Made by a program: the position numbers and the translations under genes. A stretch of 64,000 nucleotides of DNA, taken from NCBI RefSeq assembly GCF_003143515.1, contig NZ_CP029343.1, positions 1,426,001 to 1,490,000 of the forward strand, written 5' to 3'. The notes beneath the pieces were generated by a model. It was given only the letters and a program-made list of their open reading frames with translations. It did no database searches and had not been told where the DNA came from. This document shows positions 1 through 64,000 of this stretch, piece by piece; position 1 is the first letter of the stretch, and every line of letters starts with the position of its first letter. This stretch comes from Massilia oculi. GTDB lineage: Bacteria; Pseudomonadota; Gammaproteobacteria; Burkholderiales; Burkholderiaceae_D.

Positions 1-170
1 ACAAGCCGTCCGACCAGAACCCGGTGCACGTGCCGTTCCAGAACCAGTTCAAGCAGGTGTTCGCCATCCTCAAGGGCCTGGGTTCGGCCAAGCCGAGCGA
101 CCACTTCACGGTGGACCTGAAAGGCAAGAAGGTCAGCAACGCCAGCAATAATGGCCTGAGCTTCAACTGA
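1..170 (+). CDS. 3' end of an unrecognised protein (partial)
   Basis: Reading from base 3, the last 55 codons of a protein run in frame to TGA at 168-170; the rest lies outside the window. The visible part is hydrophilic and ends in an Asn/Ser-rich tail (SNASNNGLSFN). I do not recognise the family. One stretch, PSDQNPVHVPF, resembles a segment of the dipeptidase at 28977-30518, but it sits at the opposite end of the protein, so I give it no weight. A strong terminator follows 27 bp after the stop, which supports this being a real gene end. Confidence 0.6.
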   Translation, partial: KPSDQNPVHVPFQNQFKQVFAILKGLGSAKPSDHFTVDLKGKKVSNASNNGLSFN

Positions 171-197
171 TCGCCGCTGGCCACCAGCCAGCCCGAA

Positions 198-232
198 GGC
201 GCCGCGGCCCATGGTCGCGGCGCCTTTTTTTT
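198..232 (+). terminator. Rho-independent terminator after the partial gene
   Basis: A 12-bp GC-rich stem (GGCGCCGCGGCC pairing with GGTCGCGGCGCC, one G-U pair) with a 3-base CAT loop is followed directly by eight Ts. It sits between the stop at 170 and the histidine kinase start at 380, so it separates the two transcription units. Confidence 0.9.
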
Positions 233-379
233 CCATCCGCAGCCTCATCTCCAGACGTCTTGTTTTTTTGTAAAACCTAGTAAACCTGATAGCTCCTGTC
301 TCGTCAGACATTGCTTAGCGTACGTAGGTATTGACGCCGGGCGCGACCACGCGCCGCGCAGCATTTTCGAGACCACCGC

Positions 380-2233
380 ATGCCTCCAGATCGTCCTACC
401 GGAATGTTCGCGCCGGCGACCCTTGCGACCGGGTTGCTGCTGTCGCTGGCATTCGGCGCCGGCGCCTGGTTCGCCACGTCCGAGGCGATCGAGAGCGATG
501 CCCACGCGCGCTTTCGCAGCATGGCGCGCGCCTCCCAGTACATGATCGACGCCCGCATCAAGAGCTACAGCGACGTGTTGCGCGGCGCCGCCGGACTGTT
601 CCGCGCCGCGCCCGACACCTCGGCCGACCAGTTCCGCCAGTACGTGCAGCAGCTGGACATCAAGCGCAACTTCCCGGGCATCGAAGTCATCAATTACGCG
701 CGCGCCGTCCACACGCCAGGCCTGGCGGCGCTGAACGAGGAACTGCGTGGACGCCTCGCGCGGCGCGGCGTGCACCACTACCAGCCGCTGGTGGCCCAGC
801 CCGACCGCAATACGTATACGGTGCTGGTCTATATCGAACCCCTGCTCCCGCTCTCGCTCACCAAGCTTGGCATGGACCTGGAGGCACGCGGCGCGACCCG
901 GCGCGTGCTGGCCAGCGCGCGCGATTCCGGCTTGCCGAGCGCCTCGGGCACCCGCATCGAGCTGTTTTCGGGGCCCAACCAGAATGGCCTGGCGCTGCGC
1001 CTGCCGGTGTACCGCAGCGACATGCCGACCGACACGGTGGAGGGACGGCGCCTGGCCTATATCGGTTCGGTCGGCATCGGTTTCGGCGTGGCGCGCCTGG
1101 TGGGCGGGGTGCTCGACGAGTTCCCGATCCGGGGCGCGCGCCTGATCCTGACCGAGCTGACCGCGGTGACGCCCGAGCCCGGCGAGACGCCGCCACGCGC
1201 CATGCTGTACGACAGCCTGGCCAGCCCCGAGCGCCCCGCCCCGGCGCCGCCGCCGGACGACAACAGCGTGTTCGCGACCAGCCTGCCGATCGAATTCAAC
1301 CAGCGCATCTGGCGCGCCGACTTCAGCGTCCCGAAGTCGGTGCTGTACACGCGCTTCGACATGTACTACCCCTGGCTGGCCGCGTTCGCCGCCGGCATCA
1401 GCACCGCCCTGCTCTACGCGGTGTTCCAGATCCTGGCCTCGTCGCGCCGCAACGCCCTGCGCATGGCCGAGGAAATGACGCGCGAACTGCGCGCCAGCCA
1501 GGCCAAGCTGCAGGCCAGCCACGAAAAACTGCGCCTGCTGGCGGCGCACGCCGAGCAGATCAAGGAAGGCGAGCGCAAGCGCATCGCGCGCGAGATCCAT
1601 GACGACCTGGCGCAGAACCTGCTGGCGCTGAAGATCGAGGCCGAGTTCCTGGCCAACCGCACCCGCGGTGGCCACCGGCGCCTGCACGCGCGCGCCGACG
1701 CCACCGTGCGCCAGATCGACGTCACCATCCGCAGCGTGCGCCAGATCATCAACGACCTGCGCCCCAATGTGCTGGACCTGGGCCTGTCGGCGGCGGTGGA
1801 CTGGCAGGTGGCCGATTTCGCGCGCCGCACCGGCATCGAGTGCGAACTGGTCGACGACGACGGCGAGCATCGCATCGACGACCACAGCGCCACCGCCTTC
1901 TTCCGCATCCTGCAGGAGTCGCTCAACAACGTGGCGCGTCATGCGCGCGCGACCAGGATCAGGATCGCCCTGCAGCAGCAGGCCGACATGCTGACCATGA
2001 CGATCCGCGACAACGGCGTCGGCATGCAGCCGGGAAGCCGCAACCGCCACGGCTCGTTCGGCCTGGTCGGGATCGAGGAGCGGGTTGGCATCCTCGGCGG
2101 CTCGTTCTCCATCAGCAGCGGCCTCGACGCCGGCACCACGGTGGTGGTGTCGATTCCGGTCACGCCCATGTTCGGCAGCGACGACGATGCGATGTACCGG
2201 GGGACGCGGGCGACGGTGGCCGCGGCCGCCTGA
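380..2233 (+). CDS. CHASE-domain sensor histidine kinase (HisKA_3 type)
   Basis: Membrane-bound sensor kinase of the NarX/DegS-like class, 617 residues. A transmembrane segment at about 11-32 is followed by a periplasmic CHASE-like domain at about 60-300 (NFPGIEVINYARAV is typical). A second membrane segment lies at about 332-352, then a short coiled coil. The HisKA_3 dimerisation domain carries the phospho-acceptor His407 in the motif REIHDDLAQN. A C-terminal HATPase_c domain shows the N box (LQESLNNVARHARA) and G boxes (DNGVGM and GSFGLVGIEERV). CHASE domains usually sense small extracellular ligands, but the ligand here is unknown. No response regulator lies beside it, so its partner is encoded elsewhere. 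The start is the first ATG of the open frame and is followed by the first membrane helix. Confidence 0.9.
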   Translation: MPPDRPTGMFAPATLATGLLLSLAFGAGAWFATSEAIESDAHARFRSMARASQYMIDARIKSYSDVLRGAAGLFRAAPDTSADQFRQYVQQLDIKRNFPGIEVINYARAVHTPGLAALNEELRGRLARRGVHHYQPLVAQPDRNTYTVLVYIEPLLPLSLTKLGMDLEARGATRRVLASARDSGLPSASGTRIELFSGPNQNGLALRLPVYRSDMPTDTVEGRRLAYIGSVGIGFGVARLVGGVLDEFPIRGARLILTELTAVTPEPGETPPRAMLYDSLASPERPAPAPPPDDNSVFATSLPIEFNQRIWRADFSVPKSVLYTRFDMYYPWLAAFAAGISTALLYAVFQILASSRRNALRMAEEMTRELRASQAKLQASHEKLRLLAAHAEQIKEGERKRIAREIHDDLAQNLLALKIEAEFLANRTRGGHRRLHARADATVRQIDVTIRSVRQIINDLRPNVLDLGLSAAVDWQVADFARRTGIECELVDDDGEHRIDDHSATAFFRILQESLNNVARHARATRIRIALQQQADMLTMTIRDNGVGMQPGSRNRHGSFGLVGIEERVGILGGSFSISSGLDAGTTVVVSIPVTPMFGSDDDAMYRGTRATVAAAA

Positions 2234-2481
2234 CGACACACGATGTCATTGCGCTATGTTGTAACAGATTCCGTTATTGCAGCCAAAGTTTGAGCAAGCT
2301 CAACAGTTGCAATGAGCATCCGCATGACAATTTTTATCACTGTCACGGGTCAAGACGGACGCGACAGAAGCAGTATCCGCCAGAAGGCCATGACGCAAGC
2401 CAGTACCTCCAGCGTCAATCGCACGACTGCCATGCCAAACAGGGATAACGCAGCGCCATTCAATCTAACGAGGTGATAACG
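2234..2481. other. intergenic stretch with one short palindrome
   Basis: This 248-bp, less GC-rich gap between the histidine kinase and the repeat protein contains a perfect 14-bp palindrome TTGAGCAAGCTCAA at 2290-2303, a possible regulator site. No convincing gene or terminator was seen. The next gene has a good ribosome binding site, ACGAGG at 2468-2473. Confidence 0.4.
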
Positions 2482-3153
2482 ATGTCGATCAATACCGAAT
2501 TCTCCGTGTTCGAAGCGCTTGACCTGACACCTATCAAAATGAAACTGATGCATGCGGAATCGGGCGAAGGCTGGTCCGAACGTCGTGCCAACGCGGTCGA
2601 GGCCGAGTACCGGCGCTTCTTGTTCCTGATGAAAAAATACCCGGACGACGGCGCTTCGCCGACGGTCGATGTCGACACGTTCTGGCACTACCACATCCTC
2701 GACACGATGAAGTACGCACGCGACTGCGAAGCGACCTTCGGCTTCTTCCTCCATCACTACCCCTACGTCGGGATGGGCGCCGGCGCCGATGATGGCGAAC
2801 GCGAACGCGCCGGCGAGCGCATGCGTGAAATCTATGAAGGCGAATTCGGCGTGGTCATCAAGGGCGATGCGGCGTGGTGCGCATTCCCGGGCAAGCAAGC
2901 CACCCAGGCCGGCGACACCGCATGGTGCGCCTTCCCGGGCAAGCATGCCGCCCAGGCTGGCGACACCGCATGGTGCGCATTCCCGGGCAAGCATGCCATC
3001 CAGGCCGGCGACACCGCATGGTGCGCAGCGCCGGGCAAGCAAGCCGCCCAGGCTGCTGACACTGCCTGGTGCGCAGCGCCGGGCAAGCAAGCTGCCAGGG
3101 CTGGCGACACTGCCTGGTGCGCCGCCCCGGGCAAGGCCGCACAAGCCGCCTGA
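2482..3153 (+). CDS. GRDP-like (WHxxHI domain) protein with six WCA(F/A)PGK repeats
   Basis: A 223-residue protein. Residues 1-125 resemble the glycine-rich-domain-containing protein (GRDP-like, DUF1399) fold: FLMKKYP, then VDTFWHYHILDTMKYARDCEATFGFFLHH, with conserved Trp/His/Asp positions. Its biochemical role is unknown. From residue 129 to the end the protein consists of six tandem units of 16 residues, consensus DTAWCAFPGKHAAQAG, the last one short. There is no signal peptide. I chose ATG 2482 over GTG 2473 because ACGAGG lies 8 bp before it and overlaps the GTG. The repeat region looks like a multi-copy peptide or a Cys-rich tail. I know of no assigned function, and no obvious peptide-modifying enzyme lies alongside. 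Confidence 0.75.
   Translation: MSINTEFSVFEALDLTPIKMKLMHAESGEGWSERRANAVEAEYRRFLFLMKKYPDDGASPTVDVDTFWHYHILDTMKYARDCEATFGFFLHHYPYVGMGAGADDGERERAGERMREIYEGEFGVVIKGDAAWCAFPGKQATQAGDTAWCAFPGKHAAQAGDTAWCAFPGKHAIQAGDTAWCAAPGKQAAQAADTAWCAAPGKQAARAGDTAWCAAPGKAAQAA
2866..3150 (+). repeat. 48-bp in-frame tandem repeat, six units
   Basis: Units start at 2866, 2914, 2962, 3010, 3058 and 3106. The last lacks one codon before the stop. Each encodes D(T/A)AWCA(F/A)PGK(Q/H)A plus a four- to five-residue linker. Units differ mainly at the F/A position (first three F, last three A) and in the linker, which suggests an early duplication of three followed by divergence. Confidence 0.95.
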
Positions 3154-3237
3154 CCTCCCGAGTCGACGTCAGCGTCAGCGTCAAGTCCAGGCCTCGCAGC
3201 CGGCATCGCGGTCCTGGCCGCCATGCCGGCTGTCGCT

Positions 3238-3510
3238 TCATACGGCGCCAGTCCTCATCGCCTCGCTCCCCTTCCTGATCATCAGCGCCCGCAATTCGCC
3301 GATGCTGAAATCGCTCTCCTCGTGCATGCGGATCAACAGCGTGGCACCGATCGGCAAGGTGTGGTGCCGGATCTTGCTGATCACGGGCGGCGCCACGTCG
3401 AGCAGCTGCGACAGGGCTGCGTCATTCTTCAGGCGCAGGCGGGAAATGATGGCGTCGAGGACCCGGTTGGGGTCGTACTCGGCGCCGGGCGGAAGGCGGC
3501 GGATCGGCAT
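3238..3510 (-). CDS. small helix-turn-helix DNA-binding protein
   Basis: A 90-residue protein. The central segment, AALSQLLDVAPPVISKIRHHTLPIGATLLIRMHE, has the spacing of a Cro/CI-like helix-turn-helix (helix 2 ALSQLLDV, recognition helix VISKIRHH). The N-terminus is short and basic and there is no effector domain. It is probably a transcription regulator. Its upstream region (3511-3660) is AT-rich and carries two dyads that could be its own operators. It is convergent with the repeat protein at 2482, with 84 bp between the stops. Target genes are unknown. Confidence 0.65.
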   Translation of the reverse strand: MPIRRLPPGAEYDPNRVLDAIISRLRLKNDAALSQLLDVAPPVISKIRHHTLPIGATLLIRMHEESDFSIGELRALMIRKGSEAMRTGAV

Positions 3511-3604
3511 GGCTCTTTAAGGAAAGTTATTAATTTTCTATTTAACGCGCTATGCCGCGAAAAATTAGCAAAAAGAGGCAAGCCATCAGCATTTATACGG
3601 CCAT

Positions 3605-3659
3605 TTTCGCGGGACGCGAAATTATACAGAGAGTCAATAAATAATGTTGACTATTCTGT
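3605..3659. promoter_or_regulatory. two dyad-symmetric sites upstream of the HTH gene
   Basis: In an AT-rich gap: TTTCGCG (3605-3611), three bases, CGCGAAA (3615-3621). Then an extended dyad with ACAGA and AGTCAA (3626-3637), nine bases, and TTGACT plus TCTGT (3647-3659). The positions fit operators for the divergent or nearby HTH protein. No protein binding is known, and the assignment is inference. Confidence 0.45.
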
Positions 3660-3679
3660 GAGCTGATCTCAAGGGGGCG

Positions 3680-4567
3680 TCATGAGGCCGGGCGCAGGCG
3701 CGCCAGCGTCGTGGCGACGTCGGGGTGGCGCAGGCGCACCCGCAGTTCGCGCCGCAGGCGCGTGTCGTCCAGCTGTCGCGATTCCGACATGAACGACAGC
3801 AGCATCGGCGACACCGCCGTTTGCAGTTCGGCGCGCGCCAGGCGCGGCGGGCGGTTCATGCCGAAGGCGTCGGCCACGGCATCGAAATAATCGGCCATCT
3901 TCATGCGCGTGCGGTCGAGCGCGTGCACCACGCGCCCGGGCCGTCCGCGCAGCAAAGCCGCCAGCACGATGCGCGCCAGGTCGTCGGCGTGCACGTGGCT
4001 GGTGTAGACGTCGTCCTCGGCGCGCAGCGCCGGCGTGCCCTGCTCCAGCCGGCGCAGCGGCAGGCGGTCGTCGGCATAGATGCCCGGCACGCGCAGGATG
4101 GCCAGCGACGCGCCGGTGGCCAGGGCCCAGGCGCGCAGCACGCGCTCGGCGTCCACGCGCCGCCGCGCGCGCGCATTGCGCGGCGCTACCCGTCGATGCT
4201 CATGGACCAGCGCGCCACCGCAATCGCCGTACACGCCGCTCGTGCTCACGTACACCATGCGTTCGACTTTCCCCAGCGCCGCCGCCAGGCGGCGCGTGCG
4301 CAGATCGTACTCGCCATCCGGCTGCGGCGGCGCCAGGTGCAGCACCCACGGCGCCAGCCGCCGCAGGCGCGCCAGGGTCGCGGGGCGGTCCAGGTCCGCC
4401 ACCACCGGCACCGCGCCCAGCGCGCGCAGCTCGGCGCGGCGCTCGGGCTGGCTGGTCAGGGCGAACACCCGGTATTTCGCGGCCAGCAGCGGCAGCAAAC
4501 GCATGCCGACGTCGCCGCAGCCGACGATGAGCAGGCGGGGACGGGCAAAGGAGGATCGGTCTGGCAT
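3680..4567 (-). CDS. NAD(P)-binding SDR/epimerase family protein (YeeZ-like)
   Basis: An extended short-chain dehydrogenase/epimerase fold of about 295 residues. The nucleotide-binding glycine motif LLIVGCGDVGMRLLP is at the N-terminus. VYVSTSGVYGDCGG is the usual substrate-loop strand of the family. The catalytic YxxxK is not clear, since the expected position reads ARARRRVDAERV. It belongs to the group containing E. coli YeeZ, whose reaction is unknown. I start it at ATG 4567 because the glycine motif then begins within about 15 residues; the longer open frame adds a low-quality N-terminus. It is divergent from the reductase at 4732. Confidence 0.7.
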   Translation of the reverse strand: MPDRSSFARPRLLIVGCGDVGMRLLPLLAAKYRVFALTSQPERRAELRALGAVPVVADLDRPATLARLRRLAPWVLHLAPPQPDGEYDLRTRRLAAALGKVERMVYVSTSGVYGDCGGALVHEHRRVAPRNARARRRVDAERVLRAWALATGASLAILRVPGIYADDRLPLRRLEQGTPALRAEDDVYTSHVHADDLARIVLAALLRGRPGRVVHALDRTRMKMADYFDAVADAFGMNRPPRLARAELQTAVSPMLLSFMSESRQLDDTRLRRELRVRLRHPDVATTLARLRPAS

Positions 4568-4731
4568 GGGTTCGGACGCGGTGGAGGCGCGGCATGGAAG
4601 AATCGCGGCACTGTAGCACAGCGGCAGGGCCGCCGCCCGGCAAAAGCGGGGCCGGTGTAGAATAGCGCCCAGTTGCGACAAAACCGCCATTGGATCAACC
4701 ACTTGCGCTCGCGCGCCAACCCTTGAATCGC

Positions 4732-5760
4732 ATGACCTTCCAGATCACCGTCCAGCCCAGCGGCAGCCAGTTTACTTGCGAAGCCGATGAAACCGTCCTT
4801 TCCGCGGCCATCCGCGCCGGCATCGGCCTGCCCTATGGCTGCAAGAACGGCGCCTGCGGCTCGTGCAAGGGCAAGGTGCTCGATGGCGCGGTGGAGCACA
4901 AGCCGCACCAGCAGCGCGCGCTGTCCGACATCGAAAAGACCGGCGGCATGTCGCTGTTCTGCTGCGCCGTGCCGGGCAGCGACCTGGTGATCGAGGCGCG
5001 CGAAGTGGGCGGCAGCTCGGACTACCCGCTGCGCAAGATGCCGACCCGGATCGCCGCCATCCGCCGCGCCGCGCCCGACGTCGCGATCGTCAACCTGCAG
5101 CTGCCGGCCAACGAGCTGCTGGCGTACCGCGCGGGCCAGTACATCGAATTCCTGCTCAAGGACGGCAAGCGCCGCGCCTACTCGATCGCCAATGCGCCGT
5201 CGTTCGAAGGCCCGCTCGAGCTGCACATCCGGCACCTGCCGGGCGGCCTGTTCACCGACCACGTGTTCGGCGCCATGAAGGAGCGCGACATCCTGCGCTT
5301 CGAGGGTCCGCTCGGCACCTTCTTCCTGCGCGAAGAATCCGACAAGCCGATCGTGCTGCTGGCCTCGGGCACCGGCTTCGCCCCGGTCAAGGCCCTGGTC
5401 GAGCACCTGATGCACCTGAAGTCGACCCGTCCGGTGCGCCTGTACTGGGGCGGCCGCCGCCCGCAAGACCTGTATATGGACGAGCTGTGCCGCGCCTGGG
5501 AAACCACGCTGCCCGACTTCACCTACGTGCCGGTGATTTCAGACGCGCTGCCCGAGGATGCCTGGACCGGCCGCACCGGCTTCGTGCACGCGGCGGTCAT
5601 GCAGGACATCATCGATCTGTCGGGACACCAGGTGTACGCCTGTGGCGCCCCGATCATGGTCGATTCGGCGCGCCGCGACTACACCGCTCTGTGCGGCCTG
5701 CCGGAAGACGAGTTCTTCGCCGATTCGTTCACCACCGAAGCGGACCTGGCGGGCGGTTGA
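4732..5760 (+). CDS. [2Fe-2S] ferredoxin/flavin reductase (CDP-6-deoxy-delta-3,4-glucoseen reductase family)
   Basis: A 342-residue electron-transfer flavoprotein. An N-terminal plant-type ferredoxin domain has the cluster cysteines CKNGACGSC and a fourth Cys in the FCCAV segment. An FAD-binding domain (RAYSIANAPS) and an NAD(P)H-binding domain (ASGTGFAPVKAL, VYACGAPIMV) follow. The domain order is ferredoxin-FAD-NAD, as in AscD and in phenol/toluene monooxygenase reductases. Database entries usually carry the AscD name, but no dideoxysugar genes are nearby, so its partner oxygenase or acceptor is unknown. ATG 4732 was chosen because the ferredoxin fold starts at once (MTFQITVQPSG); an upstream TTG adds 14 poorly conserved residues. 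Confidence 0.85.
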   Translation: MTFQITVQPSGSQFTCEADETVLSAAIRAGIGLPYGCKNGACGSCKGKVLDGAVEHKPHQQRALSDIEKTGGMSLFCCAVPGSDLVIEAREVGGSSDYPLRKMPTRIAAIRRAAPDVAIVNLQLPANELLAYRAGQYIEFLLKDGKRRAYSIANAPSFEGPLELHIRHLPGGLFTDHVFGAMKERDILRFEGPLGTFFLREESDKPIVLLASGTGFAPVKALVEHLMHLKSTRPVRLYWGGRRPQDLYMDELCRAWETTLPDFTYVPVISDALPEDAWTGRTGFVHAAVMQDIIDLSGHQVYACGAPIMVDSARRDYTALCGLPEDEFFADSFTTEADLAGG

Positions 5761-5836
5761 TCCGCCGCTGGCGGCGCCGACGCGGCGCCGTATCTTCGGG
5801 CACAATGATGGGCTGTCCCGTCGCCCCGAACACGCC

Positions 5837-7084
5837 ATGTCCCTGCTGTCTCCCTCCGGCCGCCTCGGCGTCCTGCGCAACCGCAATCTCGCCTTCTATC
5901 TCTCGGCGCGCTTCCTCGCCACCTTCGCCGTCCAGATGCAGAGCGTGGCGATCGGCTGGCAGGTGTACCAGATCACCGGCAGCCTGTTCGACCTCGGACT
6001 GATCGGCCTGGCGCAGTTCGCGCCGTTCCTGCTGTTCATCCTGTGGGCCGGCCACGTGGCCGACCGCCATAACCGGCGCCTGATCGTCATGGCCTGCATG
6101 ACGGTGCAGCTGCTGTGCAGCGCGCTGCTGATCGCGTTTACCGCCAGCGGCAGCACGGTCGTGTGGCCGGTGTTCGCGATCCTGGTGGTGTTCGGCAGCG
6201 CACGCGCCTTCATGATGCCGGCCTCGCAGGCGGTGCTCAAGAACCTGGTGCCCGACCGCGAATTCGGCCAGGCCGTGGCGCTCGGCTCGTCGACCATGCA
6301 CGTGGCGATGATCCTGGGCCCGATCGTCGGCGGCCTGCTGTATGTGTTCGGTGCGCAGGTCGTGCACATGACCTCCGCCAGCCTGCTGGCGCTGGCGGTG
6401 CTCCTGATGACGAACACGCGCAGCATCGGGCAGATCATCAACAAGGCGCCGGTCAGCTGGCACACCCTGCTTGAGGGCCTGCGCTTCGTGCGCTCGCGCC
6501 CGATCGTGCTGGGCGCCATCTCGCTCGACCTGTTCGCGGTGCTGTTCGGCGGCGCCACCGCCCTGCTGCCGGCCTACGCCCACGACATCCTGGGCGCCGG
6601 GCCCACCGGCCTCGGCTTCCTGCGCACCGCGCCCGGCGTCGGCGCCGCCCTGTGCTCGATCACGCTCGCGATGTTCCCGATCACGCGCCGGGTCGGCGCC
6701 TGGATGTTCGGCGGTGTCGCACTGTACGGCGTGTGCGTGATCCTGCAAGGCCTGACCGACAGCTTCCCCGTCGCGCTGGCCGCCCTGTTCCTGCTCGGCG
6801 TGGGCGACATGGTCAGCGTCTACATCCGCCACCTGCTGGTGCAGTACGAGACCCCGGACGAGATCCGCGGCCGGGTCAGCGCGGTAAACTCGGTGTTCAT
6901 CGGCGCCTCGAACGAGCTGGGCGAATTCGAATCCGGCGTCACCGCCGGCTGGCTGGGCCTGACGCGCGCCATCCTGTTGGGCGGCATCGCCACGCTGGTG
7001 GTCACCGGTCTGTGGGCGGTGCTGTTCCCGGTGTTGTCCAGGATGGACCGCTTCCCGCACCACGACAAGGAGCGCGGGAGCTGA
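5837..7084 (+). CDS. MFS exporter (EntS/DHA3-like)
   Basis: An inner-membrane transporter of 415 residues with about 12 hydrophobic helices. It has the MFS loop 2-3 signature GHVADRHNRR and the sequence QVYQITGSLFDLGLIGLAQF typical of the EntS/DHA3 (siderophore or drug exporter) group. The substrate cannot be read from sequence. It lies 76 bp after the ferredoxin-type reductase, so the two may be co-transcribed. The stop is only 5 bp from the convergent chemoreceptor stop and no terminator is visible between them. Confidence 0.85.
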   Translation: MSLLSPSGRLGVLRNRNLAFYLSARFLATFAVQMQSVAIGWQVYQITGSLFDLGLIGLAQFAPFLLFILWAGHVADRHNRRLIVMACMTVQLLCSALLIAFTASGSTVVWPVFAILVVFGSARAFMMPASQAVLKNLVPDREFGQAVALGSSTMHVAMILGPIVGGLLYVFGAQVVHMTSASLLALAVLLMTNTRSIGQIINKAPVSWHTLLEGLRFVRSRPIVLGAISLDLFAVLFGGATALLPAYAHDILGAGPTGLGFLRTAPGVGAALCSITLAMFPITRRVGAWMFGGVALYGVCVILQGLTDSFPVALAALFLLGVGDMVSVYIRHLLVQYETPDEIRGRVSAVNSVFIGASNELGEFESGVTAGWLGLTRAILLGGIATLVVTGLWAVLFPVLSRMDRFPHHDKERGS

Positions 7085-7089
7085 GCACT

Positions 7090-8718
7090 TCAGGCGACCG
7101 CCAGCGCCCGCTGCCGCGATGCCGGCGCCGGCGCCGCCGCCGCCGGACGGGCCGCGCCGGCATTGCGCTGGCCGGCGCCCAGGTTGAACACGCTGACCGT
7201 CTCGGCCAGGCGCGCCGACTGTTCCTTCAGCGACTGGGCAGCCGCCGCCGCTTCCTCGACCAGGGCCGCGTTCTGCTGGGTCACCGCATCCATCTCGGTG
7301 ACCGCGTGGTTGATCTGCTCGATGCCGTTTTCCTGCTCCTGGCTGGCGACCGTGATCTCGCCCATGATGTCGGTGACGCGCTTGACGCTCACCACGATCT
7401 CGTCCATCGTCGCGCCGGCCTGGGTCACCAGGCGGCTGCCTTCGTCGACCTTGGTCACCGAGTCGTCGATCAGGGTCTTGATTTCCTTGGCCGCGCTGGC
7501 CGAACGATGGGCCAGGTTGCGCACCTCGCTCGCCACCACGGCGAAGCCGCGGCCCTGCTCGCCGGCGCGCGCCGCTTCCACCGCCGCATTCAGCGCCAGG
7601 ATATTGGTCTGGAAGGCGATGCCGTCGATCACCGAGATGATGTCGACGATCTTGCTGGCCGACGCATGGATGGCGCCCATGGTCTCGACCACGCTTGATA
7701 CCACGGCGCCGCCGCGGGTGGCGACGTCGGAGGCCGAGCGCGCGAGGCCGTTGGCCTGGCGTGCGTGTTCGGCATTCTGCTTGACGGTCGAGGTCAGTTC
7801 TTCCATCGACGAGGCGGTTTCTTCCAGCGAGCTGGCCTGCTGCTCGGTGCGGCTCGACAGGTCGAGGTTGCCCACCGCGATCTCGTCCGACGCGGTGGCG
7901 ATGGTGTCGGTGCCTTCGCGCACCTGGCTGACGATGTCGCGCAGGTTCGTGTTCATGTCCTTCAGCGCGCCCAGCAGCTGGCCGGTTTCATCCAGCGAGG
8001 TGACCTCGATGTGGCTGGAGAGATCACCGGCGGCGACGGTGCGCGCGACTTCCACGGCCCGGTTCAGCGGGCGGGTGATCGAGCGGGTAATCAGCCAGGC
8101 GATGGCGACCGCCGCAACCAGGGCGATGCCGCCGACGGTGAACATCAACACGCGCGCCTGCGCATAGGCGTCGCGTCCACGCGCCTGGTCTTCATGATTG
8201 CGCGTGCTTTGCAGGGTGATGATGTCGTCGATCGAGGTGGTCCAGCCGCGCATCGCTGGCACGAACTCTTCACGCAGGAAATCCCGGCCAGCCTCGAGGT
8301 CGTTTTGCCGCGCCAGCGCTTCGCCCTTGGCGATCAGCGGCAGCACCTTGGCGGCGGCCGCGGCGGTATTGGCGAGCTGGGCCCTGCCTTCGTCGGAACC
8401 GATCGATCCGTCCAGCGCTTTGGCCCCGGCCTCATAGGCTTCGCGCGCCTTGGCGATCGCAGTCGACTGTTCCTGCATCTGGGCCTGGTCGGAAATGATC
8501 GTGATGTCGCGCACGGCGATCGAGATCCGGCGCAGGTTGTCGCGCATGGTGCTGGCGGCGTCGATACGCGCGTTGTTCACCTCGACGACCTTGACCAGCA
8601 AATCGTTCATGGCGCTCAGTTTCTGTACGCCGGTTGCCAGCACCACGGCCAGCAGCACAAGTACCAGGCCGAAGGCGAGCGCCAGGCGCTGGCCGATTTT
8701 CAGTTGCTTCAATTGCAT
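7090..8718 (-). CDS. methyl-accepting chemotaxis protein (Tar-like)
   Basis: A membrane chemoreceptor of 542 residues. TM1 is at about 10-31, followed by a four-helix-bundle periplasmic domain with the usual start [13 protein letters not shown]2 is at about 190-210 ([19 protein letters not shown]), then a HAMP domain and a long cytoplasmic coiled coil. The hairpin tip is [27 protein letters not shown], which contacts CheA and CheW. Methylation-type segments ([17 protein letters not shown]) are present. The ligand is unknown. It lacks the C-terminal CheR-binding pentapeptide seen in the receptor at 60770. A FliA-type promoter lies upstream. Confidence 0.95.
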
Positions 8719-8778
8719 CTTGTTATTCCAGTTCCTGTCATTGCATCGGCCGTGTACCGCCCGGACGTCAGCGTGTTT

Positions 8779-8806
8779 TTATCGGTTTTTACACGCGCAA
8801 CCTTTT
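8779..8806 (-). promoter_or_regulatory. candidate sigma-28 (FliA) promoter of the chemoreceptor gene
   Basis: On the minus strand ACCGATAA (8786-8779) matches the sigma-28 -10 box GCCGATAA at seven of eight positions. AAAAGGTT (8806-8799) lies 12 bp upstream and resembles TAAAGTTT. The site is 60 bp before the start codon. Flagellar-regulon control of receptors is common; the assignment rests on motif match only. Confidence 0.5.
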
Positions 8807-9028
8807 CGATTCTTGTGACTTTTGAACTTCCAGATGAAACAATTCGATAGAATTGGCGGTTGAGGGCAATTCTAGTAGGACTTTTCCTACAAAACGAGTA
8901 AATAATTTCTATGTGGCAATTCAGCAACATCGATGCAGAAGTGGCATTAGCAAGACGCCAACAGGCCGGGCGCGGCAAAATCCGCGGGAGGTGTAAGATG
9001 AAGCCATAACGACTTACAGGAGCCATCC

Positions 9029-9406
9029 ATGCAGATCAATGTAAATACCGATAACACCATCAACAAGCATCAGGGTCTGGACGAGCACGTGCAGGAAGTC
9101 GTGCGCACCTCCATCGGTCGTTTTGGCGACCAGGTCAACCGCGTTGACGTTCACTTGAGTAACGAGAACAAGGAGAAGAAGGCGGACGGCGGCAATTCGT
9201 GCATGCTCGAAGCACGCCTGACCGGCATCGCGCCGATCGTGATCCACGAGCACGCCACCGACCTGCACCAGGCCATCAACAACGCCGGCGGCAAGCTGGC
9301 GCGCGCCCTCGACAGCGCGATCGGCCGCCTGCAGGACAAGCAGCGCGCCGCCTCGATCACGCACACCGAAGATCCGACCGCCGACAAGCACCTGACGGAT
9401 ATGTGA
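9029..9406 (+). CDS. HPF/RaiA-family ribosome-associated protein
   Basis: A 125-residue cytoplasmic protein of the short ribosome hibernation/sigma-54 modulation family. It has the expected beta-alpha-beta-beta-beta-alpha layout: MQINVNTDNTI, a helix LDEHVQEVVRTSIGRFGDQVNRVDVHLS, CMLEARLTG, and a C-terminal helix HQAINNAGGKLARALDSAIGRL. Family members bind the 30S subunit and stop translation in stationary phase or stress. It is a stand-alone copy away from rpoN, so a stress-specific role is possible. The start has CAGGAG 9 bp upstream. A GC hairpin at 9424-9443 follows. Confidence 0.85.
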   Translation: MQINVNTDNTINKHQGLDEHVQEVVRTSIGRFGDQVNRVDVHLSNENKEKKADGGNSCMLEARLTGIAPIVIHEHATDLHQAINNAGGKLARALDSAIGRLQDKQRAASITHTEDPTADKHLTDM

Positions 9407-9423
9407 TCGTCACCCAATGAAGC

Positions 9424-9443
9424 GCAGGCCCGTCCGGGCCTGC
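9424..9443. terminator. GC-rich hairpin between convergent genes
   Basis: GCAGGCCCG (9424-9432), two bases, CGGGCCTGC (9435-9443) form a perfect 9-bp stem. It lies between the stop of the HPF-like gene and the stop of the convergent gene ending at 9446. There is no long T tract, so it is a weaker or Rho-assisted terminator. Confidence 0.6.
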
Positions 9444-9445
9444 CT

Positions 9446-10312
9446 TCAGCCTGCTTCGCGCTCCCCGCCAGCATCGCCTTCAAGCATCGCCCTCACCTCG
9501 CGCAGATAGCGCAATCCCGCCAGCGCGCGGCTGCCATACCAGGACATCATCTCGCCATCGACCAGCAGCACGGGAATCCCGATCTGCTTTTCCAGCGCGT
9601 CCGCGTGCGCCTCCGTAAACCGGTAGGGTTCGGTCGACAGCAGCACCGCGTCGAGCCCGTCCACCAGGGCTTCGGACCAGTCGAAACGGGGATAGCGCGC
9701 CGCCCCAAGCCCGGGCACCTGCCAGCCCAGTTCGGCCAGCATGGCGGCGATATACGTGTCCTTCGACACGCTCATCCACGGGTCTTGCCAGATGCAGTAC
9801 AGGACCGTGCGTGCGGGACCGCGCGCCAGCGCGCGCAGCCGCGCCAGCTCGTCCCCGAAGGCGGCGCACCACGACTGGGCCTGCTCCCGGGCGCCGAAGA
9901 TGCCGCCCATCAGGCGCGCCAGCGCCAGGTTGTCCTGCGGGGCCAGCGGATGCGTGACCACCACGTGCGGCACGAACTGCGCCAGCGCGTCGACGGTCGG
10001 CTTTTCGTTCTCGTCGATATTGACCACGACGTGGGTCGGCGCCAGCTTGCGGATCTTCTCGAGGTTGACGTCCTTGGTGCCCCCCACCTTGGGGATGTCC
10101 GCCACCACCGCCTTCGGGTGGATACAAAAACCGGTGCGGCCGACCAGCTGCGGCGCCAGCCCGAGGTCGCACAGCAGCTCGGTGATCGACGGCACCAGCG
10201 ACACGATGCGCGCGTCCGGGGCCGGCCGGTGCGCGCGCCCGAGCGCATCAATGAGCACGTCATTGAGCACGTCATTGAGCACGTCATTGAGCGAATTGTC
10301 AGAATCAGTCAT
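9446..10312 (-). CDS. helical-backbone metal receptor, BtuF-like, without signal peptide
   Basis: A periplasmic-binding-protein fold of the BtuF/FhuD/TroA type with 288 residues. The core starts ARIVSLVPSITELLCDLGLAPQLVGRTGFCIHP. It continues with KVGGTKDVNLEKIRKLAPTHVVVNIDENEK, the usual cobalamin-binding-protein pattern, and CIWQDPWMSVSKDTYIAAML. Unlike true BtuF it has no signal peptide or lipobox. Its N-terminus is instead MTDSDNSLNDVLNDVLNDVL, from a DNA repeat. It may therefore act in the cytoplasm, or the true start may be near residue 30. No BtuCD genes are adjacent. It is divergent from the GGDEF gene. Confidence 0.75.
   Translation of the reverse strand: MTDSDNSLNDVLNDVLNDVLIDALGRAHRPAPDARIVSLVPSITELLCDLGLAPQLVGRTGFCIHPKAVVADIPKVGGTKDVNLEKIRKLAPTHVVVNIDENEKPTVDALAQFVPHVVVTHPLAPQDNLALARLMGGIFGAREQAQSWCAAFGDELARLRALARGPARTVLYCIWQDPWMSVSKDTYIAAMLAELGWQVPGLGAARYPRFDWSEALVDGLDAVLLSTEPYRFTEAHADALEKQIGIPVLLVDGEMMSWYGSRALAGLRYLREVRAMLEGDAGGEREAG
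10249..10294 (-). repeat. 12-bp tandem repeat at the start of the BtuF-like gene
   Basis: Three near-identical units of CATTGAGCACGT (first unit CAATGAGCACGT) and a partial fourth. They are read on the minus strand as NDVL NDVL NDVL just after the start codon. Since the unit is a multiple of three, copy-number change would lengthen or shorten the N-terminus without a frameshift. Confidence 0.85.
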
Positions 10313-10426
10313 GCCGCCATGTCACCATTGTTGTTTAAGGAACGTCGAATACGCATTCCAGGTCCGATAGGCTATCATTTCATCGCTGTAAGGACTCAAC
10401 CTTACGCGATTCGCTCGAGGCCCCAC

Positions 10427-11389
10427 TTGGAACACATCGGCACCTTCGGTGCTTCCCGTACGACGCTGCGCGACCTGCACCTGTTTCGCGACGAGACCGA
10501 CCCGGTCATCGCCGCGATGGTGGCCGGCTGCGCCGTCGTGCGCATGGCGCGCGGCCGCCGCATCGACGATGGCGGCCAGGCGCGCCTGTACATCGTCCTG
10601 TCGGGCGTGCTCGAGATCGCACCCGACGCCCATGCCGGCGACGAGGGCAACACCAGCCGCATCCTCCCGGGCGAAAGCGTCGGCGAACAGGCGGTGCTGG
10701 ACGACGCGCTGAACCTGGCGGCGATGACGGCGCTCGAGGACACCGAACTCCTGGTGATCGAGTCCGACATGGTGTGGACGCTGATCGAGCGTTCGGGCGT
10801 GCTGGCGCGTAACCTGCTGCGTCTGCTGTCCTTCCGCATCCGCGCCACCAACGCCCTGCTGCGCCGGCGCCAGAAGCTGGGCGAATTCTACCGCCAGCTC
10901 TCGCTCAACGACCCGCTCACGGGCCTGTACAACCGCGCCTGGCTCAACGAGATGCTGCCCAAGCTGGCCGCACGCGCGGCCACCGACGGCAGCCCGCTGT
11001 CGCTGGTGATGATCGACCTCGACCACTTCAAGCGCTTCAACGACACCCACGGCCACATCGCCGGCGACGCCGCGCTGGCCGCCGCCGCGAGCGTGATCCG
11101 CGGCGCGCTGCGCCCGTCCGACTTCGCGGTGCGCTACGGCGGCGAAGAGATGCTGGCCGTGCTGCCCGACACCACGCCGGACATGGCCACCGGCGTGGCC
11201 GAACGCCTGTGCCGGCGCCTGCGCCTGGCCGTCGTATTCCCCGACATGCGCCTGCCGCTGCCGCACCTGACCGGCTCCTTCGGCGTGGCCAGCCTGGCGC
11301 CCGGCGGCGACGAGCGCAGCCTGCTGGCGGCGGCCGACGCCGCCCTGTACCGCGCCAAGGAGGCGGGACGGGACCGCGTCTGCGCCTGA
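10427..11389 (+). CDS. cyclic-nucleotide-binding-like plus GGDEF protein (diguanylate cyclase)
   Basis: A soluble protein of about 320 residues. Residues 10-140 form a CNB/CRP-like beta-roll (ILPGESVGEQAVLDD, LLVIESDMVWTLIERSG). Residues 165-320 form a GGDEF domain (NDPLTGLYNRAWLNEML, DLDHFKRFNDTHGHIAGD). The active-site loop reads GGEEM at 238-242, close to the active GGEEF form. No RxxD inhibitory site was seen where expected. It probably makes cyclic-di-GMP under control of an effector bound to the N-terminal domain. I prefer TTG 10427 because TCGAGG lies 6 bp before it. ATG 10319 gives 36 more residues but has no ribosome site and overlaps the likely promoter. Confidence 0.8.
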   Translation: MEHIGTFGASRTTLRDLHLFRDETDPVIAAMVAGCAVVRMARGRRIDDGGQARLYIVLSGVLEIAPDAHAGDEGNTSRILPGESVGEQAVLDDALNLAAMTALEDTELLVIESDMVWTLIERSGVLARNLLRLLSFRIRATNALLRRRQKLGEFYRQLSLNDPLTGLYNRAWLNEMLPKLAARAATDGSPLSLVMIDLDHFKRFNDTHGHIAGDAALAAAASVIRGALRPSDFAVRYGGEEMLAVLPDTTPDMATGVAERLCRRLRLAVVFPDMRLPLPHLTGSFGVASLAPGGDERSLLAAADAALYRAKEAGRDRVCA

Positions 11390-11483
11390 GACGCATCCAG
11401 CGGCTTGCCGCCGGCCGTGACTGATCCGCGCGGATGTGCCACCATGCCGGTTGACGCCGTGACGGCAGCCTTTATAACAACAC

Positions 11484-12929
11484 ATGAGCACGCACACCTT
11501 CCTCTGGCACGACTATGAAACCTTCGGCGCGGTGCCGCGCCGCGACCGCCCGGCCCAGTTCGCCGCGATCCGCACCGACGCCGATCTCAACGAGATCGGC
11601 GAGCCGATCATGCTGTACTGCCAGCCGGCCAACGACTTCCTGCCCGACCCGCAATCCTGCCTGATCACCGGCATTACGCCGCAGCACTGCCTCGAACGGG
11701 GCGTGCCCGAACACGAATTCGCGCGCCAGATCGAAGCCACCTTCAGCGAGCCGGGGACGATCGGCGTCGGCTACAACACGATCCGCTTCGACGACGAGGT
11801 GACCCGCTTCCTGTTCTGGCGCAACCTGATCGATCCGTATGCGCGCGAATGGCAGCACAACTGCGGCCGCTGGGACCTGCTCGACGTGGTGCGCATGGTG
11901 TACGCACTGCGCCCGGAAGGCATCGAATGGCCGACCCGCGAAGACGGCAAGCCGAGCTTCAGGCTGGAACACCTGAGCGCCGCCAACGGCCTGGCCCACG
12001 AAGCGGCGCACGACGCGCTGTCCGACGTGCGCGCCACCATCGCGCTGGCGCGCCTCGTCAAGCACAAGCAGCCGCGCCTGTTCGACTTCTGCCTCGAGCT
12101 GCGCCGCAAGGACCGGGTCGCGAGCGAGATGGGCCTGCACCTCGACCCGGGCCAGCGCCAGCCTTTCCTGCACGTGTCCGGCATGTTCCCGGTGGAGTAC
12201 GGCTGCCTGGGCCTGGTCTACCCGCTGGCCCAGCATCCGACCAACAAGAACGAGGTGCTGGTCTGGGATTGCCGCCACGACCCGTCCGAGCTGTTCGCGC
12301 TCGACGCCGACACCATCCGCACCCGCATGTTCACCCGCGCGAGCGAATTGCCCGAAGGCGTGACCCGGCTGCCGGTCAAGAGCGTGCACCTGAACAAATC
12401 GCCGATGCTGGTCGGGAACCTCAAGACCCTGCGGCCCGACCTGGCCATGCGCTGGGACATCGACCTGGAGCGCGGCCGCGCGCACGCCGCGCTGGCGGCC
12501 GGCGGGCCGGACATGCAGGCGATCTGGGCCCAGGTGCTGGCCAAACCCGGCACGGGTGAAGCGGTGGACGTCGATGAAGACCTGTACGGCGGCTTCGTCA
12601 GCCGCGACGACCGCCGCCAGCTGGAGTCGCTGCGCATGCAGAAACCCGAGGCGCTGGCGCGCCGCGTCAGCTTCGAGGACGAGCGCCTCAACGAACTCCT
12701 GTTCCGCTACCGCGCGCGCAACTTCCCGCATACCTTGCTTGACGACGAGATGCAGCTGTGGGAGGCGCACCGCGCGGCGCGGCTGTTCGAGGGCGCGCAT
12801 GGAGCGCGCACGGTGGACCAGCTGTTTACCGAGATCGATGCGCTGTCGGAGACGGCGGACGAGCGTGCCGAGGAGATTCTCGGGGCGCTGTACGATTACG
12901 CCGAGTCGATCGCGCCGGATCGATACTAG
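11484..12929 (+). CDS. sbcB: exodeoxyribonuclease I
   Basis: A 3'-5' single-strand DNA exonuclease of 481 residues, close to the 475 of the E. coli enzyme. It acts in recombination and mismatch repair. The DEDDh exonuclease motifs are visible: HDYETFG near the N-terminus, VGYNTIRFDDEVTRFLFWRNL in the middle, and HEAAHDALSDVRATIALA as the third. The SH3-like and C-terminal regions typical of ExoI (VKSVHLNKSPML and LPRFPH-like RNFPHTL) follow. It stands alone. A 10-bp hairpin separates its stop from that of pyrF. Confidence 0.95.
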   Translation: MSTHTFLWHDYETFGAVPRRDRPAQFAAIRTDADLNEIGEPIMLYCQPANDFLPDPQSCLITGITPQHCLERGVPEHEFARQIEATFSEPGTIGVGYNTIRFDDEVTRFLFWRNLIDPYAREWQHNCGRWDLLDVVRMVYALRPEGIEWPTREDGKPSFRLEHLSAANGLAHEAAHDALSDVRATIALARLVKHKQPRLFDFCLELRRKDRVASEMGLHLDPGQRQPFLHVSGMFPVEYGCLGLVYPLAQHPTNKNEVLVWDCRHDPSELFALDADTIRTRMFTRASELPEGVTRLPVKSVHLNKSPMLVGNLKTLRPDLAMRWDIDLERGRAHAALAAGGPDMQAIWAQVLAKPGTGEAVDVDEDLYGGFVSRDDRRQLESLRMQKPEALARRVSFEDERLNELLFRYRARNFPHTLLDDEMQLWEAHRAARLFEGAHGARTVDQLFTEIDALSETADERAEEILGALYDYAESIAPDRY

Positions 12930-12930
12930 A

Positions 12931-12954
12931 CGGGTCGGCGGCTACGCCGACCCG
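12931..12954. terminator. bidirectional hairpin between sbcB and pyrF
   Basis: CGGGTCGGCG (12931-12940), loop GCTA, CGCCGACCCG (12945-12954) form a perfect 10-bp stem. It starts 2 bp after the sbcB stop and 5 bp from the pyrF stop. It has no T tract but the position suggests termination for both convergent genes. Confidence 0.7.
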
Positions 12955-12958
12955 ACGA

Positions 12959-13783
12959 TCAACCGCGGCGATGCGCGTTGATCGCGTCGCGCGTCTCCCG
13001 CGCCACCCGGCGCGCGGCCGCCGCGAAATCTTCGCCTTCCTGCGGCGTCGCGTACAGGATCGCACGCGACGAATTGATCATCATGCCCGCGCCATCCGCC
13101 GTGCGGCCCGCCTTGACGGTCGCCTCGACATCGCCGCCCTGGGCGCCCACGCCCGGGATCAAGAGCGGCATATCGCCGACCAGCTTGCGCACCTGGGCGA
13201 TCTCGTCCGGGAAGGTCGCTCCCACCACCAGCGCGCACTGGCCGTTGCGGTTCCATTTTTCGGCGACCAGCTGGGCAACGTGCTGGTACAACGGGCGGCC
13301 GCCCACATCCAGGAACTGCAGGTCGGAACCGCCCGCGTTCGAGGTGCGGCACAGCACGATCACGCCGCGGTCTGGCCATTCCATATACGGCTCGACCGAA
13401 TCGAAGCCCATGTAGGGGCTGACCGTCACCGCATCCGCGCCATAGCGCTCGAAGGCTTCGCGCGCGTACTGGTGGGCGGTGGCGCCGATGTCGCCGCGCT
13501 TGGCGTCCAGCACCAGCGGGATGTGCGGGTAAGTGGCGCGCAGGTAGGCGCAGATTTCTTCCAGCTGGTCTTCCGCGCCGAGGGCGGCGAAATAGGCGAT
13601 CTGCGGCTTGAAGGCGCAGGCCAGGTCGGCGGTCGCGTCGATGATGGCCTTGCAGAACTGGACGATGGCGTCCGGCTGGCCCTCCAGGCGTGCCGGCAGG
13701 CGCGCCAGGTCCGGGTCGAGGCCGACGCACAGCAGCGAATCGTTACGGGCCCATGCGGCGGAAAGTTTGTTGATGAAATTCAC
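12959..13783 (-). CDS. pyrF: orotidine 5'-phosphate decarboxylase (type 2)
   Basis: Catalyses the last step of UMP synthesis, decarboxylating OMP. The 274-residue sequence fits the longer type 2 family. It shows LLCVGLDPD, the substrate-binding FKPQIAYFA, the catalytic DAKRGDIG and the phosphate-binding [13 protein letters not shown] start at GTG 13783, giving [11 protein letters not shown], as in related proteins, with AAGGGG 6 bp upstream. ATG 13819 would add 12 residues but has a poorer ribosome site. It is convergent with sbcB. Confidence 0.93.
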
Positions 13784-13911
13784 CTCTAGCCCCTTGTATC
13801 TTTGTAAATGCAAACCCATTATTGTACTCGCCGGCGCCGGCCCGGACGCCAAACCGCGCCTGTTTCGGGTATATTTTGATCATTCGACAACTTGACCACA
13901 CAAACGACATC

Positions 13912-14523
13912 ATGACCAATTCCTTCTTCTTCCGTTGGACCCGTCTGCTCGGCGGCGCCGTCCTCGCCGGCGCCCTGCTGTCCGGCTGCGGCTACAACGA
14001 ATTCCAGACCAAGGACGAGGCCACCAAGGCGGCATGGAGCGAAGTGGTGAACCAGTACCAGCGTCGCGCCGACCTGATCCCGAACCTGGTCAACACTGTC
14101 AAGGGCTACGCCTCGCATGAAAGCGCCACGCTCGAAGCGGTGACCCGCGCCCGCGCCCAGGCCACCAGCTTCCAGATCACGCCCGAGGTGCTGAACAATC
14201 CCGAGGCCTTCCAGAAATTCCAGCAGGTGCAGGGCGAGCTGTCGGGCGCCCTGTCGCGTCTGATGATGGTCTCGGAAAAATACCCCGACCTGAAGGCCGA
14301 TGCGAGCTTCCGCGACCTGCAGTCGCAGCTGGAAGGCACGGAAAACCGCATCACGGTGGCGCGCCAGCGCTATATCGCCTCGGTCCAGGACTACAACGTG
14401 ACCGTGCGTCAGTTCCCCAAGAACTTGACGGCGATGGTGTTCGGCTATGAAACCAAGCCCTCCTTCACCGTCGAGAACGAGAAGGCGATCTCGACCGCGC
14501 CGACGGTCGACTTCGGCAAGTAA
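13912..14523 (+). CDS. LemA family lipoprotein
   Basis: A 203-residue LemA protein. A signal peptide with the lipobox ALLSGCG indicates a lipid-anchored protein exposed to the periplasm. The helical LemA core (AWSEVVNQYQRRADLIPNLVNTVKGYASHE, ENRITVARQRYIASVQDYNVTVRQFP) follows. The biochemical role of LemA is unresolved; it is widely found in operons with TPM-domain proteins, as here (next two genes, spacing 6 bp and overlap of 1 base). A TATATT-like -10 lies upstream at about 13870. Confidence 0.92.
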   Translation: MTNSFFFRWTRLLGGAVLAGALLSGCGYNEFQTKDEATKAAWSEVVNQYQRRADLIPNLVNTVKGYASHESATLEAVTRARAQATSFQITPEVLNNPEAFQKFQQVQGELSGALSRLMMVSEKYPDLKADASFRDLQSQLEGTENRITVARQRYIASVQDYNVTVRQFPKNLTAMVFGYETKPSFTVENEKAISTAPTVDFGK

Positions 14524-14529
14524 GCCGGC

Positions 14530-15335
14530 ATGACCGCACTGTCGCGTTTCTTCTGCATCCTGCTGCTCGCGCTGCTGACCAGCGCGCCGGCCCTCGCACA
14601 GCTGCAGCCGGTGCCGAAGCTGACCACGCGCGTCACCGACCAGGCCGGCATGCTCGACGCGGCCCAGCGCCAGCGCCTCGAAGCGGTGCTGGCCGACTAT
14701 GAGGCCAAGACCGGCAGCCAGATCGCCGTGCTGCTGGTGAAGTCGACCGAACCCGAAGCGATCGAGCAGTACAGCATCCGCGTCACCGACGCCTGGCAGC
14801 TGGGCCGCAAGGGCGTCGACGACGGCGTGCTGTTGCTGGTGGCGCGCGACAACCCCTCGTCGCTGCGCCGCCTGCGCATCGAGGCCGGGCGCGGTGTGCA
14901 GGGCGTGCTCACCGACGCCCAGTCCAAGCGCATCCTGCAGGACGTGATCGCGCCGCACTTCCGGCAAGAACACTATTACGAGGGCCTGGTCGCCGGCGTC
15001 GGCGCCATCGCCACCCTGCTCAACCAGGAAGCCTTCCCGGCGCCGCCCAGCAACAGCAGCAGCGCCAGGCTGCAGCCGACGACGGCGGCTTCCCGCTATG
15101 GGCGATCTTCCTCGTCATCATCGGCGCCTCGATGCTGCGCTCGGTGTTCCGGCCACGCGGCCGCACGGTCGGCACCCGCCGCGGCCAAACGCACTGGGGC
15201 AGCGCCACCACCGGCTTCGTCCTCGGCAACATCATCGGCAATATGAGCCGCGGCGGTGGGGGCGGTTTCGGCGGCGGCGGCTTCTCGGGCGGCGGCGGCA
15301 GCTTCGACGGCGGCGGCGCTTCGGGAGACTGGTAA
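14530..15335 (+). pseudogene. TPM-domain (YgcG-like) membrane protein, frameshifted in this sequence
   Basis: The frame opening at 14530 encodes a signal peptide (FFCILLLALLTSAPALA) and a TPM domain (VTDQAGMLDAAQRQRLEAVL, GVDDGVLLLVARDN). At about 15046-15056 the coding sense switches to the -1 frame. That frame continues with a Gln-rich linker, a membrane helix FPLWAIFLVIIGAS and the typical Gly-rich tail (GGGGFGGGGFSGGGG...GASGDW), ending at 15333-15335. One base appears to be missing near GCGCCGCCCAG. With it restored the gene is intact, about 268 residues, and its stop overlaps the next start as TAATG. It is either a sequence error, a young pseudogene or, less likely, a programmed shift. 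Confidence 0.8.
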
Positions 15336-15847
15336 TGTCATCGATCACACACAAGATGCGCCGCGCCTGGCGCCACTGGAAGAGCAGCGCGAGCGAGGCG
15401 AAACAGGCCTTCCCCGACACGACCCTGGACGCGATCGCCGAGGCGATCGACCTGGGCGAGCGCACCCACCGCGGCGAGGTGCGCCTGATCGTCGAGCGCG
15501 CCCTGCCTTTTGATGCGGCCTGGGAAGGCGTCACCAACCGCCAGCGCGCGGTCAACCTGTTCGCCGACTATGGCGTGTGGGACACAGAAGACAATTGCGG
15601 CGTGCTGATCTACGTGAACCTGGCCGAGCACAAGATCGACATCGTGGCCGACCGCGGCATCGACCGCAAGATCGACGCCGCCACCTGGCAGGCTGTGTGC
15701 CGCACCATGACCGAAGGTTTCAGGCAGGGCAGCTTCCATGAAGCGACCCTGGCGGCGGTCAACCAGGTCAACGAGCTGCTGCGCCAGCACTTCCCGGCCA
15801 GCGGCGAGCGGCCCAACGAGCTGCCGGACCGGCCGCTCATGTTGTAG
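15335..15847 (+). CDS. second TPM-domain protein of the LemA operon
   Basis: A 170-residue protein without signal peptide. The TPM core is seen in LIVERALPFDAAWEGV, RAVNLFADYGVWDTEDNCGVLIYVNLAEHKIDIVADRGIDRKI and FHEATLAAVNQVNELLRQHFP. TPM domains act in protein quality control in some organisms, but the function of this bacterial pair is unproven. The ATG shares a base with the preceding stop (TAATG), implying translational coupling. The 3' end overlaps by 11 bp with the convergent membrane-protein gene. Confidence 0.85.
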   Translation: MSSITHKMRRAWRHWKSSASEAKQAFPDTTLDAIAEAIDLGERTHRGEVRLIVERALPFDAAWEGVTNRQRAVNLFADYGVWDTEDNCGVLIYVNLAEHKIDIVADRGIDRKIDAATWQAVCRTMTEGFRQGSFHEATLAAVNQVNELLRQHFPASGERPNELPDRPLML

Positions 15848-16430
15848 GCGGCTCGTCCAGCCATTCGCGCGCCAGCGCGTCGACGTCGGCGATTTCGGCC
15901 GTCATCCGGCGCGTCTTGCGGCGCGCCCAGATCCAGCCGCCGGCCAGGACCAGCGCCACCGCCACCGAACTCCAGGCCGCATTCCAGGCATCCCGCGCCG
16001 TGAGCAGGGAGACCACCGGCGCTGGCAGCAGGGCGATGGTGGTCCAGCGCGTCAGACGCGCCAGCCGCAGCCCGAGCAGCGCACGGCGGCGCCGCAGATC
16101 CAGCCAGTCGCGCAGGCTGGCGCCGGCCGGCTCCCGCAGGGCCTGCAGGCGGGTCCAGGTATAGCTGACCATCACGAAACACATCACCAGCACATAGAAC
16201 ACCATCCATGGCCACAGGATGCCGTTGGTGTTCGGCAGCGGCCAGCGTACGGCCATCATCCCGAACGCCACGGCCGCCAGCGCCCACTCGCCGGCAATCG
16301 TCCACATGATCAGGTGGCGCTGGCGCCGCGCGCGGGCGATCATCGCCGTCACGTCCGGCAGCGGCGGAGCAGCCGGCGCATCCGCGCCCCAGGCATCCTG
16401 CAGCCTGGCCCATTCATCCGCATCGTTCAT
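15837..16430 (-). CDS. membrane protein coupled to an ECF sigma factor
   Basis: A 197-residue protein. Residues 1-40 are cytoplasmic and acidic-to-basic (MNDADEWARLQDAWGADAPAA). About four hydrophobic segments follow at 41-58, 68-85, 125-140 and 145-160, and the tail is charged. No family is recognised. Its ATG overlaps the sigma factor stop by 4 bp (ATGA). By position it could be the anti-sigma factor, with its short N-terminal cytoplasmic part as the sigma-binding region. The sequence lacks a clear zinc-binding anti-sigma motif, so this is inference. Confidence 0.7.
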   Translation of the reverse strand: MNDADEWARLQDAWGADAPAAPPLPDVTAMIARARRQRHLIMWTIAGEWALAAVAFGMMAVRWPLPNTNGILWPWMVFYVLVMCFVMVSYTWTRLQALREPAGASLRDWLDLRRRRALLGLRLARLTRWTTIALLPAPVVSLLTARDAWNAAWSSVAVALVLAGGWIWARRKTRRMTAEIADVDALAREWLDEPPTT

Positions 16431-16939
16431 CGTTCCTCCAGCCTTTCCTTGAGCGCCGCCTTGGCGCGGTTCAGGCGCACGCCGACATTATTCACCGAGA
16501 TCCCGAGCAACTGCGCGATCTCTTCATAGGACATGCCCTCCAGCGCCAGCAGCACCAGCTGGCGCTGCCCGACCGGCAGCTGGCGCAGCGCGGCCAGCAG
16601 GCGTTGCTGCTGCTGGTTCAGGCGCGCCAGGGCTTCCGGCCCTGGCTGGTCGTCGGCCCATTCCTCATCGAGTTCCTCGTGCTGCGGCTGCGCCACCGCG
16701 CGCATCACGTGGCTGGCGCAGCGCCGGTGCGCCACGCCGACCATATAGGTCTTGAGGCTCGATTCGCCGCGAAAGGCCGGCAAGGCCTGCCACACCGCGA
16801 GCATGATGTCCTGCACCAGGTCTTCGCGGGCGTGGCGGTTGCGCTCGAAGCTGGCGGCGAAGCGCACCAGCATGCCGCCATGCTCGGCCATCAACCGCTT
16901 GAACTCGCGCTTGCACTCGATATGCTGCGAGCCTGCCAT
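16427..16939 (-). CDS. ECF-type RNA polymerase sigma factor
   Basis: A 170-residue sigma-70 family protein. Region 2 is FERNRHAREDLVQDIMLAVWQALPAFRGESSLKTYMVGVAHRRC. Region 4 carries a helix-turn-helix, LPVGQRQLVLLALEGMSYEEIAQLLGISVNNVGVRLNRAKAALKERL. It directs RNA polymerase to a small unknown gene set. The start ATG 16939 overlaps by one base the stop of the ABC permease, so peptidase, ABC transporter, sigma and membrane protein probably form one operon. Confidence 0.9.
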   Translation of the reverse strand: MAGSQHIECKREFKRLMAEHGGMLVRFAASFERNRHAREDLVQDIMLAVWQALPAFRGESSLKTYMVGVAHRRCASHVMRAVAQPQHEELDEEWADDQPGPEALARLNQQQQRLLAALRQLPVGQRQLVLLALEGMSYEEIAQLLGISVNNVGVRLNRAKAALKERLEER

Positions 16940-18113
16940 CACAGCCCGAACACGAAGCGTTCGCTGGCCAGGCGGCGGCTGCCGAAGGCGGTGAACAGCG
17001 CCGCGCCGCCCAGGCTTCCGGCGGCCGACAGGGCCAGCAGCTGGGGCGCAACGGCCTGGCCGGCGAGCAGCGCCCCCAATTGGGCGTGCTGGCTGAACAT
17101 CGGCAGCAGGTGGGCGGCGATTGGCGACACGGGCCCCAGCTTCTCCATCATCAGCACCATCGGCGCCAGTTGCAGCAGGTTGAGATAGATCTGCCCCTCC
17201 TTGTGGGTGCGGGCATGCAGCGCCACCACGCATTGCAGGGCGCCCACCAGCAGCGCCAGCGGCAGCAGGATGAGCAGCATCTGCACCAGCATCGCCGCGT
17301 CGGGCGCGAAGGCGATGCCGACTTCGTGCAGCGGCAGGCGTTCGAGCGCCTGCACCGACAGCAGCAGCGCTGCAGCGCAGCTGACGTAGCCGAACAGCGA
17401 GGCGGTCAGCCATTTGCCGATGAACAGCGTGCCGGGCGCCGCCGGCTGCGCCAGCAAGGCCTCGAGCGAGCGCCGCTCACGCTCGCCGCCGGTCGCGTCC
17501 AGCGCCACGTGCGAGCCGCCGACGACCAGGCCGAGCAGCCAGAACAGCGGCAACGCGCCCAGCACCAGCGCCGCCCGTCCGCCCTGGCCGCCCATGTCGC
17601 GCAACTGCAGGTGCAAGGCATTGGCATGGCCCGGCGCCACGCCCGCGCCCAGCAGGCGCTGGCCGGACAGCTGCGCGCCGTAGCCCGCCACCAGCGCCTG
17701 CACGCGCTGAACCTGGCGGCGAGCGTCATCGTCGGCCATGTCGGCCCACAAGGACAGCGTGGCCTCGCGCCCCTGCGCCAGTGCGCGCGGCGCCTGCGCC
17801 GGCACTTCGAGCACCACCGCGCCGGGAGAAGCCGCGAGCAGGCTCTCCGGCTTGACGGCGCTCTCCTGCAGGGTGACGCCCGCGGCCTCGAGGTGCCGCA
17901 CGAGACCGGGCGCATGCGCGGCGCCCACCAGGTGCAGCGTCCGCGTGCCGGCGTCAAGCTCGGACGCGATCATCGCCTTGAGCACGGCCGCCAGCACGAA
18001 GGGACCGAGCAGTGCGAACAGCAAGCCGGCCATCATCGAGCGGCGGTCGCGCACGGCGTCCATCATTTCTTTCGAGACCACGATCCACAAGTCCTGTACG
18101 AATTGGTTAACGC

Positions 18114-18117
<4 letters not shown>
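16939..18117 (-). CDS. ABC-2 type exporter permease (NatB-like)
   Basis: A 392-residue inner-membrane subunit of the NatB/YhaP group. One N-terminal membrane segment (SMMAGLLFALLGPFVLAAVL) is followed by a large extracytoplasmic domain at about 50-195. Five or six C-terminal helices include GALPLFWLLGLVVGGSHV and the family motif GGERERRSLEALLAQP. The substrate is unknown; Bacillus NatAB exports sodium. The ATG overlaps the ATPase stop by 4 bp. Confidence 0.87.
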
Positions 18118-18848
<731 letters not shown>

Positions 18849-18858
18849 GGCGGGCTCC

Positions 18859-20244
18859 TCACAGGGTGGGCTGGCCGTCGGCCAGCACGAACGGGGGACG
18901 GCGAATCGCCGCCAGGCAGGCGCCGTCCACGGCGGAAGGAAGGGCATGCTCGAGGAAGGCGGCGATCAGGCGCGGCGCGCAGCCGGCGCCGCTGAAGGTA
19001 TGGCCGGCGCCGGCGGCCACCAGCACCCGGCTGTGGCGCAGGGTGCGGGCCGCCAGGTGGGCGTTTTCCGGCGGCGTGACCGGATCGAGGCCGCCCGCCA
19101 GCAGCAGGGTCGGGACGTCCGAGACGACGGCGCGGCTCGCATCGACGGCCGGCGTGGCGGCCGGCCATACCGAGCACCAATCGCGCCAGCTCCTGGCATA
19201 GGCGTCGCCGAATCGGCTGCCGGCGCCATCCTGCCGCATCGCGGCGGCATCGATGAACGGCGCTTCTTCGGCGCACAGCACCGACAGGGTCTGGCCGAAG
19301 GTCATGCCCTCCGTGCTCCAGGAGGACAGGGCGTCGTACAGGCCGAGCAGCGGCTGCGGCCTGCCGCCCGCGGCGGCGTGGATCGCGAACGGCAGCACGC
19401 TGGCATGCTGGCCGGTATACATGGCGCCGCGCACCAGCTGCGCCACCGCCTCGCCCTGGTGCGGGCCGACCGCCGGCAGCGCAAGCACCGTATCGAGCTC
19501 GCGCGCCAGGTTCGGGAAAGCCCTGGCGCAGCCCCGGTCGGCGGCGCAGTCGGCGAGCAGCCGCTCGAGCGCGGCCTGGCTGTGCCGCGACGACAGCAGG
19601 ATGCGGGCATTGGGCGGCGCCACCGAATCGAGCACCATGCCGCGCACGCTGGCGGGGTAACGCCGGGCATACATCAACGCCGTGCGGGTGCCGTACGAGC
19701 CGCCCCACAGGCTGAACTGGCGGTAGCCAAGCGCCCGCCGCAAGTCCTCGAAATCGGCCAGCGCGGCTTCGGTATGGAAGTGGCGCGGGTCGGCGTCGAG
19801 CCCCGCCAGGCAGGCGCGCAGGCTGGCTTGCACAGCGGCGGTGTCGCCCTGCGCGATCGCCTGTTCCGGCAGCGGGCAGCGCAGCGGGTTCGACCTGCCG
19901 GTGCCGCGCTGGTCGACCAGGAGGATGTCGCGGCGCTTGCGCGCTTCACGGAAGGCCGTGGCCAGGAGCGGCCCGTAATCCATCGCGGCCTGGCCGGGAC
20001 CGCCGGCCAGCACCAGCAGCGGGTCCGGCGCCGCCGGCTTCGCGGTGGCCTTGATGCGGGCGAAATGGATGGCGATGCGGCGGCCGGACGGGTTGGCGCG
20101 GTCTTCCGGCACCTCCAGCGTGCCGCACTCGACCCGCTCGGGGAAGTGCGGCAGGTGGCAGGGTTCGAGGGCGGCGGCCAGGCTGGAATACAGCAGCATC
20201 GCCAGGAACAGGGTCCAGGCAAGGGCGAGATGCTTGCGGGTCAT
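18859..20244 (-). CDS. secreted alpha/beta hydrolase, proline iminopeptidase/tripeptidyl aminopeptidase-like (S33)
   Basis: A 461-residue exported peptidase-type hydrolase. The signal peptide is LALAWTLFLAMLLYSSLAAA. The oxyanion region is LLVLAGGPGQAAMDY and the S33 motif is DQRGTGRSNPL. The nucleophile elbow is GGSYGTR. The acid Asp is in LAGGLDPVTPP and the catalytic His in GAGHTF. Such enzymes trim peptides from the N-terminus in the periplasm or outside. It is the first gene of the operon that continues to the ABC exporter and sigma factor. Confidence 0.88.
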   Translation of the reverse strand: MTRKHLALAWTLFLAMLLYSSLAAALEPCHLPHFPERVECGTLEVPEDRANPSGRRIAIHFARIKATAKPAAPDPLLVLAGGPGQAAMDYGPLLATAFREARKRRDILLVDQRGTGRSNPLRCPLPEQAIAQGDTAAVQASLRACLAGLDADPRHFHTEAALADFEDLRRALGYRQFSLWGGSYGTRTALMYARRYPASVRGMVLDSVAPPNARILLSSRHSQAALERLLADCAADRGCARAFPNLARELDTVLALPAVGPHQGEAVAQLVRGAMYTGQHASVLPFAIHAAAGGRPQPLLGLYDALSSWSTEGMTFGQTLSVLCAEEAPFIDAAAMRQDGAGSRFGDAYARSWRDWCSVWPAATPAVDASRAVVSDVPTLLLAGGLDPVTPPENAHLAARTLRHSRVLVAAGAGHTFSGAGCAPRLIAAFLEHALPSAVDGACLAAIRRPPFVLADGQPTL

Positions 20245-20384
20245 TTTTGTTCTCGTTGTGGTGGAGATACCGGCTTAGTCGCGCGCCGCGCGAAAAACTT
20301 ACACGCGCATCGACGATCATGCATGACGGGTAGCCGCGCCGAGTGGTTAGAATGGCGGCCTTTGCCTCTCTACGAAAGCACGCC

Positions 20385-21152
20385 ATGAAACTCAACCAGA
20401 AAATCGCGATCGTCACCGGCGCCAGCCAGGGCATCGGCCTGGCCTGCGCCCAGCGCCTGGTGCGCGAAGGCGCGCGCGTGATGCTCGTCGACCTCAAGCC
20501 TGACGTCGAGCAGGCCGCCGCCAGCCTGGGCGACGCCGCCCGCTTCTTCCGCGCCGACGTCGGCGTCAAGAAAGAGGTCGATGCGATGATCCAGGCCACG
20601 CTCGACGCCTTCGGCCGCATCGACATCTTGGTCAACAACGCGGGCGTGACCCATGCGGCCGACTTCCTCGACCTGGAAGAAGAGGATTTCGACCGCGTGC
20701 TGCGCGTCAACCTCAAATCCATGTTCCTGTGCAGCCAGGCGGCGGCGCGCGATATGGTGAAACGGGGCGGAGGCGGCTGCATCATCAATATGTCGAGCGT
20801 CAACGCCGAATTGACCATCCCGAACCAGGTGCCCTACGTGGTGTCGAAAGGCGGCGTCAACCAGCTGACCCGGGTGGCGTCGATCGCCCTGGCCCAGCAT
20901 GGCATCCGCGTCAATGCGATCGGCCCGGGCACCATCCTGACCGAACTGGCCAGGCAGGCAGTGCTGGGCAGCCCGGAGGCGCGCCACACCATCCTGTCGC
21001 GCACGCCGCTGGGTCGCTGCGGCGAGCCGGAAGAAGTCGCCTCGATCGCCGCCTTCCTGGCCAGCGACGACGCCTCGTACATGACCGGCCAGACGCTGTA
21101 CGCCGACGGCGGCCGCATGGCGCTGAACTACACCGTGCCCGTACGCGACTGA
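20385..21152 (+). CDS. short-chain dehydrogenase/reductase
   Basis: A classical SDR of 255 residues. The cofactor motif is TGASQGIG, the structural motif is NNAGV, the catalytic Ser is in INMSSVN, and Tyr/Lys are in YVVSKGG. The LVDLKPD end of strand beta 2 (an acidic residue) suggests NAD rather than NADP. The substrate is unknown; fabG-like and sugar or hydroxyacid dehydrogenases are possible. It is a single gene, divergent from the peptidase operon, with a terminator 130 bp downstream. Confidence 0.85.
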   Translation: MKLNQKIAIVTGASQGIGLACAQRLVREGARVMLVDLKPDVEQAAASLGDAARFFRADVGVKKEVDAMIQATLDAFGRIDILVNNAGVTHAADFLDLEEEDFDRVLRVNLKSMFLCSQAAARDMVKRGGGGCIINMSSVNAELTIPNQVPYVVSKGGVNQLTRVASIALAQHGIRVNAIGPGTILTELARQAVLGSPEARHTILSRTPLGRCGEPEEVASIAAFLASDDASYMTGQTLYADGGRMALNYTVPVRD

Positions 21153-21282
21153 CATCCTGCATTAGCGGGGAAGATATTACTTTTACGTATGTCTGGTATC
21201 CGAACTCGCAATTGGACACCTGCAAGGCCGACCCCGATAATTACACCTGTCTCCACTATTCTCCTCCAAGAAAATAGTTTTA

Positions 21283-21309
21283 AGCCCGCACAAGAGCGGG
21301 CTTTTTTTT
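21283..21309 (+). terminator. Rho-independent terminator
   Basis: AGCCCGC (21283-21289), a six-base loop, GCGGGCT (21296-21302) and eight Ts. It would end transcription from the SDR gene, leaving a 130-nt trailer in which no gene was seen. Confidence 0.85.
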
Positions 21310-21452
21310 GCCGAAAATTTGGAGAAAGGCCGCTGCTACGTAGTTCTACGTATAACGCACGCTGATGACCGGACGGCGCTCGCCGTTCATTTGATACCGC
21401 CAGAACTTTGCGCTTAGTCACAATCGCGTCACAAACACTACCTATACTAAGA

Positions 21453-21585
21453 ATCACCTGTCATACACGCAACCGATATGCCTGATGACAGCAGGTGTGC
21501 GGCGCCCCGGGTGCTACACACCAACCGATTTTCGCATCTCTTGGCCCGATCTTGGGTTGTGCCCGCCAGTGGCGGGCATTTTTTT
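21453..21585 (+). ncRNA. candidate small RNA in a long intergenic region
   Basis: The 620-bp gap between 21153 and 21772 has no credible gene. Within it a TATACT -10-like box (21443-21448, no good -35) precedes a segment with two structures. The first is a 10-bp imperfect stem, CACCTGTCAT (21455-21464) with ATGACAGCAGGTG (21485-21497). The second is a strong terminator at 21560-21585. The implied RNA is about 130 nt. It matches no RNA family I recognise by eye. It could equally be the leader of an attenuated transcript, but the next gene has its own promoter. Confidence 0.45.
21560..21585 (+). terminator. Rho-independent terminator of the candidate sRNA
   Basis: TGCCCGCC, three-base loop, GGCGGGCA, then seven Ts. 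This is a second perfect terminator 250 bp after the first, with no protein gene between, which is the main argument for a small RNA here. Confidence 0.85.
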
Positions 21586-21672
21586 GCCTGGGCGTTCAGA
21601 AACCAGTATCGTTGCAAACGGGTCTTGTTCTCTGCCCCCGCGCAACTCCCGGTAAAAAAAATGTCATAGCGC

Positions 21673-21700
21673 TTGAAGCCGTCGCTGATTTGGCTATCAT
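21673..21700 (+). promoter_or_regulatory. sigma-70 promoter of the zinc-ribbon gene
   Basis: TTGAAG (21673-21678), 16 bp, TATCAT (21695-21700, five of six matches). Downstream is a hairpin with CTTCCGA (about 21713-21719) and TCGGAAG (21731-21737) in the 5' leader, then AAAGGA before the ATG at 21773. Confidence 0.6.
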
Positions 21701-21772
21701 AAAGTTCTCACTTCCGATTCGGCCACCGGTCGGAAGCCCACGTACAACGAAACGTCCAAAGGAACCCGTCCT

Positions 21773-22075
21773 ATGAACTTACGTGTACCAGCCAGCGCCG
21801 CACCCGACACTTGCCGCCGCCATCATGAAGAAGGCGACCTCGTCCTGAGCGAACTCAATCCGCGTGCCGTCGTCGACGCGCTCGACAGCGACAGCACGCC
21901 GCTCAACCTGCTCACCTTCGGCAGCGTCCGCGAAGTCTGCCCCAAATGCCAGAAAACCCACCTCAAGCTGGTCCTGCGACAGGGAAGCGTGCGCATGGCC
22001 CACCTGTTCTGCGCCGACTGCGAAAGCTGTTTCGACGCCCATTACGCCGACGGCGCGCCAGCCCTGACAATCTGA
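21773..22075 (+). CDS. small protein with a CxxC...CxxC zinc-ribbon-like motif
   Basis: A 100-residue cytoplasmic protein. The C-terminal half has CPKCQKTHLKLVLRQG and then LFCADCESCFDAHY, two Cys pairs 29 residues apart, consistent with a small metal-binding ribbon. The N-terminal half is acidic. The family is unknown to me. It has its own promoter and ribosome site and ends 75 bp before the VanZ-like gene. Confidence 0.65.
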   Translation: MNLRVPASAAPDTCRRHHEEGDLVLSELNPRAVVDALDSDSTPLNLLTFGSVREVCPKCQKTHLKLVLRQGSVRMAHLFCADCESCFDAHYADGAPALTI

Positions 22076-22150
22076 GCGTTACTGGCGTGCGGGCAAGTGG
22101 CTGCATGGCGTGGTATGGTTGGCGTTTCACGCACCTCCCCGTTCGCATCG

Positions 22151-22564
22151 ATGCCCGCCCTGTCGTCCCTGCTGCAGCCTCCACTTAAGATCCGCCGCGC
22201 CCTGCATGCCCTCGCCCTGCTCGGGCTGCTGGCCATCCTGGTGGCGGGTTCGATTCCCGGCGCCCGCGCCGAGGTCGGCGCCTATGCGTCCGGTGTGGTG
22301 CTGCACGGCATGACCTACGCCTTTCTGGCCGCCTTGTGGTTCCTGGGCGCCACCGGCACGCCGCTGCAGCGCGCCCTGAAGGCGATGCTGGCCGTCGCGC
22401 TGATGGGCGCCGTCGACGAATGGGTGCAGAGTTTCTTCCCGTATCGCTCCGGCGACGTGCGCGACTGGCTGGTCGACGTCACGGCCGCCAGCCTCGCCTC
22501 CAGCGTGCTGGCGGTGCTGGCCACCCTCGCGCCGCGGCCGGCGCCGGCGGCGCGTCGGCGCTGA
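22151..22564 (+). CDS. VanZ-like membrane protein
   Basis: A 137-residue inner-membrane protein with four hydrophobic segments. The VanZ-type pattern is present: an N-terminal helix ending in SIPG, HGMTYAFLAALWFLG, and then DEWVQSFFPYRSGDVRDWLVDVTAAS. VanZ gives low-level teicoplanin resistance in enterococci, but most proteobacterial relatives have no known role. ATG 22151 was chosen because the first helix follows closely; an upstream GTG at 22097 would add 18 residues. Confidence 0.8.
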   Translation: MPALSSLLQPPLKIRRALHALALLGLLAILVAGSIPGARAEVGAYASGVVLHGMTYAFLAALWFLGATGTPLQRALKAMLAVALMGAVDEWVQSFFPYRSGDVRDWLVDVTAASLASSVLAVLATLAPRPAPAARRR

Positions 22565-22723
22565 CCATCATCCTCCGTTCGGGTTCCGCAAAGAACGCTC
22601 CACCTTGATCCAACCGGCCTCCAAAGGAAGTCAGCTGGAACGCTGGCGCACTTCGCGCCTCTTATCCTCGTGGCGCGCGGCATCGTCACATCCCCCACTA
22701 CACATCCAAACGAGGAGTTGATC

Positions 22724-23320
22724 ATGAAGCAAACACACCAGAGCGTGGCCATGGCGGGCCTGCTGGCGGTCACGCTCGCCATTTCCGGGTGCGCCTCCAT
22801 GCGTGGCGAATCGAGTGACGCCAGCGGTAGCAGCGGCAGCACCGGGACCAGCGACTACGGTACGGGCACCAGCTGCAGCTCCGGTACCTCGGACAGCAGC
22901 GGCACGACCACGGGAGCATCCAGGACGGCGCGGGCGTCTCGGGCAGCTCGGGCGTCTCGGGCAGCAGCGGTTCCGGTAGCTCCAGCATGCAGGACGACCG
23001 TGGCGGCAGCGCGTCGACCGCGGGCGCCGCCGCGGCCAGCGCGGCGCCCAACAGCACCGTGCTGGCGATCGAGATCCTGCCTGCGTCGAGCGGCATTACC
23101 GAGGGCGATTCGTCGATGGGCAGCAGCGGTGCGGCCGGCGCCACCGGAAGCGCTGGTGGCAGCGCTGGCAGCAGCCAGTCCTACCGCGTCACCGTGCGCA
23201 TGGACGACGGCAGCACGCAGGTGGTCACCCACGGCACCGCGCCCGATTTCCGCAGCGGCGACCGCGTCAACGTCACGGGTGGCAGCATCCAGCGCTATCC
23301 GGACGCCGGGTGGACCGTCG
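22724..23320 (+). pseudogene. Gly/Ser-rich lipoprotein, frameshifted in this sequence
   Basis: ATG 22724 (GAGGAG upstream) opens a lipoprotein signal peptide (AGLLAVTLAISGCAS) and a Ser/Gly-rich linker. After about base 22912, at GGG in ACGGGAGC, the frame becomes unnaturally Arg/Ala-rich. The -1 frame continues the linker (SGSSGVSGSSGSG) and then a conserved-looking C-terminal domain, SYRVTVRMDDGSTQVVTHGTAPDFRSGDRVNVTGG. One missing G would explain the shift. The natural stop is unclear: the repaired frame stays open past 23320 into the convergent glycosidase gene, so the 3' limit here is approximate. The C-terminal part resembles outer-membrane lipoproteins of the glycine-zipper kind. Confidence 0.65.
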
Positions 23321-23355
23321 ATCCACCCGTGCAGGAAGCCGAGGGTTTGCCGGGT

Positions 23356-25153
<1,798 letters not shown>

Positions 25154-25167
<14 letters not shown>

Positions 25168-26257
25168 CGTGATCCTTTCTGTCTGTCGGCACCGGCACCA
25201 GGATCCGGCCTTGGCGTCCATCTTTTTGGTTATAGACCGCCAGCGCGCTGGCGGCGGCTTGCTGCGCCTGGCCCTTGCGGCACAGCGCAACGCAGGCGCC
25301 GCCGAAGCCGGCGCCGGTCAGGCGCGCGCCCAGCACGCCGGGGGCGGCGCGCAAGGCCTCGCACAGGGCGTCGAGTTCCGGGATCGAGACCTCGTAGTCG
25401 TCGCGCAGGCTGAAGTGCGAGTCGTTCATCAGTTCGCCGAAGCGCCCGGCGCTCACGCCTTGCGCCGCTTCGAGCACGCGCAGGTTTTCCCGCACCACGT
25501 GGCGCGCCCGCTCGCGCAGCGGCGACGGCAGGGTCTCCACCGCGGATGCGTCCGCGACGTCGCGCAGCGCCTGCACGCCGAGCTTTTTCGCGCCCTCCTC
25601 GCACTCGGCGCGGCGTTCGTTGTACTTGCTGGCGGCGAGCTTGCGCGCCACGCCCGAGTCGACCACGATCAGCTCGGTGTCCGGAGGCAGCGGCACCAGG
25701 CGATGCTCCAGCGTGCGGGCGTCGATGAACAGCATATTGCTCTCGTCGGCCAGGCTGGACGCCATCTGGTCCATGATCCCGCAGTTCACGCGCGCGTACT
25801 CGATCTCGGCGCGCTGGGCGATGCGGGCCAGCTTGACGTCATCGAGTTCGAAACCCAGCAGCGCGCGCATGGCGCGCAGGGCCGCCACCTCGAGCGCGGC
25901 CGAGGACGACAGGCCCGAGCCGACCGGCAAATCGGTCTCGACATACACGCGCAGCGGCGGCACCTCGATCCCTTCCGCCTGCACCAGCCGGATGCAGCCT
26001 TCGATATAGCTGCCGAAGCCCTGCGGCGCGCTGCCGTCGCTGGCGAAGGTCACGGTCGCATCGAGATTCGGCGAATAGAAGTGGAAATGGTCGTCGCCGC
26101 TGCGGCTCATCGCCACGGTGGTGCGCTGGGGCGTGGCCACCGGCAGCATGAAGCCGTCGTTGTAGTCGGTATGCTCGCCCAGCAGGTTGACCCGGCCCGG
26201 GGCCGAGGCGTTCACCTCGGGCGCGCCGCCAAAGAAGGTGTCGGGGTTCAGGGTCAT
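25154..26257 (-). CDS. galK: galactokinase
   Basis: Phosphorylates galactose at C1 (Leloir pathway), 367 residues. The GHMP-kinase motifs are complete: PGRVNLLGEHTDYNDG near the N-terminus, LPVGSGLSSSAALEVA as the phosphate-binding loop, and GARLTGAGFGGACVAL at the C-terminus. CGIMDQMASSLA contributes the catalytic Asp. The start ATG 26257 overlaps the preceding stop by 4 bp (ATGA), which selects it over the upstream in-frame ATG. Confidence 0.95.
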
Positions 26258-27357
26258 GCTTGCGCCTCCAGCCACAGCGGCCGCTTGCGGCCATGGACGT
26301 CCAGCACCGGCCAGCCGGGATCGAACGTCAGGTTCTCGAGTCCCTGCGGGCCGAGCAAAAAGGTGTCCTCGATCTTCATGCCGCCGAAGCTGGGATTGAA
26401 GGCGAAGGCCATGCCATCTTCGAGCTGGGTCGCGGTGCTGGCGGTGGCGACGATCTCGCGCGCCAGGTAGCCGGTGATGCCGCCCTGGTGGTGCTCGCGG
26501 ATCGCGCCCTCGACGTCGGCGTGGTGGTAAGCCTGGGCCAGCGCGTGATACACGCTCGACAGCGATTTACCGGGCGCCACGGCGGCCAGGCCGGTGGCCT
26601 CGACGTCCATCAGCGCGCGCTGGGCCTCGGGCGCCGCACCCGCGCCGCCGAAGCTCACGAAGCGGGTCAGGTTGGCATACAAGCCATGGCGGCGCCCGCA
26701 GAACACCAGCATGGCGCGTTCGCCGAGCGGTTCGTGCGACGGCGTCGCGTGGCGGTACAGGGGCAGGCGGCGCGCGCCGGCCGCCAGCACCAGGGCCGGA
26801 TGGATGCCGCGCCGCCACAGCGCCTCGGCGCCGGCGCCGGCCAGCTGCTGCTCGGTCCAGTCGGGCCTGGCCCGATGCAGCACCTCGGTCATCGCTTCGG
26901 CTGCCTCGCGGCCCAGCAGGCGGTAGCGCGCCTGCTCGGCGTCGCCCAGCACCAGTTTGCGTTGACGCAGCGCCAACGGCAAGGGGCGTTCCTCGCCCAC
27001 GGGGCGGTCGGACAAGACCACGCGACCCTGGGCCGCACCCGCGACGAAGCGCTCGCGCAGTTCCGGCTCGGCCCACGGTTCGATGTGGAAAGTGAAGCCG
27101 CCCGGGATTTCTTCGGCGCGCAGGCGTTCGCCCTCGATCTCGTCGGTCAGCACGCAGGCGTCGTCCTGCGTGACGAGCACCTCGGCGATGCCGACGCCGG
27201 TCGTCAGCAGCACCGCGCTCGAGCCGCCGGCCGTGACCCAGGCAAACCAGTCGGTGCCGCGCAGGCGCACCGCGCCGGCCCCTTCCTGGGCCAGGGTCGC
27301 GCGCAGCAGCGCCAGTTTGTCGGCCACCTCCGTGGCCCGCATGTCCAGTCCCGTCAT
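26254..27357 (-). CDS. M24 (aminopeptidase P/prolidase fold) protein lacking most metal ligands
   Basis: A 367-residue protein with a creatinase-type N-terminal domain and a pita-bread domain (LGREAAEAMTEVLHRARPDWTEQQLAGAGAEALWRRG). In active M24 peptidases five residues (D, D, H, E, E) bind two metals. Here the first pair region reads FCGRRHGLYANLTRFV, with both Asp replaced. The His is kept in EHHQGGITGY, the first Glu is lost in AFAFNPSFGG, and the last Glu is kept in KIEDTFLL. It is therefore probably not a normal metallopeptidase. It is translationally coupled to both galT and galK (ATGA overlaps), so it likely has a role in galactoside use that is not yet known. Confidence 0.8.
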   Translation of the reverse strand: MTGLDMRATEVADKLALLRATLAQEGAGAVRLRGTDWFAWVTAGGSSAVLLTTGVGIAEVLVTQDDACVLTDEIEGERLRAEEIPGGFTFHIEPWAEPELRERFVAGAAQGRVVLSDRPVGEERPLPLALRQRKLVLGDAEQARYRLLGREAAEAMTEVLHRARPDWTEQQLAGAGAEALWRRGIHPALVLAAGARRLPLYRHATPSHEPLGERAMLVFCGRRHGLYANLTRFVSFGGAGAAPEAQRALMDVEATGLAAVAPGKSLSSVYHALAQAYHHADVEGAIREHHQGGITGYLAREIVATASTATQLEDGMAFAFNPSFGGMKIEDTFLLGPQGLENLTFDPGWPVLDVHGRKRPLWLEAQA

Positions 27358-28448
27358 GCGGCGTCCTCCAGGCTGACTTCGACCTGCTGCAATTCATAGG
27401 CCGTGGTTTCGGGCAGCACGTCCATCGCGAACATGCCGGCCGCCAGCTCGGTGCCGGCCAGGTATTTCAGGCGGTCGCGCGTGCGGTAAGGCGGATAGAA
27501 CTGGGCGTGCAGCTGGGTTTCCGGATGCTCGGCGCCGTCGGTCGGGGCCTGGTACCAGGCCATCAGGTAAGGGAAAGGCCGGTTCCACAGGGTCTCGTAC
27601 TTGAGCAGCACGGTCTTGAGCGCGCGCGCCAGAGCTTCGCGTTGCGGCGGCGTGAGCGCGGCGAAATCCTTGCAGGGCGCCGTCGGCATCACCCACACCT
27701 CGTAGGGGTAGCGGGCGCAGGCCGGCACGAAGGCGATCGCGTAGTCGTCCTGGTACAGCACGCGGCGGCCGTCGGCGGCCTCGTCGCGCGCCATGTCGCA
27801 CAGCAGGCTGGCGCCATGCTGCAGATAATATTCGCGCTCCTGCGCCAGCATGCGCGCCGGCACCGCCGGCACGAAGGGATAGGCATAGATCTGGCCATGC
27901 GGATGGTGCAGGGTCACGCCGACCTCGGCGCCGCGGTTCTCGAACGGCAGCACGTAGTGGATGTTCTGGTGGCTGCCGATGCGGGTGGTGCGCTCGCCCC
28001 AGACCTGCAGCAGCAGCTCGATGCGCGACAGCGGCAGATGGGCCAGCGCCGCGTTCGGATCCTGCGTGAACACCACTACCTCGCAATGGCCGTTCGCCGG
28101 CGCAGTCGGCACCGTCACGATCGGCGGATCGTGCGACTCCAGCGCCAGCGAGGGAAAGCGGTTGTCGAACACGGCGATCTCGTAGTCGCCGGCCGGCATC
28201 TCAGTCGGATGTTCCTGGTCCACGGTTGGCGCCAGCGGGTTGTACTGCGGCGGCGGCTGGTAGGTGCGGTTCTGGCGGAATGCGGCATAGGTCACCCATT
28301 CGCCGCGCAGCGAATGCCAGCGCAGGTGCGGATTCGCATGCTGCGGTTCCGGGAACGGGCTGGTCGCAACGATGCCGTCCGGAATCGGCAGATTGCTGTA
28401 CAGGGTCAGATTGCGTCCGTCCGGTTTCTTGAGTTCTTTACGATGCAT
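27354..28448 (-). CDS. galT: galactose-1-phosphate uridylyltransferase
   Basis: Exchanges UMP between UDP-glucose and galactose-1-phosphate. It has 364 residues. The active-site motif HHPHGQIYAYPFVP contains the nucleotidylated His. FDNRFPSL, HCEVVVFTQDPN and LHAQFYPPYRT are also family landmarks. The CxxC zinc pair of the E. coli enzyme is replaced by YNPLAP, a common variant. It is the first gene of the four-gene operon galT, M24 protein, galK, GH2. No galE is present in the window. Confidence 0.95.
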   Translation of the reverse strand: MHRKELKKPDGRNLTLYSNLPIPDGIVATSPFPEPQHANPHLRWHSLRGEWVTYAAFRQNRTYQPPPQYNPLAPTVDQEHPTEMPAGDYEIAVFDNRFPSLALESHDPPIVTVPTAPANGHCEVVVFTQDPNAALAHLPLSRIELLLQVWGERTTRIGSHQNIHYVLPFENRGAEVGVTLHHPHGQIYAYPFVPAVPARMLAQEREYYLQHGASLLCDMARDEAADGRRVLYQDDYAIAFVPACARYPYEVWVMPTAPCKDFAALTPPQREALARALKTVLLKYETLWNRPFPYLMAWYQAPTDGAEHPETQLHAQFYPPYRTRDRLKYLAGTELAAGMFAMDVLPETTAYELQQVEVSLEDAA

Positions 28449-28721
28449 GGCAACAGTTCAGGTTCGGTGGAGCCTTCGGTCAATCAGGCGCGAGCGTGCA
28501 CGCCGAATACCAGGGCATCGGCGCGCTCGCGGCACGAGAAGCCGATCCTAACATGCTGTTTTCGCCACACTTTCTACCCAGAATTTGCGCATTTTCCGGG
28601 CGTCAATACTGCTGTGTCACAGGGGCGAGACACCCCTTGGCATTCGGAGTGGATTCGCAAGGGAGAGCGTCCGGACGGACGCCAACCGGCAGGATCGTTG
28701 TAGTCCCGCACCTACGCCATA

Positions 28722-28755
28722 ATTAGAATTTTTTACACGTTTTGGCAAGCAAAAC
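28722..28755 (-). promoter_or_regulatory. candidate gal operon promoter with an overlapping palindrome
   Basis: On the minus strand TTGCCA (28748-28743), 15 bp, TCTAAT (28727-28722) form a suboptimally spaced sigma-70 promoter about 270 bp before galT. A perfect inverted repeat GTTTTG-N5-CAAAAC (28739-28755) covers the -35 box, a likely repressor site. The rest of the 28449-28720 leader shows no gene. Confidence 0.4.
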
Positions 28756-28814
28756 ACCTACCTGCCCATCGTAGGCAAGAGCGGCGTTTTGCAGCGAAGG
28801 GGAGGTCGGGGGCG

Positions 28815-28836
28815 GCCGGCCCGGAGTCGGGCCGGC
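28815..28836. other. perfect GC hairpin
   Basis: GCCGGCCCG, loop GAGT, CGGGCCGGC. It lies between the dipeptidase stop and the galT promoter. It has no T tract on either side. It may act as a Rho-assisted terminator or mRNA 3' end stabiliser for the dipeptidase transcript. Confidence 0.5.
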
Positions 28837-28861
28837 GGGTGTGGCGGGCTTACCAGGCTTG

Positions 28862-28971
28862 CTTATTCAGCTTACCTACTCAGCTTACCTACTCAGCTTA
28901 CCTACTCAGCTTACTTACTCAGCTTACTTACCAGCTTACTTACCAGCTTACTTACTCAGCTTACTTACCAG
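28862..28971. repeat. 12/13-bp tandem repeat just after the dipeptidase gene
   Basis: About eight units of CTTACYTACTCAG (13 bp) or CTTACTTACCAG (12 bp). They end 5 bp from the TAA stop of the dipeptidase (minus strand). Because units are not multiples of three and contain TAA on the minus strand, the array is non-coding. It is a candidate variable-number repeat. Confidence 0.9.
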
Positions 28972-28976
28972 CTGGC

Positions 28977-30518
28977 TTATTTGGCCAACTCGACCAGCAC
29001 CGCCGTATACATCTGCAGGTTCAACAGCAGCTGTTTGGTGGTGATGAATTCGTGTTCCGAGTGACCTGTGTACTTCTTCCCCGGCATCGATGGACCGAAG
29101 CTGACCGCGTTCGGGAACAGGCGCGAATTGGTGCCGCCGCCGATCGCCACCGGTCTGGCGTCCTTCATGCCGGTGAAATACGCAAAGGTCGACAGCAGGG
29201 TCGGCACCTGCGGCGCATTTTCGAGGATCCACGGATCGCGCACGCCGACCTTGACGTTCGCCAGCGGCAGCCGGCGCGCCTGCCAGTCGGCCAGGGCGGC
29301 GTTGATCTCGGACGTCAGCTGCTCGCTCGACTTGCCACGCGGCCGGCGCACATTGATCGCGATCTCGATGCCCTCGTCCAGCTGGCGGATCACGGTCGGC
29401 TTGAAGGTCATCGGCCCCATGAAGCTGTCGCGGTAGGCGATCTTGCCGAACTTCTCGCCGTAATAGCCGGTGCCGACCAGGTCGTTCAGGTAGTTCACCA
29501 CGCCGCCGGCCACCGTATTCGGCCAGCTGCGCACCGCCAGCGCGTCCGCCAGCATGCTGACCGCGTTCACGCCTTCCTGCGGTTTCGATGAATGGGCCGA
29601 CACGCCCTTTGCGACCACCTTCAGGTTCGCGTCCTGGCGCTCGAAGGTGTAGCGCATGTCGACCTGCGCCGCGGCACGTGCGCGGATCTGCCCCTCGATC
29701 TCCGGCGTGGCGTTGGCGACCAGCGCCTCCGCGTCTTCGGGAATCTGGGTATTGAAGGAGCCGCCCCTGAATTCGGCGATATGGAGTTCGCCGGCCGCCG
29801 GGATCGCGGCGCCGGCCTTCGGGATCGTCACGGCCACGGTGCCGCCGCCCTTCTCCGCCGTCACCACCGGATACTCGGCGTCGAGCGTGATGCTCATCTG
29901 CGGCGGCACGTGGGTCTTGAGGAATTCGGTCAAGGGTCCCCAGTCCGACTCCTCGCCCATGTACACGTACAGCTCGATACGCTTGTTCAAAGGGATCTGA
30001 CGGTCGCGGATCGCCTTCATCGCATACAGCGCGGTGGCGATCGGTCCCTTGTCGTCCTCGGCGCCGCGCGCGATCAGCTTGCCCGGTTCGCTGGTGCGGT
30101 CCAGCACGAACGGCGACTTCTTCCATTTGCTCGGGTCGACCGGTTGCACGTCGCCATGGGTCACGATGCCGACCCGCTCGGTGCCCTTGCCGAGACCGAC
30201 GATCACGGTCCAGCCATGATCCTCGACATCGAGGCCGAGGCGCTCGGCCTCTTCCTTCAGCGCGGCCTTGAACGCGATGTGGACCGGGTTCTTGTCGGAC
30301 GGGTAGCGCGCATCGACCACGGTATTGAAGCTGACCAGCTTGGCCAGGGTGTCGACCACGTCGTTGCGGTAGGTCGCGACCGCATACTTGGCGGCGCTGA
30401 CGGCGGTCTCGCTCGGGGTCGGCGCCGGGGTCGGCGCCGGTGTTGCGGCGGGCGCGGCGGATGCGACAGTCGTGGTCCACGCCAGCACCAGGCTGGCGAT
30501 CAAGGCTTTCTTGTACAT
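28977..30518 (-). CDS. exported M20 family dipeptidase (PepV/Sapep-like)
   Basis: A 513-residue zinc or manganese dipeptidase. A signal peptide (KKALIASLVLAWTTTVASA) is followed by a Pro/Ala/Thr linker. The M20 metal-site motifs are THGDVQPVDPSKW, ARGAEDDKGPIATALYAMKA, VYMGEESDWGPL, TLDAEYP and the C-terminal TGHSEHEF. It would cleave dipeptides in the periplasm. ATG 30518 gives the signal peptide directly. Tandem repeats follow the stop. It is divergent from the pirin gene. Confidence 0.9.
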   Translation of the reverse strand: MYKKALIASLVLAWTTTVASAAPAATPAPTPAPTPSETAVSAAKYAVATYRNDVVDTLAKLVSFNTVVDARYPSDKNPVHIAFKAALKEEAERLGLDVEDHGWTVIVGLGKGTERVGIVTHGDVQPVDPSKWKKSPFVLDRTSEPGKLIARGAEDDKGPIATALYAMKAIRDRQIPLNKRIELYVYMGEESDWGPLTEFLKTHVPPQMSITLDAEYPVVTAEKGGGTVAVTIPKAGAAIPAAGELHIAEFRGGSFNTQIPEDAEALVANATPEIEGQIRARAAAQVDMRYTFERQDANLKVVAKGVSAHSSKPQEGVNAVSMLADALAVRSWPNTVAGGVVNYLNDLVGTGYYGEKFGKIAYRDSFMGPMTFKPTVIRQLDEGIEIAINVRRPRGKSSEQLTSEINAALADWQARRLPLANVKVGVRDPWILENAPQVPTLLSTFAYFTGMKDARPVAIGGGTNSRLFPNAVSFGPSMPGKKYTGHSEHEFITTKQLLLNLQMYTAVLVELAK

Positions 30519-30640
30519 ACGGCGCCGTTCTCCATGAATCCAGGATTGCAAATGCGCAAGGAGTCTAGCACAGGCATGCGCGCACCCGATCCACGTTTTC
30601 CGCGTATCGTTACGCGCTTCGCACCGAGAGAAAACGCGCC

Positions 30641-31507
30641 ATGACTGACAAGACCATCCGCCGCCTGCACCCTGCCCTGCGCGACGACATCGGCGACCTG
30701 CTGACGCAGCGCCCCGTGCCCTCGCACCAGCTCGAGCAGATCGATCCTTTCCTGTTCCTGAACCACCACGGCCCGCAGGTCTACGGACCGCACAACCGCG
30801 GCCTGCCGTTCGGACCGCATCCACACCGCGGCTTCGAGACGGTCACCTTCATCGTCGACGGCATGCTGGCGCACCGCGACAGCGCCGGCCACGAAAGCGT
30901 GATCCACGCGGGCGGCATCCAGTGGATGACGGCCGGCAGTGGCATCGTGCACGCCGAGGTATCGCCGCGCGAATTCATGGAACACGGCGGCCCGCTCGAG
31001 ATCCTTCAGCTGTGGGTGAACCTGCCGTCGCGCCTGAAGATGAGCGCGCCCGCATACACGGGACTGCAACGCGGGCAGATCCCGGCCCTGGCGCTCGATG
31101 GCGGCAAGGTGACCATGAACCTGATCGCCGGCAAGTGGGAGACCAGCACGGGGCCGGTGCGGTCGCTGACCGGCGTGTTCATGAGCACGGTCGCGATGCA
31201 GGCCGGAGGACAATTCAGGGCGTCCGGCCTGCATGGGCGCAATGTGCTGCTGTACGTGGTGCGTGGACGCATCGGCGTGGGCAACCACGGCGATCCCGTC
31301 GACGCTTGCCAACTGGTGGAACTGGATGAGAACGGCGACACCGTGCATATCCGGGCCGAAGCCGATACGCTGCTGCTGTTCGGCCACGCCGAACCGCTCC
31401 GCGAACCGGTGGTGGCGCACGGCCCCTTCGTCATGACCACCCGCGAAGAGATCGTGCAGGCGATCGCCGACTACCAGGCCGGGCGCTTCGGTTCAACGCA
31501 GGCTTGA
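30641..31507 (+). CDS. pirin family protein
   Basis: A bicupin of 288 residues. The N-terminal metal-binding cupin shows FGPHPHRGFETVTF, HAGGIQWMTAGSGIVHAE, with the expected three His and one Glu. Bacterial pirins include quercetin dioxygenases such as YhaK/YhhW relatives and regulators of pyruvate dehydrogenase; the sequence does not decide between these. It overlaps the convergent 31493 gene by 15 bp at the 3' ends. Confidence 0.9.
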   Translation: MTDKTIRRLHPALRDDIGDLLTQRPVPSHQLEQIDPFLFLNHHGPQVYGPHNRGLPFGPHPHRGFETVTFIVDGMLAHRDSAGHESVIHAGGIQWMTAGSGIVHAEVSPREFMEHGGPLEILQLWVNLPSRLKMSAPAYTGLQRGQIPALALDGGKVTMNLIAGKWETSTGPVRSLTGVFMSTVAMQAGGQFRASGLHGRNVLLYVVRGRIGVGNHGDPVDACQLVELDENGDTVHIRAEADTLLLFGHAEPLREPVVAHGPFVMTTREEIVQAIADYQAGRFGSTQA

Positions 31508-31870
31508 GGCCACCCGGCGTTCGGGTCCGCTCCTGAGCACCACGGCGTGGGGGAAAGGGCCGCCTTCGAAGTCCAGGCTCAATTCGCTGCCCACCGCTTC
31601 GAAGCGGTCACCGCCGATGTGGACGATCTCGACCGGCCCGGCGCCGACATCCGCATACAGCTTGCGGCTCCGTTCGCTCACGCGCAGGGTGCGGCCATCG
31701 TCGAGCCGGTAGACGCCCTGCATGCGCTTGTTCATCAATGGATCGAGGTAGGCCTTCTTCGCCTGGACCGCCTCGGCGCCGCCGCCGTCGGCGGATGCGG
31801 CCGGCGCCGCGAGCGCGGGCAGCGCCGCCAGGGCCGCCGCTGCACACAACACGATATGCTGGATGCGCAT
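31493..31870 (-). CDS. small exported protein, paralogue 1
   Basis: A 125-residue protein with a signal peptide (MRIQHIVLCAAAALAALPALAAPA). The mature domain YRLDDGRTLRVSERSRKLYADVGAGPVEIVHIGGDRFEAVGSELSLDFEGG is shared with the next gene. The pattern DDGR-L-V ... YAD-G-GPVE-HIG suggests a small beta-rich periplasmic protein. The function is unknown. It lies 35 bp downstream of its paralogue, so a two-gene operon is likely. Confidence 0.75.
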   Translation of the reverse strand: MRIQHIVLCAAAALAALPALAAPAASADGGGAEAVQAKKAYLDPLMNKRMQGVYRLDDGRTLRVSERSRKLYADVGAGPVEIVHIGGDRFEAVGSELSLDFEGGPFPHAVVLRSGPERRVASSLR

Positions 31871-31905
31871 GGTGCTCCTCCTGTCAGGTCGGGTGGGCAT
31901 CCGGA

Positions 31906-32304
31906 TCAGCGCTGGGTCGCCGCCAACGCGCGGTTGCCGGCTTCGCGCACGTAGACGGTATGCGCCGCGCGCTCGCCCTCGAAGCGCATGTTCAGGTCCT
32001 TGCCCACTGCGACGAAGCGCTTCTTGCCGACGTGGATGAGTTCGACCGGGCCATCGCCCAGGTCGGCGTACAGCGCGCGCTTGCCGTCCTCGACCTTGCC
32101 TTTGACCTCCAGCACGCGGCCATCCTCGAGCGCATATTCGCCCTGCACGCGGTCGTACGCGAACGGCGGCATGCGCACCTGTTGATGGGAGCTGCGCACT
32201 TCCACCACTTCCTTGCCCGCGCCCTGCGGGGCGGCGAGGCTGGACAGCGACAGGGTGGCGGTGGCGGCGGTGATGGCGAACAGGGCGATGTGCTTGATGC
32301 GCAT
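31906..32304 (-). CDS. small exported protein, paralogue 2
   Basis: A 132-residue protein with a signal peptide (MRIKHIALFAITAATATLSLSSLAA). The mature part YALEDGRVLEVKGKVEDGKRALYADLGDGPVELIHVGKKRFVAVGKDLNMRFEGE aligns with the protein at 31493 along most of its length, so the pair arose by tandem duplication. No family is recognised. AAAGGA lies 9 bp before the ATG. Confidence 0.75.
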   Translation of the reverse strand: MRIKHIALFAITAATATLSLSSLAAPQGAGKEVVEVRSSHQQVRMPPFAYDRVQGEYALEDGRVLEVKGKVEDGKRALYADLGDGPVELIHVGKKRFVAVGKDLNMRFEGERAAHTVYVREAGNRALAATQR

Positions 32305-32714
32305 GATGTCTTTTCCTTTCAGGTCGGATGCGAGAGAAGAACCCGTGCGGCAAGCGTTCGATCGCTCGTGAAGAGGCCGCGTGGTCCACGTGTGTCGTCG
32401 TCGCCAGGGCTGCGTTTTGTCTGGCGATGAACCCAGTCTAGCCAGACTGCGCGCGCGCTCAAGCGGCAGTGGGATGAAGCGCTGAAACGCGCGACGAAAT
32501 GCCGAAAACGCGAAGCGAACGGGAGGTGCATACGCGTGTCGTTCGCACACGTCTGCACCCCGTCTGCATGCGTGTTTTCCGGCTTTTTTCCGACCCCGGC
32601 CACCGGTGCATGTCGAGGCTCGGCGGGGCCGCCGTGGCGCCCCGTCAAGCGTGTGTCCGCATTGCGTACGGATGCCGTACATTAGGGCCATCGACAACCA
32701 ACCAGACCCAACCC
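32305..32714. other. 410-bp gap between divergent genes, nothing clear
   Basis: It separates the minus-strand small exported protein from the plus-strand asparaginase. Open frames here are shadows. No terminator, repeat or strong promoter could be defended. Confidence 0.5.
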
Positions 32715-33785
32715 ATGCAAGCGATTCCTCTCGTCGCGACCACGCGCGGCTACCCCGACTCCGGCAACGTGACCGAGAACGTCCATTGGGGTTCCATCGC
32801 CGTGGTCGACACCCGCGGCCGGCTGTTGTGGTCGGCGGGCGATCCGGACTATCCGACCTTCACCCGCTCCGCCCTGAAGCCGTTCCAGGCCCTTCCCTTC
32901 ATCCTGTCCGACGGCCCGGCGCGCTTCAGCCTCACGCAGGCCGAGGTGGCGCTGCTGTGCGCCAGCCATTCGGGCGAGGACATCCACCTCGAGGGCGTGC
33001 GCGCGATCCTGGACAAGATCGGCCTCGCCCCCGGCCACCTCGAATGCGGCTGCGCGCAGCCGCTGCACTACGAGTTCACCGGAACGAAGCCGCCGCCCGA
33101 TGCGCAATGGACGCAGCTGCACCACAACTGTTCCGGCAAGCACAGCGGCTTCCTGGCCTGGTGCCGCCTGCACGATGTGCCGACCGCCGGCTACGTCGAG
33201 CGCGCCCACCCGCTGCAGCAGGCGATTCGCGCCGCGCTGGCCGACACCGTGGGGCTGCCTGCGGAGGCCATGCCGTCCGGGATCGACGGCTGCTCGGCGC
33301 CGAACTATGCGCTGCCGCTGTCGTCGCTGGCGCACCTGTATGCGCGCCTGGCGCATGGCAGCAACGACCCGCAGCTGGGCGGGGCGATGGGCATCCTGGG
33401 TGAGGCCATGACGGCGCGGCCCGACATGGTCTCGGGCCAGGCGCGCACCGACCTGCACTGGATGACGGCGGGCGGCGGCGACTGGGTGGCCAAGATCGGC
33501 GCCGACGCGGTGCAGGCGATCGGCGTGCGCTCGGCCGGGATCGGCATCGCGATCAAGATTGCGGACGGCAACAGCCGCGCGCTGCATCCGGCGGTGTATG
33601 CCGTGCTCGACCAGCTCGGCCTGCTCGACGCACAGCGCAGGGCGGCGCTCGAGCGCTACCGCCAGCCTGCGATCCAGAATGCGCGCGGCACGGTGGCGGG
33701 CGATATCCGCCCCTGTTCGCGCTCGCGCGCGCCAGATGAGGGATGGCGGGCTGGGCGTGCGTCTTTACAACACCTGTCATTTTAG
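32715..33785 (+). CDS. L-asparaginase II-type protein (PF06089), C-terminus frameshifted
   Basis: Converts asparagine to aspartate. This family is unrelated to E. coli AnsA/AnsB. Characteristic segments are RSALKPFQALPFI, LLCASHSGEDIH, HHNCSGKHSGFLAWC and PSGIDGCSAPNYALPL. The protein is normal up to NARGTVAGDIRP at about base 33709. There the frame runs on for 24 atypical residues to 33785. Adding one C to the CCCC run at 33710-33713 gives IRPLFALARAR and a stop at 33737-33739, the expected family ending. So one base is probably missing. Confidence 0.85.
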   Translation: MQAIPLVATTRGYPDSGNVTENVHWGSIAVVDTRGRLLWSAGDPDYPTFTRSALKPFQALPFILSDGPARFSLTQAEVALLCASHSGEDIHLEGVRAILDKIGLAPGHLECGCAQPLHYEFTGTKPPPDAQWTQLHHNCSGKHSGFLAWCRLHDVPTAGYVERAHPLQQAIRAALADTVGLPAEAMPSGIDGCSAPNYALPLSSLAHLYARLAHGSNDPQLGGAMGILGEAMTARPDMVSGQARTDLHWMTAGGGDWVAKIGADAVQAIGVRSAGIGIAIKIADGNSRALHPAVYAVLDQLGLLDAQRRAALERYRQPAIQNARGTVAGDIRPCSRSRAPDEGWRAGRASLQHLSF

Positions 33786-33857
33786 GCATTTCATTTCAGG
33801 CTTAAAGCGTTAATACTTGCTAAGCGGAATTTTCCGTTTCTCGGGATTACTGACATC

Positions 33858-35459
33858 GTGTTTACCAATCTACGCATCGGCTCGCGCCTGACACTCGCGT
33901 TCGCCACGATCCTCATCCTTTCCCTCGCCGGCACCGCCTTCGCGCTCTATACGACGCGCAGCAGCGCCGAAGCGACCCACGAGATGATGCAGAAACCGTT
34001 GACCAAGGAACGCCTCGTCTCGGACTGGTACGTGCTGACCTACTCGGCCATCGCCCGCACGTCGCTGATCGCACGCAGCACCGACAGCACGCTGTCGACC
34101 GTCTTCGCCAAGCCGATCAAGGACAGCGTCACCGACACCACCGCCATCCTCAAGAAGGTCGAGGCGCTGCTCGATTCGCCGCAAGAAAAGCAGACGCTGA
34201 GCGAGATCCTCGCGCTGCGCAAGACCTACCAGAACGCCAAGGAACTGGTGATGAATGCGCGCACTGCGGGCGATGCGGAAGCAGCCGAACGCGCTTACGA
34301 ACAGGCTTTCGCTCCGGCGGCCGCGGCCTATGGCGCCAAGGTGCAGAGTCTGCTACAACTCCAGCGCAAGGCGATCGACCAGACCGCGCTTGCCATCGAA
34401 GCGGCGAATCAGCGCAGCACGCGCCTGGTCGTCCTGCTGGCCGTACTGGCGGCCGCGTTGGGTTCGGTCGCTGCGGTCATGATCACGCGCAGCATCACGA
34501 AACCCCTGGGTTCGGCGCTGACGGTCGCGCAAACGGTCGCGGCGGGCAACCTCGGCAATACCTTCGCCACCTACCCGAAAGACGAAGTGGGCGACCTGAT
34601 GCGGGCACTGGAAACCATGAACGGCGCCCTGGCCCGGGTCGTGGCCGAGGTCCAGCAAGGCACCACCGCCATTTCCACCGCATCGGGCGAGATCGCGGCC
34701 GGCAACCTCGACCTGTCCGGCCGCACCGAACAGCAGGCCAGCTCGCTCGAAGAGACGGCCGCCTCGATGGAAGAACTGACGGCCACCGTGCGCCAGAACG
34801 CCGACAATGCGGTGCAGGCCAATGGCCTGGCCCAGGCGGCATCCGAAGTGGCGGCGCGCGGCGGCGCCATCGTCGGCCAGGTGGTCGACACGATGGGTTC
34901 GATCGACGCCTCGGCGCGCAAGATCGTCGACATCATCGGCGTCATCGACGGCATCGCCTTCCAGACCAATATCCTGGCCCTGAACGCGGCGGTGGAAGCG
35001 GCGCGCGCCGGCGAACAGGGCCGCGGCTTCGCCGTGGTGGCGAGCGAGGTGCGCAACCTGGCGCAGCGCTCGGCCAGCGCGGCCAAGGAAATCAAGGGCC
35101 TGATCGGCGACTCGATGACCCAGGTGAATGCCGGCACCGCCCTGGTGCAGCAGGCCGGCACCACCATGAACGACGTCGTCACCAGCGTGGCGCGCGTGAC
35201 CGACATGATGTCCGAGATCACCTCGGCCACCCAGGAACAGCGCACCGGCATCCACCAGGTGAACGAGGCGATCACGCAGATGGACCAGGTGACGCAGCAG
35301 AACGCGGCGCTGGTGGAACAGGCCGCCGCTGCCGCGGCCAGCATGCAGGAACAGGCGGCGCGCCTGGCGGAGGTGGCGGCCGGCTTCAGGCTGGGCAATG
35401 GGGATGCGGCTTCCCAGCCGCGCCTGGCGCGGCGCACGTCCCCGGCGCTGGCGATGTAA
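33858..35459 (+). CDS. methyl-accepting chemotaxis protein
   Basis: A chemoreceptor of 533 residues starting at GTG 33858. TM1 is at about 11-30 ([20 protein letters not shown]). It has a helical periplasmic domain with [30 protein letters not shown]2 at about 190-212, a HAMP domain, and the signalling tip [27 protein letters not shown]. Its cytoplasmic part is close to the other two receptors here while the sensory domains differ. The ligand is unknown. It ends in SPALAM, without a CheR-binding tail. Confidence 0.94.
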
Positions 35460-35467
35460 GGCCCGCC

Positions 35468-35494
35468 GGCGGCCTGCCGAAAAATCAGGCCGCC
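35468..35494. terminator. hairpin between convergent genes
   Basis: GGCGGCCTG (35468-35476), nine-base A-rich loop, CAGGCCGCC (35486-35494). It begins 9 bp after the chemoreceptor stop and overlaps the last codons of the convergent hydrolase. There is no T tract. Confidence 0.5.
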
Positions 35495-36342
35495 AGCCGG
35501 CGCAGCATGGCGGCGATCGCGTCCAGCGCCGAGGAATCTTCCCAATAGTTCTCGTGCGACAGCGGATTCCAGCTGCGCGCCAGCAGGCCGGCAATGCCGC
35601 CGCCGGCATTGATCGCGCGGTCCTCGACCAGCGTGCGGTAGCCCTGCGACAGGGGCTGCAGCGGCCAGCCCAGCACGTCGTCCGGATCGTAGAAATTGAT
35701 CCACTTGAACAGCGAGGTCGGCGGCGCGATCGGGATGATGTCCATCTCCTTGTGCGCGGCGACGAAGATCGGAATATTGCAGCCGGTGGTGACCAGGCCG
35801 GCGCAAGTGCCGCCACCCAGGAACACGCGCTCGCTCGCGGTCAATGGCCGGCCCAGCGCGCCGGAGGCCCAGGCGTCGATATCGCGCCAGATGCCGGCGC
35901 CCACCGGCCACCCGGCGGCCGCCTTCTGGGCGTCGTACAGATAGCTCGACAGCACCTGCCCGCCCAGCGACTGGGCGACGAACACCACCGGCATGTCCGG
36001 ACGGACCGCATGGCACGACAGCAGCGCGCCCGCGATCTCGCCCTGGGCCAGCTCATAGACCGAGCCGGGGTTCTCCTTGCGGGTTTCCAGGCCGGCGGCG
36101 TCGCCCAGGCCGTACAGCACGAACTTGCGCAAGGCGTCGTAGCGCACCTTGCCGCCGGCGGCGGTGCGCTCCCAGACCTGGCGCTGGTTCTCGTGCAGGA
36201 TGCCTTGATAGTAAACCGAGCGCATCGTCACCTGGGGCGCCAGCCCGCCCAGGCGGCTGCGCAGCTGCGCCATCAGGCCGTCCGCATACGCGGGCAGCGT
36301 TTCCCCCATGCCATGCACGGTGATCAATGCGACTTGGGTCAT
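35485..36342 (-). CDS. alpha/beta hydrolase-like protein of unknown substrate
   Basis: A 285-residue cytoplasmic protein. VALITVHGMGETLPAY is a hydrolase oxyanion-strand motif. VFVAQSLGGQVLSSYL places a Ser at the nucleophile elbow, with Ala instead of the usual first Gly. A His near the C-terminus (SHENYWEDSSALDAI) fits the triad. Possible roles are esterase or lipase-like. It belongs to no family I can name precisely. Confidence 0.7.
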   Translation of the reverse strand: MTQVALITVHGMGETLPAYADGLMAQLRSRLGGLAPQVTMRSVYYQGILHENQRQVWERTAAGGKVRYDALRKFVLYGLGDAAGLETRKENPGSVYELAQGEIAGALLSCHAVRPDMPVVFVAQSLGGQVLSSYLYDAQKAAAGWPVGAGIWRDIDAWASGALGRPLTASERVFLGGGTCAGLVTTGCNIPIFVAAHKEMDIIPIAPPTSLFKWINFYDPDDVLGWPLQPLSQGYRTLVEDRAINAGGGIAGLLARSWNPLSHENYWEDSSALDAIAAMLRRLAA

Positions 36343-36469
36343 GGCCCTTCTCCTTTTGGATCTGGCGCAATGTGCGTCGATGTCACTAGCGTATCAAACT
36401 TCGGGTGAATCGATGCGTCTCAAAACGCTGGCAGAATGTCGAGCTTGTCGACCCTTTCCTCCCTGCTCC

Positions 36470-37348
36470 ATGGACATTCTTTTCGACCGTTATGCGGATG
36501 CGATCCGCGCGCTGGATCTGGCCGGCATCGCCGCACCGGCCGACATCCCGCATAATTTGCTATTGGCAAATGAGGGGCGCTACCGCAGCTACTACATCCC
36601 GTTCGAATCGGTGAACCGCGCGGCGCGCGTGGTGGTGGTCGGGATCTCGCCCGGCTTCGTGCAATGGAAGAATGCGATGCGCGAAGCGCAGCGCGGGATG
36701 GCCGCGGGCGCTTCAACCGACGAGGTGCTGGTGGCGGCGCGCCAGGCCGGCGCCTTCAGCGGCGCGATCCGGCCCAACTTCGTGGCCCTGCTCGATGCGA
36801 TCGGCGTGCAGCGCTGGCTCGGCATCGCCAGTTGCGCCACCCTGTTCGGCCCGGATGCCGGCCTGGTGCACATCGGCGCCATCCTGCGCCATCCGGTCTT
36901 CGTCGACGGCAAGAACTACAGCGGCACGCCCGCCATGCGGCGCCACGCCTTCCTGCGCGAAGAAACGCTGCGCTACTTCGCGCATGAAGCAGCCATGCTG
37001 CCCGACGCCCTGTACATCCCGATGGGGGCCAGCGTCAGCGAGGGCCTGGACTGGCTGGCGGCGCAAGGCGTGCTGCCTGCGAGCCGCATCCTGCACGGGC
37101 TGCCCCACCCTTCCGGCGCGAACGCCGAGCGGGTCGCCTACTTCCTGGGCCGCAAGGACCTTGCTGCGCTATCGGGCAAGACCAACGGCGCCCGGCTCGA
37201 CGCGGCGCGCCAGGCCTTGCAGGCGCAGATGGCGGGCTTGATCGACGGTCAGCGGATCTCGAGCTCGAAGGTATCGACGCCGTCGACGCCGCCGCGCACG
37301 CGGTCGCCCGGCTCGAGCGCCGCCACGCCCGACGGCGTGCCCGAATAA
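36470..37348 (+). CDS. uracil-DNA-glycosylase-fold protein
   Basis: 292 residues. VVVVGISPGFVQWKNA resembles UDG superfamily motif 1 (GxxPG), and LHGLPHPSGANAERVAYFLGRK resembles motif 2 (HPSPxN-like). The spacing fits the atypical UDG-like group rather than family 1. Enzymatic activity on uracil is not assured. The last 30 or so residues are Ser/Pro/Arg-rich and lie within a 100-bp overlap with the convergent gene, so the true end may be earlier or the tail altered. Confidence 0.65.
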   Translation: MDILFDRYADAIRALDLAGIAAPADIPHNLLLANEGRYRSYYIPFESVNRAARVVVVGISPGFVQWKNAMREAQRGMAAGASTDEVLVAARQAGAFSGAIRPNFVALLDAIGVQRWLGIASCATLFGPDAGLVHIGAILRHPVFVDGKNYSGTPAMRRHAFLREETLRYFAHEAAMLPDALYIPMGASVSEGLDWLAAQGVLPASRILHGLPHPSGANAERVAYFLGRKDLAALSGKTNGARLDAARQALQAQMAGLIDGQRISSSKVSTPSTPPRTRSPGSSAATPDGVPE

Positions 37349-37938
37349 ATCAGGTCGCCCGGCGCCAGGGTCACGAAGCGCGACAGGTAGGCGATCACGT
37401 CGGCGATCGGCCAGATCAGTTCATTGAGGTTGCCTTCCTGGCGCAGGGCGCCGTTCACTTCCAGCCAGATGCGGCCTTCAGCCGGGTGGCCCACTTCGCT
37501 CACCGGATGCAGGGCGCTGATTGGGGCCGAGGCGTCGAAGCCCTTGGCCATGTCCCATGGGCGGCCGGTGTCCTTGGCCACCGCCTGCAGGTCGCGCCGG
37601 GTCAGGTCCAGGCCCACGCCATAGCCCCACACCAGGTCGAGCGCGCTGGCCGGGTCGACGTTGGCGCCGCCTGCGCCCAGCGCCACCACCAGTTCGATCT
37701 CGTGGTGCAGGTCGTCGGTCGACGGCGGATACGGCACCGCGCCGCTGGCCGGCACCACGGCGTCGGCCGGCTTGGTGAAGAAGAACGGCGGTTCGCGGTT
37801 CGGGTCGCTCCCCATCTCGCGCGCGTGCGAGGCGTAGTTGCGGCCGACGCAGAACACGCGGCGCACCGGGAAACGGCTGCTCGAGCCGCTGACGGCCACC
37901 GAAGGGGTGGCCGGTGCGGTGATGACGAATTCGGACAT
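37249..37938 (-). CDS. fumarylacetoacetate hydrolase family protein
   Basis: A 229-residue FAH-fold enzyme. FCVGRNYASHAREMG is the family start, and FFFTKPADAVV is conserved. The metal-binding acids are in DDLHHEIELVVALG and WGYGVGLDLTRRDLQ. The C-terminal SGTPSGVAALEPGDRV is also typical. Relatives are acylpyruvases, oxaloacetate decarboxylases or 2-keto-acid hydratases. Human FAHD1-like acylpyruvase is the closest type by length. I start at ATG 37938, with AAAGGA five bases before it. Confidence 0.88.
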   Translation of the reverse strand: MSEFVITAPATPSVAVSGSSSRFPVRRVFCVGRNYASHAREMGSDPNREPPFFFTKPADAVVPASGAVPYPPSTDDLHHEIELVVALGAGGANVDPASALDLVWGYGVGLDLTRRDLQAVAKDTGRPWDMAKGFDASAPISALHPVSEVGHPAEGRIWLEVNGALRQEGNLNELIWPIADVIAYLSRFVTLAPGDLIYSGTPSGVAALEPGDRVRGGVDGVDTFELEIR

Positions 37939-38016
37939 GCTCATCCTTTCATGGAGGAAAGCATGATGATACTCCCGCCGCCGCTAGCCGTGGTCACGGG
38001 CAATATCCCGGGAAAT

Positions 38017-40224
38017 TCAGGCTGGCGCCATCGTCTCTTCGGATTCGGACGCCGACGCCGGCCTGGGAGCCGATGCCGCCTCCGCCACCGCCGCAAGCGC
38101 CGCGCTGGACTCGAGGATGCGCGCCAGCGCCGTCATGTCGACCGGCTTGACCAGGTGGTGGGCGAAGCCTGCCTGCAGCGCCCGTTCGCGGTCCTTGGCC
38201 TGCCCGTAGCCGGTCACGGCGACCGGCACCGTGGCCGCCGTTTCGGGCAGGGAGCGCAGTTCCTGGGCCAGCTGGTAGCCATCGACGTCGGGCAGGCCGA
38301 TATCGATCAGCATCACGTCGGGCCGCTCGGCGCGCGCGCGGCGCAGGGCCGATTGGGCGTCGTATTCGACCGAGGTGGCGTGGCCCTGCACCTGCAGCAA
38401 GGTGGACAGGCTGTCGGCGGCGTCGCTGTTGTCGTCCACGATCAGCACCCGCAGCTTGCGCTGCAGGACGGCGCGCGCGTCCTCAGGGTCGCCCGGTCCT
38501 GCTTCACTGCCGTCGCAGGCGCCCGCCACGCACGGCAAGGTCAGCGTGAAGGTGCTGCCGAAGCCGACGCCTTCGCTGTGCGCCGCCACCTCGCCTTCGT
38601 GCATGTCGACCAGGCGCTTGACCAGGGTCAGGCCCAGTCCGAGCCCGCCCTGCGAGCGCGCCAGCGTGCGCGCGCCCTGGGTGAACAGGTCGAACACGCT
38701 CGGCACCAGGTCGGGCGGCATGCCGGAGCCGTTGTCGCGCACGCGCAAGGCCATGCGGCCATCGACCGCCTCGAGCGCGAGCGTGAGCTGGCCGCCTTTC
38801 GGCGTGTACTTGGCGGCGTTGTTGACGATATTGGCCACGCTCTGCACCAGGCGCGTATGGTCGCCGCGCACCCAGACCGGCGCGTCGGGCAGCTCCACCC
38901 GCACCTGGTGCGATTTTTCCAGCACCAGCGGGCGGGTCTGGTCGAGCGCCCCGGTCACCACCTCGCGGAAATCGATCGTCGCCAGCTTGAGCTTGACCAG
39001 GCCGCGCGTCACGCGCGAGACGTCCAGCAGGTCGTCGATCAGGCGGCTCATGTGCTTGACCTGGCGGCTGATGATGGAACTGGTCTGGCAGATGCGCGGC
39101 TCGGTGGCGAACTGCATGCTCAGCAGGCTGGCCGAGCTGCTGATCGGCGCCAGGGGGTTGCGCAGCTCGTGCGCCAGCATGGCCAGGAATTCGTCCTTGG
39201 CGTGGCTGAGACGCTCGGCCTGCACCCGCGCCGCGCGCTCGCTTTGCAGCAGCGCGTCACGCTCGAGCGCCGCAGCGCGCAGCGTTTCCTCGAGACGCGA
39301 GCGACGCACCACCTCGCGCGTATGGCGCGCCACGTCCTCGGCCATCGCCGTCTCTTGCTCGGTCCAGTGGCGCGCGAACGGCTCGTGCAGGTAGAACACG
39401 GCCGACAGGCGCGCCTCCTCGATGATCGGCACGATCACCACCGCGCGCGCGTCGATGCCGGCATAGGCCGCGACGCATGGCGCCGAGCGGGGATCGGCCC
39501 CGACGTCGTCGATGCGCACGGTGCGGCCCTGGCGCAGCATGTCGGCGATCGCGGATCCGAATTCATCCAGGGGGTGCGACATGCCGGCCAGGCTGGCCAT
39601 GCGGCCCTCGGTCCAGTCGCGGTCGATGCTGACGGTGCGGCCGGCGGAATCGATTTCACCATAGCCGACGCGCGCCACGCCGAGGGTCTGCCCGGTCATG
39701 GCGCTGGTGGCCTTCATGATGTGGACAGCGTCGTCCAGGCCGTCGAGGGTTTCGCCCAGCTTCTGGTGAAAAGCGTGGCGGTGCTGGGACAGCACGTCCG
39801 ACGTGGTTTCGGTGAGCACGCAATAGACGCCGGCCACCTGCCCTGCATGGCGCGCCGGGGACAGCGAGACGGAAAAGAAACGCCGCTCGCGCTTGCCGTT
39901 GCGCTCGAATTCCATCAGGGCGTGCTGGAGCTGGGTCGCTTCGCCGGCCAGCGCGAGTTCGAAATAGGGACGCATGCGCTCCCACAGCTCGGGGCGCACG
40001 CTGGCGTATGGCGCGCCACGCGCTGCCGGGTGCTTGTCGCCGAGCAGGTCGGAATAGGCCTCGTTGTAGAACAGGCGCAGGTCGTCGCCAATGGCCAGGA
40101 ACATCGGGAAGCGCGAGGCCTGGATCAGGTCGCCAATGGCGCGCAAGCCCTCAGGCCACGTGTGCGGCTCTCCCAGCGCCAAACCGCCGACGGCCGCCGG
40201 CGGGAAACTGCTCAGATTGCTCAT
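38017..40224 (-). CDS. hybrid sensor histidine kinase (PAS-GAF-HisKA-HATPase-REC)
   Basis: A soluble 735-residue hybrid kinase. A PAS-like domain at about 30-140 (FPMFLAIGDDLRLFYNEAYSDLLG) and a GAF domain at about 160-310 (AIVVIVPII-type core) are followed by HisKA with His352 in MLAHELRNPLAPI. An ATPase domain (NIVNNAAKYTPKGG, DNGSGM, GGLGLGLTLVKRLVDMHEG) and a C-terminal receiver with phospho-acceptor Asp641 (VMLIDIGLPDVDG) complete it. No membrane segment is present, so it senses a cytoplasmic signal. A separate phosphotransfer or output protein must exist elsewhere. Confidence 0.93.
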   Translation of the reverse strand: MSNLSSFPPAAVGGLALGEPHTWPEGLRAIGDLIQASRFPMFLAIGDDLRLFYNEAYSDLLGDKHPAARGAPYASVRPELWERMRPYFELALAGEATQLQHALMEFERNGKRERRFFSVSLSPARHAGQVAGVYCVLTETTSDVLSQHRHAFHQKLGETLDGLDDAVHIMKATSAMTGQTLGVARVGYGEIDSAGRTVSIDRDWTEGRMASLAGMSHPLDEFGSAIADMLRQGRTVRIDDVGADPRSAPCVAAYAGIDARAVVIVPIIEEARLSAVFYLHEPFARHWTEQETAMAEDVARHTREVVRRSRLEETLRAAALERDALLQSERAARVQAERLSHAKDEFLAMLAHELRNPLAPISSSASLLSMQFATEPRICQTSSIISRQVKHMSRLIDDLLDVSRVTRGLVKLKLATIDFREVVTGALDQTRPLVLEKSHQVRVELPDAPVWVRGDHTRLVQSVANIVNNAAKYTPKGGQLTLALEAVDGRMALRVRDNGSGMPPDLVPSVFDLFTQGARTLARSQGGLGLGLTLVKRLVDMHEGEVAAHSEGVGFGSTFTLTLPCVAGACDGSEAGPGDPEDARAVLQRKLRVLIVDDNSDAADSLSTLLQVQGHATSVEYDAQSALRRARAERPDVMLIDIGLPDVDGYQLAQELRSLPETAATVPVAVTGYGQAKDRERALQAGFAHHLVKPVDMTALARILESSAALAAVAEAASAPRPASASESEETMAPA

Positions 40225-40412
40225 CAGGATTAACCCAGAGTGGTTCTCGCGAAGCTGGCTGGGCTTGATACACTGGAACGTTTCCCATCGCGTTCTTATT
40301 GCCCCGCCGCCAACATTTTTTTATTGACGCGATTATAGCGAGCAAACAGAACGGGCTGCGCCCGTTACACATCAGCGACGTTTGATGGTTGCAACGGTAC
40401 TACAGCAATGTG

Positions 40413-41354
40413 CTAATAGATCTCGGCGGCGGCGGCCCGCACGGCGGTCAAGAGCAGGTCGGCGCCCGGCGACAGCAGGTGGTCTTGCTGGCGGATGATG
40501 CCGAAAGCATCCATCTTGCATGGCAGCTCGATCGGCAGGATGCGCATCACGTTCAGCGAGGCGTAGTACTGCGCCACCTCTTGCGGCATCACGTGCAGAG
40601 CGTCGGTCTGCTGCAGCAGCGCCGTCACCAGCAGGATCGCCGTCGTGTCCACCACATTGACCGGCGGCGCCAGGCCGGCGCGCCGGAACATCATGTCGAA
40701 GCGGTGGCGCAGGATGCTGCCCGGCGACGGCAGGATCCACGGCCGGGCGGCGATGTCCTCGAGGGTCAGTCCGCGCCGCTCCAGCAGCGGATGGCCGGGC
40801 CGGACGACGGCGCAGGCCGGCTCCTCGCTCAGCTCCTCGTAGATCAGGCCCGTCGAATCCTCCTTGTCCAGGATGCGGCCGATCATGAAATCGAGGGTGC
40901 CGTGCTTGAGCTTGTCGAGCAGGAGGTTGCTGGATTCGAGCTGCACGCCGATGCGCAGCAGCGGCGCCTGCTCCTTGATGCGCGCGATCGCGCGCGGCAG
41001 CAGCGCCATCGCCGGCGCCATGATCACGCCCACCTCGACCTGCCCCGCCTGCCCGGCCTTGAGCGCGACGATGTCGTCGTGCGCCAGCGCCAGGCTGGTG
41101 AGCGCCATGCGCGCGTGGCGGATCATGGTCTCGCCGTAGATGGTCGGCTCCATCCCGCGCGGCAGGCGCTCGAACAGGCGCACGTCGAGCATCTCTTCCA
41201 GGTCCTTGACCTGCTTGGACGCCGCCGGCTGCGTCATGTGCAGCTCCTCGGCCGCGCGGTGGATGTTGCGGTAATCGTCCAGGGCGATCAGGAGCAGCAG
41301 CTGGCGCGTCTTGAGGCGCGCTTTCAGGAACCAGTTGGGGTTTGTCGTATCCAT
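40413..41354 (-). CDS. LysR-type regulator, GbpR-like
   Basis: 313 residues. The N-terminal winged helix-turn-helix is NIHRAAEELHMTQPAASKQVKDLEEMLDVRLFER. A sugar- or inducer-binding domain follows. It resembles GbpR, the LysR regulator that controls the chvE sugar-binding protein gene in Agrobacterium and Azospirillum in response to arabinose, fucose and galactose. It sits 25 bp after the transporter operon (stop at 41380) in the same direction. I infer that it controls the three operons that share the TCGATAC-N8-GTATCGA element, which has the T-N11-A form of LysR sites. Confidence 0.85.
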   Translation of the reverse strand: MDTTNPNWFLKARLKTRQLLLLIALDDYRNIHRAAEELHMTQPAASKQVKDLEEMLDVRLFERLPRGMEPTIYGETMIRHARMALTSLALAHDDIVALKAGQAGQVEVGVIMAPAMALLPRAIARIKEQAPLLRIGVQLESSNLLLDKLKHGTLDFMIGRILDKEDSTGLIYEELSEEPACAVVRPGHPLLERRGLTLEDIAARPWILPSPGSILRHRFDMMFRRAGLAPPVNVVDTTAILLVTALLQQTDALHVMPQEVAQYYASLNVMRILPIELPCKMDAFGIIRQQDHLLSPGADLLLTAVRAAAAEIY

Positions 41355-41379
41355 CGAGAAATCATATCAGCCCGGCGTC

Positions 41380-42360
41380 TCACGGTGATCTGAACGCCAT
41401 CACCCGCTGCACCACACAGAACACGAACAGCAGGCCGCCGATCACGATCCTGGTCCACCATGAGCTGAGCGTGCCGTCGAAGGCGATCAGGGTCTGGATC
41501 GTGCCCAGCACCAGCACGCCGGACAGCGCGCCGAGGATGTAGCCATAGCCGCCGGTGAGCAAGGTGCCGCCGATGACCACGGCGGCGATCGCATCGAGCT
41601 CCGTGCCCTGCGCATGCAGGCCGTAGCCGGACAACATGTAGAAGGCGAACAACAGGCCCGCCAGCGAGGCGCAGAAGCCGCTGAAGGCATACACCAGGAT
41701 CTTGGTGCGGCCGACCGACAGGCCCATCATCGCGGCCGACTGCTCGTTGCCGCCGACCGCATACACGGCGCGTCCGAAGCCGCTGTAGTGGGCTAGCAAG
41801 ACCGCGAAGGTCAGCATGGCGAGCGCGATCAGTGCGCCGGGAGAAAGAAAGCCGCCGAAGAACGGGATTTGCGTCTGCGACATCGCCACGAACAGCGGAT
41901 CCTCGATCGTGATCGACTCGATGCTGATCAGGTAGCACAGGCCGCGCGCCAGGAACATCCCGGCCAGGGTGACGATGAAAGGCTGCAGGCGGAAATAATG
42001 GATGACGGCGCCCATGCCGCCGCCGAACACGAAACCCAGCGCCAGCACGGTGGCAATCACCGCCAGCGGCGGCCAATGCGCCACCTGCAGCAGCCAGGCC
42101 GCGATCATCGTCGACAGCGCCAGCACGGCGCCGACCGACAGGTCGATCCCGCCCGACAGGATCACGAACCCCATGCCGATCGCGATCACCAGCAGGAAGG
42201 CGTTGTCGATCAGGAGGTTGAGCATCACCTGAAGCGACAGAAAACCTTCGTACAGGGCGCCGCCGACCAGCAGCATCGCGGCCAGCAGGACCACCGTGAC
42301 CAGCGAGGTAAAGGAAGGCGCGCTCGACAGCTTGCGTGCCTGCGCGACGACCGCGTTCAT
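41380..42360 (-). CDS. yjfF: sugar ABC transporter permease (YjfF-like)
   Basis: A 326-residue inner-membrane permease of the BPD_transp_2 family with 8-10 helices. The family signature is FVILSGGIDLSVGAVLALSTMIAA, and the C-terminal EAA-like loop is TELDAIAAVVIGGTLLTGGYG. It pairs with the YtfT-like permease to form the channel of a galactofuranose-type importer. The start ATG overlaps the preceding stop by 4 bp. Confidence 0.9.
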   Translation of the reverse strand: MNAVVAQARKLSSAPSFTSLVTVVLLAAMLLVGGALYEGFLSLQVMLNLLIDNAFLLVIAIGMGFVILSGGIDLSVGAVLALSTMIAAWLLQVAHWPPLAVIATVLALGFVFGGGMGAVIHYFRLQPFIVTLAGMFLARGLCYLISIESITIEDPLFVAMSQTQIPFFGGFLSPGALIALAMLTFAVLLAHYSGFGRAVYAVGGNEQSAAMMGLSVGRTKILVYAFSGFCASLAGLLFAFYMLSGYGLHAQGTELDAIAAVVIGGTLLTGGYGYILGALSGVLVLGTIQTLIAFDGTLSSWWTRIVIGGLLFVFCVVQRVMAFRSP

Positions 42361-43451
42361 GCCGCCCTCCGCTTCCACAGGCGCCTGAACCCGTCCGACT
42401 GCGAGATACAGACCAAAAATACGACGACCGACTTGACGACCATATTGACCTCGGGCGGCACGCCCAGCGAATAGATGGTGTAGGTGAGCGTCTGGATGAT
42501 CAGCGCACCGATGATGGAACCGGCCAGGCTGAACTTGCCGCCGGCGAGCGAGGTGCCGCCCAGGGTCACGGCCAGGATGGCGTCGAGTTCCAGCATCAGG
42601 CCGGCGTTGTTGGCGTCCGCGCTCTTGACGTTGGAGCTGATCAATAGGCCCGCCATGCCGGCGCAGGCGGCGGCGAACACGTAGACGAACACGATCAGGG
42701 CCGCAGTGCGGATGCCGGCCAGGCGTGCGGCGACCGGATTGATGCCGACCGCCTGGATGAACAACCCGAGCGCGGTATGGCGCAGCAGCAGCGCGGTGAC
42801 GCCGAACACCGCCACCACCACGAACAGCGCGAACGGCAACCCGAACAAATAGCCGCTGCCGAGGAAAAAGAACGGTTGATAATAGACGGTGACGATCTGG
42901 CCGTCGGTCAGCAGCTGGGCCAGGCCGCGCCCCGCCACCATCAGGATCAGGGTCGCGACGATGGGCTGCAGGCCCAGGCCGGCGACGAGCAGGCCGTTCC
43001 ACAGGCCGCACAGCAGCGCGGCGCCGAGGGCGGCGGCCATCGCCAGCAGCATCGGCGTCTCGGCCACGTAGACCGGCACGCCGTCCTGGACCACCATCGT
43101 CCCGCCAATCAGCATCGACGCCACGGTGCCGGACAGCGCCACCACGGCGCCGACCGAGATGTCGATGCCGCGCGTGGCGATCACCAGGGTCATGCCGATC
43201 GCCGCCAGCGTCAAGGGAGCGGCGCGATTGACGATGTCGACCAGGGAGCCGTACAGGTGGCCGTCCTTGATCTCCAGGCGGAAAAAGCCGGGGATGAGAA
43301 GAAAATCGATCAGCAGCAGCGCGGCCAGCGCGGCCAGGGGGCGGAACAGGTGATGCCCTGTCGCGCGGGCGAGCAGCGAGGCGGGCATGGGAGCGATTGG
43401 TTTCGCAGCCGGCGTGGCCTGCGCCACGGGTGCTTGCTCCTTGACGATCAT
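42357..43451 (-). CDS. ytfT: sugar ABC transporter permease (YtfT-like)
   Basis: A 364-residue permease, paralogous to the next gene. The signature is IATRGIDISVGAVVALSGTVASMLIGG and the cytoplasmic loop LELDAILAVTLGGTSLAGGKFSLAGSI. Two permeases with one fused ATPase is the YtfQRT-YjfF layout of E. coli. The ATG overlaps the ATPase stop (ATGA), choosing this start over the longer open frame. Confidence 0.9.
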   Translation of the reverse strand: MIVKEQAPVAQATPAAKPIAPMPASLLARATGHHLFRPLAALAALLLIDFLLIPGFFRLEIKDGHLYGSLVDIVNRAAPLTLAAIGMTLVIATRGIDISVGAVVALSGTVASMLIGGTMVVQDGVPVYVAETPMLLAMAAALGAALLCGLWNGLLVAGLGLQPIVATLILMVAGRGLAQLLTDGQIVTVYYQPFFFLGSGYLFGLPFALFVVVAVFGVTALLLRHTALGLFIQAVGINPVAARLAGIRTAALIVFVYVFAAACAGMAGLLISSNVKSADANNAGLMLELDAILAVTLGGTSLAGGKFSLAGSIIGALIIQTLTYTIYSLGVPPEVNMVVKSVVVFLVCISQSDGFRRLWKRRAA

Positions 43452-44971
43452 TGACAGCCCTCCCCTGCGATCACGTGCAGCACCGAGCTGTCGTCCAGCT
43501 CGCCGCGGCGGTACTCGCCGCAGGCCTTGCGGTCGCGCATGACGACGATGCGGTCGGACACGCGCAGCACCTCGGGCAGTTCGGACGAGATGAACAGGAT
43601 GGCCATGCCCTTGCGGCACAGCGTGGTGACGTAATCCATGATTTCCTGCTTTGCGCGCACGTCGATGCCGCGGGTGGGTTCGTCGAGGATCATCAGCTTC
43701 GGTTCGGTGGCCAGCCAGCGCGCCAGCAGCACTTTTTGCTGGTTGCCGCCCGAGAGCGTGCCGATCGGCGTTTCGATGGACGCCGTCTTGATCCCCAGTT
43801 GCCTGACGTAGTGATCCGCCAGCTCCTGCTGGCGCCGCAGCGGAATCGCACGCAGCAATCCCTGGCGCGCCTGCAGCGCCAGGATCAGGTTTTCGCGTAC
43901 CGACAGGTCCAGGATCGCGCCCTCGTGCTTGCGGTCTTCGGAGCAGAAGCCGATGCCCTCGCGGATCGCGTCGCGCGGAGTAGCGAAGATGGTCGCACGG
44001 CCGCCGATCTCGATCGCGCCATCGTCCGCCCGGTCGGCGCCGAACAGCAGGCGCGCGGTCTCGGTGCGGCCGGAACCCAGCAGGCCGGCAAGGCCCAGCA
44101 ACTCGCCCTGCCTGATGCTCAGGTCGAGCGGCGCCAGCACGCCACGGCGCGCGAGTTCTCTTGCTTGCAGGAGGGCCGGGCCGGCCTGGTGGCCTTCTTC
44201 GATGCCGGTCTGCGGCTGTTCCTGGGTGTCGGCGGCCACCCCGATCATCTTGTTCACCAGGGCCAGGCGCGACAGCTCGCTGCACAGGTATTCGCCTTCG
44301 CGCTCGCCATTGCGCATCACCGTGATGCGGTCCGAAATCGCGTAGGTCTGTTCGAGGAAGTGGGTGACGAACAGGATCGCCATGCCCTGCTCGCGCAGGT
44401 TGCTCAACACCGAGAACAGCAGCTGCACCTCGGCCTCGTCGAGGCTGGACGTGGGTTCGTCGAGGATCAGCACATTGGCCGAGATGTTCAGCGCACGGGC
44501 GATGGCCACCATCTGCTGGATCGCCAGAGGATAGCTGGCCAGCGGCCGGCCGACGTCGACGTTCACCTGCAGGCGAGTCAGGAGCTCCTGCGACAGGCGA
44601 CGCATGCGGCGCCAGTCGATCATGCCGAAGCGGCGCGGATAGCGGCCGATGAAGATGTTCTCGGCGACCGACAGGTTCGGGCACAGGTTCACTTCCTGGT
44701 AGACCGTGCTGATGCCGAGTTCCTGGGCGTGCTGGGTCGAACGCGGTTCGATCCGCTCGCCATCGAGCACGATGCTGCCGCGTTCCGGCTGGTAGACGCC
44801 CGTCAGCACCTTGATCAGGGTGGACTTGCCGGCCCCGTTCTGGCCCATCAAGGTATGGACTTCGCCCGGATACAGGCGCAGGCCCGCATCCGACAGCGCT
44901 TTCACGCCCGGGAACTGTTTGTGGATGCCGGTGACGTCGAGCACCGGCAGCGCCGTGGTCGAGGCGGGCAT
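43448..44971 (-). CDS. ytfR: sugar ABC transporter ATP-binding protein (YtfR-like, duplicated ATPase)
   Basis: A 507-residue protein with two ATPase domains. The first has Walker A GQNGAGKSTL, signature SYPLAIQQMVAIARAL and Walker B VLILDEPTSSLD. The second lacks a full Walker A (GLLGSGRTET) but has LSGGNQQKVLLARWL and MILDEPTRGID. This is normal for sugar importers of the RbsA/MglA/YtfR group. The start ATG 44971 is 7 bp after the binding-protein stop. Confidence 0.93.
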   Translation of the reverse strand: MPASTTALPVLDVTGIHKQFPGVKALSDAGLRLYPGEVHTLMGQNGAGKSTLIKVLTGVYQPERGSIVLDGERIEPRSTQHAQELGISTVYQEVNLCPNLSVAENIFIGRYPRRFGMIDWRRMRRLSQELLTRLQVNVDVGRPLASYPLAIQQMVAIARALNISANVLILDEPTSSLDEAEVQLLFSVLSNLREQGMAILFVTHFLEQTYAISDRITVMRNGEREGEYLCSELSRLALVNKMIGVAADTQEQPQTGIEEGHQAGPALLQARELARRGVLAPLDLSIRQGELLGLAGLLGSGRTETARLLFGADRADDGAIEIGGRATIFATPRDAIREGIGFCSEDRKHEGAILDLSVRENLILALQARQGLLRAIPLRRQQELADHYVRQLGIKTASIETPIGTLSGGNQQKVLLARWLATEPKLMILDEPTRGIDVRAKQEIMDYVTTLCRKGMAILFISSELPEVLRVSDRIVVMRDRKACGEYRRGELDDSSVLHVIAGEGCQ

Positions 44972-44978
44972 GGCCGCC

Positions 44979-45953
44979 TCAATATTTACGGTTCGGGAAT
45001 TCCTTGGCTGCGACTTCGGCCGGGAAGACACCTTCTTGCACCACGACGCGCTTCAAGACCGGCTTGCCGGCCTTGACCGCCCTGGCCGCTTCCATCAGCT
45101 GCGGGCCGAGCAGCGGATTGCATTCGACGGTCACGTTCAGCTTGCCCTGCAACATGGCCTCGAACGCACCGCGCACGCCGTCGATCGACACGACCAGGAT
45201 GTCCTTGCCCGGCTTGAGGCCGGCTTCCTCGATCGCCTGGATGGCGCCGATCGCCATGTCGTCGTTGTGCGCGTACAGCACGGTGATGTTCTTGCCCTCG
45301 GACTTGAGGAAGGCTTCCATCACCTCCTTGCCCTTGGCGCGGGTGAAGTCGCCGGTCTGGGAGCGGATGATCTTCAGGCGCGGCTCGGTTTTCATGACTT
45401 CCGCGAAGCCGGCCTTGCGGTCGATAGCCGGCGCCGAACCCACGGTGCCCTGCAGCTCGACGATGTTATAGGCGCGGGTCGGGTGCTTCTTCGCGTGTTC
45501 GACCAGCCAGCGCGCGGCGCGGCGGCCCTCTTCCACGAAATCGGAACCGAGGAAGGTGACGTACAGCGACTCGTCGCTGACCTTGACGCCGCGGTCGGTC
45601 AGGATGACGGGGATATTGGCGCGCCTGGCTTCGCGCAGCACGGTATCCCAGCCGGATTCCACGACCGGGGAGAAGGCGATGACGTCGACGCGCTGCGCGA
45701 TGAAGGAGCGGATCGCCTTGACCTGGTTTTCCTGGCGCTGCTGGGCGTCGGCGAACTTGAGGTTGATGCCGGCCTTGTTGGCGGCGTCCTTGATCGAGGC
45801 GGTGTTGGCGGTGCGCCATTCGCTTTCGGCGCCGACTTGCGAGAAGCCAATGGTGAGGGGCTTGGCGGCGAAGGCCGCGTTCAGCGGCACAACGGTTGCG
45901 GCCACAGGCGCGGCAACTGCGACGCCCAGGAAATTCCTGCGGGTGAGGCTCAT
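44979..45953 (-). CDS. ytfQ: sugar-binding protein (YtfQ-like) with a twin-arginine signal
   Basis: A 324-residue periplasmic binding protein of the RbsB/YtfQ family (LTIGFSQVGAESEWRTANTASIKDAA). Its signal peptide begins MSLTRRNFLGVAVAAPVA, a Tat-type motif, and would be exported folded. Sugar-contact segments RSFIAQRVDVIAFSPVVESGWD and AHNDDMAIGAIQAIEEAG are present. Likely ligands are galactose, galactofuranose or L-arabinose, given the catabolic genes under the same promoter element. It is first in its operon. CGGAGA lies 7 bp before the start. Confidence 0.92.
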   Translation of the reverse strand: MSLTRRNFLGVAVAAPVAATVVPLNAAFAAKPLTIGFSQVGAESEWRTANTASIKDAANKAGINLKFADAQQRQENQVKAIRSFIAQRVDVIAFSPVVESGWDTVLREARRANIPVILTDRGVKVSDESLYVTFLGSDFVEEGRRAARWLVEHAKKHPTRAYNIVELQGTVGSAPAIDRKAGFAEVMKTEPRLKIIRSQTGDFTRAKGKEVMEAFLKSEGKNITVLYAHNDDMAIGAIQAIEEAGLKPGKDILVVSIDGVRGAFEAMLQGKLNVTVECNPLLGPQLMEAARAVKAGKPVLKRVVVQEGVFPAEVAAKEFPNRKY

Positions 45954-46008
45954 CACTTTGTCTCCGGTATTGTTGTTCTGCAATCCTAGGACAAAGTGAG
46001 ATACTGAT

Positions 46009-46051
46009 CCAATCAATTTTTTGAGCGTTGCGATATATATTTGAATATCTA
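46009..46051 (-). promoter_or_regulatory. regulon element A, upstream of the transporter operon
   Basis: CCAATCA at 46009-46015, exactly 14 bp, then GCGATAT-N8-ATATCTA (46030-46051), a weaker form of the dyad TCGATAC-N8-GTATCGA. Positions of agreement are five of seven in each half. The operon is read leftward from here, its start codon being 56 bp from CCAATCA. The AGATA sequence ten bases before CCAATCA is shared with element B. Confidence 0.75.
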
Positions 46052-46097
46052 TCACGACCTGCCCCCGGACCGGCGGGGCACGTCGTTCGATCGCGGC

Positions 46098-47075
46098 TCA
46101 GGAATATGCGGAGCTCATATTCAACACCCCATTCGCCCCGCGCGGGAAGAACCCGCCCATGGTCACCGACTCCCTGGTCAGGTAAACGATATTGAGCACA
46201 TCGCCTGGCGTGCGGCTGAAGGCGATGCCGTCCTTATCCAGCGGTACGATGTTCGACACCGTCGCGTCCGAAGCGTGGACGATTCCCTGGTCCACATCGC
46301 TCGTCCCGTCGAGGCTGTCGCGCGCATCCGAGATCGCGCCGGCCGCAGTGCGCAGCGATGGCGTGCTCAATCCCTTCGAGTACAGCACCGTGCGGACCAG
46401 GCCCGCATGATAGGCTTCGGCCGCCAGGATGCCGGCCGCCGCCTCGAGGAAGGTCTTGTTCTGGATGAGTGGCGACGCGCCCTTGTAGGCGGTCACGCCG
46501 ACGTCTTCGAAGATGAAGGCGCCGAGCAGGAAGTTTTCGTCGCTGGCATACGGGTCGAAGGCGACGCCCGGGCCAACCAGACCGGCGGCCCGGGCCGCGC
46601 TCGAGAATGCGCCATTCGGATCGGTGCCGCCAATGTCCAGCGCCGGCTGGGCCACCGCCGCAGCGCCAAGCGCGCCGCGCAGGAAGGCGACGTGGGCGAT
46701 CTCGTCCTGCGCGATTTCCTTCGCATACTGGGCCACCAGCGGATCCTTGAACTGGACCTGGCGGCCACCGGTCACCGCGCCTTGCGTCCCGGCACCGTTC
46801 AGCAGATTGGCCGGAAGGCCGATGCCAAGCGCCGCATAAGAATAGAACTGCGCTTCCAGATACTCGAGATTGAGCGCGAAATTGAGGATGTCGACATCGG
46901 TCGGCGTCGCAGCCTGCGCGATGGCGTCCTTGACCGAGCCGCCGCAGGCGCTCAGGAAAGTACCGCCCACCATGCCGACGCTGATGCCGCCGACATTCTT
47001 GAAGAAGGAACGCCGTTGTTCGAGCTTTTGCTTGCGTGATTCGAGTAGTGCCAAGGTCACATTCGTGTCTGTCAT
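46098..47075 (-). CDS. exported ferritin-like domain protein
   Basis: A 325-residue protein of the Ferritin_2/desiccation-related type. The N-terminus RRSFFKNVGGISVGMVGGTFLSACGG combines a Tat-like RR motif with a lipobox-like LSAC. The four-helix core carries Glu/His metal-ligand candidates: LNLEYLEAQFYSYAA, IAQDEIAHVAFLRG, FEDVGVTAYKGA and AAEAYHAGLVR. Some plant and Deinococcus relatives are desiccation-induced. The ECF sigma/anti-sigma pair is divergent from it, 240 bp away, and may control it. Confidence 0.85.
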   Translation of the reverse strand: MTDTNVTLALLESRKQKLEQRRSFFKNVGGISVGMVGGTFLSACGGSVKDAIAQAATPTDVDILNFALNLEYLEAQFYSYAALGIGLPANLLNGAGTQGAVTGGRQVQFKDPLVAQYAKEIAQDEIAHVAFLRGALGAAAVAQPALDIGGTDPNGAFSSAARAAGLVGPGVAFDPYASDENFLLGAFIFEDVGVTAYKGASPLIQNKTFLEAAAGILAAEAYHAGLVRTVLYSKGLSTPSLRTAAGAISDARDSLDGTSDVDQGIVHASDATVSNIVPLDKDGIAFSRTPGDVLNIVYLTRESVTMGGFFPRGANGVLNMSSAYS

Positions 47076-47315
47076 GGTAGTTCTCCTGTTGGAATAACGT
47101 CAAGAAACCGGGCCAGCGCGTGCTCGAAAATTTCAATCAGGAAATCTGCTTGAAACCGGCGACACAACGCATACAGCTTGTACTCGCGAAGGCTGCGTTC
47201 GGTTTCAACTATTTGAGGACGCGCATGGTCTCTCGCGTGCGCGTGCTGGGCGATATCGCGTGATATTGTCGAAACGAGCAGCTCTCCGTCCAATGCGCTA
47301 ACTTCAAGGTGCCAG

Positions 47316-47903
47316 GTGCCAGACTCCAACCCGATCGATCCCGAACAGCTGAGGGGCTGGCTACAGGCAGCGGCGCGGCAAGATGGGCGGGCTTTCCGCC
47401 TGCTCTACGACGCCACATCGCCAAGACTGTTTGGCTACGCGTTGCGCATATTGGGTAAACGGGAGTTGGCAGAGGAAGCCGTGCAGGATGGATTTGTCGC
47501 GATCTGGCATGGCGCGGCCAGTTATCAGGCACAGCTGGCCGCACCCATGACGTGGATGACCACCATCGTGCGCAACAAGGCGCTCAACCTGCTGCGCAGA
47601 CATGCGCACGACGCCGGCATCGATGGCCCGGTGTTCGACGAGTGCGTCATGGCCGCACTGCACGATCCGCAAGCAACGCCTGTCGATGCCTTGCTCATCA
47701 GCCGCGAAGCCAAGGCGCTGGCCCATTGCATGTCGACGCTCGGGGGCGCCCACCGGCAAGTCGTGGGGCTGGCATTCTTCCATGACCTGTCGCACAGCGA
47801 GGTGGCGCAGCAGATGGCCATACCCATCGGCACCGTCAAGACCTGGATCCGGCGCAGCCTCGAACGTCTCAAGACCTGCATGGCGAAAGGCGAACGGCCA
47901 TGA
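47316..47903 (+). CDS. ECF sigma factor (RpoE/SigK-like)
   Basis: 195 residues starting at GTG 47316 with AAGGTG upstream. Region 2 is AEEAVQDGFVAIWHGAASYQAQLAAPMTWMTTIVRNKALNLLRR. Region 4 is HRQVVGLAFFHDLSHSEVAQQMAIPIGTVKTWIRRSLERLK. It is paired with the next gene, an anti-sigma factor, as in SigK/RskA systems, which suggests it is held inactive until an envelope or oxidative signal. Confidence 0.92.
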   Translation: MPDSNPIDPEQLRGWLQAAARQDGRAFRLLYDATSPRLFGYALRILGKRELAEEAVQDGFVAIWHGAASYQAQLAAPMTWMTTIVRNKALNLLRRHAHDAGIDGPVFDECVMAALHDPQATPVDALLISREAKALAHCMSTLGGAHRQVVGLAFFHDLSHSEVAQQMAIPIGTVKTWIRRSLERLKTCMAKGERP

Positions 47904-48604
47904 AGCTGCGCGACCATCCCGTCCTGTCCGACAAACTGGCCGCCGAATACGTGCTGGGTACGCTCAAGGGAGGCGCGCGGCGGCGCTTCGAGACCCATCT
48001 GCGCGAGGACCCGGCGTTGCGCCGCCTGGTGAACGAATGGGAAGAACGCCTGGCGCCGATGGCCGAGTTCTCGCCCCCGCAACTTGCTCCCGAGCGGGTC
48101 TGGCTGTCCATCGAACGACGGCTCGGATTGCAGCGCCGTCACGCCACCTGGCAATTCTGGCGCAGCGAATCGCTGGTCTTCTGGCGCACGCTTGGACTGG
48201 CCTCGATGGGCTGCGCACTGCTTCTGGTGGGCGTGATCAGTTCGTCGCTGCTGGACCGTCCACAGGTCGATTATCTCGCCACGCTCCAGGACGACAAGGC
48301 CCGCACCGCGCTGCTGCTGACGGGCGACGCACGCCGCGAGATCCTGACCGTGCGTCTGGTCGAGCCCGCCCCAGTCGCCGCCGATCGCAGCCTCCAGCTG
48401 TGGGCCGTGCCGAAGCAAGGCAATCCGCGTTCGATCGGCGTGCTGTCCGACCGCGGCGTGATCGAACTCGGTTTGAGCCGTACCGCGATCGGCGACGATG
48501 TGGCGCTGCTTGCCGTGTCGCTGGAGCCGCGCGGAGGCTCGCCGAATCCGGACGGGCCGACGGGGCCGATCCTCTACAAAGGCAACTGGGTGCGGATTCT
48601 GTAG
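47900..48604 (+). CDS. anti-sigma factor (RskA-like)
   Basis: 234 residues. The N-terminal anti-sigma domain is LAAEYVLGTLKGGARRRFETHLREDPALRRLVNEWEERLAPMAE. One membrane helix lies at about 95-114 (LGLASMGCALLLVGVISSSLL). The C-terminal periplasmic RskA domain is LQLWAVPKQGNPRSIGVL. It is translationally coupled to the sigma gene (ATGA) and binds it at the membrane. Confidence 0.92.
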   Translation: MKLRDHPVLSDKLAAEYVLGTLKGGARRRFETHLREDPALRRLVNEWEERLAPMAEFSPPQLAPERVWLSIERRLGLQRRHATWQFWRSESLVFWRTLGLASMGCALLLVGVISSSLLDRPQVDYLATLQDDKARTALLLTGDARREILTVRLVEPAPVAADRSLQLWAVPKQGNPRSIGVLSDRGVIELGLSRTAIGDDVALLAVSLEPRGGSPNPDGPTGPILYKGNWVRIL

Positions 48605-48677
48605 CGGCCTTGGCGCAGCAAACGTAATCCAGCCACCCGGCCAGTCACCGAACCCGGCCTGGCGACGAAACGCACGC

Positions 48678-48999
48678 TCAGCTTGCCCCGGGCGGCCTGC
48701 CGCATCGACGCGCGAATCGGATAATCCACGGCACCAGCCCGGGCGCCGTGAACGTCGGCGGCTTGCCGGCCACCGGCTTGAAGCGGGCGTTGAAACCGGT
48801 CGAGTCGCTGACGAACATCGGCGCCGGCGCCGGCGCCAACGGGCAGGTCGGCCCCGAGGCGATCTGGCCCGTGCGCGAGTCATCGGCCAGGTAACACAGC
48901 TTGTCGTCACCGGGCATGCGCGTATGCGCCGCCAGCACGACCGGCCCATGCGGCATGCGCCGCACCGGTCAGCGCGGCCAGTGCAGCAGATACCGCCAT
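48678..48999 (-). pseudogene. small exported protein, probably frameshifted
   Basis: ATG 48999 opens a plausible signal peptide (MAVSAALAALTGAAHA) but that frame stops after about 30 codons. From about base 48955 another frame continues with VVLAAHTRMPGDDKLCYLADDSRTGQIASGPTCPLAPAPAPMF, 95 codons from GTG 48965 to a stop at 48678. The two parts look like one secreted protein interrupted by an indel. The end is also uncertain. It sits between the anti-sigma gene and the GH51 gene, 34 bp after the latter's stop. It is not a recognised family. The rest of 48605-49033 shows nothing else. Confidence 0.4.
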
Positions 49000-49033
49000 C
49001 GCTCGAGCCGCGATCGCGCGCGCGGCCCTTACT

Positions 49034-50581
49034 TCACGCCTGGACGGCGAAGACCATCACGGCCTTGGCCGGCACCTTGATCGTCAGCTTGCCATCGGCC
49101 GCCTTCGCACTGAACGGCGCCGGCTTGACCGCCTGCGGCTGCTCGAAGGTGTTGTGGGCGTCCATCTTCTCCGCGGTCAGTATCTGGCCCGTCACGCTGC
49201 CCACGTCCAGGCCGGCCACATTCAGCGCCACGTCGCTGGCGCGGGTCGGGTGCGTGTTGACGAGGGCGACGTAGACCTTGCCATCCTTGCCGCGCGCCGC
49301 CGTGGCACTGATGCCCGGCACCGCCTTGCCATCGCTCGAATAGGCCACGTCGTTGTCCACGGCCACCGGCAGCCTGGTCGCATCCTGGAACGGGATGTAC
49401 ATCTTGTAGGCGTGGTAGGTTGGCGTCAGCAGCATCTTGTCCTTGTCGGTGATGATCATCGCCTGCAGCACGTTGACCATCTGCGCGATATTCGTCATGC
49501 GCACCCGCTCGGCGTACTCATGGAAGATGTTGAAGTTGAGCGCGGCCACGACCGCGTCGCGGATCGTGTTTCGCTGGAACAGGAAGCCCGGATTGGTGCC
49601 CGGCTCCACGTCGTACCAGGTGCCCCATTCGTCGACGTAGAAGCCGATCTTCTTCTGCGGATCGTTCTTGTCGAGGACGGCGACATTCTGCCTGATGTAC
49701 TGATCCATGCGCAGCGTCTGTTGCATCGTCGAGAACCATTCCGACTCAGGGAAGGCCGTCGCTGCGCCCTTCTTCTCCCACACACCCGTCGGCAAGGTGT
49801 AGTAATGGAAGCTGATGCCATCGGTGCCGCGCGCGGCCTCGCGGCTCAGGACGTCGGTCCACTGGGTATCGTTGCCATGGCCGCCGCTGGCGACGATCTT
49901 CGGCCGCGCGCCCGGCGGCGTCTTCAGGAAGGTCGCGTAATGGTTGTACAGGTGGGCGTAATACTCCGGTTTCATGTTGCCGCCACAGCCCCAGGCCTCG
50001 TTGCCGATGCCGAAATAGGCGACTTTATAGGGCTCCTTGCGGCCGTTCTTGCGCCGCAGTTCGGCCAGCGACGACTTGGTGCTTGATGTCATGTACTCGA
50101 GCCATTCGGCCATCTCCTGCGGGGTGCCGGAACCGAGATTGCCGTTGACGTAGGCTTCGGTGCCAAGCAGCTCGACCAGGTCGAAGAACTCATGGGTGCC
50201 GACCGCGTTGTCCTCGGCCACGCCGCCCCAGTGGGTATTTACCTTGACCGGGCGCTTGTTGCGCGCGCCGATGCCGTCACGCCAGTGATACTCGTCGGCG
50301 AAGCAGCCGCCCGGCCAGCGCACCAGCGGCACCTTCAGTTCCTTCAGCGCTCCCACCACGTCGTTGCGCCAGCCGCGGGTATTCGGAATCCTCGAATCCG
50401 GCCCCACCCACAAGCCCTCGTAGATGCCGGTGCCGAGGTGTTCGGCGAACTGGCCGTACACGTTCTTGTTGATGACCGGACCCGGCTTGGTGGTGTCGAT
50501 CGACACGCTCACCTGGGCGAAGGCCAGCGCCGGCAAGGCGGCAAGACTGCATGCGAGGATGATGGGTTTGAGTGCTTTCAC
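49034..50581 (-). CDS. exported alpha-L-arabinofuranosidase, GH51
   Basis: 515 residues with a signal peptide (KPIILACSLAALPALAFA). It releases terminal L-arabinofuranose from arabinan and arabinoxylan. The GH51 barrel shows VYGQFAEHLGTGIYEGLWVG, LVRWPGGCFADEYHWRDGIG, acid/base Glu195 in IGNEAWGCGGN and nucleophile Glu318 in YVDEWGTWY. The start is GTG 50581 with AGGAGA upstream. It is the last gene of the operon that begins with the IlvD-type dehydratase. Confidence 0.93.
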   Translation of the reverse strand: MKALKPIILACSLAALPALAFAQVSVSIDTTKPGPVINKNVYGQFAEHLGTGIYEGLWVGPDSRIPNTRGWRNDVVGALKELKVPLVRWPGGCFADEYHWRDGIGARNKRPVKVNTHWGGVAEDNAVGTHEFFDLVELLGTEAYVNGNLGSGTPQEMAEWLEYMTSSTKSSLAELRRKNGRKEPYKVAYFGIGNEAWGCGGNMKPEYYAHLYNHYATFLKTPPGARPKIVASGGHGNDTQWTDVLSREAARGTDGISFHYYTLPTGVWEKKGAATAFPESEWFSTMQQTLRMDQYIRQNVAVLDKNDPQKKIGFYVDEWGTWYDVEPGTNPGFLFQRNTIRDAVVAALNFNIFHEYAERVRMTNIAQMVNVLQAMIITDKDKMLLTPTYHAYKMYIPFQDATRLPVAVDNDVAYSSDGKAVPGISATAARGKDGKVYVALVNTHPTRASDVALNVAGLDVGSVTGQILTAEKMDAHNTFEQPQAVKPAPFSAKAADGKLTIKVPAKAVMVFAVQA

Positions 50582-50606
50582 TGTCGTCTCCTGGTTTTAG
50601 TAAGTC

Positions 50607-52517
50607 TTATTTGAATACCGCGACGAAGCCGCCGCGTGGTTTGATGCCGATGCTGGTCTTGCCGGCCTTGATCGGGGTCTGGACGAACGCGCGCTCGCCA
50701 TCGCCGTCGGTGGTCAAGGTTCCACTGCGTCCCGCGATAAACGAGAGGTCGAGGTCGACACTGCGCTCTTCATTGTCGGCATTGAATCCGGCCACATACC
50801 AGCTGTCGCCGCTTTTTCTCGCGATGACCGCATGGCGGCCCGGGTAGCCGTCGATGAAACGCACGTCGTCCCAGCTGCGCGGCAGGTCGCGCAGCAGGTT
50901 CTTCACGTAATCGGGAACGCCGGCCATGCCTTCGGGCCGCTCGGCGAAGTGCTGGATTCCGGACAGGAACAGCACCGCCTCGGCCAGCTCGAAGCCGTTG
51001 CGGGTGACGCGTCTGATCCTGGGGATGTCGCCGAATACCAGCGGCGTGTAGTCCATCGGGTCGAACAGGTTGCGGGAAAACGGCAGCATGGCCGCGTGCG
51101 GCGGCATCGCATCCTGGTCCTTTTGGTCGAAGGTGGTGAACTCGAAGCCCTTCACCGCCTCCACCGTCATCAGGTTCGGGAAGGTGCGCGACCAGCCGCG
51201 CGGCAAGGTGGCGCCGTGGAAGTTCACCAGCAGGCCGGCATCGGCCGCGTCCTGCAGCATGTCGACGTAATAGGCGATCATCGACTTGCCGTCGCCGGCG
51301 AAGAAGTCGACCTTGACGCCCTTGACGCCCATGTCGCGCAGGCGCGCGAACTCGCGCGCACGCGCTGCGGCGGTGAGCAGCGCCCCTTTCGGAGTATATG
51401 GCGTCTTGTTCCAGGCGCCGGACGAGTTGTACCAGACCAGGATGCCGATCTTCTTCGCGGCGGCATAGGCGACCAGCTCGCGCATGCGCCCAAAGCCGAT
51501 CTTGCGGTCCCAGTCGGCATCGACCAGCGTGTAATCCCACCCCATGTCGGCGGCGTAGTCCACGAAGCGCTTCTGGGTGTCGATACAGGTGCCGTCGTCC
51601 TTGAGCAGCGCCCAGCTCCAGGATGCGTGGCCGGGCTGGACCTTGGCCTTGTCGAAGGCGATCGCAGGCGCCGCGAGATCGGTCCCGAGCGTCGATTCGA
51701 CCAGCGTGCGCAGGCTGCCCAGTGCGACGATGCGCCACGGCGTGAGCAGGTCGCCCGTCGACTCGGCCAGCAGCGCGCCGTTCGTGAACACCTCCGGCGG
51801 GGCCGGGACGTCGAGGCGGTAGACGCCGCCGCGCGAATCGGTGTGCAGGCGCGAGGCGTGGAAGCTGCCGTCCAGGTTCGCCTCCGTGAGCGCGACCCAG
51901 GTGTCGCCGCTGCGCAGCAGCGCCGGGAAGACCCAGCCGGCGCCGAGCGTGGACGGGGTGCCGACCGGGATCTCGCGCTGGTAGTGTTCTTCGTAGGAGG
52001 GATTCGTGTTCGACCAGCCGGTCTGGGCGACCGCCATCGGCTGCAGCCAGGCTTTCGTGGACTTGTCGAAGGCGAAGCCCGTGGTTTCGCGTACGAACTT
52101 GAGGTTCTTGCCGGCGACGCGGTAGCGGAAGGCGACGCCGTCGTTCGAGACGCGGAAGGTCACGTCCATCGCCTGGCCCTGGGCGTTGCGCACGGTATGG
52201 GTCTGTTCGTTGGCGCGGTAGGTGATGTGGCGCTTCTTGGCGGTGGCCAGTTCGTAGCGGTCTTCGATCGGCTTGACCGGGGAGCTGGCGGCCAGCGTCA
52301 AGCCCTGAGTCAGGTCGGCGCCTTGCACGGCGATGCCCAGGCTTGACGGCAGGATGACGGGATTGCCGTCGCGGGTGACGGCATAGGTCAGCGCGCCCGC
52401 CGGCGACACGTTGACGTCGACCGCGATGTGCCGGTCAGGGCTGGTGAGCGGTGCGGCATGCGCTTGCGCGCAGAGTGTTCCAACGACGAGCAATGCGGTG
52501 AGGCGGAATGCGGTCAT
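50607..52517 (-). CDS. exported glycoside hydrolase family 97
   Basis: 636 residues with a signal peptide (FRLTALLVVGTLCAQAHA). GH97 contains alpha-glucosidases and retaining alpha-galactosidases. The barrel segments SWSWALLKDDGTCIDTQKRFVDYAADMGWDY and GVKGVKVDFFAGDGKSMIAYY contain a candidate catalytic Asp, the retaining type. LVNFHGATLPRGWSRTFPN and EAVKGFEF are also seen. In this arabinose/galactose setting it may cleave alpha-galactosides or beta-L-arabinopyranosides. The start has GGAG 8 bp upstream and is 97 bp after the SDR stop. Confidence 0.88.
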   Translation of the reverse strand: MTAFRLTALLVVGTLCAQAHAAPLTSPDRHIAVDVNVSPAGALTYAVTRDGNPVILPSSLGIAVQGADLTQGLTLAASSPVKPIEDRYELATAKKRHITYRANEQTHTVRNAQGQAMDVTFRVSNDGVAFRYRVAGKNLKFVRETTGFAFDKSTKAWLQPMAVAQTGWSNTNPSYEEHYQREIPVGTPSTLGAGWVFPALLRSGDTWVALTEANLDGSFHASRLHTDSRGGVYRLDVPAPPEVFTNGALLAESTGDLLTPWRIVALGSLRTLVESTLGTDLAAPAIAFDKAKVQPGHASWSWALLKDDGTCIDTQKRFVDYAADMGWDYTLVDADWDRKIGFGRMRELVAYAAAKKIGILVWYNSSGAWNKTPYTPKGALLTAAARAREFARLRDMGVKGVKVDFFAGDGKSMIAYYVDMLQDAADAGLLVNFHGATLPRGWSRTFPNLMTVEAVKGFEFTTFDQKDQDAMPPHAAMLPFSRNLFDPMDYTPLVFGDIPRIRRVTRNGFELAEAVLFLSGIQHFAERPEGMAGVPDYVKNLLRDLPRSWDDVRFIDGYPGRHAVIARKSGDSWYVAGFNADNEERSVDLDLSFIAGRSGTLTTDGDGERAFVQTPIKAGKTSIGIKPRGGFVAVFK

Positions 52518-52613
52518 GACGGTCTCCAATGGTCCTCGTCGCCACGCGAGCAGCAACGACGGTAAGGGACAGACAACTACGGCGTGAATGAATCGTGCGG
52601 ACGTGCGAATTGG

Positions 52614-53381
52614 TCAGGTCCAGCCGGCATCCACGACAAAATCCTGCGCCGTGCACATCCTGCTGTCGTCGGCGCCGAGGAACAGCACCATGCGCGCGAC
52701 GTCGTCAGGCATCAGCTTGCCCGGCAGGCACTGCGCCTTCCTGATCTCGACTTCCGCCGCGGCGTCGACCCACAGATCCACCTGGCGCTGGGTCATCACC
52801 CAACCCGGCGTGACCGTATTGACGCGCACTCCGAACGGTCCCAGGTCGCGCGCCAGGCTGCGCGTGAGGCCGATCACGGCCGCCTTGGTGGTGGCGTAGA
52901 CCGGATATCCGGCGCCCTTTGCATGCCACGACATCGAGCTGAAATTGATGATGGCGCCGCCGCCCTTCTTCCTCATTCCCGGCAGGACCGCCTGGCAGGT
53001 GAAGAACATCGGACGCTGGTTGATGGCGATGCGCTCGTTCCAGTAGTCGAGCGAGACGTCCTGGATGTCGTGGCGCTGGTCGTTCGCGGCATTGTTGACG
53101 AGGACGTCGAAGTCGCCCAGCTGCGCGGCCAGTTCCGCCATCGTGCGCTGCAGCGCCGGGATGTCGGTGATGTCGCAATGGCGGTAGACCGGCGCATGCG
53201 TCCCCGCATCCGCCAGCCGCGCGCACAGGGCCTCGCTGGCCTGACGCGCGATGTCGACGAAGGCGACCACCGCACCCTGCTCCACGAAGGCCTGAACGAT
53301 CGCTTCGCCGATGCCGGTGCCGCCTCCCGTCACGAATACCCGCTTGTCCCGCAGGCTGGGGTAGTTCCCCATTTGTTCCAT
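52614..53381 (-). CDS. short-chain sugar dehydrogenase (probable arabinose/galactose dehydrogenase)
   Basis: A classical SDR of 255 residues: TGGGTGIGEAIVQAF, VDIARQASE, NNAANDQRHD, catalytic Ser in INFSSMSWH, and Tyr/Lys in YPVYATTKAAV. It probably oxidises an aldose at C1 to the lactone with NAD(P)+. The substrate is inferred from neighbours: lactonase (56420), sugar-acid dehydratase (54481) and AraD1 (53452) follow the same oxidative route. ATG 53381 is preferred because GGAG lies 8 bp before it; other in-frame ATGs are at 53393 and 53372. Confidence 0.83.
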   Translation of the reverse strand: MEQMGNYPSLRDKRVFVTGGGTGIGEAIVQAFVEQGAVVAFVDIARQASEALCARLADAGTHAPVYRHCDITDIPALQRTMAELAAQLGDFDVLVNNAANDQRHDIQDVSLDYWNERIAINQRPMFFTCQAVLPGMRKKGGGAIINFSSMSWHAKGAGYPVYATTKAAVIGLTRSLARDLGPFGVRVNTVTPGWVMTQRQVDLWVDAAAEVEIRKAQCLPGKLMPDDVARMVLFLGADDSRMCTAQDFVVDAGWT

Positions 53382-53451
53382 GCTTGTCTCCATCTTTACC
53401 CATTCTGCCGAGGCCTCTGCGGGCCTCGCATCTGCAGACCTGCCTACGGCA

Positions 53452-54444
53452 TCATAAGCGCCTGACCTTCACATACGGGGCGTCATGCACGGCCAGGCGA
53501 TTGCGCAGGGCCGGGCCAAAGGCCGGCGCTTCGACCTCGAAGATCTCGCCTGCCTTGACCTGGACGCCATCGGCAAAGCTCAGGGTCGCTGTACCGAAAA
53601 AATGCACGTGCACGTCGCCGGCGCGCTTGAACAGGCCATATTTGAAATGGTGGTATTCGAGGTTTTCCAGCGTGTGCGACATATTCTGCTCGCCGCTGAC
53701 GAAGGCCTTCTCCCAGCGCACCTGGCCGTCCAGGCCGATGACGCGCGACACGCCCTCCACGTGGGCCGGCAGCTCGCCGACCAGCAGCGCGGGGCCGACA
53801 CCGCAGTTGCGCAGCTTGGAATGCGCCAGGTAGAGGTAGTTCTGGCGTTCGGTGACGTGGTCCGAGAACTCGTTGCCGATCGCATAGCCCAGGCGGTAGG
53901 GCTGGCCGGCGTCGCCGATCAGGTACAGGCCGGCGATCTCCGGCTCCTCGCCGCCGTCGAGCGAGAAGGCCGGCATGTCGAGGTCCTGGCCGCTGCCACG
54001 CACGATCGAGCCGTCGCCCTTGTAGAACCATTCCGGCTGCACACCGGGCGTGCCCGGCGCCGGCTTGCCGCCTTCGACGCCCAGGCGGAACATCTTCATG
54101 CTGTCGCTCAGGGCCTCGATGTCGCCGCCGATCTTCTTGTGCATGCTGTCGCGCGTGTCGGCGCTGCCCAGGTGGGTCAGGCCGGTGCCGGTGACGTAGC
54201 AATGGGCAGGGTCGGGATGGTCGACCGGGGGCAGGATGCGACCGGCCCGGGCGAGGTCGTCGTAGTCGACGCGGCCGGCGCCGGCCGCCGCATCGGCGAG
54301 TGCGGCCAGCCCCTTGCCTTGCGCGATCGCGGCGCGCGCCAGTTCCAGCGTGGTGGCGTAACCGTCGAGGACGCGGATGGTGGCGTCGTTCAGGATGCCG
54401 ACGCGGCGTTCATTCGATTCGTTCAGAAATTGGACGAGCAGCAT
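53452..54444 (-). CDS. AraD1/GguC family protein (FAH superfamily)
   Basis: A 330-residue FAH-type protein with FLNESNERRVGIL, YVTGTGLTHLGSADTRDSMHKK, GEEPEIAGLYLIGDAGQPYRLGYAIGNEFSDHVTER and VHFFGTATLSFADGV. GguC is encoded beside the ChvE/GguAB sugar transporter in Agrobacterium. The AraD1 group is predicted to dehydrate 2-keto-3-deoxy-L-arabinonate. This role fits the position directly after the dehydratase. GAGGAGG precedes the start. Confidence 0.85.
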   Translation of the reverse strand: MLLVQFLNESNERRVGILNDATIRVLDGYATTLELARAAIAQGKGLAALADAAAGAGRVDYDDLARAGRILPPVDHPDPAHCYVTGTGLTHLGSADTRDSMHKKIGGDIEALSDSMKMFRLGVEGGKPAPGTPGVQPEWFYKGDGSIVRGSGQDLDMPAFSLDGGEEPEIAGLYLIGDAGQPYRLGYAIGNEFSDHVTERQNYLYLAHSKLRNCGVGPALLVGELPAHVEGVSRVIGLDGQVRWEKAFVSGEQNMSHTLENLEYHHFKYGLFKRAGDVHVHFFGTATLSFADGVQVKAGEIFEVEAPAFGPALRNRLAVHDAPYVKVRRL

Positions 54445-54480
54445 GGTTCGGGCCTCCTCTGTTTTATGGTTCCCATCGAC

Positions 54481-56223
54481 TCAGTGGGAATGCTTCGGCA
54501 CCGCCGACCCGCGACAGCCCACCAGAAAGTCGAAGTCGCACCCCTCATCGGCCTGCATCACGTGGTCCAGGTACAGCCGCTGGTAACCGCCATGCTGCAC
54601 GGGCGCGGCTTTCCCGGCCCGATCCGCCAGCCGCGCGCGGATCTGTTCATCGCTCAGTTCCACATTGAGCAGGCCGGCATGGCAGTCGAGCTGGATCATG
54701 TCGCCGTCCTGCACGATGCCCAGCGGGCCGCCGGCCATCGCTTCCGGCGCCACGTGCAGCACCACGGTGCCGTAGGCGGTGCCGCTCATGCGCGCGTCCG
54801 AGATGCGCACCATGTCGGTGATGCCCTTGGCCAGCAGCTTGGGCGGCAGGCCCATATTGCCCACTTCAGCCATGCCCGGATAGCCCTTCGGCCCGCAGTT
54901 CTTCATCAACAGCACGCAGTTCTCGTCCACGTCCAGGTCGGGATCGAGGATCCGCGCCTTGTAGTGGTCGAAGTCCTCGAACACCACCGCGCGGCCGCGG
55001 TGCCGCATCAGGTGCGGCGACGCCGCCGACGGTTTGAGCACCGCGCCGCGCGGCGCCAGGTTTCCGCGCAGGATGCAGATGCCGCCGTCCGCGATCAGCG
55101 GATTGTCCAGCTGGCGCACCACCTCGTCGTTGTAGATCGGCGCGTCAAAGCAGTTTTCCCACAGCGACTTGCCGTTGACGGTCAATGCGTCCCGGTTCGG
55201 AATCAGGCCGCCCTCGCCCAGGCGCCGGATCACCGCCGGCAGGCCGCCGGCGTAATAGAACTCTTCCATCAGGTAGCGGCCCGACGGCAGCAGGTCCACC
55301 ACGGTCGGGGTGCCCTTGCCGATGCGGGTCCAGTCCTCGAGTTCGAGCGGCACGCCGACGCGGCCGGCGATCGCCTTCAGGTGGATCACGGCATTGGTCG
55401 AACCGCCGATCGCCGCATTCACGCGGATCGCATTCTCGAAGTTCTCGCGCTTGAGGATCCTGGAGATGCGCAGGTCTTCGTGCACCATCTCGACGATGCG
55501 GATGCCCGACATATGGGCCAGCACGTAGCGCCGCGCATCGACGGCGGGGATCGCCGCGTTGTGCGGCAGCGAGGTGCCCAGCGCCTCGGCCATGCAGGCC
55601 ATCGTGGATGCCGTGCCCATGGTGTTGCAGGTGCCGGCCGAACGCGAGTGCCCCGCTTCGGCCGACAGGAATTCGTGCATCGTGATGGCGCCGGCCTTGG
55701 CCTGCTCGTGCAGCTGCCAGACGGCGGTGCCGGAACCGATGTCCTTGCCGTTCAGTTTACCGTTGAGCATCGGGCCGCCGGTGACGACGATGGTGGGCAG
55801 GTCGACGCTGGCCGCCCCCATCAGCAGGGCCGGCGTGGTCTTGTCGCAGCCGACCAGCAGCACCACGGCGTCCATCGGATTGCCGCGGATGGACTCCTCG
55901 ACGTCCATCGACGCCAGGTTACGGGTCAGCATGGCGGTCGGACGCAGGTTCGATTCGCCGTTCGAGAACACGGGGAATTCGACCGGGAAGCCGCCGGCTT
56001 CCAGGATGCCGCGCTTGACGTGTTCGGCCAGCTTGCGGAAATGGGCGTTGCAGGGAGTGAGTTCGGACCAGGTATTGCAGATGCCGATGATCGGTTTACC
56101 CTGGAATTCGTGGTCGGGAATGCCCTGGTTCTTCATCCAGCTGCGGTACATGAAACCGTTCTTGTCTTGCGTGCCGAACCACGCCGCCGAGCGCAACGGC
56201 GTCTTTTTCTGTTCCCCGGACAT
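54481..56223 (-). CDS. IlvD/Edd family sugar-acid dehydratase (arabinonate/galactonate type)
   Basis: An iron-sulfur dehydratase of 580 residues. Cluster cysteines lie in ICNTWSELTPCNAHFR, VGCDKTTPALLMGA and GTCNTMGTASTMACMAEALG. SDARMSGTAYGTVVLHVAPE is a hallmark of the sugar-acid branch rather than dihydroxy-acid dehydratase. It removes water from L-arabinonate or D-galactonate to give the 2-keto-3-deoxy acid. The ATG 56223 has AGGAG 7 bp upstream. It is first in the operon dehydratase, AraD1, SDR, GH97, GH51, behind regulon element B. Confidence 0.92.
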   Translation of the reverse strand: MSGEQKKTPLRSAAWFGTQDKNGFMYRSWMKNQGIPDHEFQGKPIIGICNTWSELTPCNAHFRKLAEHVKRGILEAGGFPVEFPVFSNGESNLRPTAMLTRNLASMDVEESIRGNPMDAVVLLVGCDKTTPALLMGAASVDLPTIVVTGGPMLNGKLNGKDIGSGTAVWQLHEQAKAGAITMHEFLSAEAGHSRSAGTCNTMGTASTMACMAEALGTSLPHNAAIPAVDARRYVLAHMSGIRIVEMVHEDLRISRILKRENFENAIRVNAAIGGSTNAVIHLKAIAGRVGVPLELEDWTRIGKGTPTVVDLLPSGRYLMEEFYYAGGLPAVIRRLGEGGLIPNRDALTVNGKSLWENCFDAPIYNDEVVRQLDNPLIADGGICILRGNLAPRGAVLKPSAASPHLMRHRGRAVVFEDFDHYKARILDPDLDVDENCVLLMKNCGPKGYPGMAEVGNMGLPPKLLAKGITDMVRISDARMSGTAYGTVVLHVAPEAMAGGPLGIVQDGDMIQLDCHAGLLNVELSDEQIRARLADRAGKAAPVQHGGYQRLYLDHVMQADEGCDFDFLVGCRGSAVPKHSH

Positions 56224-56322
56224 GCAGTTCTCCTGTCTGTTCTTGGCTGGGCGAGGCGTCGAGCCCGGGCCCATGTCTCTTTGATGACTGAGAGCCATGG
56301 TAAAGACCAGCCAGATAACTTT

Positions 56323-56365
56323 CCAATCACATTTTTGGCGACATCGATACCGTTTTTAGTATCGA
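56323..56365 (-). promoter_or_regulatory. regulon element B, upstream of the dehydratase operon
   Basis: CCAATCA at 56323-56329, 14 bp, then TCGATAC-N8-GTATCGA (56344-56365), a perfect 7-bp dyad. It is 100 bp before the dehydratase start, read leftward. It contains a T-N11-A LysR-type core within ATAC-N8-GTAT. Confidence 0.82.
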
Positions 56366-56419
56366 CATACGCCTTGGATCGGCAGGAAATGGGGCGGCGC
56401 CGGCCGCCCAACGTGCGGG

Positions 56420-57301
56420 TCAGCGGTGGAGAAAGCGTGCTTCGGGCAGGCCGCGCACGTCCATCGGCTGGTGGAATAGCGCGCCCGACAGCGGCGCCGC
56501 CTCCCGGTCGGACGCCGTCATGCCCACGTGGGCGCTAGTGACGAACAAGGTCGATAGATCCGGCCCGCCGAACGCCGGGCAGCTCGGCTGCGGCGCGGCC
56601 AGCGGGATCACCCGATCGAGCCTGCCGCTCGGTGCGAAGCGCATCACCTGCCCCGCGCCCCAGCGCGTGCTCCACAGATAGCCCTCGGCATCGACCGTGG
56701 AGCCATCCGGTTCGCCCGGCGCGGCATCCGCCGCCACGAAGGTATGCACCCGCCCGACTTCGGCGCTGCAGGGGTTGTAGTCGGCGTACAGGATGGCCTT
56801 CTCTTGCGAGTCGGCGAAATACATGCGGCGGCCGTCGGGGCTGAAGCAGATGCTGTTGGCGATCGCTGCATGGGGCAGCGGCAGCGACTCGAGCGACAGG
56901 TCGAGGTTGAGGCGATAGAAGCCGCCCACCGCGCGTTTCGGATTCTCGTCCTGGTTGAACATGCCGAACACGAAGCGTCCCTGGCGGTCGCAGCGACCGT
57001 CGTTCAGGCGGGTCGACGGATTATCCGCTTCGACGTCGACGATGCGCGTGACCTTGCCGGTCGAGAAAGTAAAGAAGGCCAGGCCGGACGCAAGCCCCAG
57101 CAGCAGGCGGTCATCGCTGCCTGTGAGCGCGAAGCTGCACAGGCGCTCCGGCATGCGCCAGGAGACGGTGCGCCCGCTGCACGGCGAATGCGACCACAGG
57201 GTGGCGGCCGGGATGTCGGTCCACAGCAGCCGGCCCGTGCGTTCGCACCACAGCACGCATTCGCCGAGCTCGTGCCCGGCGTCCAGCAGCGCGTCCATCA
57301 T
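56420..57301 (-). CDS. SMP-30/gluconolactonase family lactonase
   Basis: A 293-residue beta-propeller lactonase. Metal-ligand motifs are LGECVLWCERTGRLLWTDI (Glu), RLNDGRCDRQGRFVFGMF (Asn/Asp), ANSICFSPDGRRMYFADS (Asn) and PDGSTVDAEGYLW (Asp). It hydrolyses the aldonolactone formed by the sugar dehydrogenase. The start ATG 57301 overlaps the aldose epimerase stop (ATGA). No signal peptide. Confidence 0.9.
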   Translation of the reverse strand: MMDALLDAGHELGECVLWCERTGRLLWTDIPAATLWSHSPCSGRTVSWRMPERLCSFALTGSDDRLLLGLASGLAFFTFSTGKVTRIVDVEADNPSTRLNDGRCDRQGRFVFGMFNQDENPKRAVGGFYRLNLDLSLESLPLPHAAIANSICFSPDGRRMYFADSQEKAILYADYNPCSAEVGRVHTFVAADAAPGEPDGSTVDAEGYLWSTRWGAGQVMRFAPSGRLDRVIPLAAPQPSCPAFGGPDLSTLFVTSAHVGMTASDREAAPLSGALFHQPMDVRGLPEARFLHR

Positions 57302-58377
57302 GCGCCCGGCTCCACCAGGAAACGGAAGCGCGACTCGGTCTGGTACACCTGCCCCGGACGCAGGATCGCGTTCGGGAATTGCGGCTGGTTCGGCGAATCC
57401 GGGAAGTGCTGCGGCTCCAGGCAAAAGCCGCTGCGGTACTGGTAGGTCCTGCCCTTGCCAGCGAGCGAGCCGTCGAGGAAGTTACCGCTGTAGAACTGGA
57501 CGCCCGGCTCCTCGGTCCACAATTCCAGCACGCGCCCCGAGCCCGGATCGTACGCGCGCGCCGCCCGGCTCAAGGCCTTGTCCCGCGGCTTGTTGAGCAC
57601 GAAGTTATGGTCGTAGCCGCCGCCATGGCGCAGCTGCTTGTCCGCCTGGCCGATACGCTCGCCGATCGGACGCGGCGTGCGGAAGTCGAATGGCGTGCCC
57701 GTCACCGGCGTCAGTTCGCCGGTCGGGATCGATTCGGCATCGATGGCCACGAAAGTGTCGGCCTCGATGCTCAGGACGTGGCCGAGGATGTCGCCGTCGC
57801 CGGCCAGGTTGAAATAGCTGTGCTGGGTCAGGTTGACGGGCGTCGCCTTGTCGGTGACGGCGTGGAAGGACACGACCAGCTCGTTATCGTCGTTGAGCGT
57901 GTAGGTGACGGTCGCATCGAGGTTGCCTGGATAGCCCATCTCGCCATCGACGCTGCGATACTGCAGGCGCAGGCTGGCACCGATGACCGTGGCCTCCCAT
58001 TTGACGCGGTCGAAGCCATCCGGCCCGCCATGCAGGTGGTTGCTGCCGTTATTGACCGGCAGTTTCACTTCATGTCCGTCGAGCGTGAAGCGTCCATGCC
58101 GGATGCGGTTGCCGTAGCGGCCGATCAGCGCGCCAATATACGGGCTGTCCGTCCTGTAGGGCTCAAGCGAACCGAAACCCAGTACCACGTCGGCGAAGTT
58201 GCCGTCGCGGTCGGGCGCATGCAGCTCGGTGATGACGCCGCCATAGTCGATGATCTTCGCCACCATGCCGTTGGCATTGGTCAGCGTGAACTGGGTGATG
58301 GCCCTGCCGTCGGGCAGCTGGCCGAATGGCGCTTGCGTGATACCGGTTTGCACGTTGTTCGAATCCTCAATCGACAC
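57298..58377 (-). CDS. galM: aldose 1-epimerase
   Basis: 359 residues. Interconverts alpha and beta anomers of galactose, glucose or arabinose. The GalM core is IDYGGVITELHAPDRDG, GALIGRYGNRIRHGRFTLDG, LHGGPDGFDRVKW, the catalytic His in LTQHSYFNLAG, and catalytic Glu near VEPGA/FCLEPQHFPDSPN. The start is GTG 58377, directly after the upstream TGA (58381-58379), so it depends on coupling with the GH43 fragment upstream. Confidence 0.92.
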   Translation of the reverse strand: MSIEDSNNVQTGITQAPFGQLPDGRAITQFTLTNANGMVAKIIDYGGVITELHAPDRDGNFADVVLGFGSLEPYRTDSPYIGALIGRYGNRIRHGRFTLDGHEVKLPVNNGSNHLHGGPDGFDRVKWEATVIGASLRLQYRSVDGEMGYPGNLDATVTYTLNDDNELVVSFHAVTDKATPVNLTQHSYFNLAGDGDILGHVLSIEADTFVAIDAESIPTGELTPVTGTPFDFRTPRPIGERIGQADKQLRHGGGYDHNFVLNKPRDKALSRAARAYDPGSGRVLELWTEEPGVQFYSGNFLDGSLAGKGRTYQYRSGFCLEPQHFPDSPNQPQFPNAILRPGQVYQTESRFRFLVEPGA

Positions 58378-58378
58378 A

Positions 58379-58789
58379 TCAATAAGTGGAAGGACGGCCG
58401 GACACCGGCATGCCCTGTTCGTCCCGGCGCGACGGCTTCACGAAGGTGTGGCGGTCCGAAAAGACCAGCATGACGGTGTCGTCGCCTTCGGCATGGGTGA
58501 AGCTGTCGTGGCCCGGGGCATCGACGCCGTGATCGTAGCACGTGCGCAGAACGGGCTGCGCCGACTTGGTCCACGATCCTGGGCCGGGAAGGCCGGCATG
58601 CGCGACGGCCCACAGCAGGTCCATCGCGTGATTGTGGTCGGTGGCGCTGGCCGAGTAGCTGATGAAGATCCTGCCCTTGCGGCGCAACACCGATGGTCGC
58701 TCGTCGACGCGCAAGCCGACCGTCTCGCAGCCGTGTTCAGGCTTGCCGGGCAGGACCGGCTTGCCCTCGATCTGCCATCGCGTCTTCAT
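58379..58789 (-). pseudogene. C-terminal fragment of a GH43-type arabinofuranosidase
   Basis: The frame RPSVLRRKGRIFISYSASATDHNHAMDLLWAVAHAGLPGPGSWTKSAQPVL and PGHDSFTHAEGDDTVMLVFSDRH matches the second half of bacterial GH43 enzymes. There the sequence usually reads EGPAVLxRNGKIFxSYSAS and is preceded by about 180 residues forming the rest of the propeller. Those residues are missing. It is probably a truncated remnant. The start ATG 58789 has an ATGA overlap with a 12-codon frame opening at ATG 58824. A GTG at 58834 would extend it. It may now serve only to couple translation of galM. Confidence 0.7.
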
Positions 58790-58933
58790 CGGCGCGGTGC
58801 GGAGGCGGTATCCACCTGGCCCATGAATTCCCACTCCCCTTCCAGCATCTCTCCCTTCCGTCGCTATATGCCGGTATCCGGCTGTATCTATGTGCTGCCC
58901 GATAATGATGGTAGGCGGCGCATCGAGAACGTT

Positions 58934-58976
58934 CCAATCAATTTTTCTGGCGCTTCGATACCAATTTAGGTATCGA
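58934..58976 (-). promoter_or_regulatory. regulon element C, upstream of the GH43 fragment-galM-lactonase operon
   Basis: CCAATCA at 58934-58940, 14 bp, then TCGATAC-N8-GTATCGA (58955-58976); the dyad extends to TCGATACC/GGTATCGA. It has the same order, spacing and orientation as elements A and B. The 14-bp spacer also has a T tract and GGCG in B and C. Confidence 0.82.
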
Positions 58977-59220
58977 GACTGCTGTCAAGCCCCAGCGGCG
59001 ACATGGCGCCAGCCTGACCGACGGCGATGCACTACTGCGGTGCAAAAAAACGCATATGCATAGTGCAATGACAAATAGGTGAACCGCCAGTTTGTGTTCG
59101 GCAATAGCCGGGCGCCGTGTCCTGACAGGGATCCCCGGCTGCGTCTTCCCGTATCCCGGAACACGTGTAGTCGCACCGTTATTGCGCACTGCAGCAGGGG
59201 TCAAGAGCGAATATGTGGCG

Positions 59221-59424
59221 TTATTGCAACGCAATAAGTTAACTTTAGGCAACAAATTGTAAGTATCGCCCTCCCCTTTGCACCTTCCCCGGAAACCCCG
59301 CCGATACAGGGTTCTCCTATGAAAACGCTGTCACACAAGGACGATCCGCGCTTGTCAATTGGGGGTTTCGACCCCGTTCCGATTGGGCGCGGACCGATGA
59401 CAAATGTCCGTCTGGCATGTCATC
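59221..59424 (+). promoter_or_regulatory. two dyads upstream of the porin gene
   Basis: TTATTGC-AAC-GCAATAA (59221-59237) and GATGACA-N15-TGTCATC (59396-59424). The second lies 42 bp before the porin ATG and could be an OmpR-like or other regulator site. The TTATTGC half occurs again at about 59179. Apart from these and element C, 58835-59465 holds no gene that I can support. Confidence 0.4.
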
Positions 59425-59465
59425 ATGAATAGGCTATTTCACAAACAAACACTGGAGAGACATCC

Positions 59466-60500
59466 ATGAAGCACAAAATTCTTGCCATCGCCCTCGTGTC
59501 GGCACTGCCGCTGGTCGCCCAAGCACAAACCAGCGTCACCATGTACGGCATGATCGACGCCTCGATCGGCGTCGAAAACACCGATGCGCCAGGCGAAAGC
59601 AGCCGTACCGTCGTGTCGTCGGGCACCCAGTCGGCAAGCCGTCTCGGCTTCCGCGGTACTGAAGACCTGGGCAATGGCCTGAAAGCACTGTTCAACATCG
59701 AAGCCGCTGTTGCCGCCGACACCGGCGCGACCAACTCGCGTCTGTTCGACCGCCGCGCCGTGGTCGGCCTGCAAGGCGCCTTCGGTACCGTGACCGTCGG
59801 CCGTGAATACGGCCCGATCGCTGCCGTCGCCAGCGCTTCGGACACCCTGGGCCAGGGCTTCTACGGCTCGAACCTGGTTGCATTCAGCGCTAACCGCCTG
59901 ACCCGCCGCCTGGACAACTCGGTCAACTACCAGAGCAACGCCCTGAACGGCTTCACCCTGCGCGCAGCCTACGGCGCAGGCGAGCGTAACGAGACCGCGA
60001 CGCAAGACACCGGCGACATCACCGGCGTGTCGCTGGAATACGCGAACGCAGGCTTCTACGTCGGCGCCGCCTACCAGAACAAGGAAGACCTGCCATCGGG
60101 CGACAGCAAGGAATACGGCGTCGGCCTGGGCTACAAGTTCGGCGACTTCGAAGTCCGCGGCGGCTACCTGGCTTCGGATCCGGAACTGGCTGGCGGCATC
60201 AACAACAAGTACGAGCAGATGAACGCCGGTGTGTCGTACGGCTTCGGCGCCAACCGCGTCTACCTGAACTACCAGCAGCAAGAGCAGGAAATCGGCGATG
60301 CCGAAGGCAAGGCAATCACCCTGGCCTACACCTACACCCTGTCGAAGCGCACCAACGTGTACGCTTCGTACGCCAAGCTGCGCAACAACAGCACCGGCGT
60401 GTTCTCGCTGGCCGGCTCGGGCAGCCCGATCGCCATGCCTGCAACCGCCTTCGGTTCGGACCCACAGGTCTACAACATCGGCGTGCGTCACTCGTTCTAA
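59466..60500 (+). CDS. outer-membrane porin (Gram-negative porin family)
   Basis: 344 residues with a signal peptide (KHKILAIALVSALPLVAQA) followed by QTSVTMYGMIDASIGVE, the standard start of Burkholderiales porins. SRLGFRGTEDLGNGLKALFNIEAA, DRRAVVGLQGAFGTVTVGREYGP and the C-terminal aromatic end VYNIGVRHSF, recognised by BAM, are all present. It forms a trimeric channel for small solutes. Codon use is strongly biased, as in highly expressed genes. It is followed by a 14-bp terminator stem. Confidence 0.96.
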   Translation: MKHKILAIALVSALPLVAQAQTSVTMYGMIDASIGVENTDAPGESSRTVVSSGTQSASRLGFRGTEDLGNGLKALFNIEAAVAADTGATNSRLFDRRAVVGLQGAFGTVTVGREYGPIAAVASASDTLGQGFYGSNLVAFSANRLTRRLDNSVNYQSNALNGFTLRAAYGAGERNETATQDTGDITGVSLEYANAGFYVGAAYQNKEDLPSGDSKEYGVGLGYKFGDFEVRGGYLASDPELAGGINNKYEQMNAGVSYGFGANRVYLNYQQQEQEIGDAEGKAITLAYTYTLSKRTNVYASYAKLRNNSTGVFSLAGSGSPIAMPATAFGSDPQVYNIGVRHSF

Positions 60501-60560
60501 GCGACACCGCATCAAGCCGGGTGCTCGCCACCCGGCGCGGGTTGCAAAGAAAGATGCAAA

Positions 60561-60597
60561 CAAGAACGGCAAGCCTTGCGGCTTGCCGTTCTTGTTT
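60561..60597 (+). terminator. Rho-independent terminator of the porin gene
   Basis: CAAGAACGGCAAGC (60561-60574), loop CTTGCG, GCTTGCCGTTCTTG (60581-60594), then TTT. It is a perfect 14-bp stem. Confidence 0.88.
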
Positions 60598-60723
60598 GGT
60601 CGTTCGGTTTTCTCACAACGCCTTCTCCGCAGCAAGCTCCGGCGCAAACAAATTCAGGTGATAGCTGCAAAAGTCGGCACCTGGAAGGATAGCGAATTCT
60701 TCGTGGATCGACATCCACGGTCG

Positions 60724-60748
60724 AAAAAAAGGCAGGCCGCGGCCTGCC
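60724..60748 (-). terminator. Rho-independent terminator of the cheW-chemoreceptor operon
   Basis: On the minus strand GGCAGGCC-GC-GGCCTGCC (60748-60731) is followed by TTTTTTT (60730-60724). It lies 21 bp after the chemoreceptor stop. Confidence 0.88.
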
Positions 60749-60769
60749 TCGATGGTCACGCCCGGCGGT

Positions 60770-62479
60770 TCAGAATTCTTCCCAATCGCCCGCGTTCGCC
60801 ATCGCTGTCGATCGCGCCGCAGCCGGGCGCACGACCGGCCTGGGCTTGTTCGCCGCCAGCACCGGACGCACCGGCGGCGCCACCCGCGCCGGCGCCACAT
60901 CCACCGAAGCGGTCGATGCCGCCAGCATCTGCTCGCCATCGATCCGGAACACCGCCACCGCCTGCGCCAGCCGGGTCGACTGCTCGCGCAGCGCCGCCGC
61001 CGCTGCCGCCGCTTCCTCGACCAGGGCCGCGTTCTGCTGGGTGCCCTCGTCCATCTGCGCCACCGCCACGTTGATCTGCTCGATGCCCTCGGTCTGCTCC
61101 AGGCTGGCCGAGCTGATCTCGCTCATGATGTCGGTCACCCGGCGCACGCTGTCGACGATCTCCACCATCGTGGCGCCGGCTTCGGCCACCAGCCGGCTGC
61201 CGTCGGCCACCTTGCCGCTCGAGTCGCCGATGAGACCCTTGATCTCCTTGGCCGCCGCCGCCGAGCGCTGGGCAAGGTTGCGCACCTCGCTCGCCACCAC
61301 GGCGAAGCCGCGGCCCTGCTCGCCGGCGCGCGCCGCTTCCACCGCCGCATTCAGCGCCAGGATATTGGTCTGGAAGGCGATGCCGTCGATGACCCCGATG
61401 ATGTCGTTGATCTTGCTCGAGGATGCATTGATCGCGTCCATGGTGCCCACCACCTGCGCGATCACGGCGCCGCCGCGGGCCGCCACGTTCGATGCGGCGT
61501 CGGCCAGCACATTGGCCTGGCGCGCATTGTCGGCGTTCTGGCGCACGGTCGAGGTCAGCTCTTCCATCGAGGATGCCGCTTCTTCCAGCGCCGAGGCCTG
61601 CTGCTCGGTGCGGCTCGACAGGTCCTGGCTGCCGACCGCCACCTGGCCGGCCGCCACCGCGATGGTGTCGGTCCCCACGCGCACGGTGCCGACGGTGCGC
61701 GCCAGGCTCTCGTTCATGGTCTTGAGGGCCTGCAGCAGCTGGCCGGTCTCGTCGCGGCTGGTGACCTCGATGCGGCTGGTGAGGTCGCCGGCGGCAACGG
61801 TGTTGGCCACTTCCAGCGCACGGCCCAGGGGCTGTGTGATGGAACGGGTGATCCGCCATGCCACCAGTGCCGCCAGCCCCAGGGCGCCGCCGCCCAGGCC
61901 CCACATCAGCATGCTGGTGCTGCGATAGGTGGCTGCGGCCTCGAGCGCCGCCTGGCTGGCGATCTCGTTCTGCAGCGCGATCTGTTCGCCGGTCGCCTGC
62001 TTGAGTCGCCGCAACAGGGGACGCAGCTCTTCCGACAGCATTGCGTGCGCCGCCTCCGTCTCGCCGGCGGCGATGTGCTTGATCATCGCATCCTGGCCCG
62101 TCTTGTACAGCGCGGCTTCCTTGCTCATCTGTTCGAGCAGCGCGACCGCTTTCGGGTTGGCCAGCGCATCCTTCATCTGGACCAGGATATCGTCGATCGC
62201 CTTACGCGACGTCATGATGGCATCGACCTGGCGCGCATGGTCTGCCGCGTCGCTGCTCAGCAGCATATTGCGCAGCGCGATCGCGATGTCGTTGACCTCG
62301 GCCTGCACCCTGTTGGTCAGCTCGATGCGCGGCATCCGTCCGTTGACGATCTCATTGGTGCCGGCATTGATCCGGCCCAGCATCGCGTTACTCATCACGA
62401 TCATCAGCACCAGCATGGCGCAGATCACGCCATAGCCCAGGGCGAGCCGTTTTCCGATATTCAGGTTTGCGAGTTTCAT
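60770..62479 (-). CDS. methyl-accepting chemotaxis protein with CheR-tether-like tail
   Basis: 569 residues: [23 protein letters not shown] (TM1), a four-helix periplasmic domain ([23 protein letters not shown]), TM2 at about 188-208, HAMP, and the tip [28 protein letters not shown] Pro/Ala/Val linker leads to the C-terminus GDWEEF, which fits the xWxxF pentapeptide used to tether CheR and CheB. It is 13 bp after cheW in the same operon, so it probably has a dedicated CheW. Confidence 0.95.
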
Positions 62480-62492
62480 GGTGGTTTCTCTC

Positions 62493-62963
62493 TCAGGCAG
62501 CGCGTGGCAGCGCGGCCACCAGTCCGAGCTCGTCGGACTGCATCAGTTTGTCGATATCGAGCAGGATCAGCATCCGCTCGTCCACGGTGCCCAGGCCGAG
62601 CAGGCAGTTGCCGTCCAGCGTGGCCTGCATCTCGGGGGCGGGCCGGACCTGGTCCGGGCTCAAGGTCACCACGTCCGAAACGCTGTCGACCACCATGCCG
62701 ATCACGTGATGCTCGATGTTCAGGATGATCACCACGGTGAAGGCGTCATACGCCGCCTCGCCGATGCCGAACTTCAGGCGCATGTCGACGATCGGAACGA
62801 TGGCGCCGCGCAGGTTGATGATGCCCTTCAGATAGTCGGGCGCGCTGGCCAGGCGGGTCGGCGTTTCGTAGCCGCGGATCTCCTGCACTTTAAGGATGCT
62901 GATTGCATACTCTTCCTTTCCGAGGCGGAAAGACAGCACCTGGTTTTCATCGTTTGCTTCCAT
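62493..62963 (-). CDS. cheW: CheW coupling protein
   Basis: 156 residues. It links receptors to the CheA kinase. The CheW fold is [59 protein letters not shown], then [22 protein letters not shown] and the C-terminal [12 protein letters not shown] 62963 was chosen because AAGGGG lies upstream and the longer frame adds unrelated residues. No cheA is in the window. Confidence 0.95.
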
Positions 62964-63214
62964 CGTGTTCCCCTTTTCCAGCTTGACCGGATTGTTTGAA
63001 TTTCCAACAGGAAATACAGTACAAGCGGCACTTCTCGCTGTCGATGGACAACTGTCAAGAAATGTAAATTTTTCTGGTTTTTCGAGTAAAGTATGGCGCC
63101 AGTGCAACGGGTTTGACCCGCATGTCCATGTCGGCCGACGATCATTGGCACACATTATGCTTAGGAAATAACAGTCCGCCGTGCCGGCGCCCTCCACCCA
63201 ACCAGGAGCCCTCT

Positions 63215-63745
63215 ATGATCATCCGCCGACTCGCACCACGCGCCATCGCCGAATTCAGGCCGCAGCTGGCCACGCTGCTGCTCGACGCCGTCGCCGATGG
63301 CCATTCGCTGGGCTTTCTCAACGGACTCGACCAGGAACTGCTGGACGCCTACTGGCAGGGAGTGACGGACGAGGTCGGCGCGGGACGGCGCGTGCTGCTG
63401 GTGGCCGAGCGCGGCGGCGCGATCGTCGGCAGCGCCCAGCTCGATCTGTGCATGAAAGCCAACGGCGCCAACCGCGCCGAGGTGCAGAAGGTGCTGGTGC
63501 ATTGCACCGAGCGCCGCCGGGGCATCGGCACCGCCCTGATGCAGGCGCTCGAAATCGAGGCGCTGGTGCTGCGCCGCGGCCTGCTGTTCCTCGATACGGC
63601 GGCCGGGTCCGAGGCCGAGCAGCTGTACCGCAAGAACGGCTACCAGCGGGTCGGCGAGCTGCCCGAGTACGCCTGCACCCCGAACGGGCGCTGGCACGCG
63701 ACGGCGATCTATTACAAGACGCTGTTTACCCGGGTCCGTTCCTGA
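63215..63745 (+). CDS. GNAT family N-acetyltransferase
   Basis: 176 residues. The acetyl-CoA-binding motif A is VQKVLVHCTERRRGIGTALMQALEIEAL, preceded by strand VLLVAERGGAIVGSAQLDLC and followed by LLFLDTAAGSEAEQLYRKNGYQRVGELPEYA. The substrate is unknown. The YACTPNGRWHATAIYYK ending is shared by many small-molecule or antibiotic acetyltransferase homologues. CCAGGAG lies upstream of the ATG. Confidence 0.87.
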   Translation: MIIRRLAPRAIAEFRPQLATLLLDAVADGHSLGFLNGLDQELLDAYWQGVTDEVGAGRRVLLVAERGGAIVGSAQLDLCMKANGANRAEVQKVLVHCTERRRGIGTALMQALEIEALVLRRGLLFLDTAAGSEAEQLYRKNGYQRVGELPEYACTPNGRWHATAIYYKTLFTRVRS

Positions 63746-63865
63746 TCCGCGGCGTCCGCGCAACCGTCCCGTCCAGCGTGGCGTTTGCCACACGCCGCCG
63801 TGCCGCGGGTGTGCGCCGGGACGATTGCGCGTAGAATCGCCGGTTCGAACATTCCGGAAAGCAAT

Positions 63866-64000
63866 GTGACTGGCGCCTCCTCCACGATGACCCGCAGGCC
63901 GCTGCGGGCCTACCTGCTCTGGCTCGTCCTGGCGACCTTGTTGCCGGGCATGGTAGGCGCGTCGCTATTGTTTATCGACCAATACCGCAAGAGCCGCGCC
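63866..64000 (+). CDS. start of a membrane sensor protein (partial)
   Basis: The first 45 codons from GTG 63866 (GGAAAG upstream). RRPLRAYLLWLVLATLLPGMVGASLLFIDQYRKSRA is a single N-terminal membrane helix with a following charged helix, as at the start of CACHE-type histidine kinases or GGDEF proteins. The class cannot be decided because the gene runs off the window. Confidence 0.55.
   Translation, partial: MTGASSTMTRRPLRAYLLWLVLATLLPGMVGASLLFIDQYRKSRA

Follow-up and report, generated by a model that had tools for sequence, protein, structure and literature searches.

The window analysed here is a stretch of 64,000 nucleotides of the Massilia oculi genome. It carries three neighbouring sugar-use operons, and one promoter element stands before all three in the same orientation, on the minus strand (table 1). 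The LysR gene begins only 25 bp past the YjfF gene and is therefore probably the last gene of operon A. In operon B, the first ATG of the dehydratase ORF (605 aa) falls within the predicted −10 box, so that translation probably proceeds from 56223; the match to the NCBIfam model PRK06131 starts at residue 29 of this ORF. At the place of the GH43 remnant, another genome (G160, locus L085) has a complete GH43 together with an MFS_2 transporter. Operon C is a decayed remnant that has kept its promoter.

Table 1. Genes and promoter features of the three sugar operons (window coordinates)
Feature	Position	Strand	Remarks
LysR-type regulator	40413..41354	−	HTH_1 + LysR_substrate; proposed activator
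YjfF-type sugar ABC permease	41380..42399	−	matched inside longer ORF 41380-43011
YtfT-type sugar ABC permease	42357..43433	−	BPD_transp_2; name YtfT from operon position
YtfR-type sugar ABC ATPase	43448..45031 (ORF bounds)	−	669 bits, cut-off 850
YtfQ-type sugar-binding protein	44979..45953	−	first operon A gene; 392 bits, cut-off 510; start 45953 read directly from sequence
Predicted −10 box, operon A	45983..45988	−	TAGGAT, 20 bp past TGATTGG
Site A	46009..46049	−	dyad core 46032-46049, A-tract, TGATTGG 46009-46015; PWM score 75.6
GH51-type alpha-L-arabinofuranosidase	49034..50581	−	profile match
GH97 family protein, alpha-galactosidase-like	50607..52556	−	profile match
SDR sugar 1-dehydrogenase	52614..53393	−	D-xylose 1-dehydrogenase-like, 340 bits, cut-off 400
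GguC / AraD1 family protein	53452..54444	−	score above cut-off
IlvD/Edd dehydratase	54481..56298	−	L-arabinonate dehydratase-like; PRK13016 826 bits, cut-off 882
Predicted −10 box, operon B	56297..56302	−	TACCAT, 20 bp past TGATTGG
Site B	56323..56363	−	dyad core 56346-56363, TGATTGG 56323-56329; PWM score 81.4
SMP-30/gluconolactonase-type lactonase	56420..57424	−	profile match
GalM-type aldose 1-epimerase	57298..58377	−	profile match
GH43 remnant	58379..58834	−	compared with full GH43 of G160 (L085)
Predicted −10 box, operon C	58908..58913	−	TACCAT, 20 bp past TGATTGG
Site C	58934..58974	−	dyad core 58957-58974, TGATTGG 58934-58940; PWM score 69.3

The product of 40413–41354 matches PF00126 and PF03466, both above their gathering scores, and is thus a LysR-type regulator. 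Its nearest curated NCBIfam model is PcaQ, with 187.3 bits for a cut-off of 303.8. Position 43, aligned with P30 of BenM, is a proline in all 16 LysR orthologs compared.

The three copies were found at the positions and in the single orientation given by the initial annotation. Sites B and C read CCAATCA-N14-TCGATAC-N8-GTATCGA without mismatch, and site A matches five of seven positions in each dyad half, as described there. The T-N11-A shape ascribed to the dyad has to be corrected: the dyad is an even palindrome, and its symmetric pair (columns 2 and 15) counts as T-N12-A. Both parts of what was called a two-part element are present; the second extends over the −35 region and over what is probably a further LysR site. 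The element belongs to a longer promoter, in which the dyad GATAYC-N6-GRTATC is followed by an A-tract, TGATTGG, a GnTATC half-site, and lastly TAnnAT as the −10 box. This −10-like box, absent from the earlier description, lies at equal distance in sites A, B, and C. Transcription is predicted to start near 45976 for operon A, 56290 for operon B, and 58901 for operon C.

The full pattern of B and C had no match in 100 shuffles. The reduced core GATAY-N8-RTATC is matched exactly by A, B, and C and by nothing else in the window (shuffle mean 0.04). In the 5.84-Mb genome, the fixed-spacing pattern has three exact copies, all inside the window, together with three places showing two mismatches and 13 showing three; the reversed pattern, used as a control, gave two forward and two reverse matches at up to three mismatches. 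The random genome-wide occurrence that would speak against a regulon was not seen, exact copies being confined to the window.

The offset is identical in 53 of the 56 non-redundant dyads that have TBATTRG no more than 60 bp away; part of these loci were fetched by a pattern that fixes the dyad-to-TGATTGG offset and does not include the −10 offset. In the 53-site set, which leaves out loci L023–L026, TAnnAT lies exactly 20 bp past TGATTGG in 38 sites, at 21 bp in three, and at neither distance in 12. GnTAT is found at column 44 in 18 of the 53 sites; elsewhere between columns 18 and 99, no column has it in more than one site. As to the proposed second T-N12-A, T34 is present in 53/53 sites and A47 in 36/53, site C being without this A. 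If the start lies 7 bp past TAnnAT, the dyad centre falls near −64.5. LysR activator promoters have a recognition site near −65 and an activation site near −35. With the predicted start, the −64.5 centre agrees with the position near −65 expected for a LysR-type activator promoter.

Scanning related genomes, as the initial annotation had proposed, showed that the element recurs: 40 of the 195 family genomes hold an exact copy, and the reversed-pattern control gave none. A LysR ortholog (at least 403 bits) is encoded in 39 of these 40 genomes versus 70/195 overall (Fisher 1.4e-20, kinship ignored). In the four genera that vary, 16 genomes have both, three LysR only, none the site only, and 21 neither (stratified p 4e-7); adding genera g28, with three doubtful hits, and g33, with one site-only genome, gives a stratified p of 3e-7. 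The sole exact-site genome without a LysR ortholog is G033, where the match has no A-tract and is coding by appearance. In G094 (LysR 82%), roughly 52 kb hold no clear site, the best score being 24. A search via GguC for genomes that have the pathway but lack LysR gave no clean case: close GguC orthologs (at least 487 bits) occur in 55 genomes, all of which also hold LysR, and paralog loci were therefore used for comparison. The matches do precede sugar genes, 87 of the 89 distinct sites standing before carbohydrate uptake or catabolism genes (13 rows of this count are labelled from their own Pfam-typed gene). Order-wide, an extended pattern was found in 2/399 genomes, both in-family; its strictness keeps it from serving as a fair negative, since the family members G018, G026, and G028, each with LysR and a site, also failed.

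The position of the site relative to the LysR gene was considered at more distant loci. Fifteen of the 32 ortholog loci with 59–70% LysR identity were examined, and 12 of them (L131–L141 and L260) carry a site above 28 bits within the stretch. At ten of these 12, the site lies between LysR and its divergent neighbour; the site in the divergent gap is weaker in the other two, L140 (31.0) and L141 (24.7). The three loci without a site in the stretch are L115, whose genome (G040) has sites elsewhere on the contig (L114), and L257 (64%) and L258 (59%), which are second LysR copies. Among the 80 named LysR loci, seven have no site above 25, and in one of them, L191, the site probably lies just outside the locus (cf. 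L124). The matches at the other 73 are mostly not independent, the PWM having been built from this very family (52 sites, 38 non-redundant). L023–L026, judged probably coding from the missing A-tract and −10 box, were left out of this PWM; the 55-row promoter alignment includes two doubtful rows from these loci. At the paralog loci, where LysR is 34–42% identical, the element was found in 0/27, none scoring above 10, and 25 of the 27 are near sugar-gene homologues. By eye, the Paraburkholderia locus L267 (LysR 52%) retains the arrangement, with GATATC, 16 bp, TCATTAG, AAAGATATC, and TAGACT at +20, and Diaphorobacter L268 (LysR 50%) keeps GATATC, 16 bp, and TCATTGG; no clear copy of the element was seen in Comamonadaceae L266 (LysR 58%).

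At the level of sequence, these comparisons establish the sites, their geometry, and their tie to the LysR lineage of 40413–41354. The initial proposal that one LysR protein acts on the three operons through the element, as a regulon of uptake plus oxidation, is supported in that it fits the co-occurrence, the divergent sites, the paralog loci, and the −64.5 position. The three elements are thus very probably promoters activated by this regulator. As the promoter design recurs in relatives carrying LysR, the regulon appears to be real and of an ordinary kind. One LysR dimer would bind the dyad GATAYC-N6-GRTATC (T-N12-A), the recognition site centred near −64.5. A second dimer, 32 bp or about three helical turns downstream, would occupy a weaker activation site formed by TGATTGG and the GnTATC half-site; this site overlaps the −35 box, which is a poor one (TTGGAA or the like). 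Around −35, the inducer-bound tetramer would contact RNA polymerase and so switch on the TAnnAT −10 box, hardly used by the promoter alone. A shared signal from arabinose/galactose breakdown would then raise uptake (operon A) and oxidation (operon B), together with the lactonase and epimerase of the remnant operon C. The level of LysR itself would also rise, because its gene seems to end operon A. In this scheme, we infer LysR binding, the tetramer, the inducer, the operon structure, and activation rather than repression.

It is improbable that another regulator (LacI, GntR, IclR, or similar) binds the dyad and travels with the cluster, LysR being a mere neighbour. Co-occurrence alone cannot tell apart two co-travelling regulators, and GATATC-type palindromes are not peculiar to LysR proteins. 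However, LysR activators are typically laid out in this way, with a dyad near −64.5 and a weaker half-site, here a probable one, near −35. In the clusters of other genera, it is the LysR ortholog that faces the site, and PcaQ, the nearest curated family, has T-N12-A spacing according to passages of PMC12609908. We consider slightly less probable still that LysR binds but chiefly represses, the promoters being blocked until sugar is present. The proposed second site does overlap the −35 region, and many LysR proteins bind without inducer, but the dyad at −64.5 sits upstream of the polymerase, and a poor −35 hexamer such as the TTGGAA-like one present here is expected for activator-dependent promoters. 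Finally, promoters typically contain features like TAnnAT and the A-tract, but there is hardly any chance that a sigma-factor promoter alone explains the spacing, with an incidental dyad: the dyad is kept together with the promoter across genera, the element is missing from the 27 paralog loci, and the extended pattern, although strict enough to miss true sites, occurs in 0/386 other-family genomes.

The locus is best read as a regulon for arabinose/galactose polymers under a LysR-type activator. We give an even chance to the broader proposal that Massilia, Janthinobacterium, Duganella, and Burkholderiales kin share a LysR subfamily, not described so far, which controls a scattered plant-polysaccharide regulon through a rigid composite promoter. 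If so, the regulon would comprise TonB receptors, MFS and ABC uptake systems, GH43, GH51, GH97, and GH3 enzymes, alpha-L-fucosidase, and oxidative pentose genes. T-N12-A dyads at the recognition and activation sites would stand in rigid register with a −35 box that is weak and a −10 box that is fixed. One sugar or sugar-acid signal would turn on all of these genes, and in the M. oculi strain the transporter operon would add positive feedback. The regulon described here offers an operator, a regulator, and a list of targets that can be tested for the use of arabinose/galactose polymers in Massilia, Janthinobacterium, Duganella, and relatives. As the motif is so well defined, regulon members far from the cluster could be found by scanning.

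The promoters resemble other LysR activator promoters in the dyad position, the probable weaker half-site over the −35 region, and the divergent regulator genes in distant relatives. They differ by the strong rigidity of the element (offset 53/56; −10 offset 38/53) and by T-N12-A spacing. GbpR of Agrobacterium is encoded by a LysR gene adjoining sugar ABC transporter genes, a context similar to the one described here, and one close relative (P0059) carries the name galactose-binding protein in a public record. However, the transporter scores best as YtfQ, YtfR, and YjfF, and not as ChvE-GguAB (39 bits with the ChvE model, cut-off 460). PcaQ, the protocatechuate regulator, provides the nearest NCBIfam model and shares the T-N12-A spacing, a known variation listed for CutR and PcaQ in passages of PMC12609908; in contrast, the LysR protein scores far below the PcaQ cut-off and its gene adjoins sugar genes, not pca genes. 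Among the matches listed from the open-licence literature, none describes this regulon, which implies no absence elsewhere; the retrieved portions of PMC10107873, PMC4495286, PMC6336799, and PMC5002191 deal with other pathways or regulators and not with this regulon. The Halomonas AraR, also of the LysR family, has a predicted regulon comprising araMFGHCY and araR, and by its description in the consulted sections of PMC5507952 likewise accompanies an oxidative arabinose cluster with a mutarotase and an ABC transporter. The Halomonas transporter is AraFGH, whereas that of M. oculi is YtfQRT-YjfF.

The initial annotation had proposed a two-part element shared by three sugar operons, and its three copies are indeed present, in place, in the window sequence. 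We searched for it as GATAY-N8-RTATC-N16-TGATTGG (minus strand, operon direction). The 5.84-Mb genome, a single contig, contains three exact copies, all inside the window, and none with one mismatch; the chance spread across the genome that the annotation had considered was not seen. In the family of Massilia, at least one exact copy occurs in 40 of 195 genomes; these belong to 9 of 44 genera and have between one and four copies each. The reversed pattern, used as a control, has no match in the 195 genomes. An extended exact pattern, so strict that it missed three family genomes with a weaker form of the site, was found in an order-wide draw in 2 of 399 genomes, both family members, and in none of 386 others.

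Sites scoring above 28 bits in family loci number 89 (90 listed, one twice, as L114 and L255). A carbohydrate gene follows 87 of them, the other two being unlabelled. The genes behind these 87 sites encode dehydratases (23), YtfQ (18), TonB receptors (13), a second sugar-binding protein (9), porins (5), MFS_2 (3), SDR (3), and others; 13 rows were labelled by their own gene, typed with Pfam. Off-cluster sites precede genes for GH3, GH43 with a ricin-type domain, alpha-L-fucosidase, and TonB receptors, one of the latter with an aldehyde dehydrogenase gene after it. The arabinose or galactose specificity of the enzymes and transporters is predicted from family scores, several below equivalog cut-offs.

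The proposed activator is the LysR protein, GbpR being a putative name for it. Its orthologs (at least 403 bits; next score 268) occur in 70 of 195 genomes, including 39 of the 40 site-bearing ones. Because kinship inflates co-occurrence tests, we counted within genera. Among the four that vary (g1, g4, g12, and g32), 16 genomes have both, 3 LysR only, none the site only, and 21 neither; adding g28, with three doubtful hits, and g33, holder of the sole site-only genome, gives a stratified p of ~3e-7. Near-matching sites were found in the LysR-only genomes G003 and G182, and no clear site in about 52 kb of G094, also LysR-only. At 59–70% identity, 15 of 32 ortholog loci were examined: 12 (L131-L141 and L260) carry a site above 28 bits, and in 10 of these loci it lies between LysR and the operon transcribed divergently from it. 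It is absent from the stretch in L115, whose genome carries sites elsewhere on its contig, and around the second copies L257 (G177:C34) and L258 (G144:C45). These siteless copies, 59–64% identical, adjoin GH97-like or dehydratase genes and are possibly paralogs with an altered operator. Conversely, none of 27 loci of LysR paralogs (34–42% identity) scores above 10, and 25 contain homologues of cluster genes, such as those for SDR, lactonase, ABC, and GguC, which argues that the site tracks this LysR lineage and not sugar genes generally. In named LysR loci the site exceeds 25 in 73 of 80, a measure of breadth and not a fresh test, as many of these genomes were also in training; the reversed matrix gives 0 of 80.

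Features of the composite promoter and of the window (alignment column 0 is the dyad's first base)
Feature	Strand	Window position	Alignment column	Remark
Dyad, first half			0-5	GATAYC
Dyad, second half			12-17	GRTATC
A-tract			27-32	
TGATTGG			34-40	TCATTRG in some relatives
Half-site			44-49	GnTATC-like
TAnnAT			61-66	
FAA-hydrolase family gene	-	37249-37944		
Hybrid histidine kinase gene	-	38017-40224		GAF domain
LysR gene	-	40413-41354		
Ferritin-like gene		46098-47075		
474-aa ORF	-	47525-48949		
Start of longest dehydratase ORF, operon B	-	56223-56298		
GH43 remnant, operon C	-	58379-58869		
Gram-negative porin gene	+	59466-60500		

The promoter was aligned over 55 sites, two of them doubtful, and later over 53 non-redundant ones. 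The 2.74 Mb of loci contain 151 non-redundant dyads (palindromes counted once per strand). TBATTRG occurs within 60 bp of 56 of these, at an identical offset in 53, part of the loci having been fetched with a pattern containing that offset. TAnnAT, absent from every fetching pattern, follows TGATTGG after exactly 20 bp in 38 of the 53 sites and after 21 bp in three. Assuming a start 7 bp past TAnnAT, the dyad would be centered at −64.5. Its symmetric bases, T2 and A15, give T-N12-A, not the T-N11-A described initially. T34 (53/53) and A47 (36/53) would make a second T-N12-A, 32 bp downstream of the first; both are present in sites A and B, before the transporter and dehydratase operons, and the A is missing from site C. 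Taken together, these results fit the regulon of a LysR-type activator, whose recognition dyad would lie near −65 and whose putative weaker activation site would overlap a poor −35. Among curated protein families the nearest is PcaQ, with a score well under its cut-off. According to PMC12609908, PcaQ and CutR employ T-n12-A, and P30 of BenM is a proline contacting the conserved thymine; P43 of our LysR protein aligns with it and is retained in 16 of 16 orthologs. A comparable cluster in Halomonas has a predicted LysR regulator, AraR (PMC5507952).

Since the first ATG of the longest operon B ORF sits inside the predicted −10 box, the dehydratase probably starts at 56223, after an AGGAG-like ribosome site and near the family-model start (residue 29). 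In operon C the promoter has outlasted the genes it once served first. Behind the site, G160 (L085) carries an MFS_2 transporter gene and an intact-length GH43 gene; MFS_2 also lies behind it in G108 (L090) and, with a TonB receptor, in G018 (L083). The window keeps only pieces matching residues 339–360 and 390–548 of the 549-aa ORF of G160, and its remnant ORF begins at a distance of 100 bp from site C: GH43 has decayed, the upstream MFS_2 of G160 and G108 is gone, and the promoter is intact.

The 474-aa ORF between the ferritin-like and GH51 genes matches no Pfam or NCBIfam model. Directly past the LysR gene lie the FAA-hydrolase family and histidine kinase genes, the latter matched in 1 of 60 family loci compared (L087, 30%). 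The window's porin gene lies beyond operon C in the opposite orientation; in L131-L133, L135, and L260, a porin gene has the site upstream of it.
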